A stretch of 64,000 nucleotides of DNA from Streptosporangium lutulentum (GTDB taxonomy: Bacteria > Actinomycetota > Actinomycetes > Streptosporangiales > Streptosporangiaceae), in NCBI RefSeq assembly GCF_030811455.1, contig NZ_JAUSQU010000001.1, positions 3,782,001 to 3,846,000 on the forward strand, given 5' to 3'. The notes beneath the pieces are model-generated. The model saw only the letters and a list, made by a program, of their open reading frames with translations, made no database searches and was not told the origin of the DNA. Positions within the stretch are counted from its first letter, which is position 1. Each line of letters starts with the position of its first letter. The translations under genes and the position numbers were made by a program. Shown one piece after another: positions 1-64,000 of the stretch.

Positions 1-170
1 TGCCCGTCCCTCGGGCCCGCGATCGGCATCAGGTGGCCCCACAGCCATGCGTCCGTAATCTGCGGCAGGGCGTCGGCCTCCTGCCACACGCGCAGGATCT
101 CCTCGTAGGAGACGCGCATCGGGGTGGTCTTGATGCCGAACGTCACCCCGCCCTGGTGTTGGTCGCTCAC
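1..170 (-). CDS. LLM-class F420-dependent oxidoreductase, N-terminal fragment
   Basis: Only the first ~56 residues lie in the window; the rest continues beyond base 1. From a GTG at 168-170 the frame reads VSDQHQGGVTFGIKTT, then an EILRVWQEAD segment and AWLWGHLMPIAGPRDG. The last stretch is typical of the first beta-alpha unit of luciferase-like, F420-using flavin monooxygenase-fold enzymes, where the AWxxDHL-like motif lines the cofactor pocket. Such enzymes oxidise or reduce small molecules with coenzyme F420. The gene is divergent from a MarR regulator, and a palindrome lies in the shared gap, so MarR control is plausible. The substrate cannot be told from this fragment. Confidence 0.7.
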   Translation of the reverse strand, partial: MSDQHQGGVTFGIKTTPMRVSYEEILRVWQEADALPQITDAWLWGHLMPIAGPRDG

Positions 171-239
171 GATGTGTACGCGCCCTTCGACTCGACGTGC
201 CACCGCCTGGAGGTGGCAGTTCCGTCACTATAGCCGATC

Positions 240-254
240 GTCAGCGAAGCTGAC
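240..254. promoter_or_regulatory. Perfect inverted repeat, probable MarR operator
   Basis: GTCAGC-GAA-GCTGAC is a perfect 6+3+6 palindrome. It sits 19 bp before the MarR start codon and 70 bp from the divergent oxidoreductase start. MarR dimers bind palindromes of this size in divergent promoters, usually including their own. The symmetry and position are seen directly; binding is inferred. Confidence 0.5.
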
Positions 255-272
255 TATCAGCGCTCGGGTAAG

Positions 273-731
273 ATGCTGGGCATGACCGGCGACGCACCGT
301 CCAATCCCCTCGCCTCCCGTTTGGGCTATCTGCTCAAGCACGCATATCTGCAACTGACCGAGGCGTCCGCGCACGCGCTGGCGCCATTCGGAATCGACGG
401 CCGCGAGCTGGCGATCCTGGCCGTGCTCGCGACCGAATCCCCGCTGTCCCAGCTGGAGGCGGCCGGCAGACTCGGCGTCGACCGCACGACGATGGTGGCG
501 CTCGTCGACGCGCTGGAAGGCAAGGGCCTCGTCGAGCGCCACCGCAGTGCCCAGGACCGGCGCAAGAACACCGTGCAGCTGACACCGGCGGGCCAGGACC
601 GCCTACGCCGGGCCGAGCACGCCCGCCAGGAGATGGAGCGTCAGTTCCTCGCCCCGCTCTCCGGCTCGGACGCGGACCGCTTGGTCCGCGCCCTGCGGAC
701 CCTGGTCATCACCCCGAAGGCCGCTGACTGA
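273..731 (+). CDS. MarR-family transcriptional regulator
   Basis: A 152-aa single-domain protein with the MarR layout. N-terminal dimerisation helices are followed by a winged helix (LEAAGRLGVDRTTMVALVDA as helix-turn-helix), then the wing GLVERHRSAQDRRKNTVQLT, with the DRR pair that is a hallmark of the family, and a C-terminal dimerisation helix. Starts are possible at 273 (MLGMTG) or at the ATG at 282; neither has a strong ribosome-binding site. MarR proteins are cytoplasmic dimers that usually repress and are released by small aromatic ligands. The neighbouring divergent F420-type oxidoreductase and the palindrome between them suggest it controls that gene and itself. Its last 91 bp overlap the end of the convergent membrane-protein gene. 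Confidence 0.9.
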   Translation: MLGMTGDAPSNPLASRLGYLLKHAYLQLTEASAHALAPFGIDGRELAILAVLATESPLSQLEAAGRLGVDRTTMVALVDALEGKGLVERHRSAQDRRKNTVQLTPAGQDRLRRAEHARQEMERQFLAPLSGSDADRLVRALRTLVITPKAAD

Positions 732-1315
732 CGTCCGGGGACGCGCGGCCTGGCACCCGGTCGGGCCGTGGCCGCCGTGCCCGGCCGTTCGGCGCGTCCG
801 CGTCCCTCCTTCTCCGGCCTCGTCAGAACGTAGGCGACGCCGAGCGCTCCCCCGGCGCCGAGGACGACGGCCACGGCCGAGGGGATCGCGAGGGACGCGC
901 CGGCCAGCGCGGTGACGGGCAGGCACAGGGCCACGGACGCGGCGAGCACGCCCCCGAGCCGGCCCAGCCAGGCGATGAGCGGCGACAGGGGAATGCGCGC
1001 CGGCACCGGGAGGTGAGCCGCGAGGGCGGCCATGGCGTGGTGGATGTAGAGGAGCGCCCCGATCGCCAGCGCCACGATCCAGGACGGGGCGTAGCCGTAC
1101 ACGACGGTGGTCAGCAGCCAGGCCACCACGGTGGCGACCTCCAGGGAGAGCACCCAGGGGCTTTCCGGCTCCGCGGCCGCGAGCAGGCCGATCAGGGCGG
1201 CGAACAGCGGCATCACGATCCCGGCGCGGTAGTCCGGCGGCATCGCGACGAGCAGGGCCGCGGTTCCGCAGGCCCACACCATCGCCCGCCAGCTCAGCGA
1301 GTGCAGCGTGCTCAT
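641..1315 (-). CDS. Multi-pass membrane protein, last gene of the MoxR operon
   Basis: A 224-aa protein with about four hydrophobic helices (near residues 8-25, 30-50, 57-90 and 115-165) and a basic, Arg/Pro-rich, probably cytoplasmic tail of ~60 residues. Its ATG (1313-1315) overlaps the DUF58 stop as ATGA, so it should be translated from the same message. I do not recognise the family. The tail runs 91 bp into the convergent MarR gene. The low-complexity sequence there suggests the end of the reading frame is not strongly constrained. The location points to a role with the MoxR/DUF58 chaperone-like system in the membrane. Confidence 0.7.
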   Translation of the reverse strand: MSTLHSLSWRAMVWACGTAALLVAMPPDYRAGIVMPLFAALIGLLAAAEPESPWVLSLEVATVVAWLLTTVVYGYAPSWIVALAIGALLYIHHAMAALAAHLPVPARIPLSPLIAWLGRLGGVLAASVALCLPVTALAGASLAIPSAVAVVLGAGGALGVAYVLTRPEKEGRGRAERPGTAATARPGARPRVPGRQSAAFGVMTRVRRARTKRSASEPESGARN

Positions 1316-2558
1316 CGCGACACCGCGGCGATCCGGGCGACGTCTCGCAGGACCGCGTCCAGGCTGCCCGAGCCACGCCAGACCTCGACCGGAACCCCGG
1401 CCTCACGCAGGCGGCCGATGATGTTCTCGCGTTCCAGACGCCAGAGCCGCTCGGCCAGGTCCGACCACTCGGTCCCGGTCCGGTGGTGAAGTCCGGCGGG
1501 CAGGGTGTCGACCGCGATCAGGGAGCGGCGGGTGCGGGCCAGGGTGGCCAGGGCCGTGGCGCTGCGCGGGTCCAGGAGCGGGGTCAGCATGATGATCAGG
1601 GCGTTCGAGGCAGGCCGGCCGGCGAGCGGCGGGCGGTCGCCGAGCGCGTCCCAGCCTCCGGGCATGACCCTGGTGTCGGCCAGCCAGGCGAGCTGGGCCA
1701 GGTAGTGCCGCCGGCCCGTGCCGGGACGCAGCCTCCGCAGCCGGGGCCCGAGCTCCGTCAGGGAGACCCTGTCACCCTGACGGGTGTAGTGCTCGGCGAT
1801 CGCGGCGGCGGCCCGGACCGTGGCGTCCAGCACGCTCGCCGTACCGTCGTCGCCGCCCGCCTCGTGCAGGACGTCCAGCAGCAGCACGATCTCGGCGTCG
1901 CGTTCGGGCCGGGTGGCGTTGACGTACGGCTCGCGGGTGCGCAGGGTGGTCCGCCAGTCGATGCGGCGCAGCCGGTCGCCCGGCCGGTAGGGCCGCACCC
2001 CGGCGAGCTCACCGCCCTCGCCGGACCGGCGGGAGCCGTGGATCCCGGACATCCCGTCGGCTCGGGGCACGAAGGCGTGCGAGGCGAAAGGCTCGGCGGA
2101 CGGCAGGGCCCGCACGGTCCTGGGGGGCAGCACCAGCTCGGGGAACTCCAGGAGCCCGTCGCAGGCGATCACCCGGACCCGTACCGGTCCCAGCGAGTGG
2201 ACGCCCCAGCGCCGGGCCGTACCGGCGAGGGTCACCTCGGCGGGCACCTCCGCGACGTGGTGCCCGACGTCCTGGTCGAGGCCGGGCGAGAAGACGGGGC
2301 TGACCACGCACAGCGCCGAGGGGTCACCGTCCACGGTGACCGAGGCGCTGACGTCGCCGCCCTCCACGATGTCGGTGTCGTCGAGGCGCATGGCCGCCCG
2401 GGGCGGCCCCGCCGGCCGGGAGCGCAGGGTGAGGGCCGTGCCCAGGGCGAACGGCACGGCCATGACCAGCAGGTCCACCCGGCCGAGTGTCGTCGCGAGC
2501 AGGCACAGCCCGGCGCTGAGGACGACGGCACGCCGCAGCGCCGGAGTGGAGGTCCACA

Positions 2559-2559
<1 letters not shown>
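1312..2559 (-). CDS. DUF58 domain protein (MoxR partner, vWA-like)
   Basis: A 415-aa protein starting MWTSTPALRR, with two N-terminal hydrophobic segments (about residues 8-25 and 28-45) that anchor it. A beta-rich region follows, then the DUF58 signature RPYRPGDRLRRIDWRTT around residues 190-205 and the vWA-like segment EIVLLLDVLHE. DUF58 proteins occur next to MoxR AAA ATPases and are thought to assemble or activate other proteins, probably through a metal-binding vWA fold. The ATG overlaps the moxR stop as TGATG. The reading frame is open upstream inside moxR, but that extension is a shadow. Confidence 0.88.
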
Positions 2560-3536
<977 letters not shown>

Positions 3537-3538
3537 GT

Positions 3539-3937
3539 CTATATCTCCTCGATGCGCGCGATCAGGCGGGCCAGCTCGGCGCGGGTCGGGACCGCCGTCA
3601 GGGGGACGGTGATCAGTTCGTGCAGTTCGGCGCCCAGGATCTCCGCGGCGCGGGCGGGTCCGGTCGTGCCGTGTCGCCGGCGGAGCCGTTCCACGACGAG
3701 TTCGGCCAGGCGGCGCTGGACGAGCGAGTGGAACCTCGGCAGGTCGTCCCGGGTGGAGGCGAGCCGGTGCTCCCACCACCGGACCGCGGCGAACGCCCGG
3801 TCCGCCGCCTCCGCGGCGCGGGTCGCCTGAGGCGGTGCGGGCGGCCTCGACGAGACGACCGGGATCCGGCGGACGATCACGACGGCCAGCGTGACGGCGA
3901 CGGCCAGGATCCCGAGATGCCACAGGACGACCGTCAC
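3539..3937 (-). CDS. Small membrane-anchored protein of the MoxR/DUF58 operon
   Basis: 132 aa from a GTG that overlaps the stop of the DUF4129 gene as GTGA. One N-terminal transmembrane helix (residues ~3-22, LWHLGILAVAVTLAVVIV) is followed by a basic stretch and a soluble helical domain rich in Arg and Leu. The protein matches no family I can name. In actinomycetes a small anchored protein at this position is a common companion of the DUF4129-MoxR-DUF58 set. It is probably an accessory subunit, which is inferred from gene order. Confidence 0.75.
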   Translation of the reverse strand: MTVVLWHLGILAVAVTLAVVIVRRIPVVSSRPPAPPQATRAAEAADRAFAAVRWWEHRLASTRDDLPRFHSLVQRRLAELVVERLRRRHGTTGPARAAEILGAELHELITVPLTAVPTRAELARLIARIEEI

Positions 3938-4623
3938 GGTGACAGCTCCGCGTCCACCTCGGCCAGCGCCCGCCGGGCCGTGACGCGCAGCGCGCCGGTC
4001 ACCTCGTGCGGGGCGTACCGCGCCTGGCGGTAGGCGTCGGCGAGGCGGCCCAGCGCGGTTTCGCCCACCCGGTGCGCGGCGAGCAGCCGGGTGACCAGGT
4101 CGGCGGCGGTGTCGGCGGCCAGTCGCGGGGTTCCGGCCCCGGCGGCCACGTGTTCCAGCCGGAGCCAGCAGGCGATCACCGCGCGGCGTGGGTCGTCCCC
4201 GGCGTCGAGGTCGGACAGGGCCGCCCGGAGCGCGGCCCGCACCTCGCCGGCGGCGGCCACCGGTTCCTCCCGTGCGGGCTCCCGTGCCGGGCGGGTGGCG
4301 GGCGGGCGATCGTCCGAACGGGTGAGCATCCGGATCAGCATGACGATCATGGGCGCGGCGATCACGGCGCCGATCACGACCAGGGCCCAGAAGGAGAACT
4401 CTCCCATCGGGTCGTCCCCCACGGGCAGGACGCCGATGCTCCGATCCAGGACCGGGGCGGGGCTCCGCCCGTCGAGATCCGGGACGAGGACGTCCAGGTC
4501 GAGAGCGGCGTCGAGCCGGATTCCGCCCGCGGCGAGCCCGACGGCCGCCAGCCCCACCATGACCAGGGCGAACGGCATCCACCGATGCCACCAGACCGGT
4601 AGTGAGCTTCTCAAACGGAGCAT
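3934..4623 (-). CDS. DUF4129 domain membrane protein
   Basis: 229 aa starting MLRLRSSLPVWWHRW, chosen because GGAG lies 11 nt upstream; an alternative TTG at 4662 has no such site. Transmembrane helices fall near residues 17-35 and 75-97. The C-terminal DUF4129 region runs from about residue 130, with RLEHVAAGAGTPRLAADTA, TRLLAAHR and YRQARYAPHEVT, the pattern used to recognise the domain. DUF4129 proteins head MoxR/DUF58 operons and sometimes carry transglutaminase domains; this one has none. It is the first of five tightly packed genes, all joined by overlaps or a gap of 3 bp or less. Confidence 0.85.
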   Translation of the reverse strand: MLRLRSSLPVWWHRWMPFALVMVGLAAVGLAAGGIRLDAALDLDVLVPDLDGRSPAPVLDRSIGVLPVGDDPMGEFSFWALVVIGAVIAAPMIVMLIRMLTRSDDRPPATRPAREPAREEPVAAAGEVRAALRAALSDLDAGDDPRRAVIACWLRLEHVAAGAGTPRLAADTAADLVTRLLAAHRVGETALGRLADAYRQARYAPHEVTGALRVTARRALAEVDAELSP

Positions 4624-4730
4624 ATCGCCGCTTACTCCATCAGCGCGCCGCCTCGCCGTCAAGAACCGGAATCCGTACGGGCCGCCGCCGGGGATCGGCT
4701 CCCCCGCGGCGGCCCGCCCGGCTGAAAGGA

Positions 4731-6713
4731 CTAATCCAGGGCGGAGCGACCGCCGACCAGGGGAAGCGTGACCGAGCTGTCGGCGGGCACGACCGAGACG
4801 CCGGTTCCGGCGGGCAGGCGAAGGGTGAAGTCGCGGTCGGTGGAGATGAGCACGACACCGATCCGGTGGCCGGCCTTGACGATGTAGTCGTTGGGCTGGA
4901 GGTCGACGTCGAAGTCGTGGAAACGACCCTCGCGGAGCAGTTCGGTCCGGGAGACGGACTCACGGTTGCGGACGTCGAGCCAGCCCCTGGTGATGATCTT
5001 GTAGGGGGCGGTCACCGTGACGTGCTCGGCGAGCCTGGCACAGCCGGTGTCGCCCGGCACGCCCTGGCCGTAGCAGACCGGGGTGGCGCCGTAGACGACC
5101 GAACCGTAGGCGCGGGCGTCGGTGCCGTAGTCGACGAGCAGTGCCGTCAGGTACGGCGAGCGCCCGCCCTGGAAGGCCGCCTTCACCGAGACCTTCGGGG
5201 TGCCGGACAGGCGCACGTCCCTGGTCATGGGACTGGACAGGTAGGCCAGCCGGTTGGGGTCGGTGGTCACGACGTTCGCGGCGAGCTGCTCGGCGGTGCG
5301 GACGTTCTGGTCGACGAAGGACTCGGCGGCGTGACCCCGGGGGCGGCTGCCGCTCAGGGCGCCGTTCTTGCCGTAGATCCCGGCGGACAGGTTCAGCCGC
5401 ACGTCACGGGTGCCCGGCAGCGGCCACGAGTCGTGCTGAGCCCACTGGCCGGGACCCGACTCCACGTCCGCCTGCGGCTCGTCCATGATGCCGTTGCGCA
5501 GGCCGTACAGGTAGAAGTCGAACCAGTGGTGAAGCTGGCGCAGCCACTCGGCGTTGCGCTGGGCGAAGGAGAACGGGTTGAAGTGGGCGCCCTGGTGCAG
5601 CCAGATCTTGCGCGGCACGTCCTCCTTGGCGAGTGCCTTCCACCACTGGACGGCCTGCTTGGTCTTGACGTTCCAGTCGTTGAGACCGTGCACCAGGAAC
5701 ACGCTGGCGCGCACCTTTCGCACGTCGTTGAGATAGTTGCGCTCGTCCCAGAATCTGGAGTAGTCGCCGGTGACGCGGTCCTGGTCCTTTTCGATCCGGT
5801 CGATGAGCGCGCCACAGGCCTGGTCGGCGTCGTCGCGGGTCAGGACGTAGCGGGCGAGCACGTCGGCGTCCTCACCCTGGTAGCCGCCCGGGGCCAGCAC
5901 GCCGCCGTTCGCGCGGTAGTAGTCGTACCAGGAGGAGATGGCGGCGATCGGCACGATCGTCTTGAGTCCCTGGACCCCGGTGGCGGCGACGGCGTTGGGG
6001 AGCGTGCCGTTGTAGGAGACGCCGATCATGCCGACCTTGCCGGTGGACCAGTCGGCCCTGATCTCGTTTCCGGCCACGTCGAACCCGCGAGCCCGGCCGT
6101 TGAGCCAGTTGATCGCGGCCTTGGGCCCGGCGGCCTCGTTGTCCAGACCGGTCGTCGGACAGCCGGTCGCGCGACCCGAGCCGAGGTTCTCCACCAGCGC
6201 GACCGCGTAGCCGCGAGGGACGAAGTAGTTGTCGTAGTAACCGGTGAACGGCTGCGCGATCGCGCGGGCCGCGCTCGAGTCGTCGAGACCGAACATCTCG
6301 TCACGCAGGTCGTTGAACTTGTTGTGCCGGTATTCCATGCCCGCCGGGTCTGAGCCGTCGAGGTCCACGACGTGGTTGGGCACGTCGTTGCCGCCCGCGT
6401 AATAGGGGCTGGCCTCCATGATGACCGGGACCTTCAACCCCGACGCGGTTTCCCTGGGCCGCATGATGTCGACCGCGACCCGGTCGGGGCGGCCGTCCGC
6501 GTCGCTGTCGACTCCGGCGACCTCGACGAACACGGTCTCGGTCAGGGCGTCGGTCCGCGAGTAGACCGGCTGGGTCTCGTTGTTCTCGATCGGCGCGGTC
6601 GCGGGCCGCGCGACGGCGGGGGACGCGGCGGCGGGTTGCGCGGCCGCGGCGGGCAGGACGCCGGAAGGCACGGCCATTGCCAGCGCGATGAGGACTGTCT
6701 TCCACTTGTTCAT
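4731..6713 (-). CDS. Secreted CocE/NonD-family X-Pro dipeptidyl-peptidase-like hydrolase
   Basis: 660 aa from MNKWKTVLIALAMAVPSG, with a Sec signal peptide (basic start, hydrophobic core, AAA-AQP cleavage area near residue 26) and a GGAG site ~11 nt upstream. The alpha/beta-hydrolase core has the nucleophile elbow GVSYNG near residue 240, an Asp in HGLNDWN near 350, and the catalytic His in LHQGAHFNP near 385. A C-terminal jelly-roll domain follows (SRTELLREGRFHDFDVDL, GHRIGVVLISTDRDF), typical of X-Pro dipeptidyl-peptidases and CocE-type esterases. It likely cleaves X-Pro peptides or esters outside the cell. It is monocistronic, with a 547-bp leader carrying a palindrome. Confidence 0.92.
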   Translation of the reverse strand: MNKWKTVLIALAMAVPSGVLPAAAAQPAAASPAVARPATAPIENNETQPVYSRTDALTETVFVEVAGVDSDADGRPDRVAVDIMRPRETASGLKVPVIMEASPYYAGGNDVPNHVVDLDGSDPAGMEYRHNKFNDLRDEMFGLDDSSAARAIAQPFTGYYDNYFVPRGYAVALVENLGSGRATGCPTTGLDNEAAGPKAAINWLNGRARGFDVAGNEIRADWSTGKVGMIGVSYNGTLPNAVAATGVQGLKTIVPIAAISSWYDYYRANGGVLAPGGYQGEDADVLARYVLTRDDADQACGALIDRIEKDQDRVTGDYSRFWDERNYLNDVRKVRASVFLVHGLNDWNVKTKQAVQWWKALAKEDVPRKIWLHQGAHFNPFSFAQRNAEWLRQLHHWFDFYLYGLRNGIMDEPQADVESGPGQWAQHDSWPLPGTRDVRLNLSAGIYGKNGALSGSRPRGHAAESFVDQNVRTAEQLAANVVTTDPNRLAYLSSPMTRDVRLSGTPKVSVKAAFQGGRSPYLTALLVDYGTDARAYGSVVYGATPVCYGQGVPGDTGCARLAEHVTVTAPYKIITRGWLDVRNRESVSRTELLREGRFHDFDVDLQPNDYIVKAGHRIGVVLISTDRDFTLRLPAGTGVSVVPADSSVTLPLVGGRSALD

Positions 6714-7261
6714 CGAGGAGAACTCCCAGAGGGTCGACGAGAACCTGACAACTCCGGTCAATCTCGTCGAAGCAATCTTGACCTGCAAGATTGAAGGTAT
6801 AACGAATAAGCGACTATCACGCGTTACGTGGAATTTTCGGCGCGTTTCACGCCGGTGGGCACGATCACCCCTAACCTGGGGATCCGCGAACATCTCAGAC
6901 CATCAATCAGCTGAATATTCAATCAACCTGACGAGAAAGGATTGACATCCGCAGATCCGCCGAGCGATTTGCCGAGCGATTTGCCGCCAAAATCCCCTGG
7001 CTCGATTCCAAGCACCCGTTCTCGTCCGGCCACCACCAGGACCCGCCCTTGGACCGATTCTTCGATGGCATGCGCGGAGGCGGAAGCGTGGAGCTTGCTC
7101 ATAGGCCTGCCGATTCACCGTGCGATTCGGCCTCGGTCACGACCCGGCGGCCGTCGACGGTGGTGGAGACGGCACCGGCTCGCGGATCGGCCCGTGCGCC
7201 CGTCTCCAGATCTGGGTATTCCGAACGGAGGCGAGACGACGCACACGACCACGGGAGGGCA
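6714..7261. other. Divergent intergenic region without a gene
   Basis: This stretch of nearly 550 bp separates the secreted peptidase and the 510-aa protein. Its composition is mixed, with a relatively AT-rich segment (6770-6950) that should hold both promoters. It contains an 8-bp-arm palindrome at 6773-6793 and two tandem copies of a 12-mer (ccgagcgatttg) at 6960-6983. Short open frames on both strands show no protein-like features. No clear sigma70 promoter could be assigned. Confidence 0.6.
6773..6793. promoter_or_regulatory. Perfect 21-bp inverted repeat upstream of the secreted peptidase
   Basis: CAATCTTG-ACCTG-CAAGATTG has perfect 8-bp arms around a 5-bp spacer, 60 bp upstream of the peptidase start codon. 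The symmetry suits a dimeric regulator such as a LacI-, GntR- or TetR-type protein. It could also form a hairpin in the 5' leader. No candidate regulator gene is adjacent. Confidence 0.45.
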
Positions 7262-8794
7262 ATGCACATGACCACGCCGCGTTTGACCGGCTATCAGTAC
7301 CTGGAGTCTCTCGATTCGGTCCGGACACCCTGGCTCGCTTCGACCGCGGTCGGCTCTGCCGAAGAAGAACAACGACGTGAGCTTCACGAACTGGAGGTTC
7401 TTCTCGAAGTGCTTCTGACGCTGGCGCTGGGCCGCGACATTGTGGTCCCACAGTCCTACGCCTTTGACTCGTGGAGTTTCCTGCGGGTGGCGAAGACCGT
7501 GTTCCGTGCCCGCGACCTGGCGGGTTCGGCGGCCAAGGACGAACATCCCTTCCGACTCCACCTTTACAACGCGAGCACCTACAACGACGCGGTGACCCGC
7601 ATGCTCACCCGTGTCCACGATCGCGAAAACCCGTTCGTGAGCTCACTGCTACCGGAGTTGCGCACCCTGCCCGCCGGCCAGGTAGCCGGAATCACCAGGC
7701 TCGAACAGCTGTGTCAGAGCGGCTGGATAGGAGACGAACGCGCTCAGGCGCTGAAGTGTGTCGAAAGGAATTTCCAGAACCTCCCCAGAGTTCCCGCCCG
7801 CCCTCGGCCCGGGCAGGCCCGGCTCGCGGAACTGCTCAACCACTTCGTTGACGATTCGGCCCAGACGGCTCATTGGTTCAGCGGGCAGGCCAAGGAAGTG
7901 CACGAGGACCTGACCGGCGCCATCCGCCGGCTCGACCCGCGACGCAGCGGGCTGCTCAGCCAACGTAGCCTGCTACGAGCTCTCGAACCCTGGCCCGCCG
8001 ACCCGGAGAGACGCACGCCAGAGGAGATCATCGGCCGGGAACGGCTGGACCTGGTGATCGAGTTCGTGGACACGCTCTACAACATGATCGTCGCGGATTC
8101 CATCGGCATCGCCCCCGTGACCTTCTCCACCGAGCTGACTCTCGGCAACGAGCGGCTCCATGCGAGGGGTATCGCCCAGAAGCTCGCCTGGGCGGGCTAC
8201 GCGGCGGCGACAGAAGGACTGACCGTGTCGATACCGCAGGGCAAAGAAGGTTCGGTGTTCGAGGCTTGGACCGGCGACGGGCCGTCGCCCGGCGAGGAGG
8301 TCAAGGAGCTGAGGAGCCATGTGGAGGAGGGCCTGGCCGCACTGTTTCAACAGCGCGCGTGCCGAGGAGAGAGAGGCGGTGCCCGATCGGACTTCTGGAA
8401 TGGGCTGGACAAGCTGAACGCCGCGCTCGACAGCGAGGATGTCGTCGCGGCTGAGAGAGCTCTGGCCGCTCACGTCAAGTGTGTAAGCAGGATTCTCGGC
8501 CGTGGTGCCGACGTTGTACCGGCGTCGAGCGGCGGGGGTGGAGGGGCGTCGACCTGGTGGATGCGACTCGTCCACAAGGGCACCTGGGGCGGGGCCGGCG
8601 TCGGGTTGACGACCATGGTACAGATGCCGATCGTGCCCGCGATCCTGACAGCGGGGCTGCTCACAATAGCCCCGGAGCTTGCCGAGGGGGGTAGGGCGGT
8701 CACCCAGCGTGGGAGGCGGTTCGCCATGCACCGCAAGGCATTGGGAACGGTGCTCGAGGTAAGGGGCAGCACGTCGAGGGGGACGACCGCGTGA
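7262..8794 (+). CDS. Hypothetical 510-aa protein with hydrophobic C-terminal segment
   Basis: The start MHMTTPRLTGYQYLESLD follows GGGAGG 4 nt upstream; an open frame further upstream lacks coding character. The protein is mostly helical and soluble for 430 residues. A Gly-rich linker (SSGGGGGAS, near 440) then leads into a hydrophobic stretch (GLTTMVQMPIVPAILTAGLL, about 460-485), which may insert in the membrane, and a basic tail. I recognise no domain. Its stop overlaps the NUDIX start as GTGA, so the two are translationally coupled and probably act together. Confidence 0.75.
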   Translation: MHMTTPRLTGYQYLESLDSVRTPWLASTAVGSAEEEQRRELHELEVLLEVLLTLALGRDIVVPQSYAFDSWSFLRVAKTVFRARDLAGSAAKDEHPFRLHLYNASTYNDAVTRMLTRVHDRENPFVSSLLPELRTLPAGQVAGITRLEQLCQSGWIGDERAQALKCVERNFQNLPRVPARPRPGQARLAELLNHFVDDSAQTAHWFSGQAKEVHEDLTGAIRRLDPRRSGLLSQRSLLRALEPWPADPERRTPEEIIGRERLDLVIEFVDTLYNMIVADSIGIAPVTFSTELTLGNERLHARGIAQKLAWAGYAAATEGLTVSIPQGKEGSVFEAWTGDGPSPGEEVKELRSHVEEGLAALFQQRACRGERGGARSDFWNGLDKLNAALDSEDVVAAERALAAHVKCVSRILGRGADVVPASSGGGGGASTWWMRLVHKGTWGGAGVGLTTMVQMPIVPAILTAGLLTIAPELAEGGRAVTQRGRRFAMHRKALGTVLEVRGSTSRGTTA

Positions 8795-9348
8795 CGCGGC
8801 GACCTATACGCCGTGTGCGCGAAGTGCGCGCCTACGCCAACCGGTTCGTCGAGGTCTTCGATGACGAGGTGGAGTTCCCTGACGGCGCGCAGGGTTGCTA
8901 CCTGAGAATCGTTCACGTGGGGACCGGCCCCGGTGTCGTGATTCTGCCCGTCCACGCCGGGTCGGTCGGGCTCGTGTACACCTACCGTTACCCGCTGGGG
9001 GCATGGCAGTGGGGCCTGCCTCGCGGCTTCGGACGGCATCCGGACCCTGAAGTGACAGCGCGGGCCGAGCTCCGGCAGGAACTCGGCGTCGAGGCCGCGA
9101 AAGTACGCCTCCTGGGCATGCAGACTCCTGACTCGGGATTGCTGGCGAGTCGCGTGGCGATCATGCTCGCGGAGGTCGCCGATCCCTCCGGCCGCCCTCA
9201 GGACAGGCGGGAGGTCGCCGCGTCGCGATGGGTCCCGCTGCATGAGCTGCGGGCCATGGCAGCCGCGAACGAGCTGGAAGACGGAATGACCCTGGCCGCA
9301 CTGGCCCTTGCCGATGCGAAGGGCGTCTTCGAACCGCCCCACGTTTGA
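8791..9348 (+). CDS. NUDIX hydrolase
   Basis: 185 aa starting at the GTG that overlaps the previous stop. The fold resembles ADP-ribose pyrophosphatases: a beta-rich N-terminal half, an LPRGFGRHPDPEVTARAELRQELGV segment as the NUDIX box (about residues 75-98), and downstream SRWVPLHEL. The box departs from the consensus at two places: the Arg before Glu is Ala, and one of the paired Glu residues is Gln. The core metal-binding Glu residues of ELRQEL remain. Family members hydrolyse nucleoside diphosphates linked to another group. Coupling to the unknown 510-aa protein suggests a two-component function. Confidence 0.85.
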   Translation: MTRRPIRRVREVRAYANRFVEVFDDEVEFPDGAQGCYLRIVHVGTGPGVVILPVHAGSVGLVYTYRYPLGAWQWGLPRGFGRHPDPEVTARAELRQELGVEAAKVRLLGMQTPDSGLLASRVAIMLAEVADPSGRPQDRREVAASRWVPLHELRAMAAANELEDGMTLAALALADAKGVFEPPHV

Positions 9349-9402
9349 AGGAGGCCACGAACCCCTTAATCGCGCCCCGGCCTGCAGACGTTGATCGCTA
9401 GC

Positions 9403-10608
9403 ATGAGCCGAATGCCGACAATTCAGGAAGCACCGCAGCAAACCAGGCGCCGCCTGGCATGGCTCGACGCCCTGCGTGGCATCGCCGCTCTGGTGGTGGT
9501 CGTGGAGCACGCGCTCGAGCCGCTGCTCCCCGAGGCGCGGCAGCCGGTCAAGGCGGTCTTCGAGCCGGGCTGGTACGGGGTGATGGTGTTCTTCTTGGTC
9601 AGCGGCTACATCGTGCCCGCGTCGCTGGAGCGGCGAGGTAGCGTGCGGGCCTTCTGGATCTCTCGTTTCTTCCGGTTGTACCCGCTGTTCGGTGTATGCG
9701 TGGCGGGCATGGCTCTGCTGGTGGCGGTGGGCTGGGACGACCTGCACCTCTGGTGGGGTTCCCGGCCGGTTTCCCTGGCGCTGGGTCATCTGACGATGCT
9801 GCAGAACCTGCTGTACATGCCGAACCTGGTCAACGTGCTGTGGACGCTGTCGTATGAGATGGCCTTCTACCTGCTGCTGACCGTGATGTTCACCTTCGGC
9901 GTGAACCGGAGGAGCACCACGGCGGCGCTCGGCTTCGCCGCGGTGGCCGTGCTGGGCGCGGGCGCGCTGCCGGTCACGCTGTTGTCGGCCGGCGGGTCGG
10001 GCCGGATGCTGACGGTCACGCTGCTGGTGACCGCGCTGGTGGCGGTGGGCCTGGCCGCCGTGCTCAAGGGCTCAGGCGCGGTACGGCAGGCGGGCGCGAT
10101 CGTCATCGGGGTCACCGTGCTGGGGTTGTTGATGGTCAATCAGGGCTATCCCGGCCCTTGGCAGGGGCTGCTGATCCTGGCCACCATGTTCGCCGGCACG
10201 GCGCTGTATCGGGCTGAGCAGAGCGAGATCTCCTGGAGACAGGCCGGATGGGTGGTCCTGGTGCCGCTGGCCGGGATCTGGCTGGCGCGCGACGAGTTCG
10301 GCCTGCAGACGGCCATGGCCGCCGCCTGGATCACCTTCGCCGCCGGGATGGCGCTGCGGCATCGGAATGCGCCGCGAGCTCTGGCCTGGCTGGGGTTGGT
10401 CAGCTACTCGATCTACCTGCTTCACCCGCTGCTGCTGGAAAGCGTCCAGCGGTTCTGGCCCGAGCCGCTGTCCGCGCCGCTGGGTCTGCGACTGGTTGCT
10501 CTGGCGGGCGTAGTGGGGCTGCTGCTCGGACTCAGCGCGCTGACCTGGCGTTTCGTGGAGACTCCGGCACAACGGCTGGGCAAGCGCCTCGCGTCAGGCG
10601 ACAGATGA
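9403..10608 (+). CDS. Acyltransferase 3 (OafA/YrhL family) integral membrane protein
   Basis: About 401 aa from MSRMPTIQEAP (an alternative TTG lies 12 bp upstream; neither has a clear ribosome-binding site). The N terminus WLDALRGIAALVVVVEHAL contains the family motif, with the catalytic His at the end of the first helix. RFFRLYPLFGV carries the second conserved R-x10-like motif. About ten transmembrane helices follow, ending in TWRFVETPAQRLGKR, typical of this family. These enzymes O-acylate cell-surface glycans, lipids or antibiotics using acyl groups supplied from the cytoplasm. It is monocistronic, with a strong hairpin after the stop. Confidence 0.92.
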   Translation: MSRMPTIQEAPQQTRRRLAWLDALRGIAALVVVVEHALEPLLPEARQPVKAVFEPGWYGVMVFFLVSGYIVPASLERRGSVRAFWISRFFRLYPLFGVCVAGMALLVAVGWDDLHLWWGSRPVSLALGHLTMLQNLLYMPNLVNVLWTLSYEMAFYLLLTVMFTFGVNRRSTTAALGFAAVAVLGAGALPVTLLSAGGSGRMLTVTLLVTALVAVGLAAVLKGSGAVRQAGAIVIGVTVLGLLMVNQGYPGPWQGLLILATMFAGTALYRAEQSEISWRQAGWVVLVPLAGIWLARDEFGLQTAMAAAWITFAAGMALRHRNAPRALAWLGLVSYSIYLLHPLLLESVQRFWPEPLSAPLGLRLVALAGVVGLLLGLSALTWRFVETPAQRLGKRLASGDR

Positions 10609-10659
10609 GGCCGGTGCGGCCCGCTCCCGGCCATGGCCGCTCCTGAGCCGACCGGGTGA

Positions 10660-10689
10660 CCGGCGCGGCCAGGGGGACGGCCGCGCCGG
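10660..10689 (+). terminator. GC-rich hairpin terminator after the acyltransferase gene
   Basis: An 11-bp perfect stem (CCGGCGCGGCC / GGCCGCGCCGG) closes an 8-nt loop 50 bp after the acyltransferase stop. It has no U-tract, which is common for actinomycete terminators. It separates the acyltransferase from the nucleotidyltransferase pair. Confidence 0.6.
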
Positions 10690-10733
10690 AAACCCCGTGT
10701 CGCGAACGCGCACCGGCCTGGCAGTCTGTGCGG

Positions 10734-11384
10734 ATGCAAACACGGTGCCTCCCGCCTCACTCCATATTGTCGGTGGTGGTCGGTTCGCGGGCCTACGGCC
10801 TGGAGACCGAGGAGTCCGACGTCGACCGGCGCGGTGTCTTCGTGGCGCCGACCCGGTCGTTCTGGCGGCTGGCCAAGCCGCCCACCCACGTCGAGGGACC
10901 GCTGCCCGAGCAGTTCTCCTGGGAGGTCGAGCGCTTCTGCGGGCTCGCGCTGGAGGCCAACCCGACGATCCTGGAGTGCCTGTGGTCGCCGGTCGTCGAG
11001 CACACCACTCCGGCGGGCGAGGAACTGCTCTCCATCCGGCACGCCTTCCTGTCCGGTCGCGCCCACCGGACCTTCGTCGGATACGCCGACGCCCAGTTCC
11101 GCCGCCTGAATCCCGAGCGCCCCCGGTGGAAGCAGGCCATGCACATGATCCGGCTGCTGCTCAGCGGCCTGCACCTGGCCCGCCACGGCGAGCCCCTGGT
11201 CCGGGTGGACGCCCATCGCGACCGGCTGCTCGCCGTACGACGGGGAGAGCTTTCCTGGGACGAGGTCACCCGCTGGCGCTCCGAACTGGTCACGAGCTTC
11301 GACGACCCGGGCGCGCTGCCCGCCGAGCCCGACCGGCGGCGCGTGGAGGAATACCTGATCAACACGAGAGAGGCCGCCCTGTGA
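10734..11384 (+). CDS. RlaP/YcgL-type nucleotidyltransferase, first of a pair
   Basis: 216 aa from MQTRCLPPHSILSVVVG. The polymerase-beta-like active site is GSRAYGLETEESDVDRRGVF near residues 17-36: GS followed by D-x-D, the metal-binding pair. A long helical domain follows, with the conserved RPRWKQAMHMIRLLLSGLHLARHGEPL segment. This is the COG3541/PF10127 family, which includes RlaP, the RNA-ligase-associated polymerase linked with RNA repair. No RNA ligase is nearby here. The stop overlaps the start of a second family member as GTGA. Confidence 0.85.
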   Translation: MQTRCLPPHSILSVVVGSRAYGLETEESDVDRRGVFVAPTRSFWRLAKPPTHVEGPLPEQFSWEVERFCGLALEANPTILECLWSPVVEHTTPAGEELLSIRHAFLSGRAHRTFVGYADAQFRRLNPERPRWKQAMHMIRLLLSGLHLARHGEPLVRVDAHRDRLLAVRRGELSWDEVTRWRSELVTSFDDPGALPAEPDRRRVEEYLINTREAAL

Positions 11385-11938
11385 CCGTCACCCTGCCCGC
11401 CTGGCTGGCCGAGATCCCGGCCGAGCAGGAGCACCCGGCGGCCTTCGCCACGGTCAGCGGCGCGCACCTGTACGGCTTCCCCTCGTCCGACTCCGACGTC
11501 GACCTGCGCGGCGTGCACCTGCTGCCGCTCGAAGAGGTGATCGGCCTGAGCACGGGCGAGGAGACCCTCACCCGTTCCTGGGTACGGCACGGCGTCGAGG
11601 TGGACCTGGTCACCCACGACCTGGCCAAGTTCTGCCGCCTACTGCTACGCCGCAACGGTTACGTGCTGGAGCAACTGCTCTCCCCGCTGGTGGTGACCAC
11701 CTCCCCGGTCCACCAGGAGCTGATCGCCGCCAAACGTGTCGCCGAGCACGGCCTGTTGCCCGGTGACGCGCCGGACCGGGTACGGCTGGCGCACGACGTC
11801 GCCGGCCTCACCGCGGAGCTAGAGGGGGCCAGGGACGTCTCCCGGCTTCCCGAGACCACGACCTCGGCCTCGGTCCTCCACGATCTCGTCGTCCGCACCC
11901 GCCTGTCGGTCCGCGCCTCGCCGGAAGACTCCCGGTGA
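11381..11938 (+). CDS. RlaP/YcgL-type nucleotidyltransferase, second copy, apparently internally shortened
   Basis: 185 aa starting at GTG (VTVTLPAWLAE). The active-site motif SGAHLYGFPSSDSDVDLRGVH (residues ~26-46) with its D-x-D pair is intact, followed by EVDLVTHDLAKFCRLLLRRN and the C-terminal LHDLVVRTRLS. Between IAAKR (about 120) and VAEHGLLPG the usual helical core with the HHY...LLTGIHLMRTG-type segment is absent. The first copy keeps the corresponding LLLSGLHLARHG. The joint is in frame, so this may be a deletion derivative that still folds, or a dead copy. Activity is uncertain. Confidence 0.75.
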   Translation: MTVTLPAWLAEIPAEQEHPAAFATVSGAHLYGFPSSDSDVDLRGVHLLPLEEVIGLSTGEETLTRSWVRHGVEVDLVTHDLAKFCRLLLRRNGYVLEQLLSPLVVTTSPVHQELIAAKRVAEHGLLPGDAPDRVRLAHDVAGLTAELEGARDVSRLPETTTSASVLHDLVVRTRLSVRASPEDSR

Positions 11939-11981
11939 TCGGCCTCCTCCCCGCAGGGGAACTCCCATGGGTAAGGCACGA

Positions 11982-12179
11982 TCACCGTTCGGGTTTAGAG
12001 GCGGCGAGAATCGCGAGCAGGTTCAAGAGCGAGGCCACGAGCACCACGCCACCGAGGAGGTTCAGATAGCGGGCGAAAACAGCCGGCGACAGACCCCATC
12101 CCATCACCGCGACCAGTGCGCCCAGGACGGCGAGACTGCCGCACGTCCAGGCCCAGGCGCGGCGTTTGGCCGTATCCAT
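11982..12179 (-). CDS. Small two-helix membrane protein
   Basis: 65 aa (MDTAKRRAWAWTCG...) with two hydrophobic helices, at about residues 12-30 and 38-60, and charged ends. A strong GGGAGGAG ribosome-binding site precedes the ATG. I do not recognise the family. It is divergent from the DUF4132 gene across a gap holding a strong palindrome and convergent with the nucleotidyltransferases. Confidence 0.65.
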   Translation of the reverse strand: MDTAKRRAWAWTCGSLAVLGALVAVMGWGLSPAVFARYLNLLGGVVLVASLLNLLAILAASKPER

Positions 12180-12210
12180 GGGCTCCTCCCAGGCGTCGGA
12201 TCGAGCGTAT

Positions 12211-12241
12211 GACGCCCCCGTCCCACAGGGAAGGGGGCGTC
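12211..12241. promoter_or_regulatory. Strong palindrome in a divergent promoter region
   Basis: A nested inverted repeat: outer arms GACGCCCCC / GGGGGCGTC (9 bp) and inner TCCC-ACA-GGGA. It lies between two divergent genes, 32 bp from one start and 88 bp from the other. It is therefore upstream of both rather than a terminator. A shared operator or leader hairpin is likely. Confidence 0.45.
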
Positions 12242-12328
12242 GGCCTTCGCCTGGATGAGCGCTTCCTCCGGTGTTTTGTCGGAGCCGGCTGATAGTCGTA
12301 GGGCACCCCCTACCGCTGGAGATCACCG

Positions 12329-14959
12329 ATGACTCAGGACACTTTCCGGGACAAGACTGCCGGCGGCAGGCCACCGGAGGGGTCCACACCACCGGACCTG
12401 TCCGAGCGGATCGACCCCGCCGCCGATCCGGTGCCCCCGCTCGCCGGGCTCGCCCCAGCCGCGAAGAGCGGCTTGGGTCTCCTCGACGAGCTCTCCCCCG
12501 AGCAGCTCGGCTGGCTCAGTGACGACATCGACCAGACCCGCGTGGACGTGTTCGCCCGGCTCGACGAGCTCTACGTGCCAGAGCGGCAATGGCACGTGCA
12601 GCCCTTCACCGAGAAGGTCGTCTCCGTGCTCGGGCCCGATATCGGCGACGCGCAGTGGCGCGCGATGGGAGTGTGGGCGCAGCTGCGGACGAACCTGTCC
12701 CACACCCGCGAGCGTGACCACCTTCGCGATCCGGTATCGCTGGCCCTGCGCGTCGCCGAGCGGAAACTCGCCTGGACCGGTGACGAGATCGAGCTGCTCT
12801 GGCAGGCCTCGGTCGAGCCGATCCTGTTCGACCGCGACCCCGGGTCCCCGCTGGTCCTCCCGCTGGCCGTCACCAGAAAGCTCTCCCACGAGGCACAGCG
12901 CCGCCATCTCCCCCTGATGCGCCAGGTCCAGGAGCTCCTGAACAGGTGCCGTGGATGGTTCAACTCGCAGGACAAACTCAACCTGGACGTCCTCCTCGCC
13001 GAGCACTCAGAGGACGACCCCATAAAGGCCGCCACCTGCCTGGTCGGCAAGGGCGACGGCTTCGCCACTCTGATGACCGCCGAGTACGGCGTGCGCCTCG
13101 GCGGCCCGCAGACACTCCCCTTGCTGCATCACTGGATCACCGCCACCCCCGCCCGCCCCAGTGCCACCTGGCTCCGGCGGGCCGCCACCCTTCTCACTCC
13201 GGACGCCGCCGCGCTCATCCGGGAGATGTTGGGCCGGCTGCCCGCCTATCGGGAGACGACGACCCTGCATCGGTACGGCGACTACGAGCGGACCGTGACG
13301 ACATATCTGCACCCGCGCACCGCCACCCCGCTGCGCGGCATGGTGTGGACGTGCGAGCTGATCGACGAGCCGTGGGTGGTCCCGCTGCTGGGTGAGATCG
13401 CCCTGGCGGCGGGCACCGGAATCGGCGGGTCGGGGCCCAATCCGCGCAGCGAGATGCTCGCCAACGCCGCCCTGGGCGTGCTGGCCAAACGCGGCGGCCT
13501 GGAGGTGGTGGCTCCGCTTGCCCGGCTCCAGACCAAGGTCAGGCGAAGGTCGATCCTGGCGAAGGTCGCACAGATACTGGACGCGGTGGCCGCGCAGGCC
13601 GGTCTGAACCGCGAGCAACTGCTCGACCGGACCGTGCCGACGTTCGGGCTCGGCCCCGACGGAGTCCGGGAGGAGAAAGCCGGCGAGCACGTCCTTCGTC
13701 TGGCGTTGACCGAGACGGGCACCCCGACGCTGACCTTTCTCAACCCGGCGGGGAAGGCCGTCAAGTCCGCGCCGAAAGCGGTCAGAGAGAGTCATGGCGC
13801 GCTGGTCGCCGAGTTCAGGGGCACTCTCGCGGAGATGCGCAAGACCCTGCCCGCCGAACGACTCCGCGTCGAGCGGGCACTCGCAGAAGACCGGCTCTGG
13901 CGCTGGAACCAGGTCGAGGAGTTCTTCCTCGACCACCCCGTCACCGGCGTCCACGGCAGGCGGCTGATCTGGAAGATCCTGCAGGGCCCCGCCGGGATCC
14001 CGGTCAGGACCGCCGAGGGCTGGGAGCTCACCGATCCGCTCGGCCGCCGGATCCAGCCCCGGGCCGAAACCCCGATGCAGCTCTGGCATCCCATCGAGGC
14101 GGCCGTCGAGGAGGTCCGGAGCTGGCGCGACCACCTTCTGGAGATCGGGCTGCGGCAGCCGTTCAAGCAGGCCTTTCGCGAGGTCTATCTGCTCACCCCG
14201 GCCGAGGAGCAGACAGGGACGTTCTCCAACCGCTTCGCGGGCCATGTGCTGCGGTACGGCCAGGCCAAGGCTCTGCTGTCCGAGCGCGGCTGGACCGGGC
14301 TCTCACTCGGCCACTGGGACGCGGCGGGCGGCTCGGAGCAGGGCGAGGCCGTCAAGGAGGTCCCCGGCTGGCGGGCGCGCTGGAACATGCACCTGCCGTG
14401 GGGCTCCTGGGAGACCGACGGTTACGGCACTCCGGCCTCGTCCTGTGTCAGCGAACCGATCCGGTTCGACCGCACCGGCGTGGAACCGCGGGAGTCCGTC
14501 CCTCTCACCGAGGTGCCGCCGCTGGTCCTGTCAGAGATCATGCGGGACGCCGACCTCGCCGTCGGCGTCTCCTCCGTCGGTCTCGATCCCCAGGGACAGG
14601 GCGACTACTGGCAGTCCTACAACTTCGGTGACCTCACCGAGAGCGCCGAGGTCCGCCGCGACGCCCTGACCCGGCTGCTCCCCCGCCTGCGCATCTCCGA
14701 CCGGGTCGAGCTCACCGAGCGTTTCCTGAGGGTCCGCGGAGACCTCCGCACCTACAGGATCCACCTGGGATCGGGCAACATCCTGATGGAGCCCAACGAC
14801 GCCTACCTGTGCATCGTCCCCCGGGGCTCGTTCGACCAGGTCTTCCTGCCGTTCGAGGAAGACGGCGGCATGCTCGCGGTCATCATGTCCAAGGCGTTCC
14901 TGCTCGCCGACGACACCGCCATCACCGACCCGTCCATCACCCACCAGATCAAGGGCTGA
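12329..14959 (+). CDS. DUF4132 domain protein
   Basis: An 876-aa soluble protein with GGAG 6 nt before ATG. The N-terminal half consists of helical, HEAT-like repeats (EMLANAALGVLAKRGGLEVVAPL). The C-terminal half carries the DUF4132 signature region beginning near residue 450 (LTFLNPAGKAVKSAP) and running through RALAEDRLWRWNQVEEFFLDHP to LEIGLRQPFKQAFREVYLLT near 620. The function of the family is unknown; in Escherichia coli YehI and relatives belong to it. It is monocistronic, followed by a hairpin terminator. Confidence 0.88.
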   Translation: MTQDTFRDKTAGGRPPEGSTPPDLSERIDPAADPVPPLAGLAPAAKSGLGLLDELSPEQLGWLSDDIDQTRVDVFARLDELYVPERQWHVQPFTEKVVSVLGPDIGDAQWRAMGVWAQLRTNLSHTRERDHLRDPVSLALRVAERKLAWTGDEIELLWQASVEPILFDRDPGSPLVLPLAVTRKLSHEAQRRHLPLMRQVQELLNRCRGWFNSQDKLNLDVLLAEHSEDDPIKAATCLVGKGDGFATLMTAEYGVRLGGPQTLPLLHHWITATPARPSATWLRRAATLLTPDAAALIREMLGRLPAYRETTTLHRYGDYERTVTTYLHPRTATPLRGMVWTCELIDEPWVVPLLGEIALAAGTGIGGSGPNPRSEMLANAALGVLAKRGGLEVVAPLARLQTKVRRRSILAKVAQILDAVAAQAGLNREQLLDRTVPTFGLGPDGVREEKAGEHVLRLALTETGTPTLTFLNPAGKAVKSAPKAVRESHGALVAEFRGTLAEMRKTLPAERLRVERALAEDRLWRWNQVEEFFLDHPVTGVHGRRLIWKILQGPAGIPVRTAEGWELTDPLGRRIQPRAETPMQLWHPIEAAVEEVRSWRDHLLEIGLRQPFKQAFREVYLLTPAEEQTGTFSNRFAGHVLRYGQAKALLSERGWTGLSLGHWDAAGGSEQGEAVKEVPGWRARWNMHLPWGSWETDGYGTPASSCVSEPIRFDRTGVEPRESVPLTEVPPLVLSEIMRDADLAVGVSSVGLDPQGQGDYWQSYNFGDLTESAEVRRDALTRLLPRLRISDRVELTERFLRVRGDLRTYRIHLGSGNILMEPNDAYLCIVPRGSFDQVFLPFEEDGGMLAVIMSKAFLLADDTAITDPSITHQIKG

Positions 14960-15098
14960 CCCGATCCCGAACCGCGTCGCCCGCTCAGGTGTCCGAGGCC
15001 ACGCACGACAGTCGCCGGTCACAGCCGGCTTCGCCCGTGCCTCTCGACGCGGCCCGGGCGCGCGACGCGGGCTCGGCGCCACCTTGTCGTCCGTACCC

Positions 15099-15120
15099 AC
15101 CGGCCGGAGTCCCGGCCGGT
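15099..15120. terminator. Bidirectional hairpin terminator
   Basis: A perfect 9-bp stem ACCGGCCGG / CCGGCCGGT with an AGTC loop, placed between the stops of two convergent genes (DUF4132 and the MBL hydrolase). It has no T-run on either side. Confidence 0.65.
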
Positions 15121-15127
15121 CCGGCGC

Positions 15128-16264
15128 CTATCGCGATCGGCCGGTCTCCCCGCCGTGGAGCAGCTCCCACCAGCTGTCCACCAGGGGCGCGTCGCCGGTG
15201 TCGATGCGATCGCCAGGGCGGGGGATCGCCAGGCGGACGTCGCGGGCCTTGGCCTCGCGCCACAGGCGGTCGACGGGTTCGGCCCACGGGTGCATGGCGA
15301 GCGCGAAGGTCGCCCAGTGGACCGGGAGGAGCAGCTCGCCGCCCAGGTCGAGGTGGGCGTTGACCGCCTCCTCCGGGTTCATGTGGATGTCGGGCCAGGC
15401 GGGGCTGTACGCGCCGATCGGCATGAGGGTGAGATCGAAGGGGCCGTGCGCGGCGCCGATTCCGGCGTAGCCGTCGAAATATCCGGAGTCGCCCGCGTAG
15501 AAGACCCGCTTGTCCTTGCCCGCGATCACCCAGGAGCCCCACAGGGTCGTGTTACGGGTGAAGGTGCGTCCCGAGAAGTGCCTGGCGGCGGTGGCGACGA
15601 ACCGCAGGCCGGCGACGCTCGCCTCCTCGTCCCAGTCGAGCTCGATGATCCGTGAGGCGGGCACGCCCCAGCGCTCCAGGTGGGCGCCGATCCCCAGCGG
15701 CACCAGGAACGGCGCCGCCTGCATGGCGGTGAGCGCGCGAACCGTCGCGCGGTCGAGATGGTCGTAGTGGTCGTGCGAGATCACGATCGCGTCGAGCGAG
15801 GGAAGGCCGCTCAGCGGCACCGGCAGCGGATGCAGGCGTCGCGGACCGGCCAGCTGCGTCGGCGAGGCCCGACGGCTCCACACCGGGTCGATGAGCACGC
15901 GGCGGCCCTCGATCTCCACCAGCGTGGTGGCGTGGCCGTACCAGACGACGCTCAACCCCGTCGCGGACGGCGCGACGGCCGGAGAGGTCACCAGGGGAAC
16001 CGGCACGGACGGGCGGCGCTCCTCCGCGTTGAGGATCATGTTCAGCAGGACGGCCGGCGCGCTCTCCATCGACGGCGCGACGGCTCCGGGCAGGGAATTG
16101 CGGAAGACGCCGTCATGAAACTGCGGCGAGCGGCGCATCCGCTCCAGCCGCTCTCCCTCGGCCCGGCCGCCCAGCTCCGCCGGAATGTTCCTCAGCGCCC
16201 ATCCCGCGGCGGCCAGCGCCAGCCCGCCCACGAGGACACGTCCGATCGATCTGCCTGCCGCCAT
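15128..16264 (-). CDS. Membrane-anchored metallo-beta-lactamase-fold hydrolase (UlaG/NAPE-PLD-like)
   Basis: 378 aa. Residues ~8-28 (IGRVLVGGLALAAAGWALRN) form a probable N-terminal anchor. The MBL core begins at VVWYGHATTLVEIEGRRVLIDPVW (about 108), followed by the zinc motif HDHYDHLD (near 166), ARHFSGRTFTRN (near 232), YAGDSGYFDG (near 260) and the distal His in LLPVHWATFALAMH (near 310). This arrangement matches lactonase/N-acyl-phosphatidylethanolamine phospholipase-like enzymes. The substrate is unknown, but a lipid or lactone is most likely. It is a single gene. Confidence 0.88.
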   Translation of the reverse strand: MAAGRSIGRVLVGGLALAAAGWALRNIPAELGGRAEGERLERMRRSPQFHDGVFRNSLPGAVAPSMESAPAVLLNMILNAEERRPSVPVPLVTSPAVAPSATGLSVVWYGHATTLVEIEGRRVLIDPVWSRRASPTQLAGPRRLHPLPVPLSGLPSLDAIVISHDHYDHLDRATVRALTAMQAAPFLVPLGIGAHLERWGVPASRIIELDWDEEASVAGLRFVATAARHFSGRTFTRNTTLWGSWVIAGKDKRVFYAGDSGYFDGYAGIGAAHGPFDLTLMPIGAYSPAWPDIHMNPEEAVNAHLDLGGELLLPVHWATFALAMHPWAEPVDRLWREAKARDVRLAIPRPGDRIDTGDAPLVDSWWELLHGGETGRSR

Positions 16265-16823
16265 CGGCCCACGCTCCTGAAGTCGCCCGCTCAGGCAAAC
16301 GATCCCTGCTCCGGAGGTGTTCCCGTTTCGCTGTGGGCGAGATGCCCGCTGACGTGCCGGGCGACGCCGATCCGGGACGCGACCTTCGCGGTCTCAGGAT
16401 GTGGGAGCTCGATCGATGTGGGGGCTCGATGCCGGAGGTGTCCGGCGGTGCCGTGACGACCCGGCTCCACCCGTGGATCACCGGCGGAAAGCGCCCCCGG
16501 ACATCCGGCTGTTTCGCGGGAGACGACGGGCGCCGAATCGTCGTCGGATACGAACAGCGGAATCCTCCTCAATATTGGGCACATATCCGAAGGTGTCTCG
16601 GAAATCCAAAAAGATTGAGAAAGCCGTTCTTGGCGCTTTACGGACCTGCTCAGAAGCCATCGGGAGTGTTCGGTGACAGCTTCCTTACCGGCATTCCATG
16701 TCGGACCACCCGGCCAAGGCGAACACTTGGTGATACGGGCGATCGGCCTTGACGTAGCCGACGCCCGCCGAGATCACCCGAAACACGAGTCGTACCGCCA
16801 TCCACGAAAAGCAGGGAGTGCCG
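16265..16823. other. Intergenic region without a convincing gene
   Basis: Almost 560 bp between the MBL gene (leftward) and the HTH-PNPOx gene (rightward). Short open frames on both strands have no SD sequence and no recognisable composition. A moderately AT-rich segment around 16,560-16,620 (Poly-A-like aaatccaaaaagattgag) is the likely promoter area. Nothing else stands out. Confidence 0.5.
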
Positions 16824-17480
16824 ATGTCCGAGACAACACCCGAGTCCGGTGACCTCGGCCCGCGTGTCGCCTTCCACCGCGAACGGCTCGGCCTGACGCG
16901 TGAGGAACTCGACAAACGCACGGGCATCCCCCCGGGGTCGGTCGACTACATCGAGGAGAATCCCGTCGGCGTGACCGAAGGCGCCCTGTCCCATCTCGCC
17001 GACGCCTTGGAGACCACGCGCGGAGACCTCATCGCCGGTGACGTGCCCCAGCCTCCCGGCCACGACAGGCCCGCCTCGCAAGAGCTCGACCCGGCCGAGT
17101 GCATGCACCTCATCGCTCCCGGCGGGACCGGCAGGATCGCCTTCGCCGACGTGCCCGGACCGACCGTGCTCCCGGTCGACTACATGGTGCACGACGGGGC
17201 GGTCGTCTTCCGCACCCAGGCCGGCGGCCCGATGGACCAGGACCTGCGTGACGGTCTCCAGGACGCCGACATCACGATCGGTTTCGAGGTGGACCAGATC
17301 GACGAGGCCGAGCAGGAAGGATGGAGCGTGCTCATCCAGGGTCCCGTCCACCCCGTCACCGAAGAGGAACTGCCTGCGGTGACGGGGCCGGGTGTGGACT
17401 TCCGAGCGGGTGACGAGCGCGAGCTCTACGTCAGGATCGCCGCGCAACGAATCACCGGCCACCGCATCATCGGCTCCTGA
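16824..17480 (+). CDS. HTH (XRE) plus pyridoxamine 5'-phosphate oxidase-like fusion protein
   Basis: 218 aa from MSETTPESG, with GGGAG 5 nt upstream. The N-terminal XRE domain (about residues 12-70) includes RVAFHRERLGLTREELDKRT and EGALSHLADALE. Residues ~85-215 form a split-barrel flavin/PNPOx-like domain (IAPGGTGRIAFADVPGPTVLPVDYMVHDGAVVFRT). Fusions of this type are common in actinomycetes, where the barrel may bind flavin, heme or F420 as a sensor for the DNA-binding part. The regulated genes are not evident. Confidence 0.85.
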   Translation: MSETTPESGDLGPRVAFHRERLGLTREELDKRTGIPPGSVDYIEENPVGVTEGALSHLADALETTRGDLIAGDVPQPPGHDRPASQELDPAECMHLIAPGGTGRIAFADVPGPTVLPVDYMVHDGAVVFRTQAGGPMDQDLRDGLQDADITIGFEVDQIDEAEQEGWSVLIQGPVHPVTEEELPAVTGPGVDFRAGDERELYVRIAAQRITGHRIIGS

Positions 17481-17538
17481 CGCGACCGTCCGCCGCCGAG
17501 GGGGCGACCCGGATCCGCCGCGACGGCGGGAAGGGGCC

Positions 17539-17644
17539 CCCGGGTGGCCGGGCGGCTTCACGAGGGCGAGCCCGGCCCGGGTGGCCGGACTCGCTCACGA
17601 GAGGCGGCGCCTGGGCCACCCGGTAGGGAGCGGCCCGGGTGGCC
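17539..17644. repeat. Interspersed 11-mer repeats with one inverted copy
   Basis: CCCGGGTGGCC occurs at 17539-17549, 17576-17586 and 17634-17644, and its near-complement (ggccacccgg) at 17614-17623. The inverted copy can pair with either neighbour to form stable stems. The cluster lies downstream of the HTH-PNPOx stop and before the end of the convergent small gene. It may act as a REP-like terminator or mRNA stabiliser. Confidence 0.5.
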
Positions 17645-17752
17645 AACCGCTCACGGCGTACCGCGACGGCCGGGGAGCGCACGGCGGCGCCGGCTGGAAG
17701 CGTCCCTCCGGTGGTCCGGTTCGCGGGATCGGCGTGAACGCCGCCGGCGCCG

Positions 17753-18049
17753 TCAGGCGAGGTGCCTTTCGATGGTGGCGACCTTGGCGTCCAGCCTGCC
17801 CTCCTGCCCGCCCCGGATGTCGGCCTTGAGAACGAGGCTGACCCGCCCGCAGCGGGCCTCGACCGCCGCGACCGCGTCCTTGACCACGGCCATGACCTCG
17901 TCCCACTCCCCCTCGACCGTGGTGAACATGGCGTCGGTCCGGTTCGGCAGGCCCGACGCGCGGACCACCCGCACGGCCTCGGCGACGAGTTCGCCGACGT
18001 CCTCCCCCGCGCCGATCGGAGTCACGCTGAACGCTACGAGAACTGACAT
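17753..18049 (-). CDS. MTH1187-family thiamine-binding protein
   Basis: 98 aa from [13 protein letters not shown]. The family pattern is plain: [22 protein letters not shown], then [24 protein letters not shown] and a C-terminal strand with [13 protein letters not shown]. Members are small ferredoxin-fold proteins that bind thiamine or its pyrimidine part and form tetramers. An in-frame upstream ATG at 18079 would add ten unlikely residues. It appears to be monocistronic, divergent from endonuclease V. Confidence 0.88.
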
Positions 18050-18256
18050 GGACGGCCCTTTCCCCGAAGATCTGTCCACGCACCCTAAGTTCTCTTCAAA
18101 TCAACAGGCAAGCAGGGCGAGGTGAGCCGGAACCCGCGCGAACCGACCCGCGCGCCGAACTCACGCCCCTTCCTCCACGGCTTCACCGGCCATGGCAAAA
18201 ACAGCCGGACATTCCTGCGATATAACGCCGTGACCCAAAATGGCGATCATAGAGAC

Positions 18257-18961
18257 ATGAAGGTACGAACGCCACGTACTGTCCTAGAGGCCGAGGCCAT
18301 TCAGGACGAGCTCAGATCACTGCTCGACCTCACGGGTCCCGGCCCTCGCCGGCCCTCCAGGGTCGCGGGGGTGGACGTGGCATACCGGGGGGAACGGCTG
18401 GCCGCCGCGGTGGCCGTGCTGGACGGCACGACGCTGGAGACCGTCGAGGAGGTCACCGTCGGCGGGCGGGTGACCTTCGACTACGTCCCCGGCCTCCTCG
18501 CCTTCCGTGAGATCCCCGCCCTGCTCGAAGCCCTGGACCGCCTGACCGTCACCCCCGAGCTGATCGTCTGCGACGGGTACGGCCTGGCCCATCCCCGCCG
18601 CTTCGGCCTCGCCTGCCATCTGGGTGTGCTCACCGGGCTGCCCACGATCGGCGTCGGCAAGACGACCTTCGTCGGCGCCTACCCCGACCCCGCCCCCGAG
18701 CGGGGATCCTGGACCGACCTGACGCTGGACGGCGAGGTCGTCGGACGGGTTCTCCGCACCCAGCGGGGGGTCAAACCCGTCTTCGTCTCCGTCGGGCACC
18801 GCGTCGACCTCGACACGGCCTGCCACAACGTCCTCAATCTGACCCCCCGCTACCGTCTGCCGGAGACCACCCGCGTCTCCGACCGTCTGTCACGCCGGGC
18901 TCTGATCGAAGACTGTCGTTCGCTCCTGGTTGGATCTGATCAGCGCAAGAAGATGGGATGA
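18257..18961 (+). CDS. nfi: Endonuclease V
   Basis: 234 aa from MKVRTPRTVLEAEAIQDELR. Conserved catalytic elements are VAGVDVAYRGERLAAAVAVLD (the first metal-binding Asp), FDYVPGLLAFREIPALLEAL (the substrate-binding YxPGxLxFRE signature), ELIVCDGYGLAHPRRFGLACHLG (the second Asp), and PTIGVGKTTFVG. It nicks DNA one base 3' to deaminated purines such as deoxyinosine and, in several species, cleaves inosine in RNA. Its stop overlaps the ankyrin gene start (ATGA), so the two are coupled. Confidence 0.95.
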   Translation: MKVRTPRTVLEAEAIQDELRSLLDLTGPGPRRPSRVAGVDVAYRGERLAAAVAVLDGTTLETVEEVTVGGRVTFDYVPGLLAFREIPALLEALDRLTVTPELIVCDGYGLAHPRRFGLACHLGVLTGLPTIGVGKTTFVGAYPDPAPERGSWTDLTLDGEVVGRVLRTQRGVKPVFVSVGHRVDLDTACHNVLNLTPRYRLPETTRVSDRLSRRALIEDCRSLLVGSDQRKKMG

Positions 18962-19947
18962 CCGTGGGCGACGACGAGTGGGCCGAGGACATCGGCGCAT
19001 GGCGTGACAGCAATCTGGCCCAGATCCGCGAACGGCTGGCAGACGGGCTGGATCCCGGCCGGCTGCTGCCCTGGCTGCGCTCGACGCCGCTGCACCAGGC
19101 CGCCCAGGAGGGAGCGGTCCAGGTGATCGAGCTGCTCCTGGACTCGGGGGCCGCGGTGGACCCGATCGACGGCGACGGCGCCACCCCTCTGTGGGAGGCC
19201 GTACGGCACGGTCAGGACGCCGCCGTCCAGGCTCTCCTCGACGCGGGCGCCGATCCCTGGCGGCCGTGCATCGCCGGACGCTCCCCTGGTGTCCAGGCGA
19301 TGTTCACCGAGCTCGCCGACCTGTTCGTCCACCTTCCCGGAGCCCCCCGCGTCAGCCCTCGGCTGCGCGAGCTTCAGGACACCGTCGACGAGATGATGTT
19401 CTCCTACGAGACCTACAACGAGGACCTCTGCGTCGCCTTCGTCGGCGGAGTGGACGAGGACGAGATCATCCGGCGCCTGGGCGCCGCGCCGGAGCTCTGC
19501 CCGCCGGTGGATCCCACCGAGTTGTGGAAGGCGGAGCAGAGCTCCCCCGTCGAGGTCCTGCGGATCGCCAGCCCGCCGGGGGGCGGGGTCGTGCTCTTCC
19601 AGAGCGGCGGCATCCTGCCGGTGCACGACGGCGTCGGCCGGATGGTCACCACCGGCGGCGGGATCCTGGCCGGGGCGTTCCCGTCCGCCAGTCCCTCGGT
19701 CGACATCTGGCGGGACGGCTTCGCCGTCGCGCGGCCCTCGGTTCACGAGCAGCTCAGCGACAACAGCCTGTTCGAGGTGTGGATGTGCCGTTTCGGCGAC
19801 CGCGGCGCGCACCCCTCCACCGCGATCGAGCGCGCGCTGGCCCTGATGACGCTGCTGACCGCCACCTACATCACCGAAGAGTGGCTGTGGAGCGCTCCGA
19901 TGAGACTCGTCCCGGTTCGGCTTCTGAGCGAAGGCTTGGGTCGATAG
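18958..19947 (+). CDS. Ankyrin-repeat protein
   Basis: 329 aa, start overlapping the endonuclease V stop. Two ankyrin repeats occupy residues ~40-105 (STPLHQAAQEGAVQVIELLL and ATPLWEAVRHGQDAAVQALL). A helical linker and an alpha/beta C-terminal half (about 140-329) follow, with acidic patches (DEMMFSYETYNEDLC, VDEDEI), which I do not recognise. Ankyrin repeats bind partner proteins. Coupling to nfi hints at a DNA-repair or immunity link, but nothing proves it. Confidence 0.8.
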   Translation: MTVGDDEWAEDIGAWRDSNLAQIRERLADGLDPGRLLPWLRSTPLHQAAQEGAVQVIELLLDSGAAVDPIDGDGATPLWEAVRHGQDAAVQALLDAGADPWRPCIAGRSPGVQAMFTELADLFVHLPGAPRVSPRLRELQDTVDEMMFSYETYNEDLCVAFVGGVDEDEIIRRLGAAPELCPPVDPTELWKAEQSSPVEVLRIASPPGGGVVLFQSGGILPVHDGVGRMVTTGGGILAGAFPSASPSVDIWRDGFAVARPSVHEQLSDNSLFEVWMCRFGDRGAHPSTAIERALALMTLLTATYITEEWLWSAPMRLVPVRLLSEGLGR

Positions 19948-19958
19948 AGTCACAAACG

Positions 19959-20507
19959 ATGAAAAAGCACACGATCACCGCGCTGTGGGAAGAGATCCCC
20001 GACGACGCCGACGACCGCGTCCTGGTCCGCGGCGGATTCCGGGTCTACCTGTGCCTCTGCGGCACGCAGCTGGCGGACCGGGCGGCCGCGGAACTGCACG
20101 CGGCGGAGACCAACCAGTGCACCACCTGCCTGGGCTCCACCGTCGAGAACATCCTGCCCAGCTTCTCCCAGCCGTGTACGGCCTGCGCCGGAACCGGCCG
20201 GCGCAAGGCGCAGCTCACCTGGGAACTCGCTTACGTGGAGGCCGAGACCGCGATCCCCGTCGAGATCGTCCGCAAGGTGATCGCCGGCTTCACCGAGCCC
20301 TTCCGGCTCTCACAGGTGGCCGACACGGTCCGGGACCTCCTCGGCCTTCCGGTCGGCCGGCTGCCCGTGGGCCCGCGCGTCCGTGACATCCTGCGACGGC
20401 TCGAAGCGGACGGCGAGCTCGTGCTGGTCTCCGCCCCGGACGAGCTGCTCCGCGGCACCTCCGTCATGCTCTACCGCGACCCCTACTGGCAGCACGCCTC
20501 CGACTGA
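19959..20507 (+). CDS. Cys-rich zinc-ribbon-like hypothetical protein
   Basis: 182 aa, 11 bp downstream of the ankyrin gene. Cysteine pairs suggest two metal sites: YLCLCGTQ near residue 31, NQCTTCLGS near 54 and QPCTACAGTG near 70, the last resembling a DnaJ-type knuckle. The C-terminal third (about 95-175) looks like a winged helix (VADTVRDLLG, RVRDILRRLEADGELVLV). No name can be given. It is probably co-transcribed with nfi and the ankyrin gene, and its end overlaps the convergent small gene by 25 bp. Confidence 0.75.
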   Translation: MKKHTITALWEEIPDDADDRVLVRGGFRVYLCLCGTQLADRAAAELHAAETNQCTTCLGSTVENILPSFSQPCTACAGTGRRKAQLTWELAYVEAETAIPVEIVRKVIAGFTEPFRLSQVADTVRDLLGLPVGRLPVGPRVRDILRRLEADGELVLVSAPDELLRGTSVMLYRDPYWQHASD

Positions 20508-20740
20508 GCGCGGCCGGCGAGATCCTCCCCCAGGACGGGAACCACGATGATCCGCCAGGTAGCCGCAAGCCGACCGTCGACGTCGGTGTCGAAGCGGAGT
20601 GCCAGCGGATCGCGCACCGTCTCCTCCGCCTGATCGAGGCGCCGCACCTGCGTATGCGCAGGACGCCTCAATCCCGGCCCCTCAACCTCCAGCGCCCACC
20701 AGCCCTCGGACCGCTGGGCCGTGACCCGAAACTCGTTCAC
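20483..20740 (-). CDS. Small HicB/DUF1902-like protein
   Basis: 85 aa from a GTG preceded by GGGGGAGGG. The first 50 residues (FRVTAQRSEGWWALEVEG, ending AEETVRDPLALRF) follow the beta-beta-alpha pattern of HicB-type antitoxin domains, but no HicA toxin is present. It lies 21 bp after the TPR-kinase gene and closes the minus-strand operon that begins with hsdM. It may be a regulator or simply an orphan domain. Confidence 0.6.
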   Translation of the reverse strand: MNEFRVTAQRSEGWWALEVEGPGLRRPAHTQVRRLDQAEETVRDPLALRFDTDVDGRLAATWRIIVVPVLGEDLAGRAQSEACCQ

Positions 20741-20761
20741 TCGCCCTCCCCCTCGTCGTCA

Positions 20762-22312
20762 TCAGAGATCCAGGTGGCCCAGGCTCTCTCGCACCCTGAC
20801 CACCGCCGAATGGTCGGAGCCGTACAGACGGCTGAGATCGTCGAGCAGATCGGTGAGTGTACGGCTCGCGGATTCGACATCGCCCGTACTTTTCTCCAGT
20901 TCGCCGATCTGCCGTCGCAGTTCCAGAGTCCGCGGGTCATCCTCCGGATAGACGTGCAGCTCGTCGGCGAGCAGGTCGTTCATCAGACGGAGCGCCAGAC
21001 CGCTGTCCCCGATATGTGCGTGGCATGTGGCTTCTTGCATACGGCACTGGAAGACCCGCTCATCATGAGGGTGATATTGCTTCGCTAGATCCACTGCGAG
21101 CCAGTGAAAAGCAGGGGCGGCGCGGCGATGATCGCCGGCCTCGAAGAGCACGTTGGCGAGTTGCCCGCGAAGATTAAGCACCTCTGGATCCTCCGCACCG
21201 AGGACCCGGCCCGCGGGCTCGGCGACGGCGGCGAGCACCTCGACAGCCTGGCTGTAGCGGGAGTCGCGGGCGAGCGACATCGCCTCACGGCGCGCCCGCT
21301 CGATGTCGCCCCTGCTGAAGTCCCCGTCGCCCGAAGACCGGGAGATCACGGATGCGGCATGTGTGGTCACACCATCGGCGACACCGGTGAAGACCCGGCT
21401 GACCGCGTGGGCGTACATGCGCCGGGGGCTGGGCCCGCACACAGTGATCCCGGGAAGCTGCCCCACACCTGTCACATAGGGAAGCAACCGGTCATGGACC
21501 GTACCGGCATCCGAAGGTCTGTCCTCGATGCGCTTGGCCAGCAACGACAGAATGATCTCGTCCAGCTCGGGTGGCACATCGGACCGAAACTGTCGCACGC
21601 GAGGGGGCGCGGTGTGAATCTGTTGCTCGTACACGCTGTACTCGGTGGGCCCTGTGAACAGTCTCCGGCCCGTGAGCAGTTCGTGCAGGACGCACCCGAG
21701 GGCATATAGGTCGCTCTGCGGCGCGAGCGACCCGGCGCGGACCTGCTCGGGCGGCATGTATGACGCGGTGCCCAGGATCTGACCGGTCCGGCTGAGCCGG
21801 GACAGCTCCGGGTCATGGAGCATGGCCAGGCCGAAGTCGAGCACCTTGAGCGTGCCGTCGGGGCAAAGCGTGATGTTGGAGGGCTTCAGGTCCCGATGGA
21901 GGATCGACCGTTCGTGGGCGGCGCTCAGCACCGCGGCGACCTGAGTCCCGATCGCGGCGACCCAGCCGACGGAAAGAGGCCCCTGCTCGTCGATGACGAA
22001 GTCGAGCGTCACGCCCTCGACGAACTGCATCACCATGAACGGGCGCCGTCCGCGTCGGGGATCGTCGAACGTCCCCGCGTCGTGGATGGCGGGCGTTCCA
22101 GGATGATCCAGTTGCGCCATGATCATCGCCTCGTGGGTGAATCTCCGCTCCAGTTCTGGGTCGGCGACACCGTCAGGGAGCAGGATGAACTTCACGGCGA
22201 CGCGCCGGTCCAAATGCTTGTCGTAACCTCCCCAGACCTCTCCCATGCCTCCCTTGCCAAGGTGCACCTCGTCCAGTTCGTACCGTTCGAGGATGACCGT
22301 ACGCTCAACCAC
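20762..22312 (-). CDS. Soluble Ser/Thr protein kinase with C-terminal TPR-like repeats
   Basis: 516 aa from VVERTVILERYELDEV; that GTG has GGAGG 4 nt upstream, whereas the GTG 18 bp before it has none. All kinase motifs are intact: the Gly loop LGKGGMGEVWGGYD, VAVKFI (catalytic Lys), HRDLKPSNITL, DFGLAM, and TASYMPPEQ in the activation region. From about residue 330 the protein is helical with TPR-like units (DPEVLNLRGQLANVLFEAGD, DERVFQCRMQEATCHAHIGD). No transmembrane helix is present, unlike the common PknB-type receptors. It lies in the same operon as a DNA methylase and a type I RM system, recalling kinase/methylase pairs such as PglW/PglX, but homology to those was not seen. Confidence 0.9.
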   Translation of the reverse strand: MVERTVILERYELDEVHLGKGGMGEVWGGYDKHLDRRVAVKFILLPDGVADPELERRFTHEAMIMAQLDHPGTPAIHDAGTFDDPRRGRRPFMVMQFVEGVTLDFVIDEQGPLSVGWVAAIGTQVAAVLSAAHERSILHRDLKPSNITLCPDGTLKVLDFGLAMLHDPELSRLSRTGQILGTASYMPPEQVRAGSLAPQSDLYALGCVLHELLTGRRLFTGPTEYSVYEQQIHTAPPRVRQFRSDVPPELDEIILSLLAKRIEDRPSDAGTVHDRLLPYVTGVGQLPGITVCGPSPRRMYAHAVSRVFTGVADGVTTHAASVISRSSGDGDFSRGDIERARREAMSLARDSRYSQAVEVLAAVAEPAGRVLGAEDPEVLNLRGQLANVLFEAGDHRRAAPAFHWLAVDLAKQYHPHDERVFQCRMQEATCHAHIGDSGLALRLMNDLLADELHVYPEDDPRTLELRRQIGELEKSTGDVESASRTLTDLLDDLSRLYGSDHSAVVRVRESLGHLDL

Positions 22313-22351
22313 CACGCCTCCGGGCGTCACAAAGGGATCAACAGAGAGAAA

Positions 22352-24292
22352 CTACTCGGGTTGGAGAGTTCCATCGAGAAGGCCGTCGAGGCCGAGCCGT
22401 ACCAGGCTGTCGCTGATCCTTCTGATCTCATGGACGTTCTCTTCAAAAGCGATAAGCCTTCGGAAGACGTCACCGTATATGCGTTGTTCGTCAATGGGCA
22501 GGCGCGGAAGCTGAGCCCGCCGAGGATCCATTCGAGCAGAGGACCCGAGGCGCGTGCTGGCCTCCCCCGTCACTCTGAGACATCCTGCGAGGAAGTGTGG
22601 ATCGAGTCGCTCTGGATCCGCCCGAAATAGCAGAAGTTGAGGACCGAGCGCGGCTCCGGTCTCCTTCGCCACACGGATGACCGGGTCACCGCGAGGAATG
22701 AGCGGAGCGACGACGTCTCCGGATTCGATGACGACCAGCCCCGGTTCGTCCTCGGTGTATCCGCTGGGAGAACGGTCGAGCATAAGGTCTTTGGCTGTCA
22801 GGACGGGGAGAGAGCCTTCCTCAGTGGCCATTTTGAGCGGCCCCTGATGAACGGTCACCACTCCGGCTCTGGCCAGTTCCCCGACGCTGGTCATCGGCAG
22901 CTCCCGCCGCCGCGCCGACGGGGTCAAGGTGGGGATGTCCAGTCGCGCGAGAGCTGCCATCGCATGCTTTCGAGCCTCGATGAACGCCGACGGCTTCGAT
23001 TGACTCAGGCCGCTAACCCGGTGAGCGGGAGTGAGTGCGACCTCTTCGTCGAGCAGATCGATGATTCGCACGGTACGGCTGGCGTCGGGCAGCTCTGCAC
23101 CGTCGTTATAGGCGTGCCATGCGGTTTCCGCGAGTTCGAGATCCTCACCCGCGTTGACCATGAGCACGTCGAAGGTAGGCTGATCATCAAGGTCGGGGCG
23201 GCGGAGCACCCACAGGTCGGGGGCACCGCTGGACGCGGGTGCGGCCCCGGCGGAAAGCGTCATGACTGCGCGCAGCACGCCGGCCCGGAGCAGGTTGCCT
23301 CGGACCCGCCGGCCGGACCGACGGCTGGCTGCGACACCCGGCATCATGATGACGACGAGCCCACCGGGTCGGACGTGAGCGAGACAGTGCTGGAGCCAGG
23401 CCAGCTCGGACTCGCCTCGTGGCGGCAGACCGTACTCCCAGCGTGGATCGCTGGTCAGCTCCTCGTAACCCCAGCCCCGATCGTTGAACGGCGGGTTGCA
23501 CACGACCGCGTCCACCCGCTCCCCCGGGAAGGCGTCGGCCCTCAACGAGTCACCCGACCGGATGACGGCTTCGGTGTCGTGTAACAGCAGCCGGACCGCT
23601 GTCAGCCGGGCCGCCGATTCATTGACGTCCTGGCCGAAGGCCCGGGTGGCTTCCGAGGCCAGCAGCAGCGTGCCGATGCCGCATGACGGATCCATGACGG
23701 TCCCGCCGGACGTTCCGGCGATCCTGACCATCAGCCTGGCCACCTTCTGCGGAGTGACCAGCAGCCGTCGCGAGTGTGCGTCAACGTAGCGAGCGCAGAT
23801 CTCCTCGAAGGTCTCAGCGAACCCCTGCTCCGTTCCGACTTCCGCAATGGCACGGATCAGCGCAGGATCAATCTCCAGCTCGTGCGAGAGCTCCCCGGGC
23901 AGATCTGTCACCGTTCGGGAGACAGCGGCTGGAAGCTGCTTGAGCATCTGGTCGTCACTGAGGCGAGAGAGCTTCTTCCAGCCCGAGGGGTCTCGCCGTA
24001 GGTAAAGAAGAAACGCGCCCGTGTAGCCGACCGCCTCACCGAGGCGAAGATCGTCTCCTACGGTCCGGAGCCACTGCCAGATTCGCTCCAGAGGTGGCAC
24101 CTCGACATATCTGCCATGTCGGCGCAGCCACTGCTCGACCTGGCCCAGGGAGAACGCCGGGCTGGTGGCTGTGCCACCCACCGGCTGCGGAAAGTCGTCG
24201 AAACGCTTGCGCCAGTTACTCACCGCCGCCCGGCCCACGTCCGCGAGCCGCGCGACGTCGGCGGCATTGACCGTGACATCGTCTCGCATCAT
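22352..24292 (-). CDS. HTH-N6-adenine DNA methylase with HsdS-like C-terminal region
   Basis: 646 aa; ATGATG start overlapping the metallopeptidase stop, SD GGAAGGA. Residues ~1-60 are a small HTH (VARLADVGRAAVSNWRKR, then SLGQVEQWLRRHGR). The N6_Mtase domain follows, with SAM motif I MDPSCGIGTLLLASEA near 205 and catalytic motif IV VVCNPPFNDRGWGYEEL near 265. The last ~200 residues (SVGELARAGVVTVHQGPLK, ...AQLPRLPIDEQRIYGDVFRRL) resemble a target-recognition half of HsdS. It could methylate one site alone as a combined M/S protein. Being the second methylase in this operon is unusual. Confidence 0.85.
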   Translation of the reverse strand: MMRDDVTVNAADVARLADVGRAAVSNWRKRFDDFPQPVGGTATSPAFSLGQVEQWLRRHGRYVEVPPLERIWQWLRTVGDDLRLGEAVGYTGAFLLYLRRDPSGWKKLSRLSDDQMLKQLPAAVSRTVTDLPGELSHELEIDPALIRAIAEVGTEQGFAETFEEICARYVDAHSRRLLVTPQKVARLMVRIAGTSGGTVMDPSCGIGTLLLASEATRAFGQDVNESAARLTAVRLLLHDTEAVIRSGDSLRADAFPGERVDAVVCNPPFNDRGWGYEELTSDPRWEYGLPPRGESELAWLQHCLAHVRPGGLVVIMMPGVAASRRSGRRVRGNLLRAGVLRAVMTLSAGAAPASSGAPDLWVLRRPDLDDQPTFDVLMVNAGEDLELAETAWHAYNDGAELPDASRTVRIIDLLDEEVALTPAHRVSGLSQSKPSAFIEARKHAMAALARLDIPTLTPSARRRELPMTSVGELARAGVVTVHQGPLKMATEEGSLPVLTAKDLMLDRSPSGYTEDEPGLVVIESGDVVAPLIPRGDPVIRVAKETGAALGPQLLLFRADPERLDPHFLAGCLRVTGEASTRLGSSARMDPRRAQLPRLPIDEQRIYGDVFRRLIAFEENVHEIRRISDSLVRLGLDGLLDGTLQPE

Positions 24293-25008
24293 CGTCCTTC
24301 CGCCGGGAGCCACAGGTCGGGGCCGAGACGGCGCAGGCGCTCACGGCAGTCCTCGTAGTCGGGCATCGTCCGCTCGACCAGCCGCCAGAACTCCGCGCTG
24401 TGATCATGACGCAGCAGATGGGCCAGCTCGTGGACCAGGACGTAGTCGACCAGCGTAGGCGGCAGCTGCATCGTCGCCCAGTGAATGTTGACCGCCCCCG
24501 AGGGGGAGCACGACCCCCAGCGATACCCCAGCGGCAAGACTCGCAGACCGACCACGTCGACTCCCATGCGTGAGGCCCACGGCTTGATCCGCCGTTTCAG
24601 CCAGGCCTCACCGACCCGGCTGTACCACCGGACCAGCTCGCGGGCCCCGCCGTCCCTGCTGAGCTCCAGACGCCCGCGGACGAGCCGGACCTCGGATGGA
24701 GGGTCGACGATCCGCAGCCGATAGGACCTGCCGAGATAGGAGAACCCCTCACCGGAGACATATTGCCTGTCCGGTCGGGACTCCCCCAGCTCACGCCGCT
24801 CGGCGAGCTTGCCGTACAGCCAGGACCGCTTCGCCTCGACCACCTTGACCAGCTCATCACGGGACACCTGAGGCGGGACGACCGCGCTGACCGAGGCATC
24901 CCGTTCGACGGTGAGCCGCACGCTTCTGCGGCGCGGGCTCACCGACACATTGACGTCAAGATCGCAGACGTGCAGGACACCAGGAAAATCACTCACGGTC
25001 ATCAGCAT
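24289..25008 (-). CDS. YgjP-type zinc metallopeptidase (DUF45, SprT/WSS1-like)
   Basis: 239 aa from MLMTVSDFPG, 7 nt after the hsdR stop. The N-terminal beta-rich part (VSPRRRSVRLTVERD) and the YRWGSCSPSGAVNIHW segment (near 160) precede the gluzincin motif VLVHELAHLLRHDHSAEFW (near 195-213), which supplies the HExxH-like HELAH and a third His. YgjP proteins commonly neighbour hsdR. WSS1 relatives digest proteins crosslinked to DNA, so a role in clearing or regulating the restriction complex is possible, but this is inference. Confidence 0.9.
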   Translation of the reverse strand: MLMTVSDFPGVLHVCDLDVNVSVSPRRRSVRLTVERDASVSAVVPPQVSRDELVKVVEAKRSWLYGKLAERRELGESRPDRQYVSGEGFSYLGRSYRLRIVDPPSEVRLVRGRLELSRDGGARELVRWYSRVGEAWLKRRIKPWASRMGVDVVGLRVLPLGYRWGSCSPSGAVNIHWATMQLPPTLVDYVLVHELAHLLRHDHSAEFWRLVERTMPDYEDCRERLRRLGPDLWLPAEGR

Positions 25009-25015
25009 GCCAGGC

Positions 25016-28000
25016 TCAGTTCCTGGGGATGTACTGCCGGTTGCTCTTGACCACGTCGAAGAGCTGAGCGGCGAGTTTGGGGAGCTGGCTGAACTCGCCG
25101 ACCCTCGCATCGTCCAGGACGCGGAAGATGCGTCGGAGAAAGTCCTCCTGATCCACCTGCTTGCCCGCGCTCCAGAAGTCAGTGCGGTGAATGGTCTCGG
25201 CCGCGACCCGGTGCAGGGTTCTGGCGACGTCGGCGAGGTGCTCGCTCTGGGCGTCGTCGGCGGAGGTGGCGGTCTCGGTGAGGATCACTCCGTACAGCGC
25301 GCTCTCCACCTTGCTGAGCCCGAATGGGTTCTCCGGCTGCTCATCCTTCACCTGGGTCAGAAGGTCGCGCAGTGCGATGACCTGCTGCTCCCAGTCGGTG
25401 GCGAGCTGCTCCAGGATCTCCTCCAGCCGCTCACTCAGCTGCTGGTAACGGGCCGGGTCTTCGGCCAGGTGGATGCTGATGTGGTACCGGATGGCATGTT
25501 CCATCTCCGATGCCTTGGCACGGGGTCCGGGCAGCGCCTCCACCTTCTCCGCGAAGTCGGGGGCGGTGAGTGCGATCGGCGGGAGCTTCTGCTCGATGCC
25601 GAGCGACGTGATGTGCTCGTCGATCAGCGCGCGGATCTTCTCACCGTACGCGGCGGGGTCGAACTCGCCGCCATCGTCGCGATAGCGCCGCGTCGCCGTC
25701 ATCTTGATCACCGTGAACCGCTTGGCGTCCGCGAGGTACGGCTTGGCCGCCGGATCCGGCAGGACGGCGTTCACAGTCTTGAGGAAGCGCGTGAGCGCGA
25801 CGTTGAATCTGTCGCGCAGCTCGGGATCCGCCAGCAGCTGCACGCAGTCCTCGATGTCCTCCAGGTTGCTGAACATCAGGCGCAGCCGGTCCCGCTGCGG
25901 CTCCAGTTTGGCGATCTCGGCCCGAGGGTCTTTCATCGCGTTCTCGACGTCTTGCGTGTCGTCGGTGTCGAAGTCGTCGCGGGCGTAGATCCGCAGCGCT
26001 TCGAGCAGGTTCTTGGCCACGCCGCGGTAGTCGACCACGTAGCCGAAGTCCTTGCCGTCGGAGGTCCGGTTGACCCGGGCGACGGCCTGCAGCAGCTCGG
26101 CCTCCTGCAGGTTCCGGTCCAGATACATGACCTGCTCGATCGGCGCGTCGAACCCGGTCAGCAGCATCGACTTCACGATGACGAACCCGATGTCGGACTC
26201 GTCGTACGAGGTGGTGAAGCCTTCGATCCGCTTGGCCTGCTTCTCCGGCTCGGTCCACTCCCTGTAGCGGCTCTCGTCATGGGCGTCTCCGGCGGAGATG
26301 ATCGGGACGAAGTCCATGCGCTTGAGCAGGTCGAGGTGGCGGGCGGCGTTCACCAGGTAGGCCTGGCGCGGCTTGAGCTCGTCGGACGGGGTCTGGAGGA
26401 TCTTCTCGGGCAGCCGTTCGATCTCCCGGACCAGCTCGTCCCTGGCGGCGATGAGCGCCTCGCGATAGCGGACGGTCGCCTCCCGGTCGGCGGCGACGAC
26501 CTGTGCCTTGAAGCCCTCGGGCAGGATCTTGCCGACGTAGTGCCGCAGCATGTGCTTGGCCTTGGCCGCGATGAGCTGCTCGGCCACCGACACCTGGCCC
26601 TTGGTGGCGTAGCGCCGCTGAAGCTGCTCCCGCTCTTCCTCCGTCAGCTCGTCCAGGTCCTCCTCGAAGACCTCGTCGAGATCCCGGCCGTCGCGGACCG
26701 CGCCCTTGACCGTGTGACCCTCGTAGAGGATCGGCACGATCACACCGTCCTCCTCCGCCTCCTTGAGGCGGTATTTGTCGATGAAGCTGCCGAAGAGCTC
26801 CTCGCTGGTCTTCCGCAGGCCCTTCTTGGTCATGATGGGCGTGCCGGTGAAGCCGATCCTGGCCGCGTTGGGCAGCGCCTCCCGGAGATTGGCGCCGAGC
26901 GCGGCGGTGTGCGAACGGTGCGCCTCGTCGATCAGCACAATGATCGACTCGTCGGCGTTCACCTCACCCAGCGCCACTCCCGCGGCCAGCCCCTCGCTGC
27001 CCCCGCCACCGTCCTGGTTCTTCTGGATCATCACGAAGACCACGCCGGGCCCGTGCTTGGCGAGAATCGTCCTGGCCCGCGCCGCGCTCTTGGCGATGTC
27101 CACCTTCTCATTGCTGAGGTTCATGGTCTCGCTGAGCTGTCCCTGGAGCTGGGTGCGGTCGGTGACCACGACGACCTTGATGTTCTTCAGGTCGCCGGTG
27201 GAGCGGAGCTTACGGACCAGGAAGGTCATCGTGAGGCTCTTGCCGGAGCCCTGGGTGTGCCAGATGATCCCGCCGCGCCTGTCGTGCACGCCGTCATGAG
27301 CCCGGGTCTTGCCGGTCCGCAGCCGCTTGATCGTCCTGTCCACCGCCCTGAACTGCTGGTATCTCGGGGCGGCCTTGATGGTCTTTCCCTGGTCGGTGGT
27401 CATGAACGTCACGTAGTTGTGGACGATGTCGAGCAGCCTGCCGGGGTTGAGCACGGCCGCCGCCAGGATCTCCTGCCGGCTGAGCTGGGCGGGGGTCTTG
27501 CCGCGCTCCATGGCGAGCTGCTCCCTGGTCAGCGGGTACGGGTCACGCCAGGGCACGTAATGCTCGAACCTGGCGGTGACAGTGCCGAGCTTGGCCTCCT
27601 CGCCGCTGCTCACGATCGTGAGCTGCACAGTGTGAAAGAGCTTCTGGTTGCCGGTACGGCTGTCGCTGGGCCGCTGTTCGGCGTAGTCGAGGATTTGGTT
27701 GACGGCCTTTTCCAGGTTGCTGGTCCTGGGCTCCTTGCACTCCACAACGACGAGCGGGATGCCGTTCACGAACAGCACCATGTCGGGGATGATCGGCTTG
27801 CCCTGGGTGCCGGGGATGTCCAGCCGAAACTGGTTGACGACCGTGAACTCGTTGTTCTGCGGCGTCTTCCAGTCGATGAAGTGGACCGGCCGCCCCTTGC
27901 CGCCCTCCCAGCCCTGCACGCCGTCCACGACCGTGCCCTTGATCAGTAGATCGGTGGCCTTCTGGTTGGCTTCGAGGAGGCTGCTAGAGGGGATGCGGGT

Positions 28001-28252
28001 GAGCGCGTTGACCGCGCTGCCGATCCGGGCGTCGTCCAGCCAGGGCTTGCCGTCGGAGTCGAGATTGATCTTGTAGATGGCGTCTCGGAGCCGGTCCTCG
28101 AGGATCGTCTCGTCGAAGGTGGTCCGCCCGGAGGCGAAGGGGTTCATCGGGATGACCGCGCCGTGCACGGCGCCTTCGAGATGCTTCCAGCCCATCGCCG
28201 TGAACTGCTCAATGAGGGGGCGCTCCACCAGGGTGTATTCCAGACTGGACAT
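25016..28252 (-). CDS. hsdR: Type I restriction enzyme R subunit (translocase and nuclease)
   Basis: 1078 aa. The N-terminal PD-(D/E)xK nuclease is visible as PIIPDMVLFVNGIPLVVVECK (about residues 153-173). The SF2 translocase follows: IWHTQGSGKSLTM (Walker A, near 315), VVVVTDRTQLQGQL (Ia), VLIDEAHRSH (DEAH box, near 415), IGFTGTP (III), and a RecA2 lobe with FVIVKSMLLTGFDAP and LLQAVARVNRT (VI). The C-terminal helical region docks to HsdM. Cleavage of unmodified DNA occurs after ATP-driven translocation. Its ATG lies 98 bp downstream of hsdS. Confidence 0.96.
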   Translation of the reverse strand: MSSLEYTLVERPLIEQFTAMGWKHLEGAVHGAVIPMNPFASGRTTFDETILEDRLRDAIYKINLDSDGKPWLDDARIGSAVNALTRIPSSSLLEANQKATDLLIKGTVVDGVQGWEGGKGRPVHFIDWKTPQNNEFTVVNQFRLDIPGTQGKPIIPDMVLFVNGIPLVVVECKEPRTSNLEKAVNQILDYAEQRPSDSRTGNQKLFHTVQLTIVSSGEEAKLGTVTARFEHYVPWRDPYPLTREQLAMERGKTPAQLSRQEILAAAVLNPGRLLDIVHNYVTFMTTDQGKTIKAAPRYQQFRAVDRTIKRLRTGKTRAHDGVHDRRGGIIWHTQGSGKSLTMTFLVRKLRSTGDLKNIKVVVVTDRTQLQGQLSETMNLSNEKVDIAKSAARARTILAKHGPGVVFVMIQKNQDGGGGSEGLAAGVALGEVNADESIIVLIDEAHRSHTAALGANLREALPNAARIGFTGTPIMTKKGLRKTSEELFGSFIDKYRLKEAEEDGVIVPILYEGHTVKGAVRDGRDLDEVFEEDLDELTEEEREQLQRRYATKGQVSVAEQLIAAKAKHMLRHYVGKILPEGFKAQVVAADREATVRYREALIAARDELVREIERLPEKILQTPSDELKPRQAYLVNAARHLDLLKRMDFVPIISAGDAHDESRYREWTEPEKQAKRIEGFTTSYDESDIGFVIVKSMLLTGFDAPIEQVMYLDRNLQEAELLQAVARVNRTSDGKDFGYVVDYRGVAKNLLEALRIYARDDFDTDDTQDVENAMKDPRAEIAKLEPQRDRLRLMFSNLEDIEDCVQLLADPELRDRFNVALTRFLKTVNAVLPDPAAKPYLADAKRFTVIKMTATRRYRDDGGEFDPAAYGEKIRALIDEHITSLGIEQKLPPIALTAPDFAEKVEALPGPRAKASEMEHAIRYHISIHLAEDPARYQQLSERLEEILEQLATDWEQQVIALRDLLTQVKDEQPENPFGLSKVESALYGVILTETATSADDAQSEHLADVARTLHRVAAETIHRTDFWSAGKQVDQEDFLRRIFRVLDDARVGEFSQLPKLAAQLFDVVKSNRQYIPRN

Positions 28253-28350
28253 CAGACTCGCGCTCCCGTTGTCATCTCATCGCTTATTGACGTGTCCCCC
28301 GAAAAATCGCCCCCGGCCAGGGGTGGGTTGTGGCCTGCCCCATGCCGGTC

Positions 28351-29589
28351 TTACAGGTCTTCCAGTACGGTTTCCGCCTGCGAAACGCGCACGCGTCCCG
28401 TCAACAGGTCCTCCATGAGGCCCTGCTTGAGCAAAGCCAACTTCTTGCCGCGCTCCTGCTCGATTTGGATGCCCCTGTGTCCCGTCTCTCTGGTTTTGAC
28501 GATGCGGTCCTGTTCTGGAATCTCAGGAACACGAACTAACAACTGCTTGACCGTGGCACCGCTGATCTTGACCATGCTCTCGGACGTGCCCTGTGACATG
28601 GCCTGGATCTGTCGTCGCACTTCGGGACTCTGAAGAACGATCTCCAGGAACTCTGTCCGACAGTTAGATGTGGGCGTGAGCCTCATCATCAGATCGGGGT
28701 AAATGCAGGGTGTCCCTATGTCACGATAACGACCTACCAGGCCAACAAGGTCACGAGTGTTGGCGCGACTCATCAACAGGTCGCCATCCCCGAGAAAAGC
28801 CGCAGAATTTCTAGAATCGCGACTGGGAACGTTCTTGAGCTGACGAGGCGCGAATCCACTGGAGGTCAGACACCCTAGCCCCAAGGCGAGCAAACCAGTC
28901 CAGTCGTCCACCTCCTTTGGAGAAAATCCATTGCGAGGTGATAGAGCAAGAAAAATGCCCAGAGACGCTTCCTTGGCCGCGACATTATCCAGCTGATAAT
29001 CCGTGATCGCCGCCTGCTTGGCCCACAGTTTATCGACGATCTGAGCGCTTATCGCCAGTTGGGTGTCGAGGGTGTCGAGGATCTCCGCGATCCGCCGCTG
29101 GTCAGTTAGAGGTGGGAGAAAGATCTGCGTGTTCAAGTAGTCCGCGTAGCGGAGGTTGATGATTCCTGTGGTTTGCTGCTGGAAGCGCCAAATCTCCGGC
29201 CGTCCGTGCAACCAATGAAGCCGCCAGGCGAGAAATGATGGATCCGCCACTCGACGGTCAACTCGAAGAGTTCGGAAAAAGTTCGAGCTTGCGTAAGCCC
29301 CATCGCCTTCTTGGCGGAAGAGCGCAACCCTTCCAACGGGTTTACCTGGCCCGCCACCCGATGCCTCAAGAAGAAGATCTCCGTCCTGGAGGCGTCTATC
29401 AGCCAGTTCCCGGGAGGAGAATCTGCGAAGAGCACCTGTAGATATATCTACATGCCCATCATTATCGAGGTTGATAGAACGCAGGACGGAAACATTTGAT
29501 CCACGTCCGGGTACGGGCTCTTCGCCCCACGCTCCAGGGAAATGCCGCGTTAAGAGATCATGGATTCTCTTCTGTTCCCACTCACTCAT
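28351..29589 (-). CDS. hsdS: Type I restriction-modification specificity subunit
   Basis: 412 aa, ATG overlapping the hsdM stop by 8 bp. The two-fold HsdS layout is clear: target-recognition domain 1 (about residues 10-170), a conserved helix [20 protein letters not shown] (about 170-200), target-recognition domain 2, and a second helix [20 protein letters not shown] leading to [17 protein letters not shown]. Base composition is lower in GC than the flanks, normal for recombining hsdS genes. The target sequence cannot be predicted. Confidence 0.95.
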
Positions 29590-32023
29590 AACCGAGCTCT
29601 TTCAAGTAGGACCCAAGACGGGTGACAGCGATTTCTCGTTGGGATTCAAGTTCTCGAAGGGTAACGGCGTACTTGTCCACCCAGGTACGGAAAGCACCTT
29701 CCAGCACTCGGCGGCCGATGACCGTACGAGAGCCCAGACGAATGGCGAGGGCGGTATGGAAGACGTCGAGGACGAGGCCGAGGCGGGTGTCGTCGGTGAG
29801 GGCGTTGGCGGCTTCGAAGAGGCGGGGGATGAAGGCGGCCTCAAGGTCCCCGGCCGTACGGCGGGCGGCGGTCACGTCGGACTTGAGCTGCTTCAGCTCG
29901 GCGGCGCTGAGCTGGGTCTCCGGTTCATCCGCCTCTTCGTCTTCCTCACTGGGCTTGGCGGTCGCCACCTTGTACTGGGCGTTCAGCTCCGCATAGCGAG
30001 CTTCAGCCTCCTCCAGTTCGGCCAGATACTCCGGGATCAGCGCCGGGACGACCCGGTGGTCACGGGCCTTGCGCTTCTCGGCAGCGATCTTCTGCTTGTC
30101 CCAGTACTCCGCCTCTTCCTCATCCAGCGCGAACGCGCTCTCGATGGTGGTGAGCCAGCCCTCGACGACACCTTCGAAACCGTTCAGAGCAAGCGCCTTG
30201 ATGTCGTACTGAGTCTCACCCCACCAGGCGGCCACGGTCCCCGCCAGTTCAAACCGGTCCAACAGCCCGAAAGGCTTCAGCTCCGCGACGAACGACTCCA
30301 GCAGCTCGGCCCGGATCTCCATGACCTTCCGGCTCTCGGGCAGCTCGGCCAGGCGCTTGCTATGCCGAGACCACCAGTCGGAGAACGCCTCGCGAAGCCG
30401 TGCCTCGGCGGGCTCAGCCAGCGACGGCAGCCGCTCCGCCGTACGCTGCCAGCCCTCGGGCAGGAAGTCGTAGTAATCGGCGTCCCGCTCGGCGAACAGC
30501 GTCGCCGGGTCGATGCCGAAGGTGGCGAACAGGTGGGCCTTATCGCGGACCTCAGCCCTGGGGACGCCGCCGTGCAGGTGGGCGCGGACGTCCTGAGGCT
30601 CGGGCGGCGGGGTGTTGTCGACGTAGCGGCGGATGTTGAGGTTGAAGTCGTTCTCCTTCAACTCCTTGATGTCTACAACCCGGGCGAAGCCGGGGATGTC
30701 GCGGTATTCCTCGAAGGTGGCGACGATCTTCTCGGCGTGCTGGGCGTCCAGGTAGTTCTGCGCGCGGCCCGAGGTGTACTCGCGGTCTGCGTTGATAAAC
30801 AGCACCTTGCCGCGCCGCTCCTCGGGGCGCTGGGCCGTACCGCGCAGGACCAGGACACAGGCGGGGATACCGGTGCCGTAAAAGAGGTTCGGAGCGAGAC
30901 CGATGACCGCCTCCAGGCGGTCAGCCTTGATGATGCCCTCGCGGATATCCTTCTCCTTGCCGCCGCGGAAGAGCACGCCGTGCGGCAGGACCGTCGCGCC
31001 GATGCCGTCGGGCATGAGCACGGCAAGCACGTGCTGGGCGAACATCAGGTCCGCCTTCTTACCGGTATCGGGCGCGAAGCCGTACTTGAACCGCTCGGGA
31101 TGTTCGATGCCGTCCCGGACATAGTTCTGTGAGAACGGTGGGTTGGTGAGTACCCGGTGGAAGCGGGTCAGCTCGCCGCCCTGCGTGTGCAGCGGGTTGG
31201 CGAGAGTGTCGTCGTTGTGCAGGTCGGCGTTGAGCACGCCGTGGAGGATCATGTTCATCTTGGAGATGGCCCAGGTGCCGCCGTTGTACTCCTGCCCACA
31301 GAGGGTGAGGTCACGGAAGTCCTGGCCGTGCTCCTCGACGTACTCCTTGGCATGGATGAGCATGCCGCCCGAGCCGGCGCACGGGTCGTAGACGCGCATG
31401 TTCGGGCCGGGCTTCACCAAGCGGACCATCATGCGGACGACGCCACGCGGGGTGTAGAACTCTCCACCCTTCTTGCCCGCCGAGTCGGCGAACTCGCCGA
31501 TCAGATACTCATAGGCGGCACCGAGCAGATCGGGAAACTCGAAGTCGGCGTTACGCAGCCGGTAGCGGCCGAAGTGGTCAACGAGCTGCTGGAGCCGCTT
31601 GTCCGGGATCGTGGACTGACCGACCTTCTTGGTGAAGTCGATGTGCTCCAGAACGCCTTCGAGCGCTTTGGAGTTGGCCAACTCCAGCTCGCTGAGCGCC
31701 TTGTTGAGCAGGCTGCCGACACCCTTTCCCCGAGAGGCGTCCCTGATGTGCGGCCACCGGGCCCCTTCCGGGACGAAGAAACTACTGCTCTCGTAGAACA
31801 TCGGGTTGTCCGCGGCCTGCTCGGCCTCTTCTCTGCTCCGGCCGCCGAGCTCCAATTTCTCGATCAGCTCGCTCTGGATCACCCCGAACTGATCCGAGCA
31901 GCGCTTCAGGAAGAGCATCCCGAAGATGTATTCCTTGAACTCCGAGGCGTCCATCTTGCCGCGGAGGATGTCCGCCGCTCCGAGTAGATGCCGCTCCAAC
32001 TGCGGCAACGTCAGCTTCGCCAC
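29582..32023 (-). CDS. hsdM: Type I restriction-modification methyltransferase subunit
   Basis: 813 aa from GTG ([15 protein letters not shown]), AGGAG 12 nt upstream. An N-terminal HsdM helical domain ([20 protein letters not shown]) precedes the N6_Mtase core, with [15 protein letters not shown] motif [15 protein letters not shown] near 215 and catalytic NPPF near 292. The last 300 residues are an extra helical and coiled-coil part with an acidic Glu-rich stretch ([13 protein letters not shown]). That makes it longer than E. coli HsdM (~530 aa), a size seen in actinobacterial type I systems. First gene of the operon. Confidence 0.95.
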
Positions 32024-32569
32024 GTGGCGCCCTTCTCCTTGACCGTTTGGGCAGGGTCGCCCCGTCGTATACGGGACCGGGGAGCGCCCAAATCAGCATA
32101 ATCGGAGCATACATCGATTATCTCGTGAATGTAGTTCACACGATGTTTAATGCCACATTGATATTTATAATCCTGTTTATGGCTTCACATGATGGTTTGC
32201 TCTAGTATCTGACGAAAGCCGAACGAATGCCTGGGTCGCCCCATGGGCCGACCACACCTCACGCACCGACGCCTGATCAGCGATCTCCAGCGGCCCTATT
32301 GCTGGCGTGTATCGACAGCCGCATCAGATCAGGCGGCTTGTATATCCCGTCTGAACCAGGCGCTCATAGGTGGACCGGACGTCAGCGGGAAACGGCTGCT
32401 CGATGGCAAAGCCACGCTTCAAGATCGGCCGCACAGACTGCCACTCCGAGATCATGACTGCCCAGGCCGACCCCGACATCGGCAGGCTGTGCGGCATGGC
32501 GCATGCCGTGGTAGTCCAGATGCCTTGAGGCCCTGGCCTTGTATGTTGACGAGTCAAAAACGCAGAACG
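32024..32569. other. AT-rich intergenic region upstream of hsdM, with degenerate remnants
   Basis: Bases ~32090-32215 are clearly AT-rich relative to the window and should hold the hsdM promoter. Bases 32324-32557 contain a minus-strand open frame whose end reads SVRPILKRGFAIEQPFP and TYERLVQTGYTSRL. It looks protein-like but has no start signal and no recognised family, so it may be a gene remnant. No full gene fits the region. Confidence 0.45.
32125..32139. promoter_or_regulatory. Inverted repeat upstream of hsdM
   Basis: GTGAA-TGTAG-TTCAC has perfect 5-bp arms, embedded in the AT-rich stretch 102 bp before the hsdM start. It is placed where a regulator of the restriction operon would bind. 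A candidate binder is the downstream HTH-methylase or the small HicB-like protein; neither link is shown. Confidence 0.35.
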
Positions 32570-33283
32570 CTAACCATTCAACTGTTCGATTGTGACGACG
32601 GCACGGACAAGGGCCGTGGTGTCGGAGAGATCGGAGAGCACGTGGTGTGCGCCCGCTTCGGCAAGCTCTTCCGGCGAGCTTTTCCCGGTCGCGACTCCGA
32701 TCACGAGGGCTCCGCCGTCGAGGGCCGCGCGGACATCGCTCGGCGTGTCGCCGATCAGAACGGTGGTGCTCACGTCGAAGTCGAAGTGATGCCGCTCGTT
32801 CGCACGGGCGCGGGCGATGGGCACCAGCTTCGTGCGTAGCTCCTCGTCGTCACCGTATGCACCGCTGTCGAAGTCAATGTGCCGATGAAGGTCGAAGATC
32901 TGTAGTTTCGCGAGCGCCGACGGTCGAGTGTTGCCGGTGAGAACGGACTGGACGACGTCACCGTGTTCAGCCAGTGCTCTGAGGGCTTGCGGTGCGCCGG
33001 ACAGTGCGCGACCTCTGCGCCGCATGTCCTCCGCGCGCTCCCAGTACCCGCGCGCCTGGGCCTGGGCGAATCTGTCGAAGTAGTCACCCGGATCTTCCAG
33101 GTCGTGAAGCTCAAGGGTCTCTCGAAAGATCACACGCTCTGTTCTTCCTGTGACCTCGGCCATCTGCGTCATCGGGCAGCCGGTCACCGTCTCGAAGGCG
33201 GTACGGAAGACCTCGCTTCCCACCCCACCCGAGGTGATCAACGTATGGTCGATGTCCCACAACACCAATCGGACAGCGGACAT
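32570..33283 (-). CDS. HAD-superfamily phosphatase
   Basis: 237 aa with AGGAG before ATG. Classic HAD motifs: VLWDIDHTLITSGG (nucleophile Asp and D+2 general acid), VLTGNTRPSALAK (motif II Thr), a Lys in RTKLVPIARAR, and TVLIGDTPSDVRAAL (motif IV GDxxxD). The helical cap between motifs I and II resembles phosphoglycolate-phosphatase-like C1 caps. The substrate is unknown. It is divergent from the XRE regulator with an 83-bp gap, so the two may be co-regulated with the RiPP-like cluster further right. Confidence 0.88.
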   Translation of the reverse strand: MSAVRLVLWDIDHTLITSGGVGSEVFRTAFETVTGCPMTQMAEVTGRTERVIFRETLELHDLEDPGDYFDRFAQAQARGYWERAEDMRRRGRALSGAPQALRALAEHGDVVQSVLTGNTRPSALAKLQIFDLHRHIDFDSGAYGDDEELRTKLVPIARARANERHHFDFDVSTTVLIGDTPSDVRAALDGGALVIGVATGKSSPEELAEAGAHHVLSDLSDTTALVRAVVTIEQLNG

Positions 33284-33366
33284 GGTTCGCCTCTCCTGCT
33301 GTTTCTTCGGCCTGCACGTTTCATACTGCTTCAGAGAGCCGTCCAGAGGTGAAGGGGAGAACGCGC

Positions 33367-34578
33367 GTGTCTGAGATCCCCGTGGGCGAGCGGGTGCAGT
33401 TCTACCGCAAGGCCCAGAAGAAGAAACAGGCCGTGGTCGCGGGTCTTGCGGGGATCACGGAGGACTACCTGTCGCAGATCGAGCGGGGCCTGAAGACACC
33501 GGCGATGCCACTCCTGCATCGACTCGCCCGCGTGCTGAATGTGCCCGTCTCCACGCTGCTCGGTGAGCCGGCGTTCGAGGAAGAGGGCGCGATCCACCCT
33601 GTTGGAAGAACCTTGCAGCGGGTTCTCACCTCCTACGCCCCCATCCCGTCCGATCAGCCCTTGCCTGAACTGGCCGAGCTTCGTGAACGAGTGAGCGCCA
33701 TCTGGAGCCTGTGGCAGACATCTCCCACCCGGTTCACCGACGCAGCTCCTCTGGTGCCCGACCTTCTGCGTGACGTGCAGTTCGTAACGCGCGTACTCCG
33801 GCCCACGGGCGACGCGGCAATGCGCCGCGACGCTTACCGGATCTCGGCGGACCTGTACTTCTTCCTACGGACCTTCACCAAGCGAATCGGACGCCCCGAC
33901 CTGTCGTTGCTGGTCGCCGACCGAGGGATGGTCGCGGCCGAGGAAACCGACGACCCGCTGCGCGTCGCCGTGGCCAAATGGAATCTCGGACAGATCCTGT
34001 TGTCGCAGGGCGAAGCGGAAGGTGCGGAAGAAGTCGCACTCCACGCCATCGAAGCACTTCACAACGACCTGCCTTCGGACTCACATGCACGTATTGCCGT
34101 GGAAGGCGCGCTGTGGCTGGTGGCAACGATCGCGGCAGTCCGAAGAGGAGATTTCTGGACGGCTCGTGATCGGCTGCGGGAGCGTGCTCTACCTGCTACA
34201 CGACAGTCAGGTGGCCACAACGTGTTATGGACCGTGTTCGGCGTACCGAATGTCGGTCTTCATGCGGTCAGCATCGAGGTGGAGGCGGGCGAGACAGCCG
34301 AAGCGCTGCGCCTGGCGGACGACGTTGTTGTCTCTCATCTTCCATCGCTGGAACGACGTACAACTTTCGCCCTGGAAGTGGCGCGTTGCTATGACCAGCG
34401 CCGCGACGATGCGGCCGTTTTTATTCACCTCCTTACGGCCGAGGCCAGCGGGCCGGAGGATCTGAAGTACAACATCCTTGCCCGCGACCTGATCCGTGGA
34501 CTGCTAAAACGGGCTCGTCCCACCTACTCGCCGCAGATACAGGCCATGGCCCAACGGGTTGGCCTACTGGCCCGGTAA
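33367..34578 (+). CDS. XRE-family regulator with helical repeat (TPR-like) domain
   Basis: 403 aa from GTG (VSEIPVGERVQFYRK) with AGGGGAGA upstream; an in-frame GTG lies 18 bp earlier. The N-terminal XRE HTH (about residues 5-65) contains KKKQAVVAGLAGITEDYLSQIERG. The rest is helical, with TPR-like pairs (DPLRVAVAKWNLGQILLSQGE, GETAEALRLADDVV). This architecture is common in actinomycetes beside RiPP and secondary-metabolite genes, where the repeat domain senses a ligand. Followed directly by a terminator and an IS21 insertion. Confidence 0.85.
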   Translation: MSEIPVGERVQFYRKAQKKKQAVVAGLAGITEDYLSQIERGLKTPAMPLLHRLARVLNVPVSTLLGEPAFEEEGAIHPVGRTLQRVLTSYAPIPSDQPLPELAELRERVSAIWSLWQTSPTRFTDAAPLVPDLLRDVQFVTRVLRPTGDAAMRRDAYRISADLYFFLRTFTKRIGRPDLSLLVADRGMVAAEETDDPLRVAVAKWNLGQILLSQGEAEGAEEVALHAIEALHNDLPSDSHARIAVEGALWLVATIAAVRRGDFWTARDRLRERALPATRQSGGHNVLWTVFGVPNVGLHAVSIEVEAGETAEALRLADDVVVSHLPSLERRTTFALEVARCYDQRRDDAAVFIHLLTAEASGPEDLKYNILARDLIRGLLKRARPTYSPQIQAMAQRVGLLAR

Positions 34579-34614
34579 CCCGAACTGACAGCTCACCCGA
34601 GCTGAGAGTTCGGG
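34579..34614 (+). terminator. Intrinsic terminator of the XRE regulator gene
   Basis: The hairpin begins at the base after the stop codon: outer arms CCCGAACT / AGTTCGGG and inner arms CAGCTC / GAGCTG around ACCC. It is followed by a pyrimidine-rich TCGTTCTCTTCGTT. The IS21 element begins 14 bp later. Confidence 0.75.
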
Positions 34615-34699
34615 TCGTTCTCTTCGTTGTCGACGACGGGTGAAAACTGACCCCGTGGCGACGGCCGAAAATTGACCCCCCTTGTAGTCACTCTGGAGG

Positions 34700-35941
34700 G
34701 TGATCAAGGTGGAGGACTGGGCGGAGATCCGCCGGTTGCATCGAGCCGAGACGATGCCGATCAAGGCGATCGCTCGGCATATGGGCATCTCGAAGAACAC
34801 CGTGAAACGGGCGCTGGCGGCCGATGCACCGCCAGCATATGAGCGGGTGGGCAAGGGATCGATCGTGGACGCGGCCGAACCGCGGATCCGGGCGCTGCTG
34901 GCGGAGTTTCCGACCATGCCCGCGACGGTGATCGCCGAGCGGATCGGCTGGGAGCGCTCGCTCACGGTCCTCAAAGACCGGATCCGTGTGCTGCGGCCGC
35001 AGTTCCAGCCGGTCGATCCGGCGTCGCGGACCACCTATCACGCGGGCGAGCTGGCCCAATGTGATCTGTGGTTTCCGCCGGTGAAGGTGCCGGTGGGGGC
35101 TGGGCATCTGGCCAGCCCGCCGGTGCTGGTCATCGTCAGCGGATACTCGCGGTGGATGATGGCCCGGATGCTGCCTTCGCGCACCGCGGGGGATCTGTTT
35201 TCCGGGCACTGGGCTTTGTTGTCGGAGCTGGGCGCGGTGCCCAAGACGCTGGTGTGGGACAACGAGTCCGCGATCGGCCAGTGGCGGGGCGGCAAACCGC
35301 AGCTCACCGCGGACGCCCATGCTTTTCGCGGAGCGCTGGGGGTGCGCATCGCGCAGTGCCGTCCGGGAGATCCCGAGGCCAAGGGGCTGGTCGAGCGGGC
35401 CAACGGCTATCTGGAGACCTCGTTTCTGCCCGGCCGCGATTTTGCTTCGCCGCAGGACTTCAACGCCCAGCTGGCCGCCTGGCTGCCCCGGGCCAACAGC
35501 CGCCATCACCGGCGTATCCAGTGCCGTCCGCTGGATCGGCTGCACGCCGATCTGGCGGCGATGGTGGCGTTGCCGCCGATCGCGCCGGCCGTGGGCTGGC
35601 GCACCTCAACTCGGCTGGCGCGTGATCACTATGTGCGGATCGCCTCGTGTGACTACTCGGTCCATCCCTCGGTGATCGGCCGTCTGGTGGAGGTGGTCGC
35701 CTCCTTGGAGGAGGTCACGGTGACCTGCGGCGGGCAGTTGGTGGCCCGCCACCGGCGGTGCTGGGCGCCGCACCAGACCATCACCGATGCGCTGCATGCG
35801 CAGGTGGCCGCCGCGATGCGCCGCACCGGCCTGCGCACGACCCCTGCCCCGGCCACAGCCGGGGCCCCCGCTGAGGTTGAGGTCGAGCAGCGTCGGTTGA
35901 GTGACTACGACGCGTTGCTCGGCATCGAGGGAGTGGCGTGA
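34700..35941 (+). CDS. istA: IS21 transposase IstA
   Basis: 413 aa from GTG with GGAGGG upstream. The N-terminal HTH (MPIKAIARHMGISKNTVKRA) is followed by a retroviral-integrase-type DDE core: QCDLW (first Asp, near 117), VWDNESAIG (second Asp, near 188) and EAKGLVERANGYLE (Glu, near 225). A C-terminal beta-barrel DNA-binding region follows. It catalyses strand transfer together with IstB. Its stop overlaps the istB start as TGATG. Confidence 0.96.
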   Translation: MIKVEDWAEIRRLHRAETMPIKAIARHMGISKNTVKRALAADAPPAYERVGKGSIVDAAEPRIRALLAEFPTMPATVIAERIGWERSLTVLKDRIRVLRPQFQPVDPASRTTYHAGELAQCDLWFPPVKVPVGAGHLASPPVLVIVSGYSRWMMARMLPSRTAGDLFSGHWALLSELGAVPKTLVWDNESAIGQWRGGKPQLTADAHAFRGALGVRIAQCRPGDPEAKGLVERANGYLETSFLPGRDFASPQDFNAQLAAWLPRANSRHHRRIQCRPLDRLHADLAAMVALPPIAPAVGWRTSTRLARDHYVRIASCDYSVHPSVIGRLVEVVASLEEVTVTCGGQLVARHRRCWAPHQTITDALHAQVAAAMRRTGLRTTPAPATAGAPAEVEVEQRRLSDYDALLGIEGVA

Positions 35942-36756
35942 TGACCGCGACCGGCACGAACACCACCACCACGACCAGCGGCCGCAACGTCGCGGCCGAG
36001 CTGGCCTATCTGACCCGGGTGCTCAAGGCCCCATCCCTGGCGGCCTCCATCGATCGGCTGGCCGAGCGGGCCAGGGCCGAGTCCTGGACGCATGAGGAGT
36101 TCTTGGCCGCCTGCCTGCAACGCGAGGTCGCCGCCCGGGAATCACACGGCGGCGAGGCCCGGATCCGCTTCGCCCGCTTTCCGGCCCGCAAGGCGTTGGA
36201 GGACTTCGACTACGACCACCAGCGCTCTCTCAAGCGTGAGGTCATCGCGCATCTGGGCGCGCTGGACTTCGTCACCGCCAAGGACAACGTGGTCTTCCTC
36301 GGCCCGCCCGGCACCGGCAAGACCCATCTGTCCATCGGGTTGGGGATCCGGGCGTGTCAGGCCGGTCACCGGGTCGCTTTCGCCACCGCCGCCCAGTGGG
36401 TGGCCCGGCTGGCCGATGCCCATGCCGCCGGCATGCTGCAGGGCGAGCTCATCAAGTTGTCTCGGATCCCGGTGCTGATCGTGGACGAGGTCGGCTACAT
36501 CCCCTTCGAACCGGAGGCGGCCAATCTGTTCTTCCAGTTGGTCTCCAGTCGCTATGAGCGGGCCAGTTTGATCGTCACCAGCAACAAACCTTTCGGACGC
36601 TGGGGCGAGGTGTTCGGCGACGATGTTGTGGCCGCCGCCATGATCGACCGGCTGGTCCACCACGCCGAAGTCATCAGTTTGAAGGGAGACAGCTACCGCC
36701 TCAAAAACCGTGACCTTGGCCGCGTGCCCGCGGCCAATCCCAGCAACGACCAGTAA
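35941..36756 (+). CDS. istB: IS21 helper ATPase IstB
   Basis: 271 aa (a GTG one codon earlier is also possible). AAA+ motifs: FLGPPGTGKTHLSIGL (Walker A, near 120), LIVDEVGYIPFE (Walker B, near 182) and SLIVTSNKPFGRWGEVF (sensor 1). IstB assembles on DNA, selects the target and activates IstA. The gene ends just before the right inverted repeat. Confidence 0.96.
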   Translation: MTATGTNTTTTTSGRNVAAELAYLTRVLKAPSLAASIDRLAERARAESWTHEEFLAACLQREVAARESHGGEARIRFARFPARKALEDFDYDHQRSLKREVIAHLGALDFVTAKDNVVFLGPPGTGKTHLSIGLGIRACQAGHRVAFATAAQWVARLADAHAAGMLQGELIKLSRIPVLIVDEVGYIPFEPEAANLFFQLVSSRYERASLIVTSNKPFGRWGEVFGDDVVAAAMIDRLVHHAEVISLKGDSYRLKNRDLGRVPAANPSNDQ

Positions 36757-36879
36757 CGATCAAATACGCGAGAGGGGTCAATTTTCAGACGACGATAGGG
36801 GGTCAGGATTCAGACGTCGTTGACATTCGTCCGCGCCTAGCGTCGATACCCCGACGTGAGGCGATGAGGAGGACTTCCC

Positions 36880-37074
36880 GTGACAGGGACGCGGAACAAC
36901 CAGGGCGTGTCTCATCCGCAGAGACACGACTGGGACGCGAGGCGTCGGCATGCCGTCTACGCCTCACAGCAAGCGGCCGAACCCGATCGCATCGCGCAAC
37001 GGATCGCCTTCCACCACGCCCGCCTGTGCAAGCAGTCTCCGCCGTCGAAGCCGATCACCGGGAGCCCTCTGTGA
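36880..37074 (+). CDS. Small hypothetical protein upstream of the radical SAM cluster
   Basis: 64 aa from GTG, AGGAGG 8 nt upstream. Sequence starts MTGTRNNQGVSHPQRHD; it is rich in Arg, Gln and His, likely cytoplasmic and helical, with no known domain. The stop overlaps the next GTG start (GTGA), so it is translated with that gene. Probably the first gene of the RiPP-like operon. Confidence 0.6.
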   Translation: MTGTRNNQGVSHPQRHDWDARRRHAVYASQQAAEPDRIAQRIAFHHARLCKQSPPSKPITGSPL

Positions 37075-37304
37075 CCTTGGCAGAGCTGAAGGCCCACTAC
37101 GGGCGCACCTGGACGATCTCCGAGGGGATCGGGGACGGCTGGTATGCCGTGCGGCGCGCTGCCATGTCGGCATACGGACGTGAGCATGGCCTGTCCGATG
37201 TGCGGTGCGGGCCGACCTTGATGGAGCTGGCCCGCAACCTGGAAGCCGAGACCCGGCTTGAAAACCGGTCCTGGCTGCGAGTGTCGTTGCGGCAGGTGTC
37301 CTGA
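37071..37304 (+). CDS. Small hypothetical protein, coupled to the preceding gene
   Basis: 77 aa (VTLAELKAHYGRTWTISEGIGDG...). Compact, with the segment WYAVRRAAMSAYGREHGLSDV and a charged C terminus. I do not recognise the family; short proteins with a similar LAELKAxYG start and central W are widespread near actinomycete regulators. It could be a peptide-binding (RRE-like) or regulatory protein of the cluster, a guess from context only. Confidence 0.6.
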   Translation: MTLAELKAHYGRTWTISEGIGDGWYAVRRAAMSAYGREHGLSDVRCGPTLMELARNLEAETRLENRSWLRVSLRQVS

Positions 37305-37456
37305 CCCATAGACGGGCGTGGCGGCGGCTCTGGGAGGGGTGGCGCCGTCACGCCTGGCCAGGAGTCGGCTGGACAGCTCCTGGCTCATTTTCTCGCCGGA
37401 TGCCGTCGTTCGGCGGGAGCTGTTGACCGTAACAAGCGAACAGCCTGGAGGACGAG

Positions 37457-38581
37457 ATGCCCACCATGCACACATTCATCGTGAGTCCGTTTCTCGGCGA
37501 GTACCTGGTGCTTCGCCCTGGCAGTCCGGGAGGCCTGAAGATCTCCGAGGGTAAGTACCGAGAACTCACCAAAGCCATGTCGTCGCCGGCGTGGTTCACC
37601 GACGCCGTCTTCACGTCCTGGGCCTACGACATCTCCGGGAGCCCGCTCACCGAAACGGTCCTCATCAGGCCCGAGTCTCCTTACGGATACGTTCGGGCGA
37701 CGTACGAACTCAACCTGGGCTGCAACTACGACTGCGAGCACTGCTACCTCGGGCTGAAAAAGTTCGAGGGGCTGGCGTGGTCCGACCGGGAGAAGCTGCT
37801 CCACATCCTGCGTGACGCCGGGGTGTTGTGGCTCCAGCTCACCGGTGGCGAACCGATGATCGACAAGCTGTTCCCCGAGGTGTACGGCCTGGCCTACAAA
37901 CTCGGCATGATGCTGACCATCCTGTCCAACGGCTCTCGCCTGGCCAGCCCGAAGATCCTGGACCTGCTCACTACTCATCGGCCGCACGACATCACGCTCA
38001 GCATGTACGGCGCGACCGAAGCGAGCTACGACGGGCTGACCCGCCGCCGAGGGGCCTACCGGCTGTTCATCAAGGGGGTGGCAGCGGCGCGTGAGGCCGG
38101 TCTTCCGCTGAAGCTCAGCCTGATCGTGACCAACACGAACAAGGACGAGCTGGAACAGATGCAGGCGATGGCCGAGGGGTGGGGGATTCCGCACGACGCC
38201 TTCATGAACATGTCGCCGACGATCTACGGTGGCCCCGAAACCCTCCCCTCGCAGTCGATCGAGCACCTGCGCAAGCGCAAGCCGTTCACCGGCTGCCACG
38301 CCGGTCACACCTTCTTCCATGTCGATCCGCACGGCATGGCGAGCATTTGCAAGATCGGCCGTGACCCGCAGATCCCGCTGATGGATGAGGGCGTTGAAGG
38401 GCTGACCCGGCTCGGCGCCATCGCTGACTCCCTGATGCTGCGCCAGGGCGGATGCACCGGCTGCACCCTGAGCGGCTCGTGCGGGACCTGCATGCCGCTC
38501 GTCACCCTCTACCGCAAGGCGAAGTCGCCCCTGCGGAACTACTGCCAGCACCAAGAAAGAGAGGAGGTGAAAGCCGAGTGA
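37457..38581 (+). CDS. Radical SAM/SPASM peptide maturase
   Basis: 374 aa, GGAGG before ATG. The radical SAM cluster motif is CNYDCEHC (Cys 89, 93 and 96), followed by LTGGEP and ILSNGSRL of the SAM-binding barrel. The C-terminal SPASM-like region has Cys 333, 336, 342, 345 and 363 (GGCTGCTLSGSCGTC and NYC), which would bind auxiliary iron-sulfur clusters. An N-terminal ~80-residue domain precedes the barrel. Such enzymes crosslink or epimerise residues of ribosomal peptides. The adjacent 43-aa peptide gene overlaps its stop by 4 bp (GTGA), pointing to it as the substrate. Confidence 0.93.
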   Translation: MPTMHTFIVSPFLGEYLVLRPGSPGGLKISEGKYRELTKAMSSPAWFTDAVFTSWAYDISGSPLTETVLIRPESPYGYVRATYELNLGCNYDCEHCYLGLKKFEGLAWSDREKLLHILRDAGVLWLQLTGGEPMIDKLFPEVYGLAYKLGMMLTILSNGSRLASPKILDLLTTHRPHDITLSMYGATEASYDGLTRRRGAYRLFIKGVAAAREAGLPLKLSLIVTNTNKDELEQMQAMAEGWGIPHDAFMNMSPTIYGGPETLPSQSIEHLRKRKPFTGCHAGHTFFHVDPHGMASICKIGRDPQIPLMDEGVEGLTRLGAIADSLMLRQGGCTGCTLSGSCGTCMPLVTLYRKAKSPLRNYCQHQEREEVKAE

Positions 38582-38709
38582 CCGCCATTTTCGTAGAGGT
38601 CGGAACAAGACCCGCCGACAGACCGGAGATCGAGTTCATCGCGGACCTGAACACGCTCGTTGACTCCAACAAGTGTTCCTGCTCTGCCGGTGACGATCAG
38701 CCCTACTAG
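38578..38709 (+). CDS. Candidate RiPP precursor peptide
   Basis: 43 aa from GTG overlapping the maturase stop: an acidic leader-like first part (MTAIFVEVGTRPADRPEIEF), a short middle IADLNTLVDS, then the C-terminal NKCSCSAGDDQPY. The small size, leader/core split, CxC cysteines close to the end and coupling to a radical SAM/SPASM enzyme fit a ribosomally made, post-translationally modified peptide. The C terminus does not match families I know (mycofactocin, SCIFF, FxsA, sactipeptides such as subtilosin). It is too short for most automatic annotation. Confidence 0.75.
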   Translation: MTAIFVEVGTRPADRPEIEFIADLNTLVDSNKCSCSAGDDQPY

Positions 38710-38724
38710 AAAAGTACCGAGGTG

Positions 38725-38757
38725 AGGGCCGCCCTACGATGGCCGTGGGGCGGCCCT
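38725..38757 (+). terminator. Hairpin between the precursor and kinase-like genes
   Basis: A perfect 9-bp stem (AGGGCCGCC / GGCGGCCCT) with a 15-nt loop, followed by TTTC, 15 bp after the precursor stop. It may be a partial terminator that keeps peptide mRNA in excess over the downstream kinase-like gene, or a stabilising structure. Confidence 0.6.
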
Positions 38758-38780
38758 TTCGACGTGAGGAACGGAGAGTT

Positions 38781-39578
38781 ATGGCGGTTGCGCGCATCCA
38801 CTGGGACGACCTTCCGAACGAGACCAGGGCTGCCATCGAGAAGCACACCGGTTCAGTGTGGTCATCACAAACGGTCTCGGAAGGGCTCAACTCCGCGATC
38901 GCGGCGCTGCTGGACACCTCATCGGGAAAGGTGTTCGTCAAAGGGCTGCACCGGGACTATCCCCGCAGGTGGACCCAGGACATGGAAGCGATGATCAACC
39001 CGCACGTCCACGGCCTGTCCCCTCGCCTGCTGTGGCGCATAGACGGCGAGTGGGATGTCCTGGGGTTCGAGGCCGTTGACGGCTGCCACGCTGACTTCCA
39101 GTCTGGATCGCCGGATCTTGCCCCGCTTGTCGACACCGTGATGACCCTGGGAAACCTCCCCTGCCCGGATCTGCCGGTGACGGTTGCCGAGCATCGCTGG
39201 CGAACATACGTGGCCGCCCCGGAGGAGTTGGAGTGGCTCAGGGGCGATCGGCTCCTACACACCGACTACAACCCGCTCAACGTCCTGATCACGGATGGCA
39301 GAGCCCTGCTCATCGACTGGGCATGGCCTACCCGAGGAGCCGGATGGATCGACCCGGCGTGCCTCGTCCTGCGCCTGATAGCGGGGGGTCACACCGCAGA
39401 GGAGGCGGAAAGAGTCGTCGTGCAGACGCCCGCGTGGTCGAGCGCACCCGAGAGGGGCGTCGAGGTCTTCGCCTGGGCGAACGTCCGGCTGTGGGATGAG
39501 ATCGCGGGCAACGATCCGGCTCCATGGGTTGAGCGGATGGCGTGTGCCGCGCATGAGTGGCTGGAGTACCGGGTCTAA
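38781..39578 (+). CDS. APH/choline kinase-like phosphotransferase
   Basis: 265 aa, GGAGAG 4 nt before ATG. Kinase-fold motifs: GKVFVKGLHRDYPRRW (ATP-site Lys, near 54), LLHTDYNPLNVLI (catalytic loop H-x-D-x4-N, near 162) and LLIDWAWPTRG (metal-binding D, near 182). The protein belongs to the aminoglycoside-phosphotransferase-like superfamily, which also phosphorylates antibiotics, sugars and peptides. Its position after a radical SAM maturase and precursor suggests it modifies the peptide or confers self-protection; resistance to aminoglycosides is not implied. Confidence 0.85.
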   Translation: MAVARIHWDDLPNETRAAIEKHTGSVWSSQTVSEGLNSAIAALLDTSSGKVFVKGLHRDYPRRWTQDMEAMINPHVHGLSPRLLWRIDGEWDVLGFEAVDGCHADFQSGSPDLAPLVDTVMTLGNLPCPDLPVTVAEHRWRTYVAAPEELEWLRGDRLLHTDYNPLNVLITDGRALLIDWAWPTRGAGWIDPACLVLRLIAGGHTAEEAERVVVQTPAWSSAPERGVEVFAWANVRLWDEIAGNDPAPWVERMACAAHEWLEYRV

Positions 39579-39665
39579 ACGCCACCTATGGGACCGTACG
39601 GAGGCTGATGGATCGGGCATGTTCCGAGACAAGCAGAAACGTACGGTCGCGGTGTGTTACCAAGG

Positions 39666-39699
39666 GGTGGGTCGGTCTCCTTCTGTAGGCCGACCCACC
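39666..39699 (+). terminator. Terminator of the RiPP-like cluster
   Basis: Perfect 10-bp arms GGTGGGTCGG / CCGACCCACC around a 14-nt loop, 87 bp after the kinase-like stop. It ends the rightward operon. The rest of the 350-bp gap (39579-39928) shows no gene, only a second hairpin near 39856. Confidence 0.75.
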
Positions 39700-39855
39700 T
39701 CATCATGGCTTGTCCGGAAACCATCAAGCCGGCGTGAGCAGGAAGACCGAGACGACGAACACCATCAACGAACAGCAGATGTGACCAGCGATCGGACCAT
39801 GCCATAACGCCCGGAAGGGCTTGATCGGCAACCCTGTCACCTGGACAACAAAAAC

Positions 39856-39891
39856 GGCCCCGAGCCGGTGTTAGAGCACCGACCCAGGGCC
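39856..39891 (+). promoter_or_regulatory. Leader hairpin upstream of the winged-helix gene
   Basis: An interrupted stem with outer GGCCC / GGGCC and inner CGGTG / CACCG around TTAGAG, ending 37 bp before the start codon. It is flanked by similar ccctg(t/a)cacctgg / ccctgacaacacc sequences. It sits in the leader rather than after a gene, so it is more likely a regulatory RNA fold or small RNA than a terminator. Confidence 0.45.
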
Positions 39892-39928
39892 TTGATCAAT
39901 CACCCTGACAACACCAGGAGAAAGATCC

Positions 39929-40969
39929 ATGCTCGACTCTACCGGCGCGCCCGCGCCCGTATCAAACATCTCCTCCGACCAGGCAACCGGCACGCGCCCG
40001 CGGTCCGTTCCCTCGGTTTCGGAGGGTGGACGGAGCATCCGGCGCGCGGAACGCCCCGCCGACCGGTTCACCCAGATCTCGAATCAGTGGGTCCGCGACA
40101 GGCGGCTGTCGTGGAAGGCACGCGGCGTCCTCACCTGGCTGACCTCCCACGCGGCCGGCTTCAGGGTGTCGGAGAAGACCATCATCTGCGCCGCCCCCGA
40201 CGGCCGTGACGCGATCCGGGCCGCCATCAGGGAGCTGGAGGCGTACGGCTACCTCCTGCGCGAGCGCGAGCGTGGCCGCGACGGCACGCTCGGCGGCGTC
40301 GACTACATCCTCTGCGACCCATGGTCACCACAGCTCGAAACCATCGCATCCGCTCCGGGCAAGGGAGTCGTCCCGGCCTCGCCCGCGCCGGAAAATCCGC
40401 CGCTGGCCACGACCAGCGGACACACCGGGAAATCCCAGGTCACCACCTACGACGGAAAAACCAACGGTGGAAAATCCACCCCTATAAGAAGAACAGACAA
40501 GCAAGAAGACCAGCACCCCAAGAAGATCAGAAAAACCCCTCTCCTTCTCGCCGTAGGCGAGCGTGCGGACCGTACCGCGCCCGTTCTCGCCATAGGCAAG
40601 CGTGCGGGCCGCACCGCGCCAGGCGCCGTCACGACGCCTCCGGCGAATCCGCAAGAGCTGACTCGGATGGCCGGCGACATGCTCGCCAGGCTCCCCGAGC
40701 ACTACCGCTCCGCGCCAGCCTGGCTACGCTCCCGGTTGCTGAAGAGAATCTCCGAGGCCCTGGTCCACCACGCTCCCCTGGCCCTCGCCGTCTACTGCGC
40801 CAAGTTCGCCGCCGACCCGGCGTTCGGAGACTACGAACACCTCCGCCGCTTCGACGACATACTCCGAAAACTGACCGCCGACATCACCGACGGCACCGCC
40901 TGCCCCGGCTGCGGACGCGACCCCCGGCATCCGTTCTGCGCCGTCGACGTCGAAGGCGGCTATCGATGA
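39929..40969 (+). CDS. Winged-helix replication-initiator-like protein
   Basis: 346 aa with AGGAGAAAG before ATG. After a disordered start, residues ~45-125 form a winged helix (RFTQISNQWVRDRRLSWKARGVLTWL..., AIRELEAYGYLLRERERG), the type found in plasmid and phage initiator-like proteins. The middle is a long basic, Pro/Lys-rich linker with a perfect-frame tandem repeat. The C-terminal ~100 residues are helical and end in CPGCGRDPRHPFC, a possible zinc site. Proteins of this type occur on actinomycete integrative elements, so it may mark an old integration. Confidence 0.75.
   Translation: MLDSTGAPAPVSNISSDQATGTRPRSVPSVSEGGRSIRRAERPADRFTQISNQWVRDRRLSWKARGVLTWLTSHAAGFRVSEKTIICAAPDGRDAIRAAIRELEAYGYLLRERERGRDGTLGGVDYILCDPWSPQLETIASAPGKGVVPASPAPENPPLATTSGHTGKSQVTTYDGKTNGGKSTPIRRTDKQEDQHPKKIRKTPLLLAVGERADRTAPVLAIGKRAGRTAPGAVTTPPANPQELTRMAGDMLARLPEHYRSAPAWLRSRLLKRISEALVHHAPLALAVYCAKFAADPAFGDYEHLRRFDDILRKLTADITDGTACPGCGRDPRHPFCAVDVEGGYR
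40547..40624 (+). repeat. In-frame tandem repeat, 2 x 39 bp
   Basis: Two adjacent 39-bp units encode LAVGERADRTAPV and LAIGKRAGRTAPG in the basic linker of the winged-helix protein. The unit is a multiple of three, so copy-number change would keep the frame. Confidence 0.8.
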
Positions 40970-41026
40970 AACGGCGGGCATCGCGCTTGGCGAACTCTGG
41001 CCTCCTGATGGCCATGGGTCTCCAGG

Positions 41027-41944
41027 TCAGCTTTGAATCTTCCGCCCTATATACGCGATGACCGCCGTACCGTTTTCGCGACAGAGCCGGAAATGCAGGC
41101 GGCCGACGTTCGGCGTCATTCGGGCATGCAGGTCGAACACCCTGGTGATCCCATCCAGGTCGGTGAACCCGCACAGGCGCCTCCGAGTTTCGGACTCAGG
41201 TGTGACCTTGGTGTGCCAGGCCGGTTCGGGGGATTTCTGGGTGTTCCATGCGTTCAGAGAGGCGTCCAGCCCCAGCAGTAGATCTTTGACCGGGGCCAGC
41301 CAGTAATGATGGAGTGTCCTGAGGTCTTCTTCGACCCGATGGAGAAACCGCAGGTGAGGGAAGAAGTCGGCGCGAGAGTCCCAGAGAGCTTGACCGGTCC
41401 TGACGTCGGCCAGCCCCGTCGCCTTCGCCCACTCCTCGTGAACGGTCAGGTGTTCGAGCGCGGAAGCATGTCTGACCTCCACTTCTTCCTCATGGAGATG
41501 GAGGACCCCGTCGTCGCTCTCCTCCAGGGCGCTCCGCTTCGGGGTAATCCACTCGCGGTTCCAGCGCTCTTCGAGCGGGAGGCTGACGGCGAGGCCGTCG
41601 ATCAGGTGAGCGGTCCCGATCCCGTCAGTACGGCTCTCAGCGAACCGGTATTCGACCTCGCCTTCGATACCGGAATGCACCGAGCTGAATGGGGCTTTGT
41701 TCTGCATGAGACGGAGGAACTGCCATCGGTCTCGATTTCGCGGATTTCCCATCCATTGGGATATCGAATATCCAGCGGCAAGATCCAGCGTGGTGAGCGG
41801 CGACGCAGAGATCAAAGAGACGTCCTGCCGCCAACGTCGGCATTGCCGGAGCAAATCGACGAAAGCACCCATCGCCTCGTCAATTTTACGTTCGTCGGAA
41901 TTCGAGGCACAGGACAGCTCGTTGAGACAGAGGAAAACGGGCAC
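41027..41944 (-). CDS. Hypothetical protein of the DUF262/DUF3696 triad
   Basis: 305 aa from GTG (MPVFLCLNELSCASNSDERK), GAGGAG 11-12 nt upstream. The N-terminal half is alpha/beta (DVSLISASPLTTLDLAAGY, MGNPRNRDRWQFLRLMQNK). The centre is acidic and His-rich (LHLHEEEVEVRHASALEHLTVHEEW). The C terminus ends in a beta-rich segment (RLHFRLCRENGTAVIAYIGRKI). I recognise no family. It follows the ATPase stop by 25 bp and is the third gene of a tight operon, so it is probably an effector or partner of the DUF262/ATPase pair. Confidence 0.75.
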   Translation of the reverse strand: MPVFLCLNELSCASNSDERKIDEAMGAFVDLLRQCRRWRQDVSLISASPLTTLDLAAGYSISQWMGNPRNRDRWQFLRLMQNKAPFSSVHSGIEGEVEYRFAESRTDGIGTAHLIDGLAVSLPLEERWNREWITPKRSALEESDDGVLHLHEEEVEVRHASALEHLTVHEEWAKATGLADVRTGQALWDSRADFFPHLRFLHRVEEDLRTLHHYWLAPVKDLLLGLDASLNAWNTQKSPEPAWHTKVTPESETRRRLCGFTDLDGITRVFDLHARMTPNVGRLHFRLCRENGTAVIAYIGRKIQS

Positions 41945-41969
41945 GGGGGGTCTTTCTCCTCATAAACGG

Positions 41970-43082
41970 TCAACCCAGAAGTTGGTCGAGCGAGTGCTCC
42001 CACTCATCGAAGAACCCGGAAGGCCAGTCTGAGATCATGCCGTCCGGTCCCAGCATCGGATTAAGAACCTCTATCCCGTCGCGCTGACGCTGAAAATAGA
42101 GCAGTTTCACCGCGGAGTCCGCAAGTGTTCCACGCTTCACTGCCAGCCGTAGGCCGTTCAGGACGTGATCACTGTGACTTTCCACGATGAGCTGCGCTCC
42201 GGCGGCCACCGCGGCTGCGGCAAGTGTCGCCATCACCGTCTGCCCTCGGGGGTGCAGATGAGCCTCCGGGTTCTCCAGGAGAATTAAGCTGCCCGGCACA
42301 GCCGACAGACAGGCCAGCACGATGGGCAGAACATAGGAAAGGCCAAAACCGACATTGGTGGGCCGATGAGAGAGTGCCGTGGGCAGGCCGGCGACGCCGA
42401 TGCGATAGCCGAGCCTTACCAGGTCAGTGCCCTCGATGGTGGCGGCCTGCAAGTTCACGCCGGGGCAGATCTCCTGCATCCAAGCGTCTGTCTGATCGAG
42501 CAGCGAAGCGGACCGAGCCTCGGGATGGTGCAGCCGTGGCGAGGCCAGCCGTTCGTCCTGGCGATGCCGGAGGAAGTTGACCGCGTGCTCCCCTCTGCAG
42601 CCGAGGAACCCTCGTCGGACCGCTATCTCATGTGATCGGGGATAGCTGACGGCGGGGGCCAGCCGGTCCGCCTTGAGATACTGGAAATTGGGGCCGAACA
42701 GACCTGCCGGACGGTGAGTGGTGCCCGAATCAAGGTGCAGGAGGTCGTTCTCCTGACCGTAGGCGGCGGTCCACGTCTGGATGACACCGTCCTCGACAAC
42801 CGAAAGGACGATCTGCGGACCTTCCCCGCCGGTGTCGATGTGGTTCTCATGAAGCACGTCGCGGCCCGTGCCGAGCTCCACCAGCTCACCGTTGAGGAGA
42901 AAACCCGAGCCGGCGCTCCCGTCGAGCAACCCGGCCACCTGGGATTGACGGAGCAGCGCGAGAGACTGCAGGACCGTGCTCTTACCCGCCGAGTTCAGTC
43001 CGGAGAGCAGGGTGAACGCGCCCAGGGGAATGGCAGCGCTTGCGAAGGCTTTGAAGTTGACGATGTCAAGCCGGTCGAGCAT
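41970..43082 (-). CDS. DUF3696-domain AAA ATPase (RecF/OLD-like)
   Basis: 370 aa. N-terminal P-loop LLSGLNSAGKSTVLQSLALL near residue 27. ABC-type signature and Walker B region: GFGLSYVLPIVLACLSAVPG and LILLENPEAHLHPRG near 265. The H-loop-like IVESHSDHVLNGLR follows near 305, and the DUF3696 tail is WPSGFFDEWEHSL. No Toprim nuclease domain is present, unlike OLD proteins. ATPases of this class act with partner proteins in DNA sensing. Start overlaps the DUF262 gene by 17 bp. Confidence 0.9.
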   Translation of the reverse strand: MLDRLDIVNFKAFASAAIPLGAFTLLSGLNSAGKSTVLQSLALLRQSQVAGLLDGSAGSGFLLNGELVELGTGRDVLHENHIDTGGEGPQIVLSVVEDGVIQTWTAAYGQENDLLHLDSGTTHRPAGLFGPNFQYLKADRLAPAVSYPRSHEIAVRRGFLGCRGEHAVNFLRHRQDERLASPRLHHPEARSASLLDQTDAWMQEICPGVNLQAATIEGTDLVRLGYRIGVAGLPTALSHRPTNVGFGLSYVLPIVLACLSAVPGSLILLENPEAHLHPRGQTVMATLAAAAVAAGAQLIVESHSDHVLNGLRLAVKRGTLADSAVKLLYFQRQRDGIEVLNPMLGPDGMISDWPSGFFDEWEHSLDQLLG

Positions 43083-44226
43083 TCACCACTCCATCAAAGA
43101 GATCTTTCACCGAACTAAAACGCCGACGCACCTTACTGATGTCTCCAGTCCCTTGGGATATGGACCGTTCAAACTCGGGATCGTCGGTAAGAAGGTTGAC
43201 AAGACCATCCTGAACCATGTCACACCGATCCATCAGCGTACCCAGATCTCTGATGCCCTGCCTGGCGAGATTCACCGCAACAGCTTCGAATAGAGCTTTA
43301 TTGATGGGAAACTTTCGATCATTTCCCCGATAGCGCTTACGGAAGGCATAATGACCAAAAACGGCGTATGCGGCTTTCATTGACCGGGCAAAATGATCAC
43401 GAATATCCTCTATTTCAGCTATTGTCATCTTATTGACGCTTCGCATAGCCTCACGGAGGAAATGATCGAAGTCCGCGTGAGAATAAGTGTCCAGAGACAC
43501 CAGCCAGAACGCGATGAAACGGAGAACCATCTCTCGATCTGCCATCCGTTCCGGATTGACGCTTTCATCTGTCGCCCGGAGGAAGAAGACGGACTCGGCG
43601 AGCTCGCCGAGGATGGATCTGGCAGGTCCCGGAATGAGGGCGTGCCGAAGCTCCTGGCGGGAGAGCGGCAGACCACCTGTGTTGATCCTCGCGAAGATGT
43701 TGAACTTCACGGCCTCCGGGGTGCCCCGACGGATCAGGTGCACCACCAGCTCGGTCTCTCGCAACCGCAGCTGCAGACGTCCTGGGAGATCATCGAAGGT
43801 GCATCCGTTGTAGTCCAGGTATTCCAGCCCTTGGAGGGTCAACCGCTCCCGCCCGATGCTGTTCGGATCCATGAAGCGGCCGATCGTGGTGAGCCGTTGA
43901 ATCCCGTCCACGATGGTCCAGACATCGCCCTCGTCCTCGGACGCATAGAGGGTGGGCAGCGGGATTCTCAGCAGCAGAGACTCGATCAGACGGCTCTGAT
44001 GCTTCTGGTTCCAGATGTCGGCCCGGCGCTGGAAGTCCGGCGCCAGGTCGATCATCTTGGTCCTGATCCGCGACAGCACCAAGTCCACGGTGGGAGTCCT
44101 TGTGACCACATCGATCCGCTCTGGGTCGAAAGGTTCGTCGATCGCCTCGATGATTTCCAGCTCGACGCCTGTGCTCGCGCCGACGGAGTCATACTCGAAC
44201 AGGACGTCGTCAGGTGCGGGACGCAT
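43066..44226 (-). CDS. DUF262 (ParB-like) protein
   Basis: 386 aa, AGGAAG before ATG. The DUF262 core is clear: APDFQRRADIWNQKHQSRLIESLLLRIPLP (near 75-105), VDGIQRLTTIGRF near 122, and FARINTGGLPLSRQELRHAL near 195. DUF262 proteins bind NTP through the DGQR-like motif and often carry a DUF1524 HNH nuclease (GmrSD, SspE). This one has no HNH signature, so cutting, if any, would come from another subunit. First gene of the triad, 194 bp after the helicase stop. Confidence 0.88.
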   Translation of the reverse strand: MRPAPDDVLFEYDSVGASTGVELEIIEAIDEPFDPERIDVVTRTPTVDLVLSRIRTKMIDLAPDFQRRADIWNQKHQSRLIESLLLRIPLPTLYASEDEGDVWTIVDGIQRLTTIGRFMDPNSIGRERLTLQGLEYLDYNGCTFDDLPGRLQLRLRETELVVHLIRRGTPEAVKFNIFARINTGGLPLSRQELRHALIPGPARSILGELAESVFFLRATDESVNPERMADREMVLRFIAFWLVSLDTYSHADFDHFLREAMRSVNKMTIAEIEDIRDHFARSMKAAYAVFGHYAFRKRYRGNDRKFPINKALFEAVAVNLARQGIRDLGTLMDRCDMVQDGLVNLLTDDPEFERSISQGTGDISKVRRRFSSVKDLFDGVVNARPA

Positions 44227-44420
44227 CGTATGGCTTCCTGAGGTTCATGTTCCAATGATCCGGATGATGTGCGGTCCAGCGTATCCATGCCTAGTTCCAC
44301 GAAGTGGATGTCCGTGTCCTCATGGGTCGCCGATCTGTTGCCCATAAGCATGTGAGCCTCGCCACAGAACCGAAGACTACGGCCCATCGAAGACCCCCGC
44401 CCAGCGGGGACAGCCAGGTC

Positions 44421-47400
44421 TCATCGATCCCCATCGCGGTTCCGCCTGCGTCGGGGCGCCACCTGCTGGACGATCAACAACGGACTGCGTTCGGCGGTGA
44501 ACCAGTCCGTGATGATGACCCGCGACGGGTCACCCGCATGGGCGAGCGCCGCGTCGAGCGCGGGCTGGAGCCGGGGGCTCACGAAGCTCTCCTCACACGC
44601 TTCCAAGGGGTGGCGGGCCACGATGGCATACGGCGTGCGCCGTACTTTTACCCCTATGACCCCCGCGTCCGGGAGCAGGAAGTCCCCGTCGTACAGCGCC
44701 CGCAGTCCTCCCAGCGACACTCGCTCACGTTTCACCGCCGAGCTCGCCAGGGCGAGTGGCTCACCGGACAATACGGCGAACAGATCCGCGCCGAGCCGCC
44801 AGTCCAGCAGCGGGTGGAACACCATGTTGTCGTAGTCCCGCAGGCAGCCGTAGCACGACGTTTCGCAGGCATCCGCGTGTGCTGGATCGGTGAGATCTTC
44901 GAGGAACCGGGCGACGTGCCCGGTGAACTCCGAGGCGACCTCGCCAAGGTGGGTGCTGAACCCCGCGCCGTTCTCCAGCGCGTCCGCGAGAAACGCGTAC
45001 AGTGCCGTCCCTTCACGGTGCGGTCCCGGGTGCACGCCCGCGATGAGCTCTCGCGGGTCGACGTCGAGGAACTCCGCGGCGGCGGTGCGCAGCAGAAACG
45101 CCAGGGAGTACCAGGCGGCTCGCCGGCCCTGATGGAGATCCGCTCGGTATCGGGGCCTGGGCTCATCCAGGCCGAGCCGGAGCCCTCGCAGGGGATCACT
45201 GGTCGCTCGCGGCCCGACGAACAGGAAGTCCGTGGGGAGTACGGCCCCGAGCGCGGCCTGGACGGGGTCTCCGAACCCTTTCGCCGTCGGGTCGGCATCC
45301 TGGGGCACGACATAACCGCCCCAGCTTCCGGAGGCCTTCCGGAAGGCGAAGCCGCCGCCGTCATTGTCGTTGACGATGTAGCGTTTCCCCGGCCCCGTGT
45401 AGAGCTCCGCGGAGCGCCACGTCTCGTGGCGTAGGGCGTTCAGGTCGGTGGTGGCACGGGCGGTCACCATACGGGCCGACCAGGAGAAGTTTCCGTCGAA
45501 GTCGCGGGGAGGACTGGCCCTGAACCCCGCTGGTTCCCGCAGGTCCACGACGCGGAATCGCTCAGAGCCGCACAGCGGGCACGGCCCTTCCACCCCGGCG
45601 CCCAGGTGGTTGCACGTGGAGCACAGTCCGATCAGTCGTGGATTCGTGAGCGGCTCGGCGATCGCCCTGGGCTTGCCGTAGGAGTTCGGGGTGAAGTCGG
45701 TGACGCCCACCACCGTGAAGACCTGGCCGTCCTTCACGATCTCGCTACCGGGGGCGAAGGACGATACGGCCATTGCGAGGTCCCGGTCCACGGTCGCCTC
45801 CGGCGGCCATGGATACGAGCGGTCGGGTTCCTTCAGATAGAGCTGCCGCACCCGGGTGGGGAACCCGAACATGGGAAGTGCCCCGAGATGCGCGAGACGC
45901 TCGCCGAGGTCCTCGCTCTCCCCGGGCAGGGCGGCGATTTCCCCGACGCGGTCGAGAAGCCGCTCCGCCCACTCTCCGTCGAATCGTCCCGGAGTGAACG
46001 TCGTGAAGGCCGTGAACGCGGCGGCGCTCGAAGTGATCTGGTCCGGGTTCTCGCGAAACCACCGGCGGATGACGGGTTCGGCGTCGGTCCACTTCGCGGC
46101 GCTGCCGAACTGACCGTGGACACCCCCGGTGCGGTCGGCGGCGGAGATGCCGGTTGCCGCGAACGCCATTCGGAGCGTGTCGCTCGCGACGGTCCGTTCC
46201 AGAATCTCCCGCCGGTCCAGCGCCAGGTAGGGCGCCGGAACAGGGTCGTTGGTCACCGCCCCCGGGTTGCGGAAGTAGTGCTCGTCGTGGCTCCGCCCCC
46301 GGCAGACGGTGAGGGCCACCGCGACCGGCGACGACCGGCGGCCCGCACGGCCGACCCGTTGCTGATAGTTGAACCGGGTGGGCGGCATGTTCGCCATGAC
46401 CACGGCGGACAGCGGCCCGATGTCGATCCCCGCCTCCATCGTGGTCGTCACCGAGAGCAGGTCCAGCTCGTGAACGAGAGCCTGCTCCTCCTCATCGAGA
46501 AAGACGCGCTGGAACCGGGCCTGCCGTCGCTGCGCCTCGACCCGGCCGGTCTGTCCGGTCAGCTCCGCGCAGTTCAAGCGGAACGCCCCCGACGCGGTCG
46601 CGGCCTTCCAGGCGTAATAGTCGTCCTCGGTCGCTCTCAACGCCTCCGGTTCCGCGGGGAGCCGCGCCCGGCAGCCCGTGCACACGCCGGCGCTCGCGGC
46701 GAGATGCTGCCGACCGCACATCCCGCACAGCCATGCGTGATTCTCGGCGGGGCGGAGAGCGACCTTCGCGGGATCGACAAGGAAATCGGCGACGATGCCC
46801 CGCCAGTAGGCTTCCGCCTGGTCGCGTACGTCACCGGGATCGAGGCCATGGACCTCGGCGACCTTCTTCCAGTAGCTGTTCAGCCGTTTGGGAACGCTTG
46901 AGGTGTAGGGATCGCGCAGGCCGGGGAAACGTCGCAGCTCGGCGAGAACCCGCAGGCTGCCCTGGCCGAGCCCGGCGAGTTTCGTGTCGATTCGCGGGTC
47001 AGCGGCGTCGATCCACCCCATCCCCAGCGATTCGAAGTCACGGTTCGAGCCAGAGAACAGTGCCTCCACGGCATTCTCCAGGAGGTCGGCCTCGGCGCTC
47101 AGGACGGTGTCGCGCAGCGCGTCCGACAGCCCGGGGATGAGCCGAATCGGGCGGACCTTCCAGTCGTAGAGTCCGTGCCAGTCGGTGCCACCTGGCTGCT
47201 GTACCGAGGGCTTCGGCCCGGCAGGGTTGACGCCGAGCGTCATCAGTCGCCGGTGGATGAAGGTCTTCGCGAGCAGGTCGAGGCGGAGCGGAGCAGTGAG
47301 CTTCGCTGCGGCGACCGCGGCGGCCTCCTCGTCATCGTCGAGCCAGGCCAGCCGCAGGTCTTTCAGCGCGTCCGGATCCTTCGAGGCGAGCCGATCGAGG

Positions 47401-49544
47401 TCGACCTTGTTGCCCGAGGTCCGGGCCTGGGCGATGTCGTCGCCGCTGACGGTCTGCTCCCGGGTCCCCTGTAGCGCGAAGATCCGTACGAGGTCCTGAT
47501 AGTGGCGCAGGGCCAGACCCGCGGAGAGCTTCGCGGCATTCTGCCGGCTGTCGGAGAAGACGATGAGTTTCCGGTCAGCGGCATCGTCGAACTGCGCCGC
47601 GAGCTCCGTTGAGAGGACCTGATTCACCTTCTCGAACCCGGTGCGCATGGCACTGATGGGAGACATCTGCCGGTCAGGATGAGTGAGGGGAAGGACGCCG
47701 ACGGTGCGATTCTTGGTGCGTTCCCAGTCGGTGGCGCACGAGGGACAGCCGGACGGGAACGGGGAGAGCTTGTCGAGGTCGACTCGGGGCTCCCCTGTCT
47801 CCGGGTCCTTGCTGGACTCGATGTGGAAGCTCCAGCCGGTCGCACCCTCCTCCCTGTTGGCGAGCGTGCCGGCGTGGGGGTCGAGGACGGAAAGGCGGAA
47901 GGAGAGGGTCACCGCGCCCTTCCCCCTCTGGAAGGTGTTTCTGTCGTTCGCCTGCTGCTGAGTGGTCCGCGGCCAGTACACGACGTAGTTGTGGGCCGTA
48001 CGGTCTGGCCTGGCCAGATCCGGGATCCTCGATAGATCCGGCGTGTCCGGAAGAAGGTGCGAGTCGAAGGCGGCACGGTCGAACGCGTCCCAGGGGGCGT
48101 ACCCACCGAGGAAGGTGTCCCCGCATGATCGGCAGAAGAGCAGCTCCAGCACTCGGGCACCGCACCCGCAGAAGATCCTCGGCCGTTCGTACAGCCGGCC
48201 GATCCCCCGTCCCTCATACACGCCACCGGGGATCTGAGGGCATGCCGGATCCGAGCACGCCCACATTCCCGCGACATTGCGGAAGAACAGATGTCCGCGG
48301 ACCTTCTCCGTGGGGGCGACCGTGGCATCGCGCAGAGGGACCGTACGACCGCCACCCACCGCCAGCTCCCCCGGGATGAAGTCGAACTTGTCCTGGCCGA
48401 CCGCGAAGAACTCTTCAGGAAACCCCCGGTCCCGTTCGGAGTCCAGCGACGCCGTTGTCGCGACGATCCGCAGCCGCTCCGGGTGGTCCATGATCCCCAA
48501 CCGCTGCCGGAGGTTGCGGATGAGATACGCCACCTCCGTCCCGGCTGTGCCCCGGTGGATGTGCAACTCGTCGACGACCAGCGTGAATCGGGCTTCCGGC
48601 GTCTCGGAGAGCCACCGCCTGGTGTCCGCGAAGAATCCCGCGTCGCGATCTCGCAGCAGCATGATGTTCAGCATCGAATGGTTCGTGATGAGCAGGTCTG
48701 GCGGCGCGTCGTACATGTCCCACCGCGACAGCATCTCCGCTCCACCTGGTCGGGGTGCGAAATACCGGGTGTTGTCGTCCTCTGCCTTCGCCGCCTGACG
48801 GCTCCGCTTTTCGGCTTCCCGGAGGAACTCACGCAGTTGCCTGACCGCACCTTCCTGCTCCGGCCGGCCCAGCACCGGGGTCCCCCCTGTGTACCGGCCG
48901 AAGTAGAAGCGGTGCCCATCCCTGTTGGCATCGAGCCACGCCCGCGCCGCGTCGCCGTCCAACGCCCGGCGTAATCGCACCAGCTGGTCGTCGACCAGGG
49001 CGTTCGTCGGATACAGCACCATGGCTCGTACGGCCCGAGGTCGCCCCCGTTCACCGGCCCGGTGCGGCACGTACGGCGCGCTTGAGCGCTCCCACCAACG
49101 CTCTGTCGTCCCCGGCGTGCCATCCCACGACCGGGACTCCTTGAGGAGGTCCGCGATGATCGGCAGGAGGAACGCCTCGGTCTTTCCCGACCCGGTCCCC
49201 GCCGTCACCACCACATTCCGCCCCGGAATGAGGGCCGAGACCAGCGCCCGCTCCTGATGCGTGTACAGCTCCCGGTCCGCGCCGAGCAACCCCAATTGTG
49301 CGAAGTCCGCGAGCTCCGCAGGGGCGCCCGCGCGTGCCACCGACTCAGCGAGGGGGCGACCCGTGGTCGCGTACTCCGGTCGGACCTCCACGTACGGCTC
49401 CGTATACATCCCGCCTGGAATGTCCAGCAACGCCCGCCGCTCCGCGCGCAACCGTGGATCCCGTAGCCGGAACGCCGTGTCGTAATACCGCAGATACGCC
49501 TCACGCAGCGCTTCGAAGGTCTGAGCCACATCGAGCTCACTCAT
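44421..49544 (-). CDS. Large DEAD-like helicase with zinc clusters and DUF1998 domain
   Basis: 1707 aa from MSELDVAQTFEALR; the ATG overlaps the previous stop as ATGA. SF2 motifs: Q-motif-like YTHQERAL near 95, Walker A AGTGSGKT at 115-122, motif II DELH at 325-328, motif III VATTASL, motif V MEAGIDIGPL and motif VI QRVGRAGRR (both beyond residue 1000). Four Cys pairs or clusters (CSDPAC...CGCG, CPSC, CGMCG...CTGC, CSTC...CPLC) mark zinc ribbons. The DUF1998 end has CETSCYGCLRDYDN. This architecture (COG1205) is shared with Druantia DruE and resembles DISARM DrmA/DrmB split apart. Last gene of the five-gene system. Confidence 0.93.
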   Translation of the reverse strand: MSELDVAQTFEALREAYLRYYDTAFRLRDPRLRAERRALLDIPGGMYTEPYVEVRPEYATTGRPLAESVARAGAPAELADFAQLGLLGADRELYTHQERALVSALIPGRNVVVTAGTGSGKTEAFLLPIIADLLKESRSWDGTPGTTERWWERSSAPYVPHRAGERGRPRAVRAMVLYPTNALVDDQLVRLRRALDGDAARAWLDANRDGHRFYFGRYTGGTPVLGRPEQEGAVRQLREFLREAEKRSRQAAKAEDDNTRYFAPRPGGAEMLSRWDMYDAPPDLLITNHSMLNIMLLRDRDAGFFADTRRWLSETPEARFTLVVDELHIHRGTAGTEVAYLIRNLRQRLGIMDHPERLRIVATTASLDSERDRGFPEEFFAVGQDKFDFIPGELAVGGGRTVPLRDATVAPTEKVRGHLFFRNVAGMWACSDPACPQIPGGVYEGRGIGRLYERPRIFCGCGARVLELLFCRSCGDTFLGGYAPWDAFDRAAFDSHLLPDTPDLSRIPDLARPDRTAHNYVVYWPRTTQQQANDRNTFQRGKGAVTLSFRLSVLDPHAGTLANREEGATGWSFHIESSKDPETGEPRVDLDKLSPFPSGCPSCATDWERTKNRTVGVLPLTHPDRQMSPISAMRTGFEKVNQVLSTELAAQFDDAADRKLIVFSDSRQNAAKLSAGLALRHYQDLVRIFALQGTREQTVSGDDIAQARTSGNKVDLDRLASKDPDALKDLRLAWLDDDEEAAAVAAAKLTAPLRLDLLAKTFIHRRLMTLGVNPAGPKPSVQQPGGTDWHGLYDWKVRPIRLIPGLSDALRDTVLSAEADLLENAVEALFSGSNRDFESLGMGWIDAADPRIDTKLAGLGQGSLRVLAELRRFPGLRDPYTSSVPKRLNSYWKKVAEVHGLDPGDVRDQAEAYWRGIVADFLVDPAKVALRPAENHAWLCGMCGRQHLAASAGVCTGCRARLPAEPEALRATEDDYYAWKAATASGAFRLNCAELTGQTGRVEAQRRQARFQRVFLDEEEQALVHELDLLSVTTTMEAGIDIGPLSAVVMANMPPTRFNYQQRVGRAGRRSSPVAVALTVCRGRSHDEHYFRNPGAVTNDPVPAPYLALDRREILERTVASDTLRMAFAATGISAADRTGGVHGQFGSAAKWTDAEPVIRRWFRENPDQITSSAAAFTAFTTFTPGRFDGEWAERLLDRVGEIAALPGESEDLGERLAHLGALPMFGFPTRVRQLYLKEPDRSYPWPPEATVDRDLAMAVSSFAPGSEIVKDGQVFTVVGVTDFTPNSYGKPRAIAEPLTNPRLIGLCSTCNHLGAGVEGPCPLCGSERFRVVDLREPAGFRASPPRDFDGNFSWSARMVTARATTDLNALRHETWRSAELYTGPGKRYIVNDNDGGGFAFRKASGSWGGYVVPQDADPTAKGFGDPVQAALGAVLPTDFLFVGPRATSDPLRGLRLGLDEPRPRYRADLHQGRRAAWYSLAFLLRTAAAEFLDVDPRELIAGVHPGPHREGTALYAFLADALENGAGFSTHLGEVASEFTGHVARFLEDLTDPAHADACETSCYGCLRDYDNMVFHPLLDWRLGADLFAVLSGEPLALASSAVKRERVSLGGLRALYDGDFLLPDAGVIGVKVRRTPYAIVARHPLEACEESFVSPRLQPALDAALAHAGDPSRVIITDWFTAERSPLLIVQQVAPRRRRNRDGDR

Positions 49545-50440
49545 TGAATCTCCAATTTTCGGCGCGACGACTTGGCGATCTTCTCGGCGATCCATTTCGG
49601 CACCCCGTCATAGGCATGGCCCTCTGTCAGCCGTATCGGCGGCAGCCCCGTGCACAGGACCGCTGCTTCCCTTTGCCTGCGAGGAAGCGCGGCCCGGTGA
49701 TCGACGATGAGTCGTCCCAGATTGTGCCGTGTTCCCTTACCCGGCTCCGCTCGCCAACGGAACGGAAAAGCGCCAGGTGGCAACGACAGACAGATCCCTT
49801 CGCTCCTGTCGACGGGGTACCACTGGCCGTTGCGGAAGATGGCATGCTGGGGGATCCGCCCATGCAGGAGATATTCATACAATCCCGCGCGCGGAGACGG
49901 GGTCGGTCTTGGCCATCCGAACCGTCCGGACAATGTGTCAAAAGGGGCTAGATCAGTGTTTCGAGCCGGCCCCGGCCCCGGTTGTCCCAGCACCAGGGGA
50001 GTCAACTCACCCGCGATCCGCTCCGCGGCACACGGTTTCAGCGTGGCTCCGAGCGCTGCCCCTGCCTGCTCGTCGTGCCCCTGGAACCACACCGTCGACG
50101 GCAGCTGGATCTGGGTCTCCTGCTGACGCCGGTTTACAACCACGCCCGGCAGGCGCATCCAGTGTTCTGGGGCCGGACGGGTCCCGGTAAGCAGGGTCAC
50201 GCCCGTCTCACCGGGAAGGGCCGTCAGTGTCAACGCCTGAGTCCGCCAGGTGCGCGCGGTCCAGTTGAGGCGGAGGAACCCCAGCACCTCCAGCGACTCG
50301 ATCCACTGAGAGGCCTCGCTGCCGTTGGTCCTGGCAGCCCAGGCCGCATCGCGGCGGAGCCGGTCCAGCCGTCCCGAGCCGACCTCTGCGAGCCAGGAAA
50401 CGAACAGGTCCGGGTCGAAGGCGTGCGGAGTGTCAGCCAC
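49541..50440 (-). CDS. Unknown 299-aa protein of the helicase/MBL/AAA system
   Basis: Start GTG (VADTPHAFDPDLF) overlaps the preceding stop by 8 bp. Its own stop overlaps the helicase ATG, so it is firmly inside the operon. The N-terminal ~65 residues look like a winged helix (DAAWAARTNGSEASQWIESLEVLGFLRLN). The rest is beta-rich with many Pro, Trp and Arg (RWRAEPGKGTRHNLGRLIVDHRAALPRR). No family recognised. It could be a DNA-binding adaptor for the helicase. Confidence 0.85.
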   Translation of the reverse strand: MADTPHAFDPDLFVSWLAEVGSGRLDRLRRDAAWAARTNGSEASQWIESLEVLGFLRLNWTARTWRTQALTLTALPGETGVTLLTGTRPAPEHWMRLPGVVVNRRQQETQIQLPSTVWFQGHDEQAGAALGATLKPCAAERIAGELTPLVLGQPGPGPARNTDLAPFDTLSGRFGWPRPTPSPRAGLYEYLLHGRIPQHAIFRNGQWYPVDRSEGICLSLPPGAFPFRWRAEPGKGTRHNLGRLIVDHRAALPRRQREAAVLCTGLPPIRLTEGHAYDGVPKWIAEKIAKSSRRKLEIQ

Positions 50441-52307
50441 GGCCACGACCACCCATGAGCACCGCATTCAGGTATCTCTTCCAGAGTTTCTCTGGCGGCG
50501 GACGCTCGATCGTGAACATGACTTTCCAGAACTTCCGCATCGCCGGAGTGACCTGAGTGATTCGTGGCTCTTCCGAGTGGCTCATCCGCACCTCGATGGT
50601 TCCGTCCGGGTGATCGATCACGAGCCAGACCGCAGAGTCGGGGATCTCCATCGCGCTGGATTCACCGCACAGCCCTGTGTGACGTTCATGCCACCACACA
50701 GGCGGTTCCGTCGAGGCCAGATCGGTGTGGCGGCCCTCAGCGTCGATCACCGTGGATACCTGTACCAAGGGCTGCTCGGAATTCGCTTTTGGCGAATTCG
50801 TCTTTTCGAGAACGATGTCCTGGGAGGCGTGCAGGTGAAAAGTCAGCCGTCCAACTTCGGTATCAACCATATGCTCACCTGCGGCGAGTCCCCGGCCGCG
50901 AAGCTCCGTGCGCTCTCCTGTAATGGAGATCGGTGCGCCGTCGAGCCGAACGACGTCCACCCCCGGCGGGAGTACCAGATCCGGTTCGCCTCCCACGAGG
51001 TAGTGCCGTCGCTCTCCGGTGAGCCGAAGGTGCAGACCACCCGTAAGTCTGGGCCTGCGTGCTCTGGCTCCGGCACCTTCGGTGAACTCGACGTCGGCCG
51101 CCACGAACCAGCCGTCTACGGAGCTTTCCTCAGGTTCCTCCCACGAGAAGCCTTCCCGCGCCACGAGGCTTCGGGCTTCCGCCTCGCCCTGCCTGTCGAA
51201 GAGGATGAGGGAGGGCGTATGAGGCACGACCTTTTCGACCTCCGTCCATCCACCCAAGGGATCCTCTTGGAGGATGAGCGGGTGCCGCCGGGGCTGAAGG
51301 CTGATCCCCAGCCGCTCGCCGCGCGCGGTAACCCCCGCGGTGAGACCCTGGCAGAGATCTGGCAGGTCGCCTGAGAGCGTATACAGGGCTCCTGTGTCTC
51401 GTGCGGCTACGACGAGGTGGCCACCAGAGTGTGTCAGCGCGTCCCCGTCGACGCCGTCGACGCGCTCCGCTCGCCATTGCAGCGTCCAGCCGTTCCGCGG
51501 ATCGTCGATCGCGGTGATCCGCAGTGGCAGCCGCCGCAGCCCGTTCGGGACAGGGGGAACGCGACTGTCCGACTCGGCGATGGAGATCAGCAGCGGGCCG
51601 AGAAGATTGTCCTCGTTGTTCTTGTCAAGGGCACCCCGAAGCCGGGCGGAGAGACGCGGTCGGCCCTTCCACATCCGCAGCCCTCGTAAAAGGGCGACCG
51701 GCTCGCGTACCTGGCACTCCTTGAAGAACGGAGCCAGTCGATCGTGATCGGCGGCGCACACGAGTGCCTGCGACTGGGCATACCCGATGCGCTCCCGCCC
51801 CTTGGATGTGTGCAGCGTACTGAATCCCCGCGTTCCCTCGCGCTCCTTAAGCCACCCGTCGAGGTATTTCCAGAAGGTCTCCACTGTTTGGTAATCGCGC
51901 TGGAGATGTTTCTTGTGATCGTCCAGCTGGAACCCGGGCGGTGGACGGAGAAGTTCGGCCAGCCGAACGTAGTAGGCATGAGCACCTCGCCCACCCTCAC
52001 CCCGCATCCGCGTCGCCGCCAGCACGCACACCGCGAGGAGCGGCAGGCATGGGGGCGGCCCCTCCTGGGTGGACCGCTTCCAGACAAGGGCCTCGCGGTA
52101 GATCTGCCGGTACGCGTCGCCACGCCAGTCAATGGCCTCCTGCGCGACGGCGGTGCACAGGTCGTCGATGGAGTCGGTGACCTTCGCGTCGCCGTGAAGC
52201 CGCACGGCCTCCTGGTCATCGACGAAGAACAACAGTGGGCGACCGGCCTGATCGACACCGAAGAACTCCTTGGTGAGCCGTGCCTGCCACCAATCATAAG
52301 AACGCAT
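50433..52307 (-). CDS. Unknown 624-aa protein of the helicase/MBL/AAA system
   Basis: Start MRSYDWWQARLTKEF. An open frame extends a further 310 bp upstream, but there it crosses the AT-rich gap and hairpin. The N-terminal ~250 residues are helical with DDQEAVRLHGDAKV and a conserved-looking LTKEFFGVDQAGRPLLFFVDD. The remaining ~370 residues are beta-rich, with several similar Ig-like strands (WTLQWRAERVDGVDG, LTFHLHASQDIVLEK, VWLVIDHPDG). It has no motif I can name and no catalytic signature. It may be a structural or recognition subunit. Confidence 0.85.
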   Translation of the reverse strand: MRSYDWWQARLTKEFFGVDQAGRPLLFFVDDQEAVRLHGDAKVTDSIDDLCTAVAQEAIDWRGDAYRQIYREALVWKRSTQEGPPPCLPLLAVCVLAATRMRGEGGRGAHAYYVRLAELLRPPPGFQLDDHKKHLQRDYQTVETFWKYLDGWLKEREGTRGFSTLHTSKGRERIGYAQSQALVCAADHDRLAPFFKECQVREPVALLRGLRMWKGRPRLSARLRGALDKNNEDNLLGPLLISIAESDSRVPPVPNGLRRLPLRITAIDDPRNGWTLQWRAERVDGVDGDALTHSGGHLVVAARDTGALYTLSGDLPDLCQGLTAGVTARGERLGISLQPRRHPLILQEDPLGGWTEVEKVVPHTPSLILFDRQGEAEARSLVAREGFSWEEPEESSVDGWFVAADVEFTEGAGARARRPRLTGGLHLRLTGERRHYLVGGEPDLVLPPGVDVVRLDGAPISITGERTELRGRGLAAGEHMVDTEVGRLTFHLHASQDIVLEKTNSPKANSEQPLVQVSTVIDAEGRHTDLASTEPPVWWHERHTGLCGESSAMEIPDSAVWLVIDHPDGTIEVRMSHSEEPRITQVTPAMRKFWKVMFTIERPPPEKLWKRYLNAVLMGGRGRG

Positions 52308-52554
52308 GGAAATTATCCGTACTAAGAGGATGACCCAGGAAAATTTTCTGTAGATATAAATCTGAAGGTGGAATCGCACCGAAAAGTCTATGGATGGGTT
52401 CAGCTGAGAGCTCAAGGACGAAATTTTGTGTCTGGCCCTTGGGCATGAGTACGACAGCCGAACACTCGTCGTGTGGTTACCAGGCCGGTCTTTAAAATGC
52501 GGCGGAACACGCCCCTGAAAACTCTTGAGCCCGGCCTGGTAACCGCACGACGTA
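52308..52554. promoter_or_regulatory. AT-rich gap inside the operon, probable second promoter
   Basis: This 247-bp space is the only sizeable gap in the five-gene operon. Its AT content is far above the window average, e.g. around 52330-52370 (aaaattttctgtagatataaat). It contains a 10-bp perfect palindrome GAAAATTTTC at 52339-52348, 32 bp before the start of the 624-aa gene, and the long inverted repeat at 52467-52552. A separate promoter for the last three genes is likely but no clear -35/-10 pair was fixed. Confidence 0.4.
52467..52552. repeat. Long inverted repeat (22-bp arms, 42-bp loop)
   Basis: Left arm 52467-52488 and right arm 52531-52552 are complementary at 21 of 22 positions (arms contain GGTTACCAGGCCGG and its complement). 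The structure ends 2 bp before the stop codon of the MBL gene (52555-52557, minus strand). Arms of this length exceed an ordinary terminator. Options include a terminator/attenuator, a MITE-like element or a structured RNA that the system uses or senses. Confidence 0.75.
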
Positions 52555-54606
52555 TTAGGTCGCTCTCCAGGCCCTCGTGTCCGTCGTGGTGTGCCGACGC
52601 ACCCGGAGAACCTCACGGAACCCGAGTTGGCGCTTGGCCATGCCGTGGACCAGCATCACCTCGCGCGCCGACACCTCGTCAGCGATCTCCAGCAGTCCCC
52701 GCTTGTCGGCGTGCGCGGACAGTCTCATCAGATCCACCCGCGCCTTGATCGGGATCTTCTTCTCCTCGCCCATGTCATCGATGACCAGGTGAGGCGCACT
52801 GTCCCGCGCGGATGTCAGCAGTCGCTTGCCCGGTGATTCCTCGTCCTGGTAGCCGGAGAGAAACAGAGCACTTTTCGGATCCGGGAGAATTCTGGCCGCC
52901 CACCGCACAGCGGGACCGCCGGAGAGCATTCCTGAGGTGCTGATCACCACTCCGCGGGTGAACTCATCCAGGTCGCCGGGCCTGGCACGACTCACATTGT
53001 CACCGAAGATCGAAAGTCGGCGAGGCCCATCTGCGGTCACGGTCTCGAACGACCTGCTGATGTCGGCGGCCATACCGTCGACGAGGACCGGAATGTGCGG
53101 AAGGTGGCCTCGCATGATGAGGGCTAGTTCCTGCGCGCGACCGAGGGCGAACGCCGGAATGAGCACTCGGCCCCCCTCGGCGTATACCCCCTCCACAGCT
53201 CTGACGAGATCACCGACCATGCCGTCGCGATCACGGTGATCCTCCGTACAACAGGTGGACTCCATGATGAGCAGGTCAGCGTATCGAGCCGAATCAGGAA
53301 TGCTGTAGCCGTCGACGCTTTCCTGCCGGAACCCTGAGATATCCCCGGTGACGACGACACGGGATTCTCCGGCCCGCACCACGACTCCGGCGGCTCCCAG
53401 GATGTGGCCGGCCGGAAACAGCTCCACCGTCAGGTCGCCGACCCGGCGTGGAACGCCGAAGGCCAGTTCCTCGCAGCGCTGCGTCGCCCTGGCGATCGCC
53501 TCACGCGGGTAGAGCGGCTCCGTCTCTACCCCCCAGTCACTCGCCAGCCGCTGTCGCTGGTTCATGATCTTTACGGAGTCAAGCCACATCGCCGGCATGA
53601 GTTGCGTGGTCTCCGGCGTGGCGATGATCCGTAGATTCGGCGACCGGCCGGCCAACGCTGGGACGTACCCACAGTGATCATTATGGGCATGCGTCACCAC
53701 AACGGCGTGGATGGGGCCGTCCAGCGCGCGCTCGATCTCCGGAGGCGGTTCGGACGGGTCTCCCGGAACGAGTCCCGCGTCAACCAGAATGCGAGTGTCT
53801 CCCGCCTCGATCAGCAGACACGAGCCGCCGATCTTCGTCCCGCCGCCCAGCGGCGCAACCCTCAGGTCGCGTTCCTGGGAGACGACCACCGTAGCCGTGA
53901 GCGGTGGCTTCGGAGGTTCGATCAGCGCCTGGAGTGCGGAGACAAACGACTCGGGATTGATTCCGGCAGCCTGCGCCGCTACTTCCAGCGGGGATGGCCG
54001 GGACTCCGCCGACACCTCTGGCAGCCGGTGTGGGTCGCGACTCCTCGCATCGCCCTCGATCTCTAGGGGCTCCTCCTGGAGCAGCGCGAGGAGCGCCGAC
54101 GCCATGGACTTGACGTCACGAAGCCGCCGCCGCATCGCCGAGAGCTCGACATCAAGCCGATCGGCCCGTTCCACCGCCTCGCGCGCCGCCTCACGGTGTT
54201 TCTCCGCGTCGGCCAGCGCGTTGTCATGCCGCCCGGTGGCCGTCCGCAGCTTCTCCTGCAACTGCTTGTTCTTGTCGTTCAGACGGTGGAGCCTGCGATC
54301 TGCAGCCGTGTCGGACGATCTTCTCGCGGCTGACTCCGCGATCCTGGCCGCGGCCGCCCGCACCGCCGAATCGGAGTGGAGAAAAAGCTCGGCGAAATCC
54401 CGCTCGGCTTGCCTCGATCGAGGAATCCGCAGACGCTCCCGGCTGAGTTGCCGTAGCTCCGTCGACTCGGTGAGCATGTCGAACAGCATGCTCCTGTGAT
54501 CGGCGACGAATGCCTCGGCACCACCTCCGTATCCCGCCATCGCGGGACGGGTGAGGATAACCTCTGCTGTCGCGCGCAGCAGCGGGGACAGCGGGTCGGC
54601 TGTCAT
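52555..54606 (-). CDS. Coiled-coil plus beta-CASP metallo-beta-lactamase nuclease (CPSF73-like)
   Basis: 683 aa, ATG overlapping the AAA gene stop (ATGA). Residues ~1-100 are helical and ~100-175 a coiled coil (LNDKNKQLQEKLRTATGR...). The MBL domain starts near 250: THAHNDHCG (zinc ligands 306-311), PAGHILGAAG (400-407), GDISG (421) and MESTCC (448). The beta-CASP cap follows with LVDGMAADI (508), STSGMLSGGPA (556) and SGYQDEESPGKRLL (584). The final SAHADKRG (630) and VHGM (653) complete the active site. This family cuts RNA or DNA (CPSF73, RNase J, archaeal aCPSF). A coiled-coil N-terminal extension in an operon with a giant ATPase is unusual. Confidence 0.93.
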   Translation of the reverse strand: MTADPLSPLLRATAEVILTRPAMAGYGGGAEAFVADHRSMLFDMLTESTELRQLSRERLRIPRSRQAERDFAELFLHSDSAVRAAAARIAESAARRSSDTAADRRLHRLNDKNKQLQEKLRTATGRHDNALADAEKHREAAREAVERADRLDVELSAMRRRLRDVKSMASALLALLQEEPLEIEGDARSRDPHRLPEVSAESRPSPLEVAAQAAGINPESFVSALQALIEPPKPPLTATVVVSQERDLRVAPLGGGTKIGGSCLLIEAGDTRILVDAGLVPGDPSEPPPEIERALDGPIHAVVVTHAHNDHCGYVPALAGRSPNLRIIATPETTQLMPAMWLDSVKIMNQRQRLASDWGVETEPLYPREAIARATQRCEELAFGVPRRVGDLTVELFPAGHILGAAGVVVRAGESRVVVTGDISGFRQESVDGYSIPDSARYADLLIMESTCCTEDHRDRDGMVGDLVRAVEGVYAEGGRVLIPAFALGRAQELALIMRGHLPHIPVLVDGMAADISRSFETVTADGPRRLSIFGDNVSRARPGDLDEFTRGVVISTSGMLSGGPAVRWAARILPDPKSALFLSGYQDEESPGKRLLTSARDSAPHLVIDDMGEEKKIPIKARVDLMRLSAHADKRGLLEIADEVSAREVMLVHGMAKRQLGFREVLRVRRHTTTDTRAWRAT

Positions 54607-57600
54607 GCGCGGCCCTCCAGCCAATCGCTCGCCGCGGCCAGGACCGGCTCGCAGGCGAAGGTACCGTCGTCTCTCGGCTCCAGTGCACCGAGTAGACGGA
54701 GGACTTCGACCAGGGCAGCCCAGGAGGGGTACCCGTTGGCGCGGAGACTGTCCCGATGCAGCGGATCGGTGGCCTCATCACCGGCCATCTCCTCCAGATA
54801 TTCGGCGAGCTCATCCGGGCGCGCCGGACCCACCTCAATCATCTGCTGCCAGGCCTGCCGGAGCGTGGAGTCCCTGAGCACGCCGGTCGCTCTGATGAAT
54901 TCCCCGGCGTTCGCCCGGATCCAGTCGCGGCAGCGCTCAAGCGCGTGGTCTCGGTCAGCGGGCTGGCCCTCGACAACCTTACTGATCAAGAGCGGCCACC
55001 CACCGGTGTGCTTCAGCAGCGCGTCCTGACTGGCCGGATTGCGATAGCCGAGATCGGCGTCGTTCATCCACTGGCGTACGTCCGGCTCGTCGTAACGCCG
55101 GAGCTCCATGACCCAGGCGAGACGCGAGAGCTCACCCGTATCCGTGCCCACAGCCAGCCAGAGAGGGATCAGCTCGGGCGGTGCCACCAGTGCCACCGCC
55201 AACGTTCCGGGGCCTCCCGACGATACGGCGCTCGCCGCACTCTTGAGAGTCTCAGTCGCCTGCTCGAACGAACGCCCCGCAAGGTTCACGACCACGACGC
55301 CGTGGCCGGCGCTGTCCCTGGCTCGCTGGACAGCGCCTTCAAAGGTGCATCCATTCCCCACCCGCCATACCTGGGCGACGTGCTGACGTTCAGCTTCTTC
55401 TTTCAGCGCCGCACCGACGCGTTCGATGTGCAGGGCCTCAGAGCCCGTGATCAGATGGAGGCTGTCACCGGGACTCAGCAGGCGAGTCACCTGGCCTCCC
55501 GTAAGCGGGGACCGGTCGGGGCCGTTCCGGTAAAGAGCCCGATAGGAGTGAGCGTCGAAGGAGTCAGGCTGTTCGAACTCCTCGGCCTTCGAAAGGATGG
55601 TGTTGACCTCGTCCGCGCCCCCCAGCAGGGTCAGCACGTGGGGCGTGCGGAGGCGATATCCGTCGACGTCCGAGGAGAGCACACCGAGGTTGGCGCATTC
55701 CTCCAGCAGTCCGCGGAAATCATCGCTGGTGCATTTCTTGAAACCGGCGGGCCACCAGGTGAGGCATTCCTCCCGCAGCTTCTGTACGCTGATGGTCGCG
55801 TCCATGCCGTTCGACAGTGCATGGAACGCGACCGCATAAGCGATCACCTTGTAGCGCTTGTCCAGGTCGAGCGTCCACTCGAATCGGTCCCGGAACCCGA
55901 CCTCGAGTGCCTTGTCCCGCCAGACCGTGTCCACGTCCTCACGCGTGATCTCGTACGGCAGGCCGCCACCGTGGATCGGCATCCGACGCAGCCGCCTCAG
56001 CAGGGCTTCGGCGAAGAGCTGGATATGCGCGGGGGCGTTGTTGGCCTCGGCGATGATACGCGCCGCCAAGGTGGCCTGGAAACGGAAACCCAGCGCCATA
56101 AAAGGGCGTGTAAGCAGATCGAAGGCATCTTGTGGGTCCAACGGCCCGATCGGAATCGGCGTCCCCAGGTGCGTCAGGGGCTGGTTGGAAAGGCCCTTGA
56201 ACCTGGCGGTCTGATGGAGGCCGGCGAAGACCACCTTGACTCGCTGGTCTGTGTCCCGCATGAGATCGCGGAGAGCCTCCACGTTCGTGAACTTCGCGTT
56301 GGCGGCATCCTGGTTGAGGAAGGCATCCGCCTCGTCGAGCAAAATCAGCACCTGCCGGGTCGGGTCCTGCTCCATCCATTGCCTGACCAGCCGGCAGATT
56401 TCTCCACGATCCTTCAGCGAAGCCCCCGACTGCGGGAGCGCCCCTGCTTCGGCGAGTCTGCCTGCCAGGCGCGGCCACAGTGCGCTCTCCGGAACGATCT
56501 TGCCGATCTCCTGGATGGTCTCCAGGATCACAACGCGGTCGGGATCACTTCTACGGAGACTCCGCTCGGCCTCGCGAAGCAACGCCGACTTGCCGAGCTG
56601 GCGTCCGCCGTACACGATCGACGAACCCGAACTGCTGGTCACGCTCTCCAACTGGGAGGAACGACCGTAGAACATCTCCATCGGCACATCCCCGGTGGGG
56701 GCATAGGGGTTGGCCGCGCTGAACGGCGCGAGCAAGTTGACCGTGGCGGTCCAGCTCGCCTCGGGCAGGGCGGCGAGGTAGTTGATCGCTGCGTCGTCCA
56801 CCACCGCGGCGACCGGACGGGGACGCCTGCGCGCGGCCGTGGTCAGCTGCTCACGCTGGTTCGGGGACAGCACTCCGAAATAGAACACCAGGACAGTCCG
56901 GTCCTGGGGCTCGTCCTTTAGCCATTCGATCAGCTGCTGCGGTCCGGGCCTGCGCCAGACAAACAGCAGCCGCAGGCTGTTTCCCGATGGGCTCATCTTC
57001 GACCCGAACTCCGGAAGCAACGCGTCACCGAAACGGACTTCGTTCAGAGTCACCCACAGCCGATTCGGCGCCTCGACTCCGGGCTCTTGAAGACCCTCCA
57101 GTCCGATCATCCGCAGCACGGCTTTGATCGCACTTTCCAGGTTGCCTGCGGCTTTGCGTCCCAGAGCCAGTGTCTTCCACAGGCGCAGCCCTTCTTTGGA
57201 CTCCTCACGCCGGCCGGGAGGCAGCGCCTGGATGTCGAGTTGGGCCTCGGACATAACGCGGTGCAGGTCCGGATCGGCGACATCGCGACCGATCTGAATA
57301 GCCTCCATGAGGCTTTTGACCCATTCGTCACTCTCCCGCTTCCGTGCCCGTCCCCCCGAGGAAAGGAAGGACATGCTCTCGAACGCCTGAGGAAAACTCG
57401 GGAAGAAGCGGCTGAAGTGATCAACGGCCTTCTGGGTCGTAGGAAGCGGTTTTCCTGCCTCCGCCTGAGCCATGCACTCACGTGCGGTCGTCAGATCGCC
57501 TCTAGCGATGTGCTCCCTGATGCGGGGTGCGGCCGCTCGCACATCAGGGTGATCGCTGCTCTTCTCATCCAGCCGGGCTTCTTCAGCAGAGATCTGTGCG

Positions 57601-60600
57601 GCACGGACGGCCTTGGCCTTGGACTCCAGTGCCGCGATGTTCTCCGTGATGATGCCGAAGTCCTCCCTGCCGGACTCGGCCAGTGCCTGAAGCCTGCTCA
57701 CGATCCTCGTCGCATCCGCCTCAGTGAGCACTCCATCCCTGCGCCAGCCGGCGAGCTGATCCTTGGCGGCCTCCACGCGCTGGTCCCGGAGCTTTCTCGC
57801 ATCCACAACGAGTGCGTCCCTCTTCTGCCGTAGGCTCGCCGCTAGGTCGGGATCCTGGCGTGAGAGCACCGTGACCACGGCGCGCGTCCCCTCGTGGTCG
57901 TCCCGCGCGGCTCGGGTGTCGAAAGCCATTCGCCAGTCGAGTGAGTCCGCTGTCGCGATCCGGGCCAGCGCCTCCAGCGTCGGAATCTCTCGAGGTCGCA
58001 GGCTCTCCGGATCGACCACCACCTCGGGAGCGAAGAGAAGATCCTGGTTGAGCACGGCGGCCACCGTTGGTTCCGTCTCGCTCAAGACCGCACCGTCAAG
58101 CAGATGGAGGGTGTCGGTGATCAAGTAGGCCGCTCCCGTCGCGGCCGCCGCCAGCGCTGGATCCCCAGCCTTGGCAAGAGCGTCAAACTCCTCACGGAGG
58201 GTCGCCCGGTGGGGACCGACCTCCTGCCGGAGCTTCGCCAACCCCTGGAACAGCCATTCGCTCGACCCGTCCCGGCGCCGGCTATGAACGCCTTGTACGG
58301 CGGTCGCCCAGGTTGCGACGTGTTCCAACGCCTCATCGATCATTTCAACCAGCTTGGATCGCGCCCCTGCAATGATCTTGTTGTTGCGAGACCCCGCTGA
58401 ACGCTTCGCCTCACGGTCGATCAGTCTGTCGATCTCGTCGGCCGCGCGAAGTTTATCGAGCTTCTCGACGGTCTCTTTCAGGAGCCCGGTGTCGTTGCGG
58501 GCCGCGACGCCGACCAGCTCGCCCACGGCCCCCTCCGGCTGGATGAGCGACTTCCACACCCCGGTGGCCAGAGCGAATTTGATCCTTCTGTGCGGTCCCT
58601 CTTCGAGAAGACGCAAACAGGTAGCGGTCGCGCGATCCTGATCGCGCTCAGCTTCCGCGGAGTCACGCATCTGATCGGAGAGTCCCGGTACCAGATAGAC
58701 GCCGGAGCGCAGTGCCTGGCTGAAAGCCTCTCCGCATGCCGTCATGGCCGGATATGGCAGGACCGTAGAAGCCAACTCCTCCACCAAGCGCGCCGACTCG
58801 GGGGTGGGATGGACCAGCCCCGCGCGAATCGACGCCGCCCAGGCCAAAAGACGGCCCGCTGCGTCACCACTCAGATCGTCGGTCACGATCTGCTGGGCCG
58901 TTTCGCTGAATGCCGCAGAGAGCCGCCCAGCGAACGCGCTCATATCGACGGCCAGAGCGGCGCAGCGCCGTGCGGCTATCTCGGAGTGCGGACGCCCCAC
59001 CGCGACTCGGATCCAGGCTGCCAGGCCGAAACGCTGCGCACGAAGTGCTGCGACTTCCTCTTCCCCGAAGTTCCCGGGAGACGATGCTTCGGAATCAGCG
59101 ACCGATCCCGCATAAGGGAGCGCCGGTTCCTCGGCCGTTGAGGCCTCCGGAACGACGGACGCCTTCGGGCGTACGTTACGCGGTTGAGCCGGGCGTGCCT
59201 CGGGCTGAGATCCGAACCGGCTTTCCAGCATGCGGTCCAGATCAGCCAGGTTTGATATTTCCTCCACGCTGTCTGGATCGACGACAGCCTCTCCTGCCGG
59301 TGGCCCGGCGTCGGGAGCGGAAGCAGGAGGTGTCACGCCCCCCTCGTCGCCCTCTTCCTCGTCGTTCTCATCCGACATTTCGTCCTTAGCTGGAGCCTTC
59401 CCGGAGACATCATCGGCGAATGGCAGTTCCACCTTGAGCCGTCCATTCAGGGCAGCTCGGATCACCGGCTGCCACCGCGAGGGCAGTTCCCTTCTCGCAG
59501 AATCTTCGAGCTCATCCGCGAGCAGGATCGCGTCCGTGTCAGCGGAAAGTTCGATCAAACCGGCAAGGGCCTCAAGCCCGGCAGAGGAGCCTTCAGCAGC
59601 CGCCTTTCGAACTTCGGCGAGCAGCCCATCGAGAAGCGGCGGTCCCTGGAGATGTACCAGCGCACCCACGCGGTCAGCCTGAGCTTGTACGACCTCGGCC
59701 TGATCGAGGGCACGCTCCAGCTCGTCCACCACGGTCGTCGTCACCTCAGCCGAGCTGATGCGCTGGATCTGGTCTCGAACCTCGTCGAATTCGTCCAAGA
59801 CTCGCGCGATCATGTCGACATCCGGGTCGGAGGGACGCAGGCCACTGGAGAGCGCCTCATGAACCCGTCCAGCCGCTCCGGCGGCTGCTCCGAAGCAGTC
59901 CCTGAGTTGTTCCAAGGAGCGCCGTAGGTCCTGAGCGGGAAAATCAATCCGGTGATCTTCGGACATTGGTGCGCTCTCCTCCTCTTCGGTGACCACGACA
60001 TGGTCGTGAGGCGCTTGCATGAGCGCTAGGGCCACTGCACCCAGGACGTCGGCTCCAGCAGGAGCTTCCGGCAATTCGGGTGAGTCGCTCTGGACCTGCC
60101 GCCACAGCCTCTCCACAACGCCCCCAGCCTCGGCTCCCAGCCTGTGGGCTGACGCGGCGAGCATGCCCAGTGCGACAGGAGAGAGAGGAAGGTCTCGCCG
60201 AAGAGCATCCGCGAGAATGAGGTCGACCAGATTGCCAGGCATCTGTGCCATGTTGCGCAGCGCCATTCCGATGCCGCCGGCCTCTCTCAACACCTTCTCC
60301 GCGGTTTCCTCACTCAGTAGAAGGCCGCAGTCCTCGGCGGACAGCTCATCGGTGTTGCCGAAAGCCCAGATAGCCAAGGCACTCAGGATGCCGACGAGCG
60401 ATAATCGTTTGGCGTCTGAGGCGTTTAGCACGCGCACGAGATTCGCGGCGACCGACGGGGTCATCGCTTTCTGGTGAGACAGCCCTACCTGGTGGAAGAT
60501 CGCTTGCCGTACCTGTGGGGGATAGTGCCTGACGGCGGCCAGGAAGTCGTCAGCGCTCACTCTGGTTGCGGCACTCGCGAGCACTTGATCCAGTTGCTGG

Positions 60601-60695
60601 AAAGAATCGAACTTCGAGAGCAACCCCAGTGGCGCATGGCGTTCGGGCTCGCTCTCCTTGTGACGGCTCCGTTTCACGATCGAGGCCACCTCCAT
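54603..60695 (-). CDS. Giant AAA ATPase, about 2030 aa
   Basis: Start uncertain: ATG at 60693-60695, or GTG at 60675-60677 (VKRSRHKES), which has GGAGG 11 nt upstream. Residues 1-420 are helical with coiled-coil parts. A disordered acidic linker covers ~430-545 (DEMSDENDEEEGDEGG). More helical repeats run to ~1200, and an alpha/beta segment with LLFVWRRPGPQQLIEWL lies near 1245. An ORC/STAND-type ATPase follows: Walker A GGRQLGKS (1363-1370), Walker B ILLDEADAFL (1451-1460) and FAGLHQTARFKGL (sensor 1, near 1490). A winged helix lies after 1600, and a second alpha/beta and helical region ends the protein. First gene of the five-gene operon; no described family is recognised for the whole. Confidence 0.85.
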   Translation of the reverse strand: MEVASIVKRSRHKESEPERHAPLGLLSKFDSFQQLDQVLASAATRVSADDFLAAVRHYPPQVRQAIFHQVGLSHQKAMTPSVAANLVRVLNASDAKRLSLVGILSALAIWAFGNTDELSAEDCGLLLSEETAEKVLREAGGIGMALRNMAQMPGNLVDLILADALRRDLPLSPVALGMLAASAHRLGAEAGGVVERLWRQVQSDSPELPEAPAGADVLGAVALALMQAPHDHVVVTEEEESAPMSEDHRIDFPAQDLRRSLEQLRDCFGAAAGAAGRVHEALSSGLRPSDPDVDMIARVLDEFDEVRDQIQRISSAEVTTTVVDELERALDQAEVVQAQADRVGALVHLQGPPLLDGLLAEVRKAAAEGSSAGLEALAGLIELSADTDAILLADELEDSARRELPSRWQPVIRAALNGRLKVELPFADDVSGKAPAKDEMSDENDEEEGDEGGVTPPASAPDAGPPAGEAVVDPDSVEEISNLADLDRMLESRFGSQPEARPAQPRNVRPKASVVPEASTAEEPALPYAGSVADSEASSPGNFGEEEVAALRAQRFGLAAWIRVAVGRPHSEIAARRCAALAVDMSAFAGRLSAAFSETAQQIVTDDLSGDAAGRLLAWAASIRAGLVHPTPESARLVEELASTVLPYPAMTACGEAFSQALRSGVYLVPGLSDQMRDSAEAERDQDRATATCLRLLEEGPHRRIKFALATGVWKSLIQPEGAVGELVGVAARNDTGLLKETVEKLDKLRAADEIDRLIDREAKRSAGSRNNKIIAGARSKLVEMIDEALEHVATWATAVQGVHSRRRDGSSEWLFQGLAKLRQEVGPHRATLREEFDALAKAGDPALAAAATGAAYLITDTLHLLDGAVLSETEPTVAAVLNQDLLFAPEVVVDPESLRPREIPTLEALARIATADSLDWRMAFDTRAARDDHEGTRAVVTVLSRQDPDLAASLRQKRDALVVDARKLRDQRVEAAKDQLAGWRRDGVLTEADATRIVSRLQALAESGREDFGIITENIAALESKAKAVRAAQISAEEARLDEKSSDHPDVRAAAPRIREHIARGDLTTARECMAQAEAGKPLPTTQKAVDHFSRFFPSFPQAFESMSFLSSGGRARKRESDEWVKSLMEAIQIGRDVADPDLHRVMSEAQLDIQALPPGRREESKEGLRLWKTLALGRKAAGNLESAIKAVLRMIGLEGLQEPGVEAPNRLWVTLNEVRFGDALLPEFGSKMSPSGNSLRLLFVWRRPGPQQLIEWLKDEPQDRTVLVFYFGVLSPNQREQLTTAARRRPRPVAAVVDDAAINYLAALPEASWTATVNLLAPFSAANPYAPTGDVPMEMFYGRSSQLESVTSSSGSSIVYGGRQLGKSALLREAERSLRRSDPDRVVILETIQEIGKIVPESALWPRLAGRLAEAGALPQSGASLKDRGEICRLVRQWMEQDPTRQVLILLDEADAFLNQDAANAKFTNVEALRDLMRDTDQRVKVVFAGLHQTARFKGLSNQPLTHLGTPIPIGPLDPQDAFDLLTRPFMALGFRFQATLAARIIAEANNAPAHIQLFAEALLRRLRRMPIHGGGLPYEITREDVDTVWRDKALEVGFRDRFEWTLDLDKRYKVIAYAVAFHALSNGMDATISVQKLREECLTWWPAGFKKCTSDDFRGLLEECANLGVLSSDVDGYRLRTPHVLTLLGGADEVNTILSKAEEFEQPDSFDAHSYRALYRNGPDRSPLTGGQVTRLLSPGDSLHLITGSEALHIERVGAALKEEAERQHVAQVWRVGNGCTFEGAVQRARDSAGHGVVVVNLAGRSFEQATETLKSAASAVSSGGPGTLAVALVAPPELIPLWLAVGTDTGELSRLAWVMELRRYDEPDVRQWMNDADLGYRNPASQDALLKHTGGWPLLISKVVEGQPADRDHALERCRDWIRANAGEFIRATGVLRDSTLRQAWQQMIEVGPARPDELAEYLEEMAGDEATDPLHRDSLRANGYPSWAALVEVLRLLGALEPRDDGTFACEPVLAAASDWLEGRA

Positions 60696-61160
60696 CTCCA
60701 GCGGAGCACGCTAGAGGTCAGCACAGATAGATGGACTTACCGCTTGGAGTCGATCTCGCAAGGCCGCGGCCCGAGTGCCTCACGCCACAACATCGACTCT
60801 TGTGTATAGGGAAGGTACAGGCGATGCCAAAAAACTACAATAGTCGATTTTATCTCGTGATCTGGATTCACAGCCTGCATGCATGTTTCTTGCTCGGGGA
60901 TCATCCAGGCAGGCGATGAAGGGCCCCCATCCACAGGCCAACCCGGACTGCGGGATCCAGGCCACAACGGCGCCGCGCCGTTTGCTGGCCGCCGACTCAT
61001 CGGCAAGTGCGATGAAGGGACCGTTCCAAGTTGCTCTTGCTCAAGATCTATGCAATTCCCTAGCGTTTCCAGTCATATCATGATCTTTAGCATTAAAAGT
61101 AGATAATTACATAAAAACATTGCGATCGGCCTTCACGAGCGGATCACCAGTTCGGTTCAC
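60696..61160. other. Intergenic region upstream of the giant AAA gene
   Basis: A gap of 465 bp holding the operon promoter (60803-60830) and an AT-rich segment at 61020-61120. The short open frames on both strands have no SD signal and no recognisable sequence. The right part precedes a kinase-WD40 pseudogene and may be debris from the same decay. Confidence 0.5.
60803..60830 (-). promoter_or_regulatory. Sigma70-like promoter of the giant AAA / MBL operon
   Basis: On the minus strand TTGGCA (60825-60830) and TATACA (60803-60808) are separated by 16 bp, close to the housekeeping consensus. The -10 lies 107 bp upstream of the ATG at 60695, leaving a ~100-nt leader. Consensus-like boxes are uncommon in GC-rich actinomycete DNA, which supports this assignment. 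Confidence 0.6.
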
Positions 61161-61830
61161 ATGTACGACAGGGCCTTTCAACCTGCGATCAGCAGGGAGC
61201 CCCTCGCCCGCCAGGAGAGCATCACTGTGGTCGGGATCACCTTCCGGGCCATCGACGTCGATACCCCCGCCTACGACACCTATCGGGATCGCCATTCTGT
61301 TCATCAAGTCCCGATCCCCTGGAGAGGCGTGGTCCACCTTGGCGAATCGTCGATGGGAGCGAAGTTCGCGGCGAAGGTTCTACGTGCTCGTTTCGCTGAC
61401 GATCCGGGTGCCTGTAAGCGGTTCCTCCGCGAAGCAGCGGCCGCTCGACAGGTCGCGCCGTTCTGTACGGAACGCGTGATCGCCATTGACATGGCGGGCG
61501 ACCAGTCGTACATCGTGAGCGAATACGTCGACGGGGTGTCCCTGTCCGAACTGGTCCGCGACGAAGGACCTCGCAACGAGGGCGGGCTCGACGGCCGATC
61601 CGTCGTGATCAGCGGCTGAGCCAGCGGCACAAATCGAATCTTCGACCCAACCACCGTCCGCCGCCTCGATAAGAGCATCACCAAACACGTGCACGAGGAC
61701 GACCCCAGCCACAACTCTGACATCGACTCCACCTTCACAGTCAAGACAGGGACACTGGGCCGTCGTCTCTCGCAATGACAACGGAGGCGTCCGCGCGTGG
61801 GACCTCGCCATCCTCGAGGACATCAAGAAC
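61161..61830 (+). pseudogene. Decayed Ser/Thr kinase-WD40 fusion gene
   Basis: From about 61327 the frame reads RGVVHLGESS and then AAKVLRARFADDPGACKRFL, AARQVAPFCTERVIAIDMAG and SYIVSEYVDGVSLSELVRDE. This is a kinase N-lobe missing its Gly-rich start, and the whole C-lobe (HRD, DFG) is absent. After GPRNEGGLDG it jumps to RSVVISG-stop-ASGTNRIFD, a WD40-like blade with an in-frame TGA (61617-61619). WD40-like sequence resumes in another frame near 61750 (WAVVSRNDNGGVRAWDLA). Intact relatives in actinomycetes fuse a kinase, a membrane helix and WD40 repeats. Internal deletion, stop and frameshift make it a pseudogene. Confidence 0.8.
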
Positions 61831-61988
61831 AACCGACCTCGAGACCGAGGTAGAGCTGGTTGCGCCGTTCGGCGACGGGATACATCAAAATAAATAAAGA
61901 AAGTTGTGAACTGAAGTCACACATGCTTCACTGGACATCGTCGGCCGACGATTCGATCGGCTCTTCCCCCGCTCCACCAGGAGAATCT

Positions 61989-64000
61989 GTGTCCTCTTCC
62001 CCAGCACATGTAACGCTCCACGACACCATCCAGGCTCGGCTGGCCGAGTCCGGGCTCCCGGCTGAGGCTAAGGACGCGGTGCTGTCGGCCCTCGGCGAGC
62101 CCCCACCGACGGCATCCGGCTCCCCCACCGGGATCTACCTGCGTGCGATCACCGTCGCGGGTTTCCGGGGCATCGGCCGATCGGCCCGGCTCCAGCTCCC
62201 CCAGGGCAATGGGCTCGTCGTTGTCATCGGGCGCAACGGCTCGGGCAAGTCCAGCTTCGCCGAAGCCGCCGAGATGGCCCTGACCGGCCAGAACTCGCGC
62301 TGGAACGCCAAGTCACAGATCTGGACGAGCAGCTTCAAGAACCTCCACAGCCAGGCGAACCCCGAGATCGAGGTGGAGCTGCTGGTCTCGGGTGAGGACC
62401 GGCCCACTATGGTCCGCCGGGAATGGACCGGCACCAAAGTAGAGGACTCGGCTGCGGTCGTGCGTCGCTCCGGGCAGGGGCCCGCCCCGCTGAGCACGCT
62501 GAACCTGGCTCACGCGCTGACGGCCTACCGCCCGTTCCTGCCCTACGCGGAGCTGGGCAACGCTCTGGACAAGCCGTCCGACCTGTATGACAAGGTCTCC
62601 GGAATCCTCGGGCTGGGTTCGCTCTCCGAAGCGTGCAAGACGCTCCGCGACCAGAAGAACGCCTTCGGCAAGGAGGTGGTGGCCTCTCGTCAGGCTCTCG
62701 TCCCCCTACTCAGCGGGCTGGCCCCCATCGACGACCCCAGGGCGCGTGCCGCCTATGCCGAGCTGAGCAAGAGCAACCCCGACCTCTCCGTGGTGGAGAA
62801 GCTCGCCATCGGTGACGGAGCGCATGCGGAGCTGCGGGCCCTTCGCCGTATGGCGGAGTTGGCGGGGCCCGAGCCGCAGTCCGTACGAGACGCGGCGGAG
62901 CGGGTGCGTGCGGCCGCGCGCACCCTGGAGGAGGTTCGGCGTGGTTCGGCGGAGGATGCTCGTGAGCGTGCCGAGCTGCTTGACCTGGCGCTCGCGCATC
63001 ACCGGAGGCATCAGAACGACCAGGCCTGCCCGGTCTGCGAGACGCAGGGGCGCCTCGACGAGGCCTGGGCCGTACGCGCGCAGGCGGAGGTTACCCGGTT
63101 GCGCCGGGAGGCCGCCTCCGCCGATGCCGCCCGGGTCGAGTCGCGGTCCGCCTGGGCCGCGGCGCATCGGCTGATCGGCGATTCACCCGCGGGGCTGCCG
63201 GATTCACTCACGGCGTCCTGGCGGCAGTGGCAGGCCTGCCGGGAAGGCGAGGATGTCCAGCGGTTCGTGGAGGTCGGCCTGCGGCTGGCGGAGGAGTGCC
63301 GGCTGAGCAGGGACGAGGCCGTCAAGCGCCTCGCCGACCAGGACGACCGGTGGAGCGAGCTCGCCGGGGCCGTGACGGCGTGGTGCCGGGAGGCGCGCGG
63401 GGCCGCCGAGGCCAAGATCCGGCTGCCGCTGGTCAAGGCCGCCGACGAGTGGCTTCACGAGGTTCACGACGACCTCCGTACGGCCCGCATGTCGGCGCAG
63501 GGGCAGGATGCCCGGATGTACTGGGCGATCATGCGCCAGCAGAGCAACGTCAGCCTGGGCGAGATCCGGCTGGCGGGCAACCGTACCCAGCGCAAGGTCG
63601 AACTCGACGTGACGGTGGACGAGGTGTCGGGGGCGGCTCTCGGCGTGATGAGCCAGGGAGAGCTGCACGCGCTGGCGCTCTCGCTGTTCCTGCCCCGGGC
63701 GCTGGCGAAGGAGAGCCCCTTCCGGTTCCTGGTCATCGACGATCCGGTGCAGTCGATGGACCCGAGCAAGGTCGACGGCCTGGCCCAGGTCCTGGAGGCG
63801 GTGGCGGAGTTCCGGCAGGTGGTCGTGTTCACCCATGACACCCGCCTGAGGGAGGCGATCCACCGCCTGCGCATCCAGGCGACGATCCTGGAGGTGCGGC
63901 GCAAGGAGCGCTCCCAGGTCGAGGTGGAGGTCTCCGACGATCCGGTTGAGCGGGCGTTGAAGGACGCCCGCTCCGTCCTCGCCGATCCAGGGCTCCCCGC
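61989..64000 (+). CDS. SMC/RecF-like AAA ATPase with zinc-hook-like CxxC, 3' end outside the window
   Basis: At least 670 residues. GTG start (VSSSPAHVTLHDTI) has AGGAGA 5 nt upstream; an ATG 66 bp earlier is in frame but less well placed. After a ~45-residue helical start comes the ABC-type head: VAGFRGIGRSARLQLP and GRNGSGKSSF (Walker A, 81-88). The coiled middle has CPVC near residue 346, the spacing of a Rad50/SbcC zinc hook but with a short arm. The C-terminal head has the signature MSQGELHALALSLFLPRA, near 555, and the Walker B LVIDDPVQSMD near 580, then VVVFTHDTRLREAI. Small SMC-like ATPases of this kind head defence operons (Lamassu-type) or DNA-repair pairs. The partner would lie beyond 64 kb. 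Confidence 0.85.
   Translation, partial: MSSSPAHVTLHDTIQARLAESGLPAEAKDAVLSALGEPPPTASGSPTGIYLRAITVAGFRGIGRSARLQLPQGNGLVVVIGRNGSGKSSFAEAAEMALTGQNSRWNAKSQIWTSSFKNLHSQANPEIEVELLVSGEDRPTMVRREWTGTKVEDSAAVVRRSGQGPAPLSTLNLAHALTAYRPFLPYAELGNALDKPSDLYDKVSGILGLGSLSEACKTLRDQKNAFGKEVVASRQALVPLLSGLAPIDDPRARAAYAELSKSNPDLSVVEKLAIGDGAHAELRALRRMAELAGPEPQSVRDAAERVRAAARTLEEVRRGSAEDARERAELLDLALAHHRRHQNDQACPVCETQGRLDEAWAVRAQAEVTRLRREAASADAARVESRSAWAAAHRLIGDSPAGLPDSLTASWRQWQACREGEDVQRFVEVGLRLAEECRLSRDEAVKRLADQDDRWSELAGAVTAWCREARGAAEAKIRLPLVKAADEWLHEVHDDLRTARMSAQGQDARMYWAIMRQQSNVSLGEIRLAGNRTQRKVELDVTVDEVSGAALGVMSQGELHALALSLFLPRALAKESPFRFLVIDDPVQSMDPSKVDGLAQVLEAVAEFRQVVVFTHDTRLREAIHRLRIQATILEVRRKERSQVEVEVSDDPVERALKDARSVLADPGLP

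Follow-up and report, generated by a model that had tools for sequence, protein, structure and literature searches.

A probable separate defence module, pairing a giant STAND NTPase with a beta-CASP nuclease, beside Druantia type IV in Streptosporangium lutulentum

Regulatory and RNA-processing roles are known for STAND proteins and beta-CASP enzymes, and in AVAST type I a STAND NTPase is accompanied by Avs1a, a protein of the metallo-beta-lactamase (MBL) fold. Druantia type IV, comprising DruE, DruF and DruL, was described in 2021 (PMC8565338). We analysed a 64,000-nucleotide stretch of S. lutulentum DNA (the window), in which five consecutive genes had been proposed to form a single undescribed complex. 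Three of these genes make up the published Druantia type IV; the remaining two recur elsewhere with neither DruF nor DruL in the flanks fetched. The relevant features of the window are:

54603–60695, minus strand: giant STAND NTPase, 2030 aa (Pfam AAA_22, E 9.4e-07; structure models; conserved Walker A and B)
52555–54606, minus strand: beta-CASP metallo-beta-lactamase nuclease, 683 aa (Pfam Lactamase_B, Beta-Casp and RMMBL)
52467–52552, no strand: inverted repeat of 2 × 22 bp, predicted hairpin (arms 52467–52488 and 52531–52552; folding z −7.4)
52308–52554, no strand: AT-rich spacer of 247 bp between the pair and Druantia IV (GC profile, gene ends)
50433–52307, minus strand: DruF4, 624 aa (PADLOC PDLC00052, E 7.9e-103)
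49541–50440, minus strand: DruL4, 299 aa (PADLOC PDLC00057, E 5.8e-51)
44421–49544, minus strand: DruE4, 1707 aa, YprA-family helicase with an MrfA Zn-binding domain (PADLOC PDLC00051, 2079 bits; Pfam DEAD, Helicase_C and MZB)
41027–44226, minus strand: NsnC-NsnB-NsnA (41027–41944, 41970–43082 and 43066–44226; PADLOC)

Gene content and division of the locus

All five reading frames are open over these coordinates, with starts located at 54606, 52307 and 49544 and a GTG start for DruL at 50440. As the initial annotation had stated, the genes overlap at all but one junction, by 4 bp between the ATPase and beta-CASP genes (ATGA, 54606/54603), 8 bp between DruF and DruL (50440/50433) and 4 bp between DruL and DruE (49544/49541). 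The exception is the 247-bp spacer, where GC content falls to 41% (52300–52399) and the row of genes divides in two. An inverted repeat, complementary at 21 of its 22 arm positions, begins 2 nt past the beta-CASP stop; the predicted hairpin (−53.6 kcal/mol) is probably the end of the transcription unit of the pair or a junction scar. Among 16 other pair loci inspected, only two (L055 and L074) carry a palindrome of at least 17 bp after this stop codon, and a genome of the same genus (L136) lacks one. The consensus-like promoter said to precede the first gene was not recovered, as a consensus scan found no sigma-70 promoter in 60600–61200, upstream of the ATPase gene, or in 52100–52700. Actinomycete promoters often depart from the sigma-70 consensus.

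The row of five genes probably comprises two neighbouring defence modules, A (60695–52555) and B (52307–44421). Judged by its family matches, module B is an ordinary Druantia type IV: the two proteins initially listed as unknowns are DruF4 and DruL4, and each of genes three to five matches one of the PADLOC families that define the type, the three together forming one overlapping operon. Nothing essential was seen to differ; the published set does not include the two upstream genes, and none of the other loci inspected showed these together with Druantia IV. Neither DruM nor DruG, the type II proteins, was among the matches listed for the five genes or for the adjacent genes scanned, which cover part of the island. 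Next to DruE4 lie NsnA (E 4.1e-134), NsnB (E 6e-109) and NsnC (E 6.6e-103), the Menshen system. The window is a defence island.

Module A is a two-gene unit in which a giant STAND NTPase is paired with a beta-CASP nuclease; it looks like a separate defence module and is apparently undescribed, in the sense of being absent from PADLOC-DB 2.0.0 (2023), Pfam, NCBIfam and the literature searched. That literature, with subscription journals and most preprints outside its scope, yielded no description of the pair (searched by title and start of abstract), no joining of Druantia with beta-CASP, and the name 'Druantia type IV' in the PADLOC paper only. Neither protein of the pair matches a PADLOC family below E 0.001, the best value for the ATPase being 0.034.

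Fold, active site and proposed working of the pair

AlphaFold models of regions within residues 565–2030 of the ATPase (pLDDT 90.0 and 90.9) comprise an all-alpha region (565–1180), an alpha/beta region (~1190–1320), a STAND core with NBD-HD-WHD-like parts (1327–1708) and a second alpha/beta and helical part (1709–2030). In the models, the core adopts an ORC/NLR-type NBD and winged-helix fold, with structural matches to 2qen (Z 19.8), NRC4 (Z 17.8), CED-4 (Z 16.6) and RPP1 (Z 16.5). Across 53 sequences, window included, the G, G, R, L, G and K of the Walker A motif GGRQLGK are invariant and the Q is at least 90% conserved; in the Walker B motif LLDEAD the first D is invariant and the E and second D are at least 90% conserved. 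Since the all-alpha region matched no PDB structure at E ≤ 0.001, a sensing role for it is a guess.

In the beta-CASP protein, an N-terminal extension of ~240 aa, coiled-coil-like by eye, precedes a catalytic part in which D282, H312, H314, D316, H317, H407, D428, E455, H638 and H660 are invariant in all 50 sequences compared. These ten metal or active-site residues cover MBL motifs 1–4 and beta-CASP motifs A–C. The initial annotation is borne out in its defence context, its STAND/ORC-type ATPase, its intact beta-CASP nuclease and its DruE-type helicase.

Our best reading is that a STAND sensor switches on a separately encoded nuclease. The gene content, the conservation of the pair and its presence in loci without Druantia, the intact catalytic motifs and the STAND fold of the model are observed, whereas we infer that the pair acts in defence, what triggers it, that the ATPase turns on the nuclease, and which substrate is cut. 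An infection cue would be detected by the long all-alpha stretch and the domains that flank it; the STAND core would then, by ATP-driven rearrangement or oligomerization, activate the co-translated beta-CASP enzyme. This enzyme would then cleave nucleic acid, RNA being judged likelier than DNA, and cleavage would stop the phage or the infected cell.

Distribution of the pair and alternative readings

On genome contigs, 42 of 77 ATPase loci have a beta-CASP gene immediately downstream of the ATPase gene, and 7 further pair loci on other contigs bring the total to 49 other actinomycete pair loci. The exact 4-bp start-stop overlap recurs in 40 of the 42 loci measured; because some starts are longest-ORF calls, some reading-frame lengths and overlaps are upper bounds. 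The expectation that homologues stay together holds for the ATPase and beta-CASP genes and fails for the five-gene unit. Strong matches to the ATPase core are patchy, occurring in 27 of 200 genomes of the family, including that of the window; of 39 genomes with a match, 12 had weak ones only (≤30 bits) and were not counted as relatives. A beta-CASP gene was seen beside none of six family relatives sharing 37–41% identity over the core, one of which (L162, the contig of L084) ends at the ATPase; the relatives fetched do not include G463, a family genome with a strong match (526 bits). The ATPase tree, which leaves out rows with frames shorter than 1000 aa (L021, L022, L050, L072 and L103), broadly mirrors the host families of Streptosporangiales. 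Transfer may thus be infrequent, a pattern that suits defence genes less well. Carriage of the pair on plasmids was rejected: relatives of the ATPase were found in 27 plasmid records (E 1e-5) and those of the beta-CASP protein in 9 (under a stricter limit of 1e-40), with no record common to both. Eight of the 27 ATPase records were inspected, and none has an annotated beta-CASP or MBL gene in the stretch shown; DruL had no match on plasmids.

In the reading proposed initially, the five genes would encode one integrated complex, with the ATPase as sensor, the helicase as remodeller and the beta-CASP protein as the cutting enzyme. The common strand and the tight spacing, bar one gap, speak for it within this one genome, as does the analogous succession of ATPase, beta-CASP and DISARM-like genes at close distance in 5 loci, which indicates that an operon with a YprA-family helicase can take in the pair. 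Nevertheless, it is already largely refuted and we give it hardly any credence. DruF and DruL were found in none of the flanks fetched from the 49 other pair loci (at a threshold of 45 bits, none of 42 and none of 20 family loci, 13 of the latter being contigs already among the 42), some flanks being short or ended by contig ends. DruL is absent genome-wide from 18 of 19 other pair genomes, the remaining one giving a weak partial hit (34.7 bits), and the pair is present at none of 4 DruL4-positive loci elsewhere in Actinomycetota, two of which have weak DruL4 scores. The closest relative among these loci, that of the same-genus genome, has the pair at the corresponding position but lacks the 11.6 kb that holds Druantia IV and the Nsn genes; the distance from the pair to the neighbour gene is 830 bp there versus 11,587 bp in the window, and the Nsn genes had no match at the corresponding site. 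By this sequence comparison, Druantia IV and the Nsn genes share one extra segment relative to that genome. The hairpin and AT-rich gap also fall at the junction. A second alternative, in which the pair is an accessory to defence systems built on a YprA helicase (DISARM-like ones in several clades, Druantia IV in the window), working with them if present and otherwise alone, appears quite unlikely. DISARM-like genes lie downstream of the pair in 6 of 42 loci, an association that needs at least four changes of state on the ATPase tree and is not recent, as the DrmA relatives at these loci, except that of L056 (81%), share only 30–38% identity with the L054 protein; however, the other 36 flanks lack such genes, and either module can be present independently of the other.

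The pair might instead be a regulatory or RNA-turnover unit, with a STAND regulator and an RNase, and not serve immunity. We consider this unlikely, even though, among solved structures, the beta-CASP protein is closest to nucleases of RNA processing or termination (for example PH1404, INTS11, CPSF73 and TTHA0252), the ATPase tree partly tracks host families and 32 of 49 pair flanks had no match to non-kinase defence probes. Against it stand the patchy presence in the family, the setting of the window in a defence island, and ATPase relatives that adjoin DISARM-like, DinG/DpdF-type, PLD-SNF2, HEPN-motif and pPIWI_RE genes. Of the 49 pair flanks, which average 15.3 kb, 17 contain restriction, SNF2 or DISARM genes, versus none of 40 random 20-kb stretches; this result is given little weight because its probes were drawn from the window and from pair loci. 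The PADLOC comparison is fairer, and weaker: nearest-neighbour genes matched 136 families and random genes 40, figures that count families with one or more matching members, not members with any match, the best 25 of either set being listed. Of 88 neighbours, 10 matched the PD-T4-6 kinase model, versus 1 of 79 genes taken at random (Fisher p 0.008, a value that overstates since actinomycetes have many kinases and the rows share ancestry). The preferred reading, a separate defence module, replaces a false five-gene system with a compact STAND-nuclease pair that has conserved catalytic residues and can be cloned and tested alone.

Possible partner exchange and comparison with known systems

Across the 77 loci, the gene partnering the ATPase varies by clade, being beta-CASP in 42, an unknown 750-aa protein (c2) in 16, a HEPN-motif protein in 13 and a PLD-SNF2 helicase in 2; a DinG/DpdF-like helicase-exonuclease lies upstream in 10 of the 16 c2 loci. 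Giant STAND NTPases of ~1800–2400 aa may be a common sensor chassis, an NLR-like immune family with effectors exchangeable in trans, each encoded in a separate adjacent gene that differs by clade, and with a beta-CASP branch that has more than once become attached to systems with a YprA helicase (DISARM-like ones and, in the window, perhaps Druantia IV). This wider pattern is tentative, with the odds slightly against it. No PADLOC model covers the family as judged by the one ATPase member tested. If it is borne out, a single family of sensors acts through effectors of differing chemistry from adjacent genes, providing a natural test of STAND signalling to effectors in trans and accounting for a sizeable unannotated portion of actinomycete immunity.

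The pair shares with AVAST type I a STAND NTPase and a separately encoded MBL-fold enzyme. In contrast, the window MBL protein reaches only 11.8 bits (E 0.07) on the Avs1a model NF041809, against a cutoff of 420, and groups with CPSF73, PH1404 and TTHA0252 because of its beta-CASP and RMMBL domains; the ATPase, too, has only the PADLOC match noted above. Membership of AVAST type I was therefore rejected. DISARM (DrmA, DrmB and DrmE) resembles the locus through the DISARM-like genes that follow the pair elsewhere, whereas the window has DruE4, not DrmA or DrmB, and neither gene of the pair matches a DISARM family in PADLOC. With 44 bits on DrmA versus 2079 on DruE4 for the helicase, and no DrmB among the best 25 of 31 matches, membership of DISARM was likewise rejected.

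Cas14, the type VII CRISPR effector, is also a defence-associated beta-CASP enzyme, and the window protein matches its model (NF045584) at E 2.4e-54, but with 184.7 bits it falls short of the equivalog cutoff of 800. Moreover, the partner of Cas14 is a crRNA complex, whereas that of the window nuclease is a STAND ATPase. Finally, the predicted core superposes on the NLR/CED-4-type proteins NRC4, CED-4 and RPP1, although the archaeal ATPase 2qen scores above them. The system differs from these proteins in that its proposed effector is a separate gene and its all-alpha region lies N-terminal to the core.

An ATPase-nuclease pair next to Druantia type IV

The initial annotation proposed a single five-gene system, and all five minus-strand reading frames proved to be open, with coordinates and overlaps confirmed:

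60695-54603, minus strand, gene 1, giant ATPase (P0001, 2030 aa)
54606-52555, minus strand, gene 2, beta-CASP nuclease
52307-50433, minus strand, gene 3, DruF4
50440-49541, minus strand, gene 4, DruL4
49544-44421, minus strand, gene 5, DruE4
41027-44226, NsnA-NsnB-NsnC, directly downstream of DruE; the Menshen system

Genes 3-5 are not new. Using PADLOC, we found that they match described families (DruF4, E 7.9e-103; DruL4, E 5.8e-51; DruE4, 2079 bits), and on sequence they are assigned to Druantia type IV, a known system. The PADLOC paper (PMC8565338) defines this type as DruE, DruF and DruL without DruM and DruG. In the related type III, PMC13192584 names DruE as the helicase-nuclease effector and DruH as the likely sensor. 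Elsewhere in its genome (G000:C1:9763607-9768517), the window's strain has another YprA/DruE-like helicase frame (2233 aa), which is divergent.

For the ATPase and the beta-CASP protein, no PADLOC family scored below E 0.001, the best being mad8 at E 0.034 (ATPase) and HEC-07 at E 0.0076. We compared an ATPase profile with genome contigs, and the best 80 of 526 relatives gave 77 distinct loci, in 42 of which a beta-CASP relative directly follows the ATPase; in 40 of these 42, a start codon and the ATPase stop share an overlap of exactly 4 bp. DruF and DruL were absent at ≥45 bits from all 42 flanks, and two flanks contained a helicase weakly matching DruE (67 and 47 bits). A strong ATPase-core match occurs in 27 of 200 genomes of the window's family, its own among them. 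All 20 strong-match loci fetched (19 other genomes) contain the pair, with no DruE, DruF or DruL in the fetched stretches; 13 were already among the 77 and 7 were new, giving 49 pair loci besides the window. Searched genome-wide, the 19 other pair genomes gave no DruL in 18 cases and a single weak partial match in the remaining one. None of six weaker family relatives shows a beta-CASP gene, one of these sequences ending at the ATPase.

Conversely, a search of 396 Actinomycetota genomes found DruL4 in five, one of them the window's own, and the other four loci show neither ATPase nor beta-CASP within 17.7-19.9 kb around DruL4. These score 307, 78, 35 and 33 bits, and two are doubtful as type IV because of their low scores. 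Homologues of genes 1 and 2 thus stay together, while the five-gene row does not, and the proposed unit is unsupported: the pair recurs without DruF/DruL in the fetched flanks, and the four other DruL4 loci lack the pair. Genes 1 and 2 are a separate unit, a conserved and apparently undescribed module, and they are the result to retain.

Module boundary and same-site comparison

The sole gap in the five-gene row (247 bp) lies between genes 2 and 3 and is AT-rich (GC 41% at 52300-52399). It opens, immediately after the beta-CASP stop, with a 22-bp inverted repeat (folding -53.6 kcal/mol, z -7.4), of which, allowing up to 3 substitutions across the compared loci and the window, one arm recurs, in locus L024 only. 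Palindromes of at least 17 bp, unrelated to the window's, lie 3' of the beta-CASP stop in 2 of 16 other pair loci inspected (L055 and L074); the same-genus locus L136 has none of that length there. A sigma-70 promoter scan of the gap and of the region upstream of the ATPase found none.

Comparison of the same site in L136 (genome G553) settles modularity. There, 830 bp separate the end of the ortholog of window 39809-40969 from the pair, whose DNA is 85% identical to that of the window's pair. In the window, 11587 bp lie between these landmarks and include Druantia IV and the Nsn genes, the latter without a match at the corresponding site in G553. The fetched G553 piece also matches the window's HsdR (24360-28431) and HsdM (29581-32181) stretches; the two genomes therefore share one island that carries different cargo.

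The window's island at 20762-32023 encodes a PD-T4-6/mad6-like Ser/Thr kinase with TPR, an N6 methylase, a YgjP-like metallopeptidase, HsdR, HsdS and HsdM. A 246-bp stretch (window 20515-20760, L136 12110-12355; 88% identity) has different neighbours in the two genomes, the kinase gene in the window and the ATPase-nuclease pair in G553, and may mark a rearrangement or mobile boundary. The strand opposite the pair encodes, about 1.2 kb upstream, an 831-aa SMC/RecF-like ATPase whose matches are LmuB- and mad3-like (L027 2861-5356, its start at window 61860).

Possible partner exchange and predicted functions

The 77 loci divide by context into beta-CASP (42), c2 (16), c3 (13), PLD-SNF2 helicase (2) and not assignable (4: L072, L084, L099 and L103, with the L072 and L084 sequences breaking off inside the ATPase or where it ends). 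The c2 protein (about 750 aa; the one member examined matches no Pfam family) is encoded upstream of the ATPase and, in 10 of 16 loci, c5 was detected before it (about 1900 aa; RNase T and DinG- and DpdF-like helicase parts in one member examined). Hosts of this arrangement include Streptomyces, Micromonosporaceae and Pseudonocardiaceae, among others (L071 1-14209 and 15 further loci). This arrangement is a candidate undescribed system. The c3 protein matches HEPN_Swt1 below threshold only, and the R, N, L and H of its RNxLxH motif are invariant (13/13); the motif resembles the HEPN RNase signature. A tree of 81 ATPase cores, made by a quick method and with some long branches, groups 41 of the 42 beta-CASP rows into a single clade (support 100; the placement of L068 is ambiguous) and all 17 c2 rows into another (support 97), and the c3 and PLD-SNF2 rows, minus L063, fall within a third group of 19.

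Locus L063 (1987-16317, an actinomycete MAG) combines an ATPase and its HEPN-motif partner with a YprA/DruE-like helicase encoded upstream of the ATPase and is another YprA-STAND association. On an Azospirillum ramasamyi plasmid (L019), an ATPase relative adjoins pPIWI_RE genes and itself has a pPIWI RNaseH domain fragment near its N-terminus.

The gene 2 protein has MBL, Beta-Casp and RMMBL domains, and ten metal and catalytic positions are invariant in 50/50 pair nucleases, the window's included. Its nearest solved structures are PH1404 (an aCPSF1), INTS11, CPSF73 and TTHA0252, and it matches the model of type VII CRISPR Cas14, but below cutoff. Because of these relatives and the Cas14 match, RNA would be a likelier substrate than DNA; beta-CASP enzymes can also cleave DNA.

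The ATPase retains conserved Walker motifs. An AlphaFold2 model of residues 1170-2030 (53 sequences, pLDDT 90.0, pTM 0.84) aligns with 2qen (Z 19.8, rmsd 4.2, 323 aligned) and resembles NLR/CED-4-type STAND proteins (NRC4 resistosome, Z 17.8; CED-4, Z 16.6; RPP1, Z 16.5), the STAND matches spanning residues about 1327-1708, as the comparison barely probed other parts. The predicted fold matches the STAND/ORC clade. Residues 565-1180 are modelled as all-alpha (pLDDT 90.9), with no match at E ≤ 0.001 in a PDB fold comparison, and are proposed as the likely sensor.

Proposed defence role and the DISARM link

Patchy presence, neighbour genes, the STAND-nuclease logic and an enrichment of kinase-model matches count for a defence role. 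Among the matches listed, the last were found in 10 of 88 nearest neighbours versus 1 of 79 random genes (p 0.008, with non-independent rows), and mad3 matched 4 times in the random control set. Against this role count the 32 of 49 pair flanks without a match to non-kinase defence probes and an ATPase tree that partly tracks host families.

Six of the 42 pair loci have DISARM-like genes downstream of the pair: L054 and L056 (Nocardia), L060 (Goekera), L064 (Nocardioides), L065 (Nocardia sp. NRRL S-836) and L067 (Geodermatophilus). DrmA was identified by PADLOC in L054 (E 1.1e-102), L065 and L067, and by similarity to L054 in L056, L060 and L064, the L064 sequence ending inside this gene. DrmE was recognized by Pfam DrmE_C in L054, L065 and L067 and by similarity in L056 and L064, a 792-aa gene occupying its place in L060; DrmB was found by PADLOC in L054 and by similarity in L056, L060, L065 and L067. 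By longest-ORF calls, no gap separates the beta-CASP gene from the next one in five of the six loci, where the two overlap or abut; in L064 an antisense gene intervenes before the DISARM-like genes. The DISARM-like label needs 4 changes on the ATPase tree. The consulted passages of a 2025 survey of YprA-family systems (PMC12458937) describe no such pair. As DISARM-like genes follow it closely, the pair can share a larger operon with the gene for a YprA-family helicase. By analogy, this makes an interaction with Druantia IV in the window conceivable.
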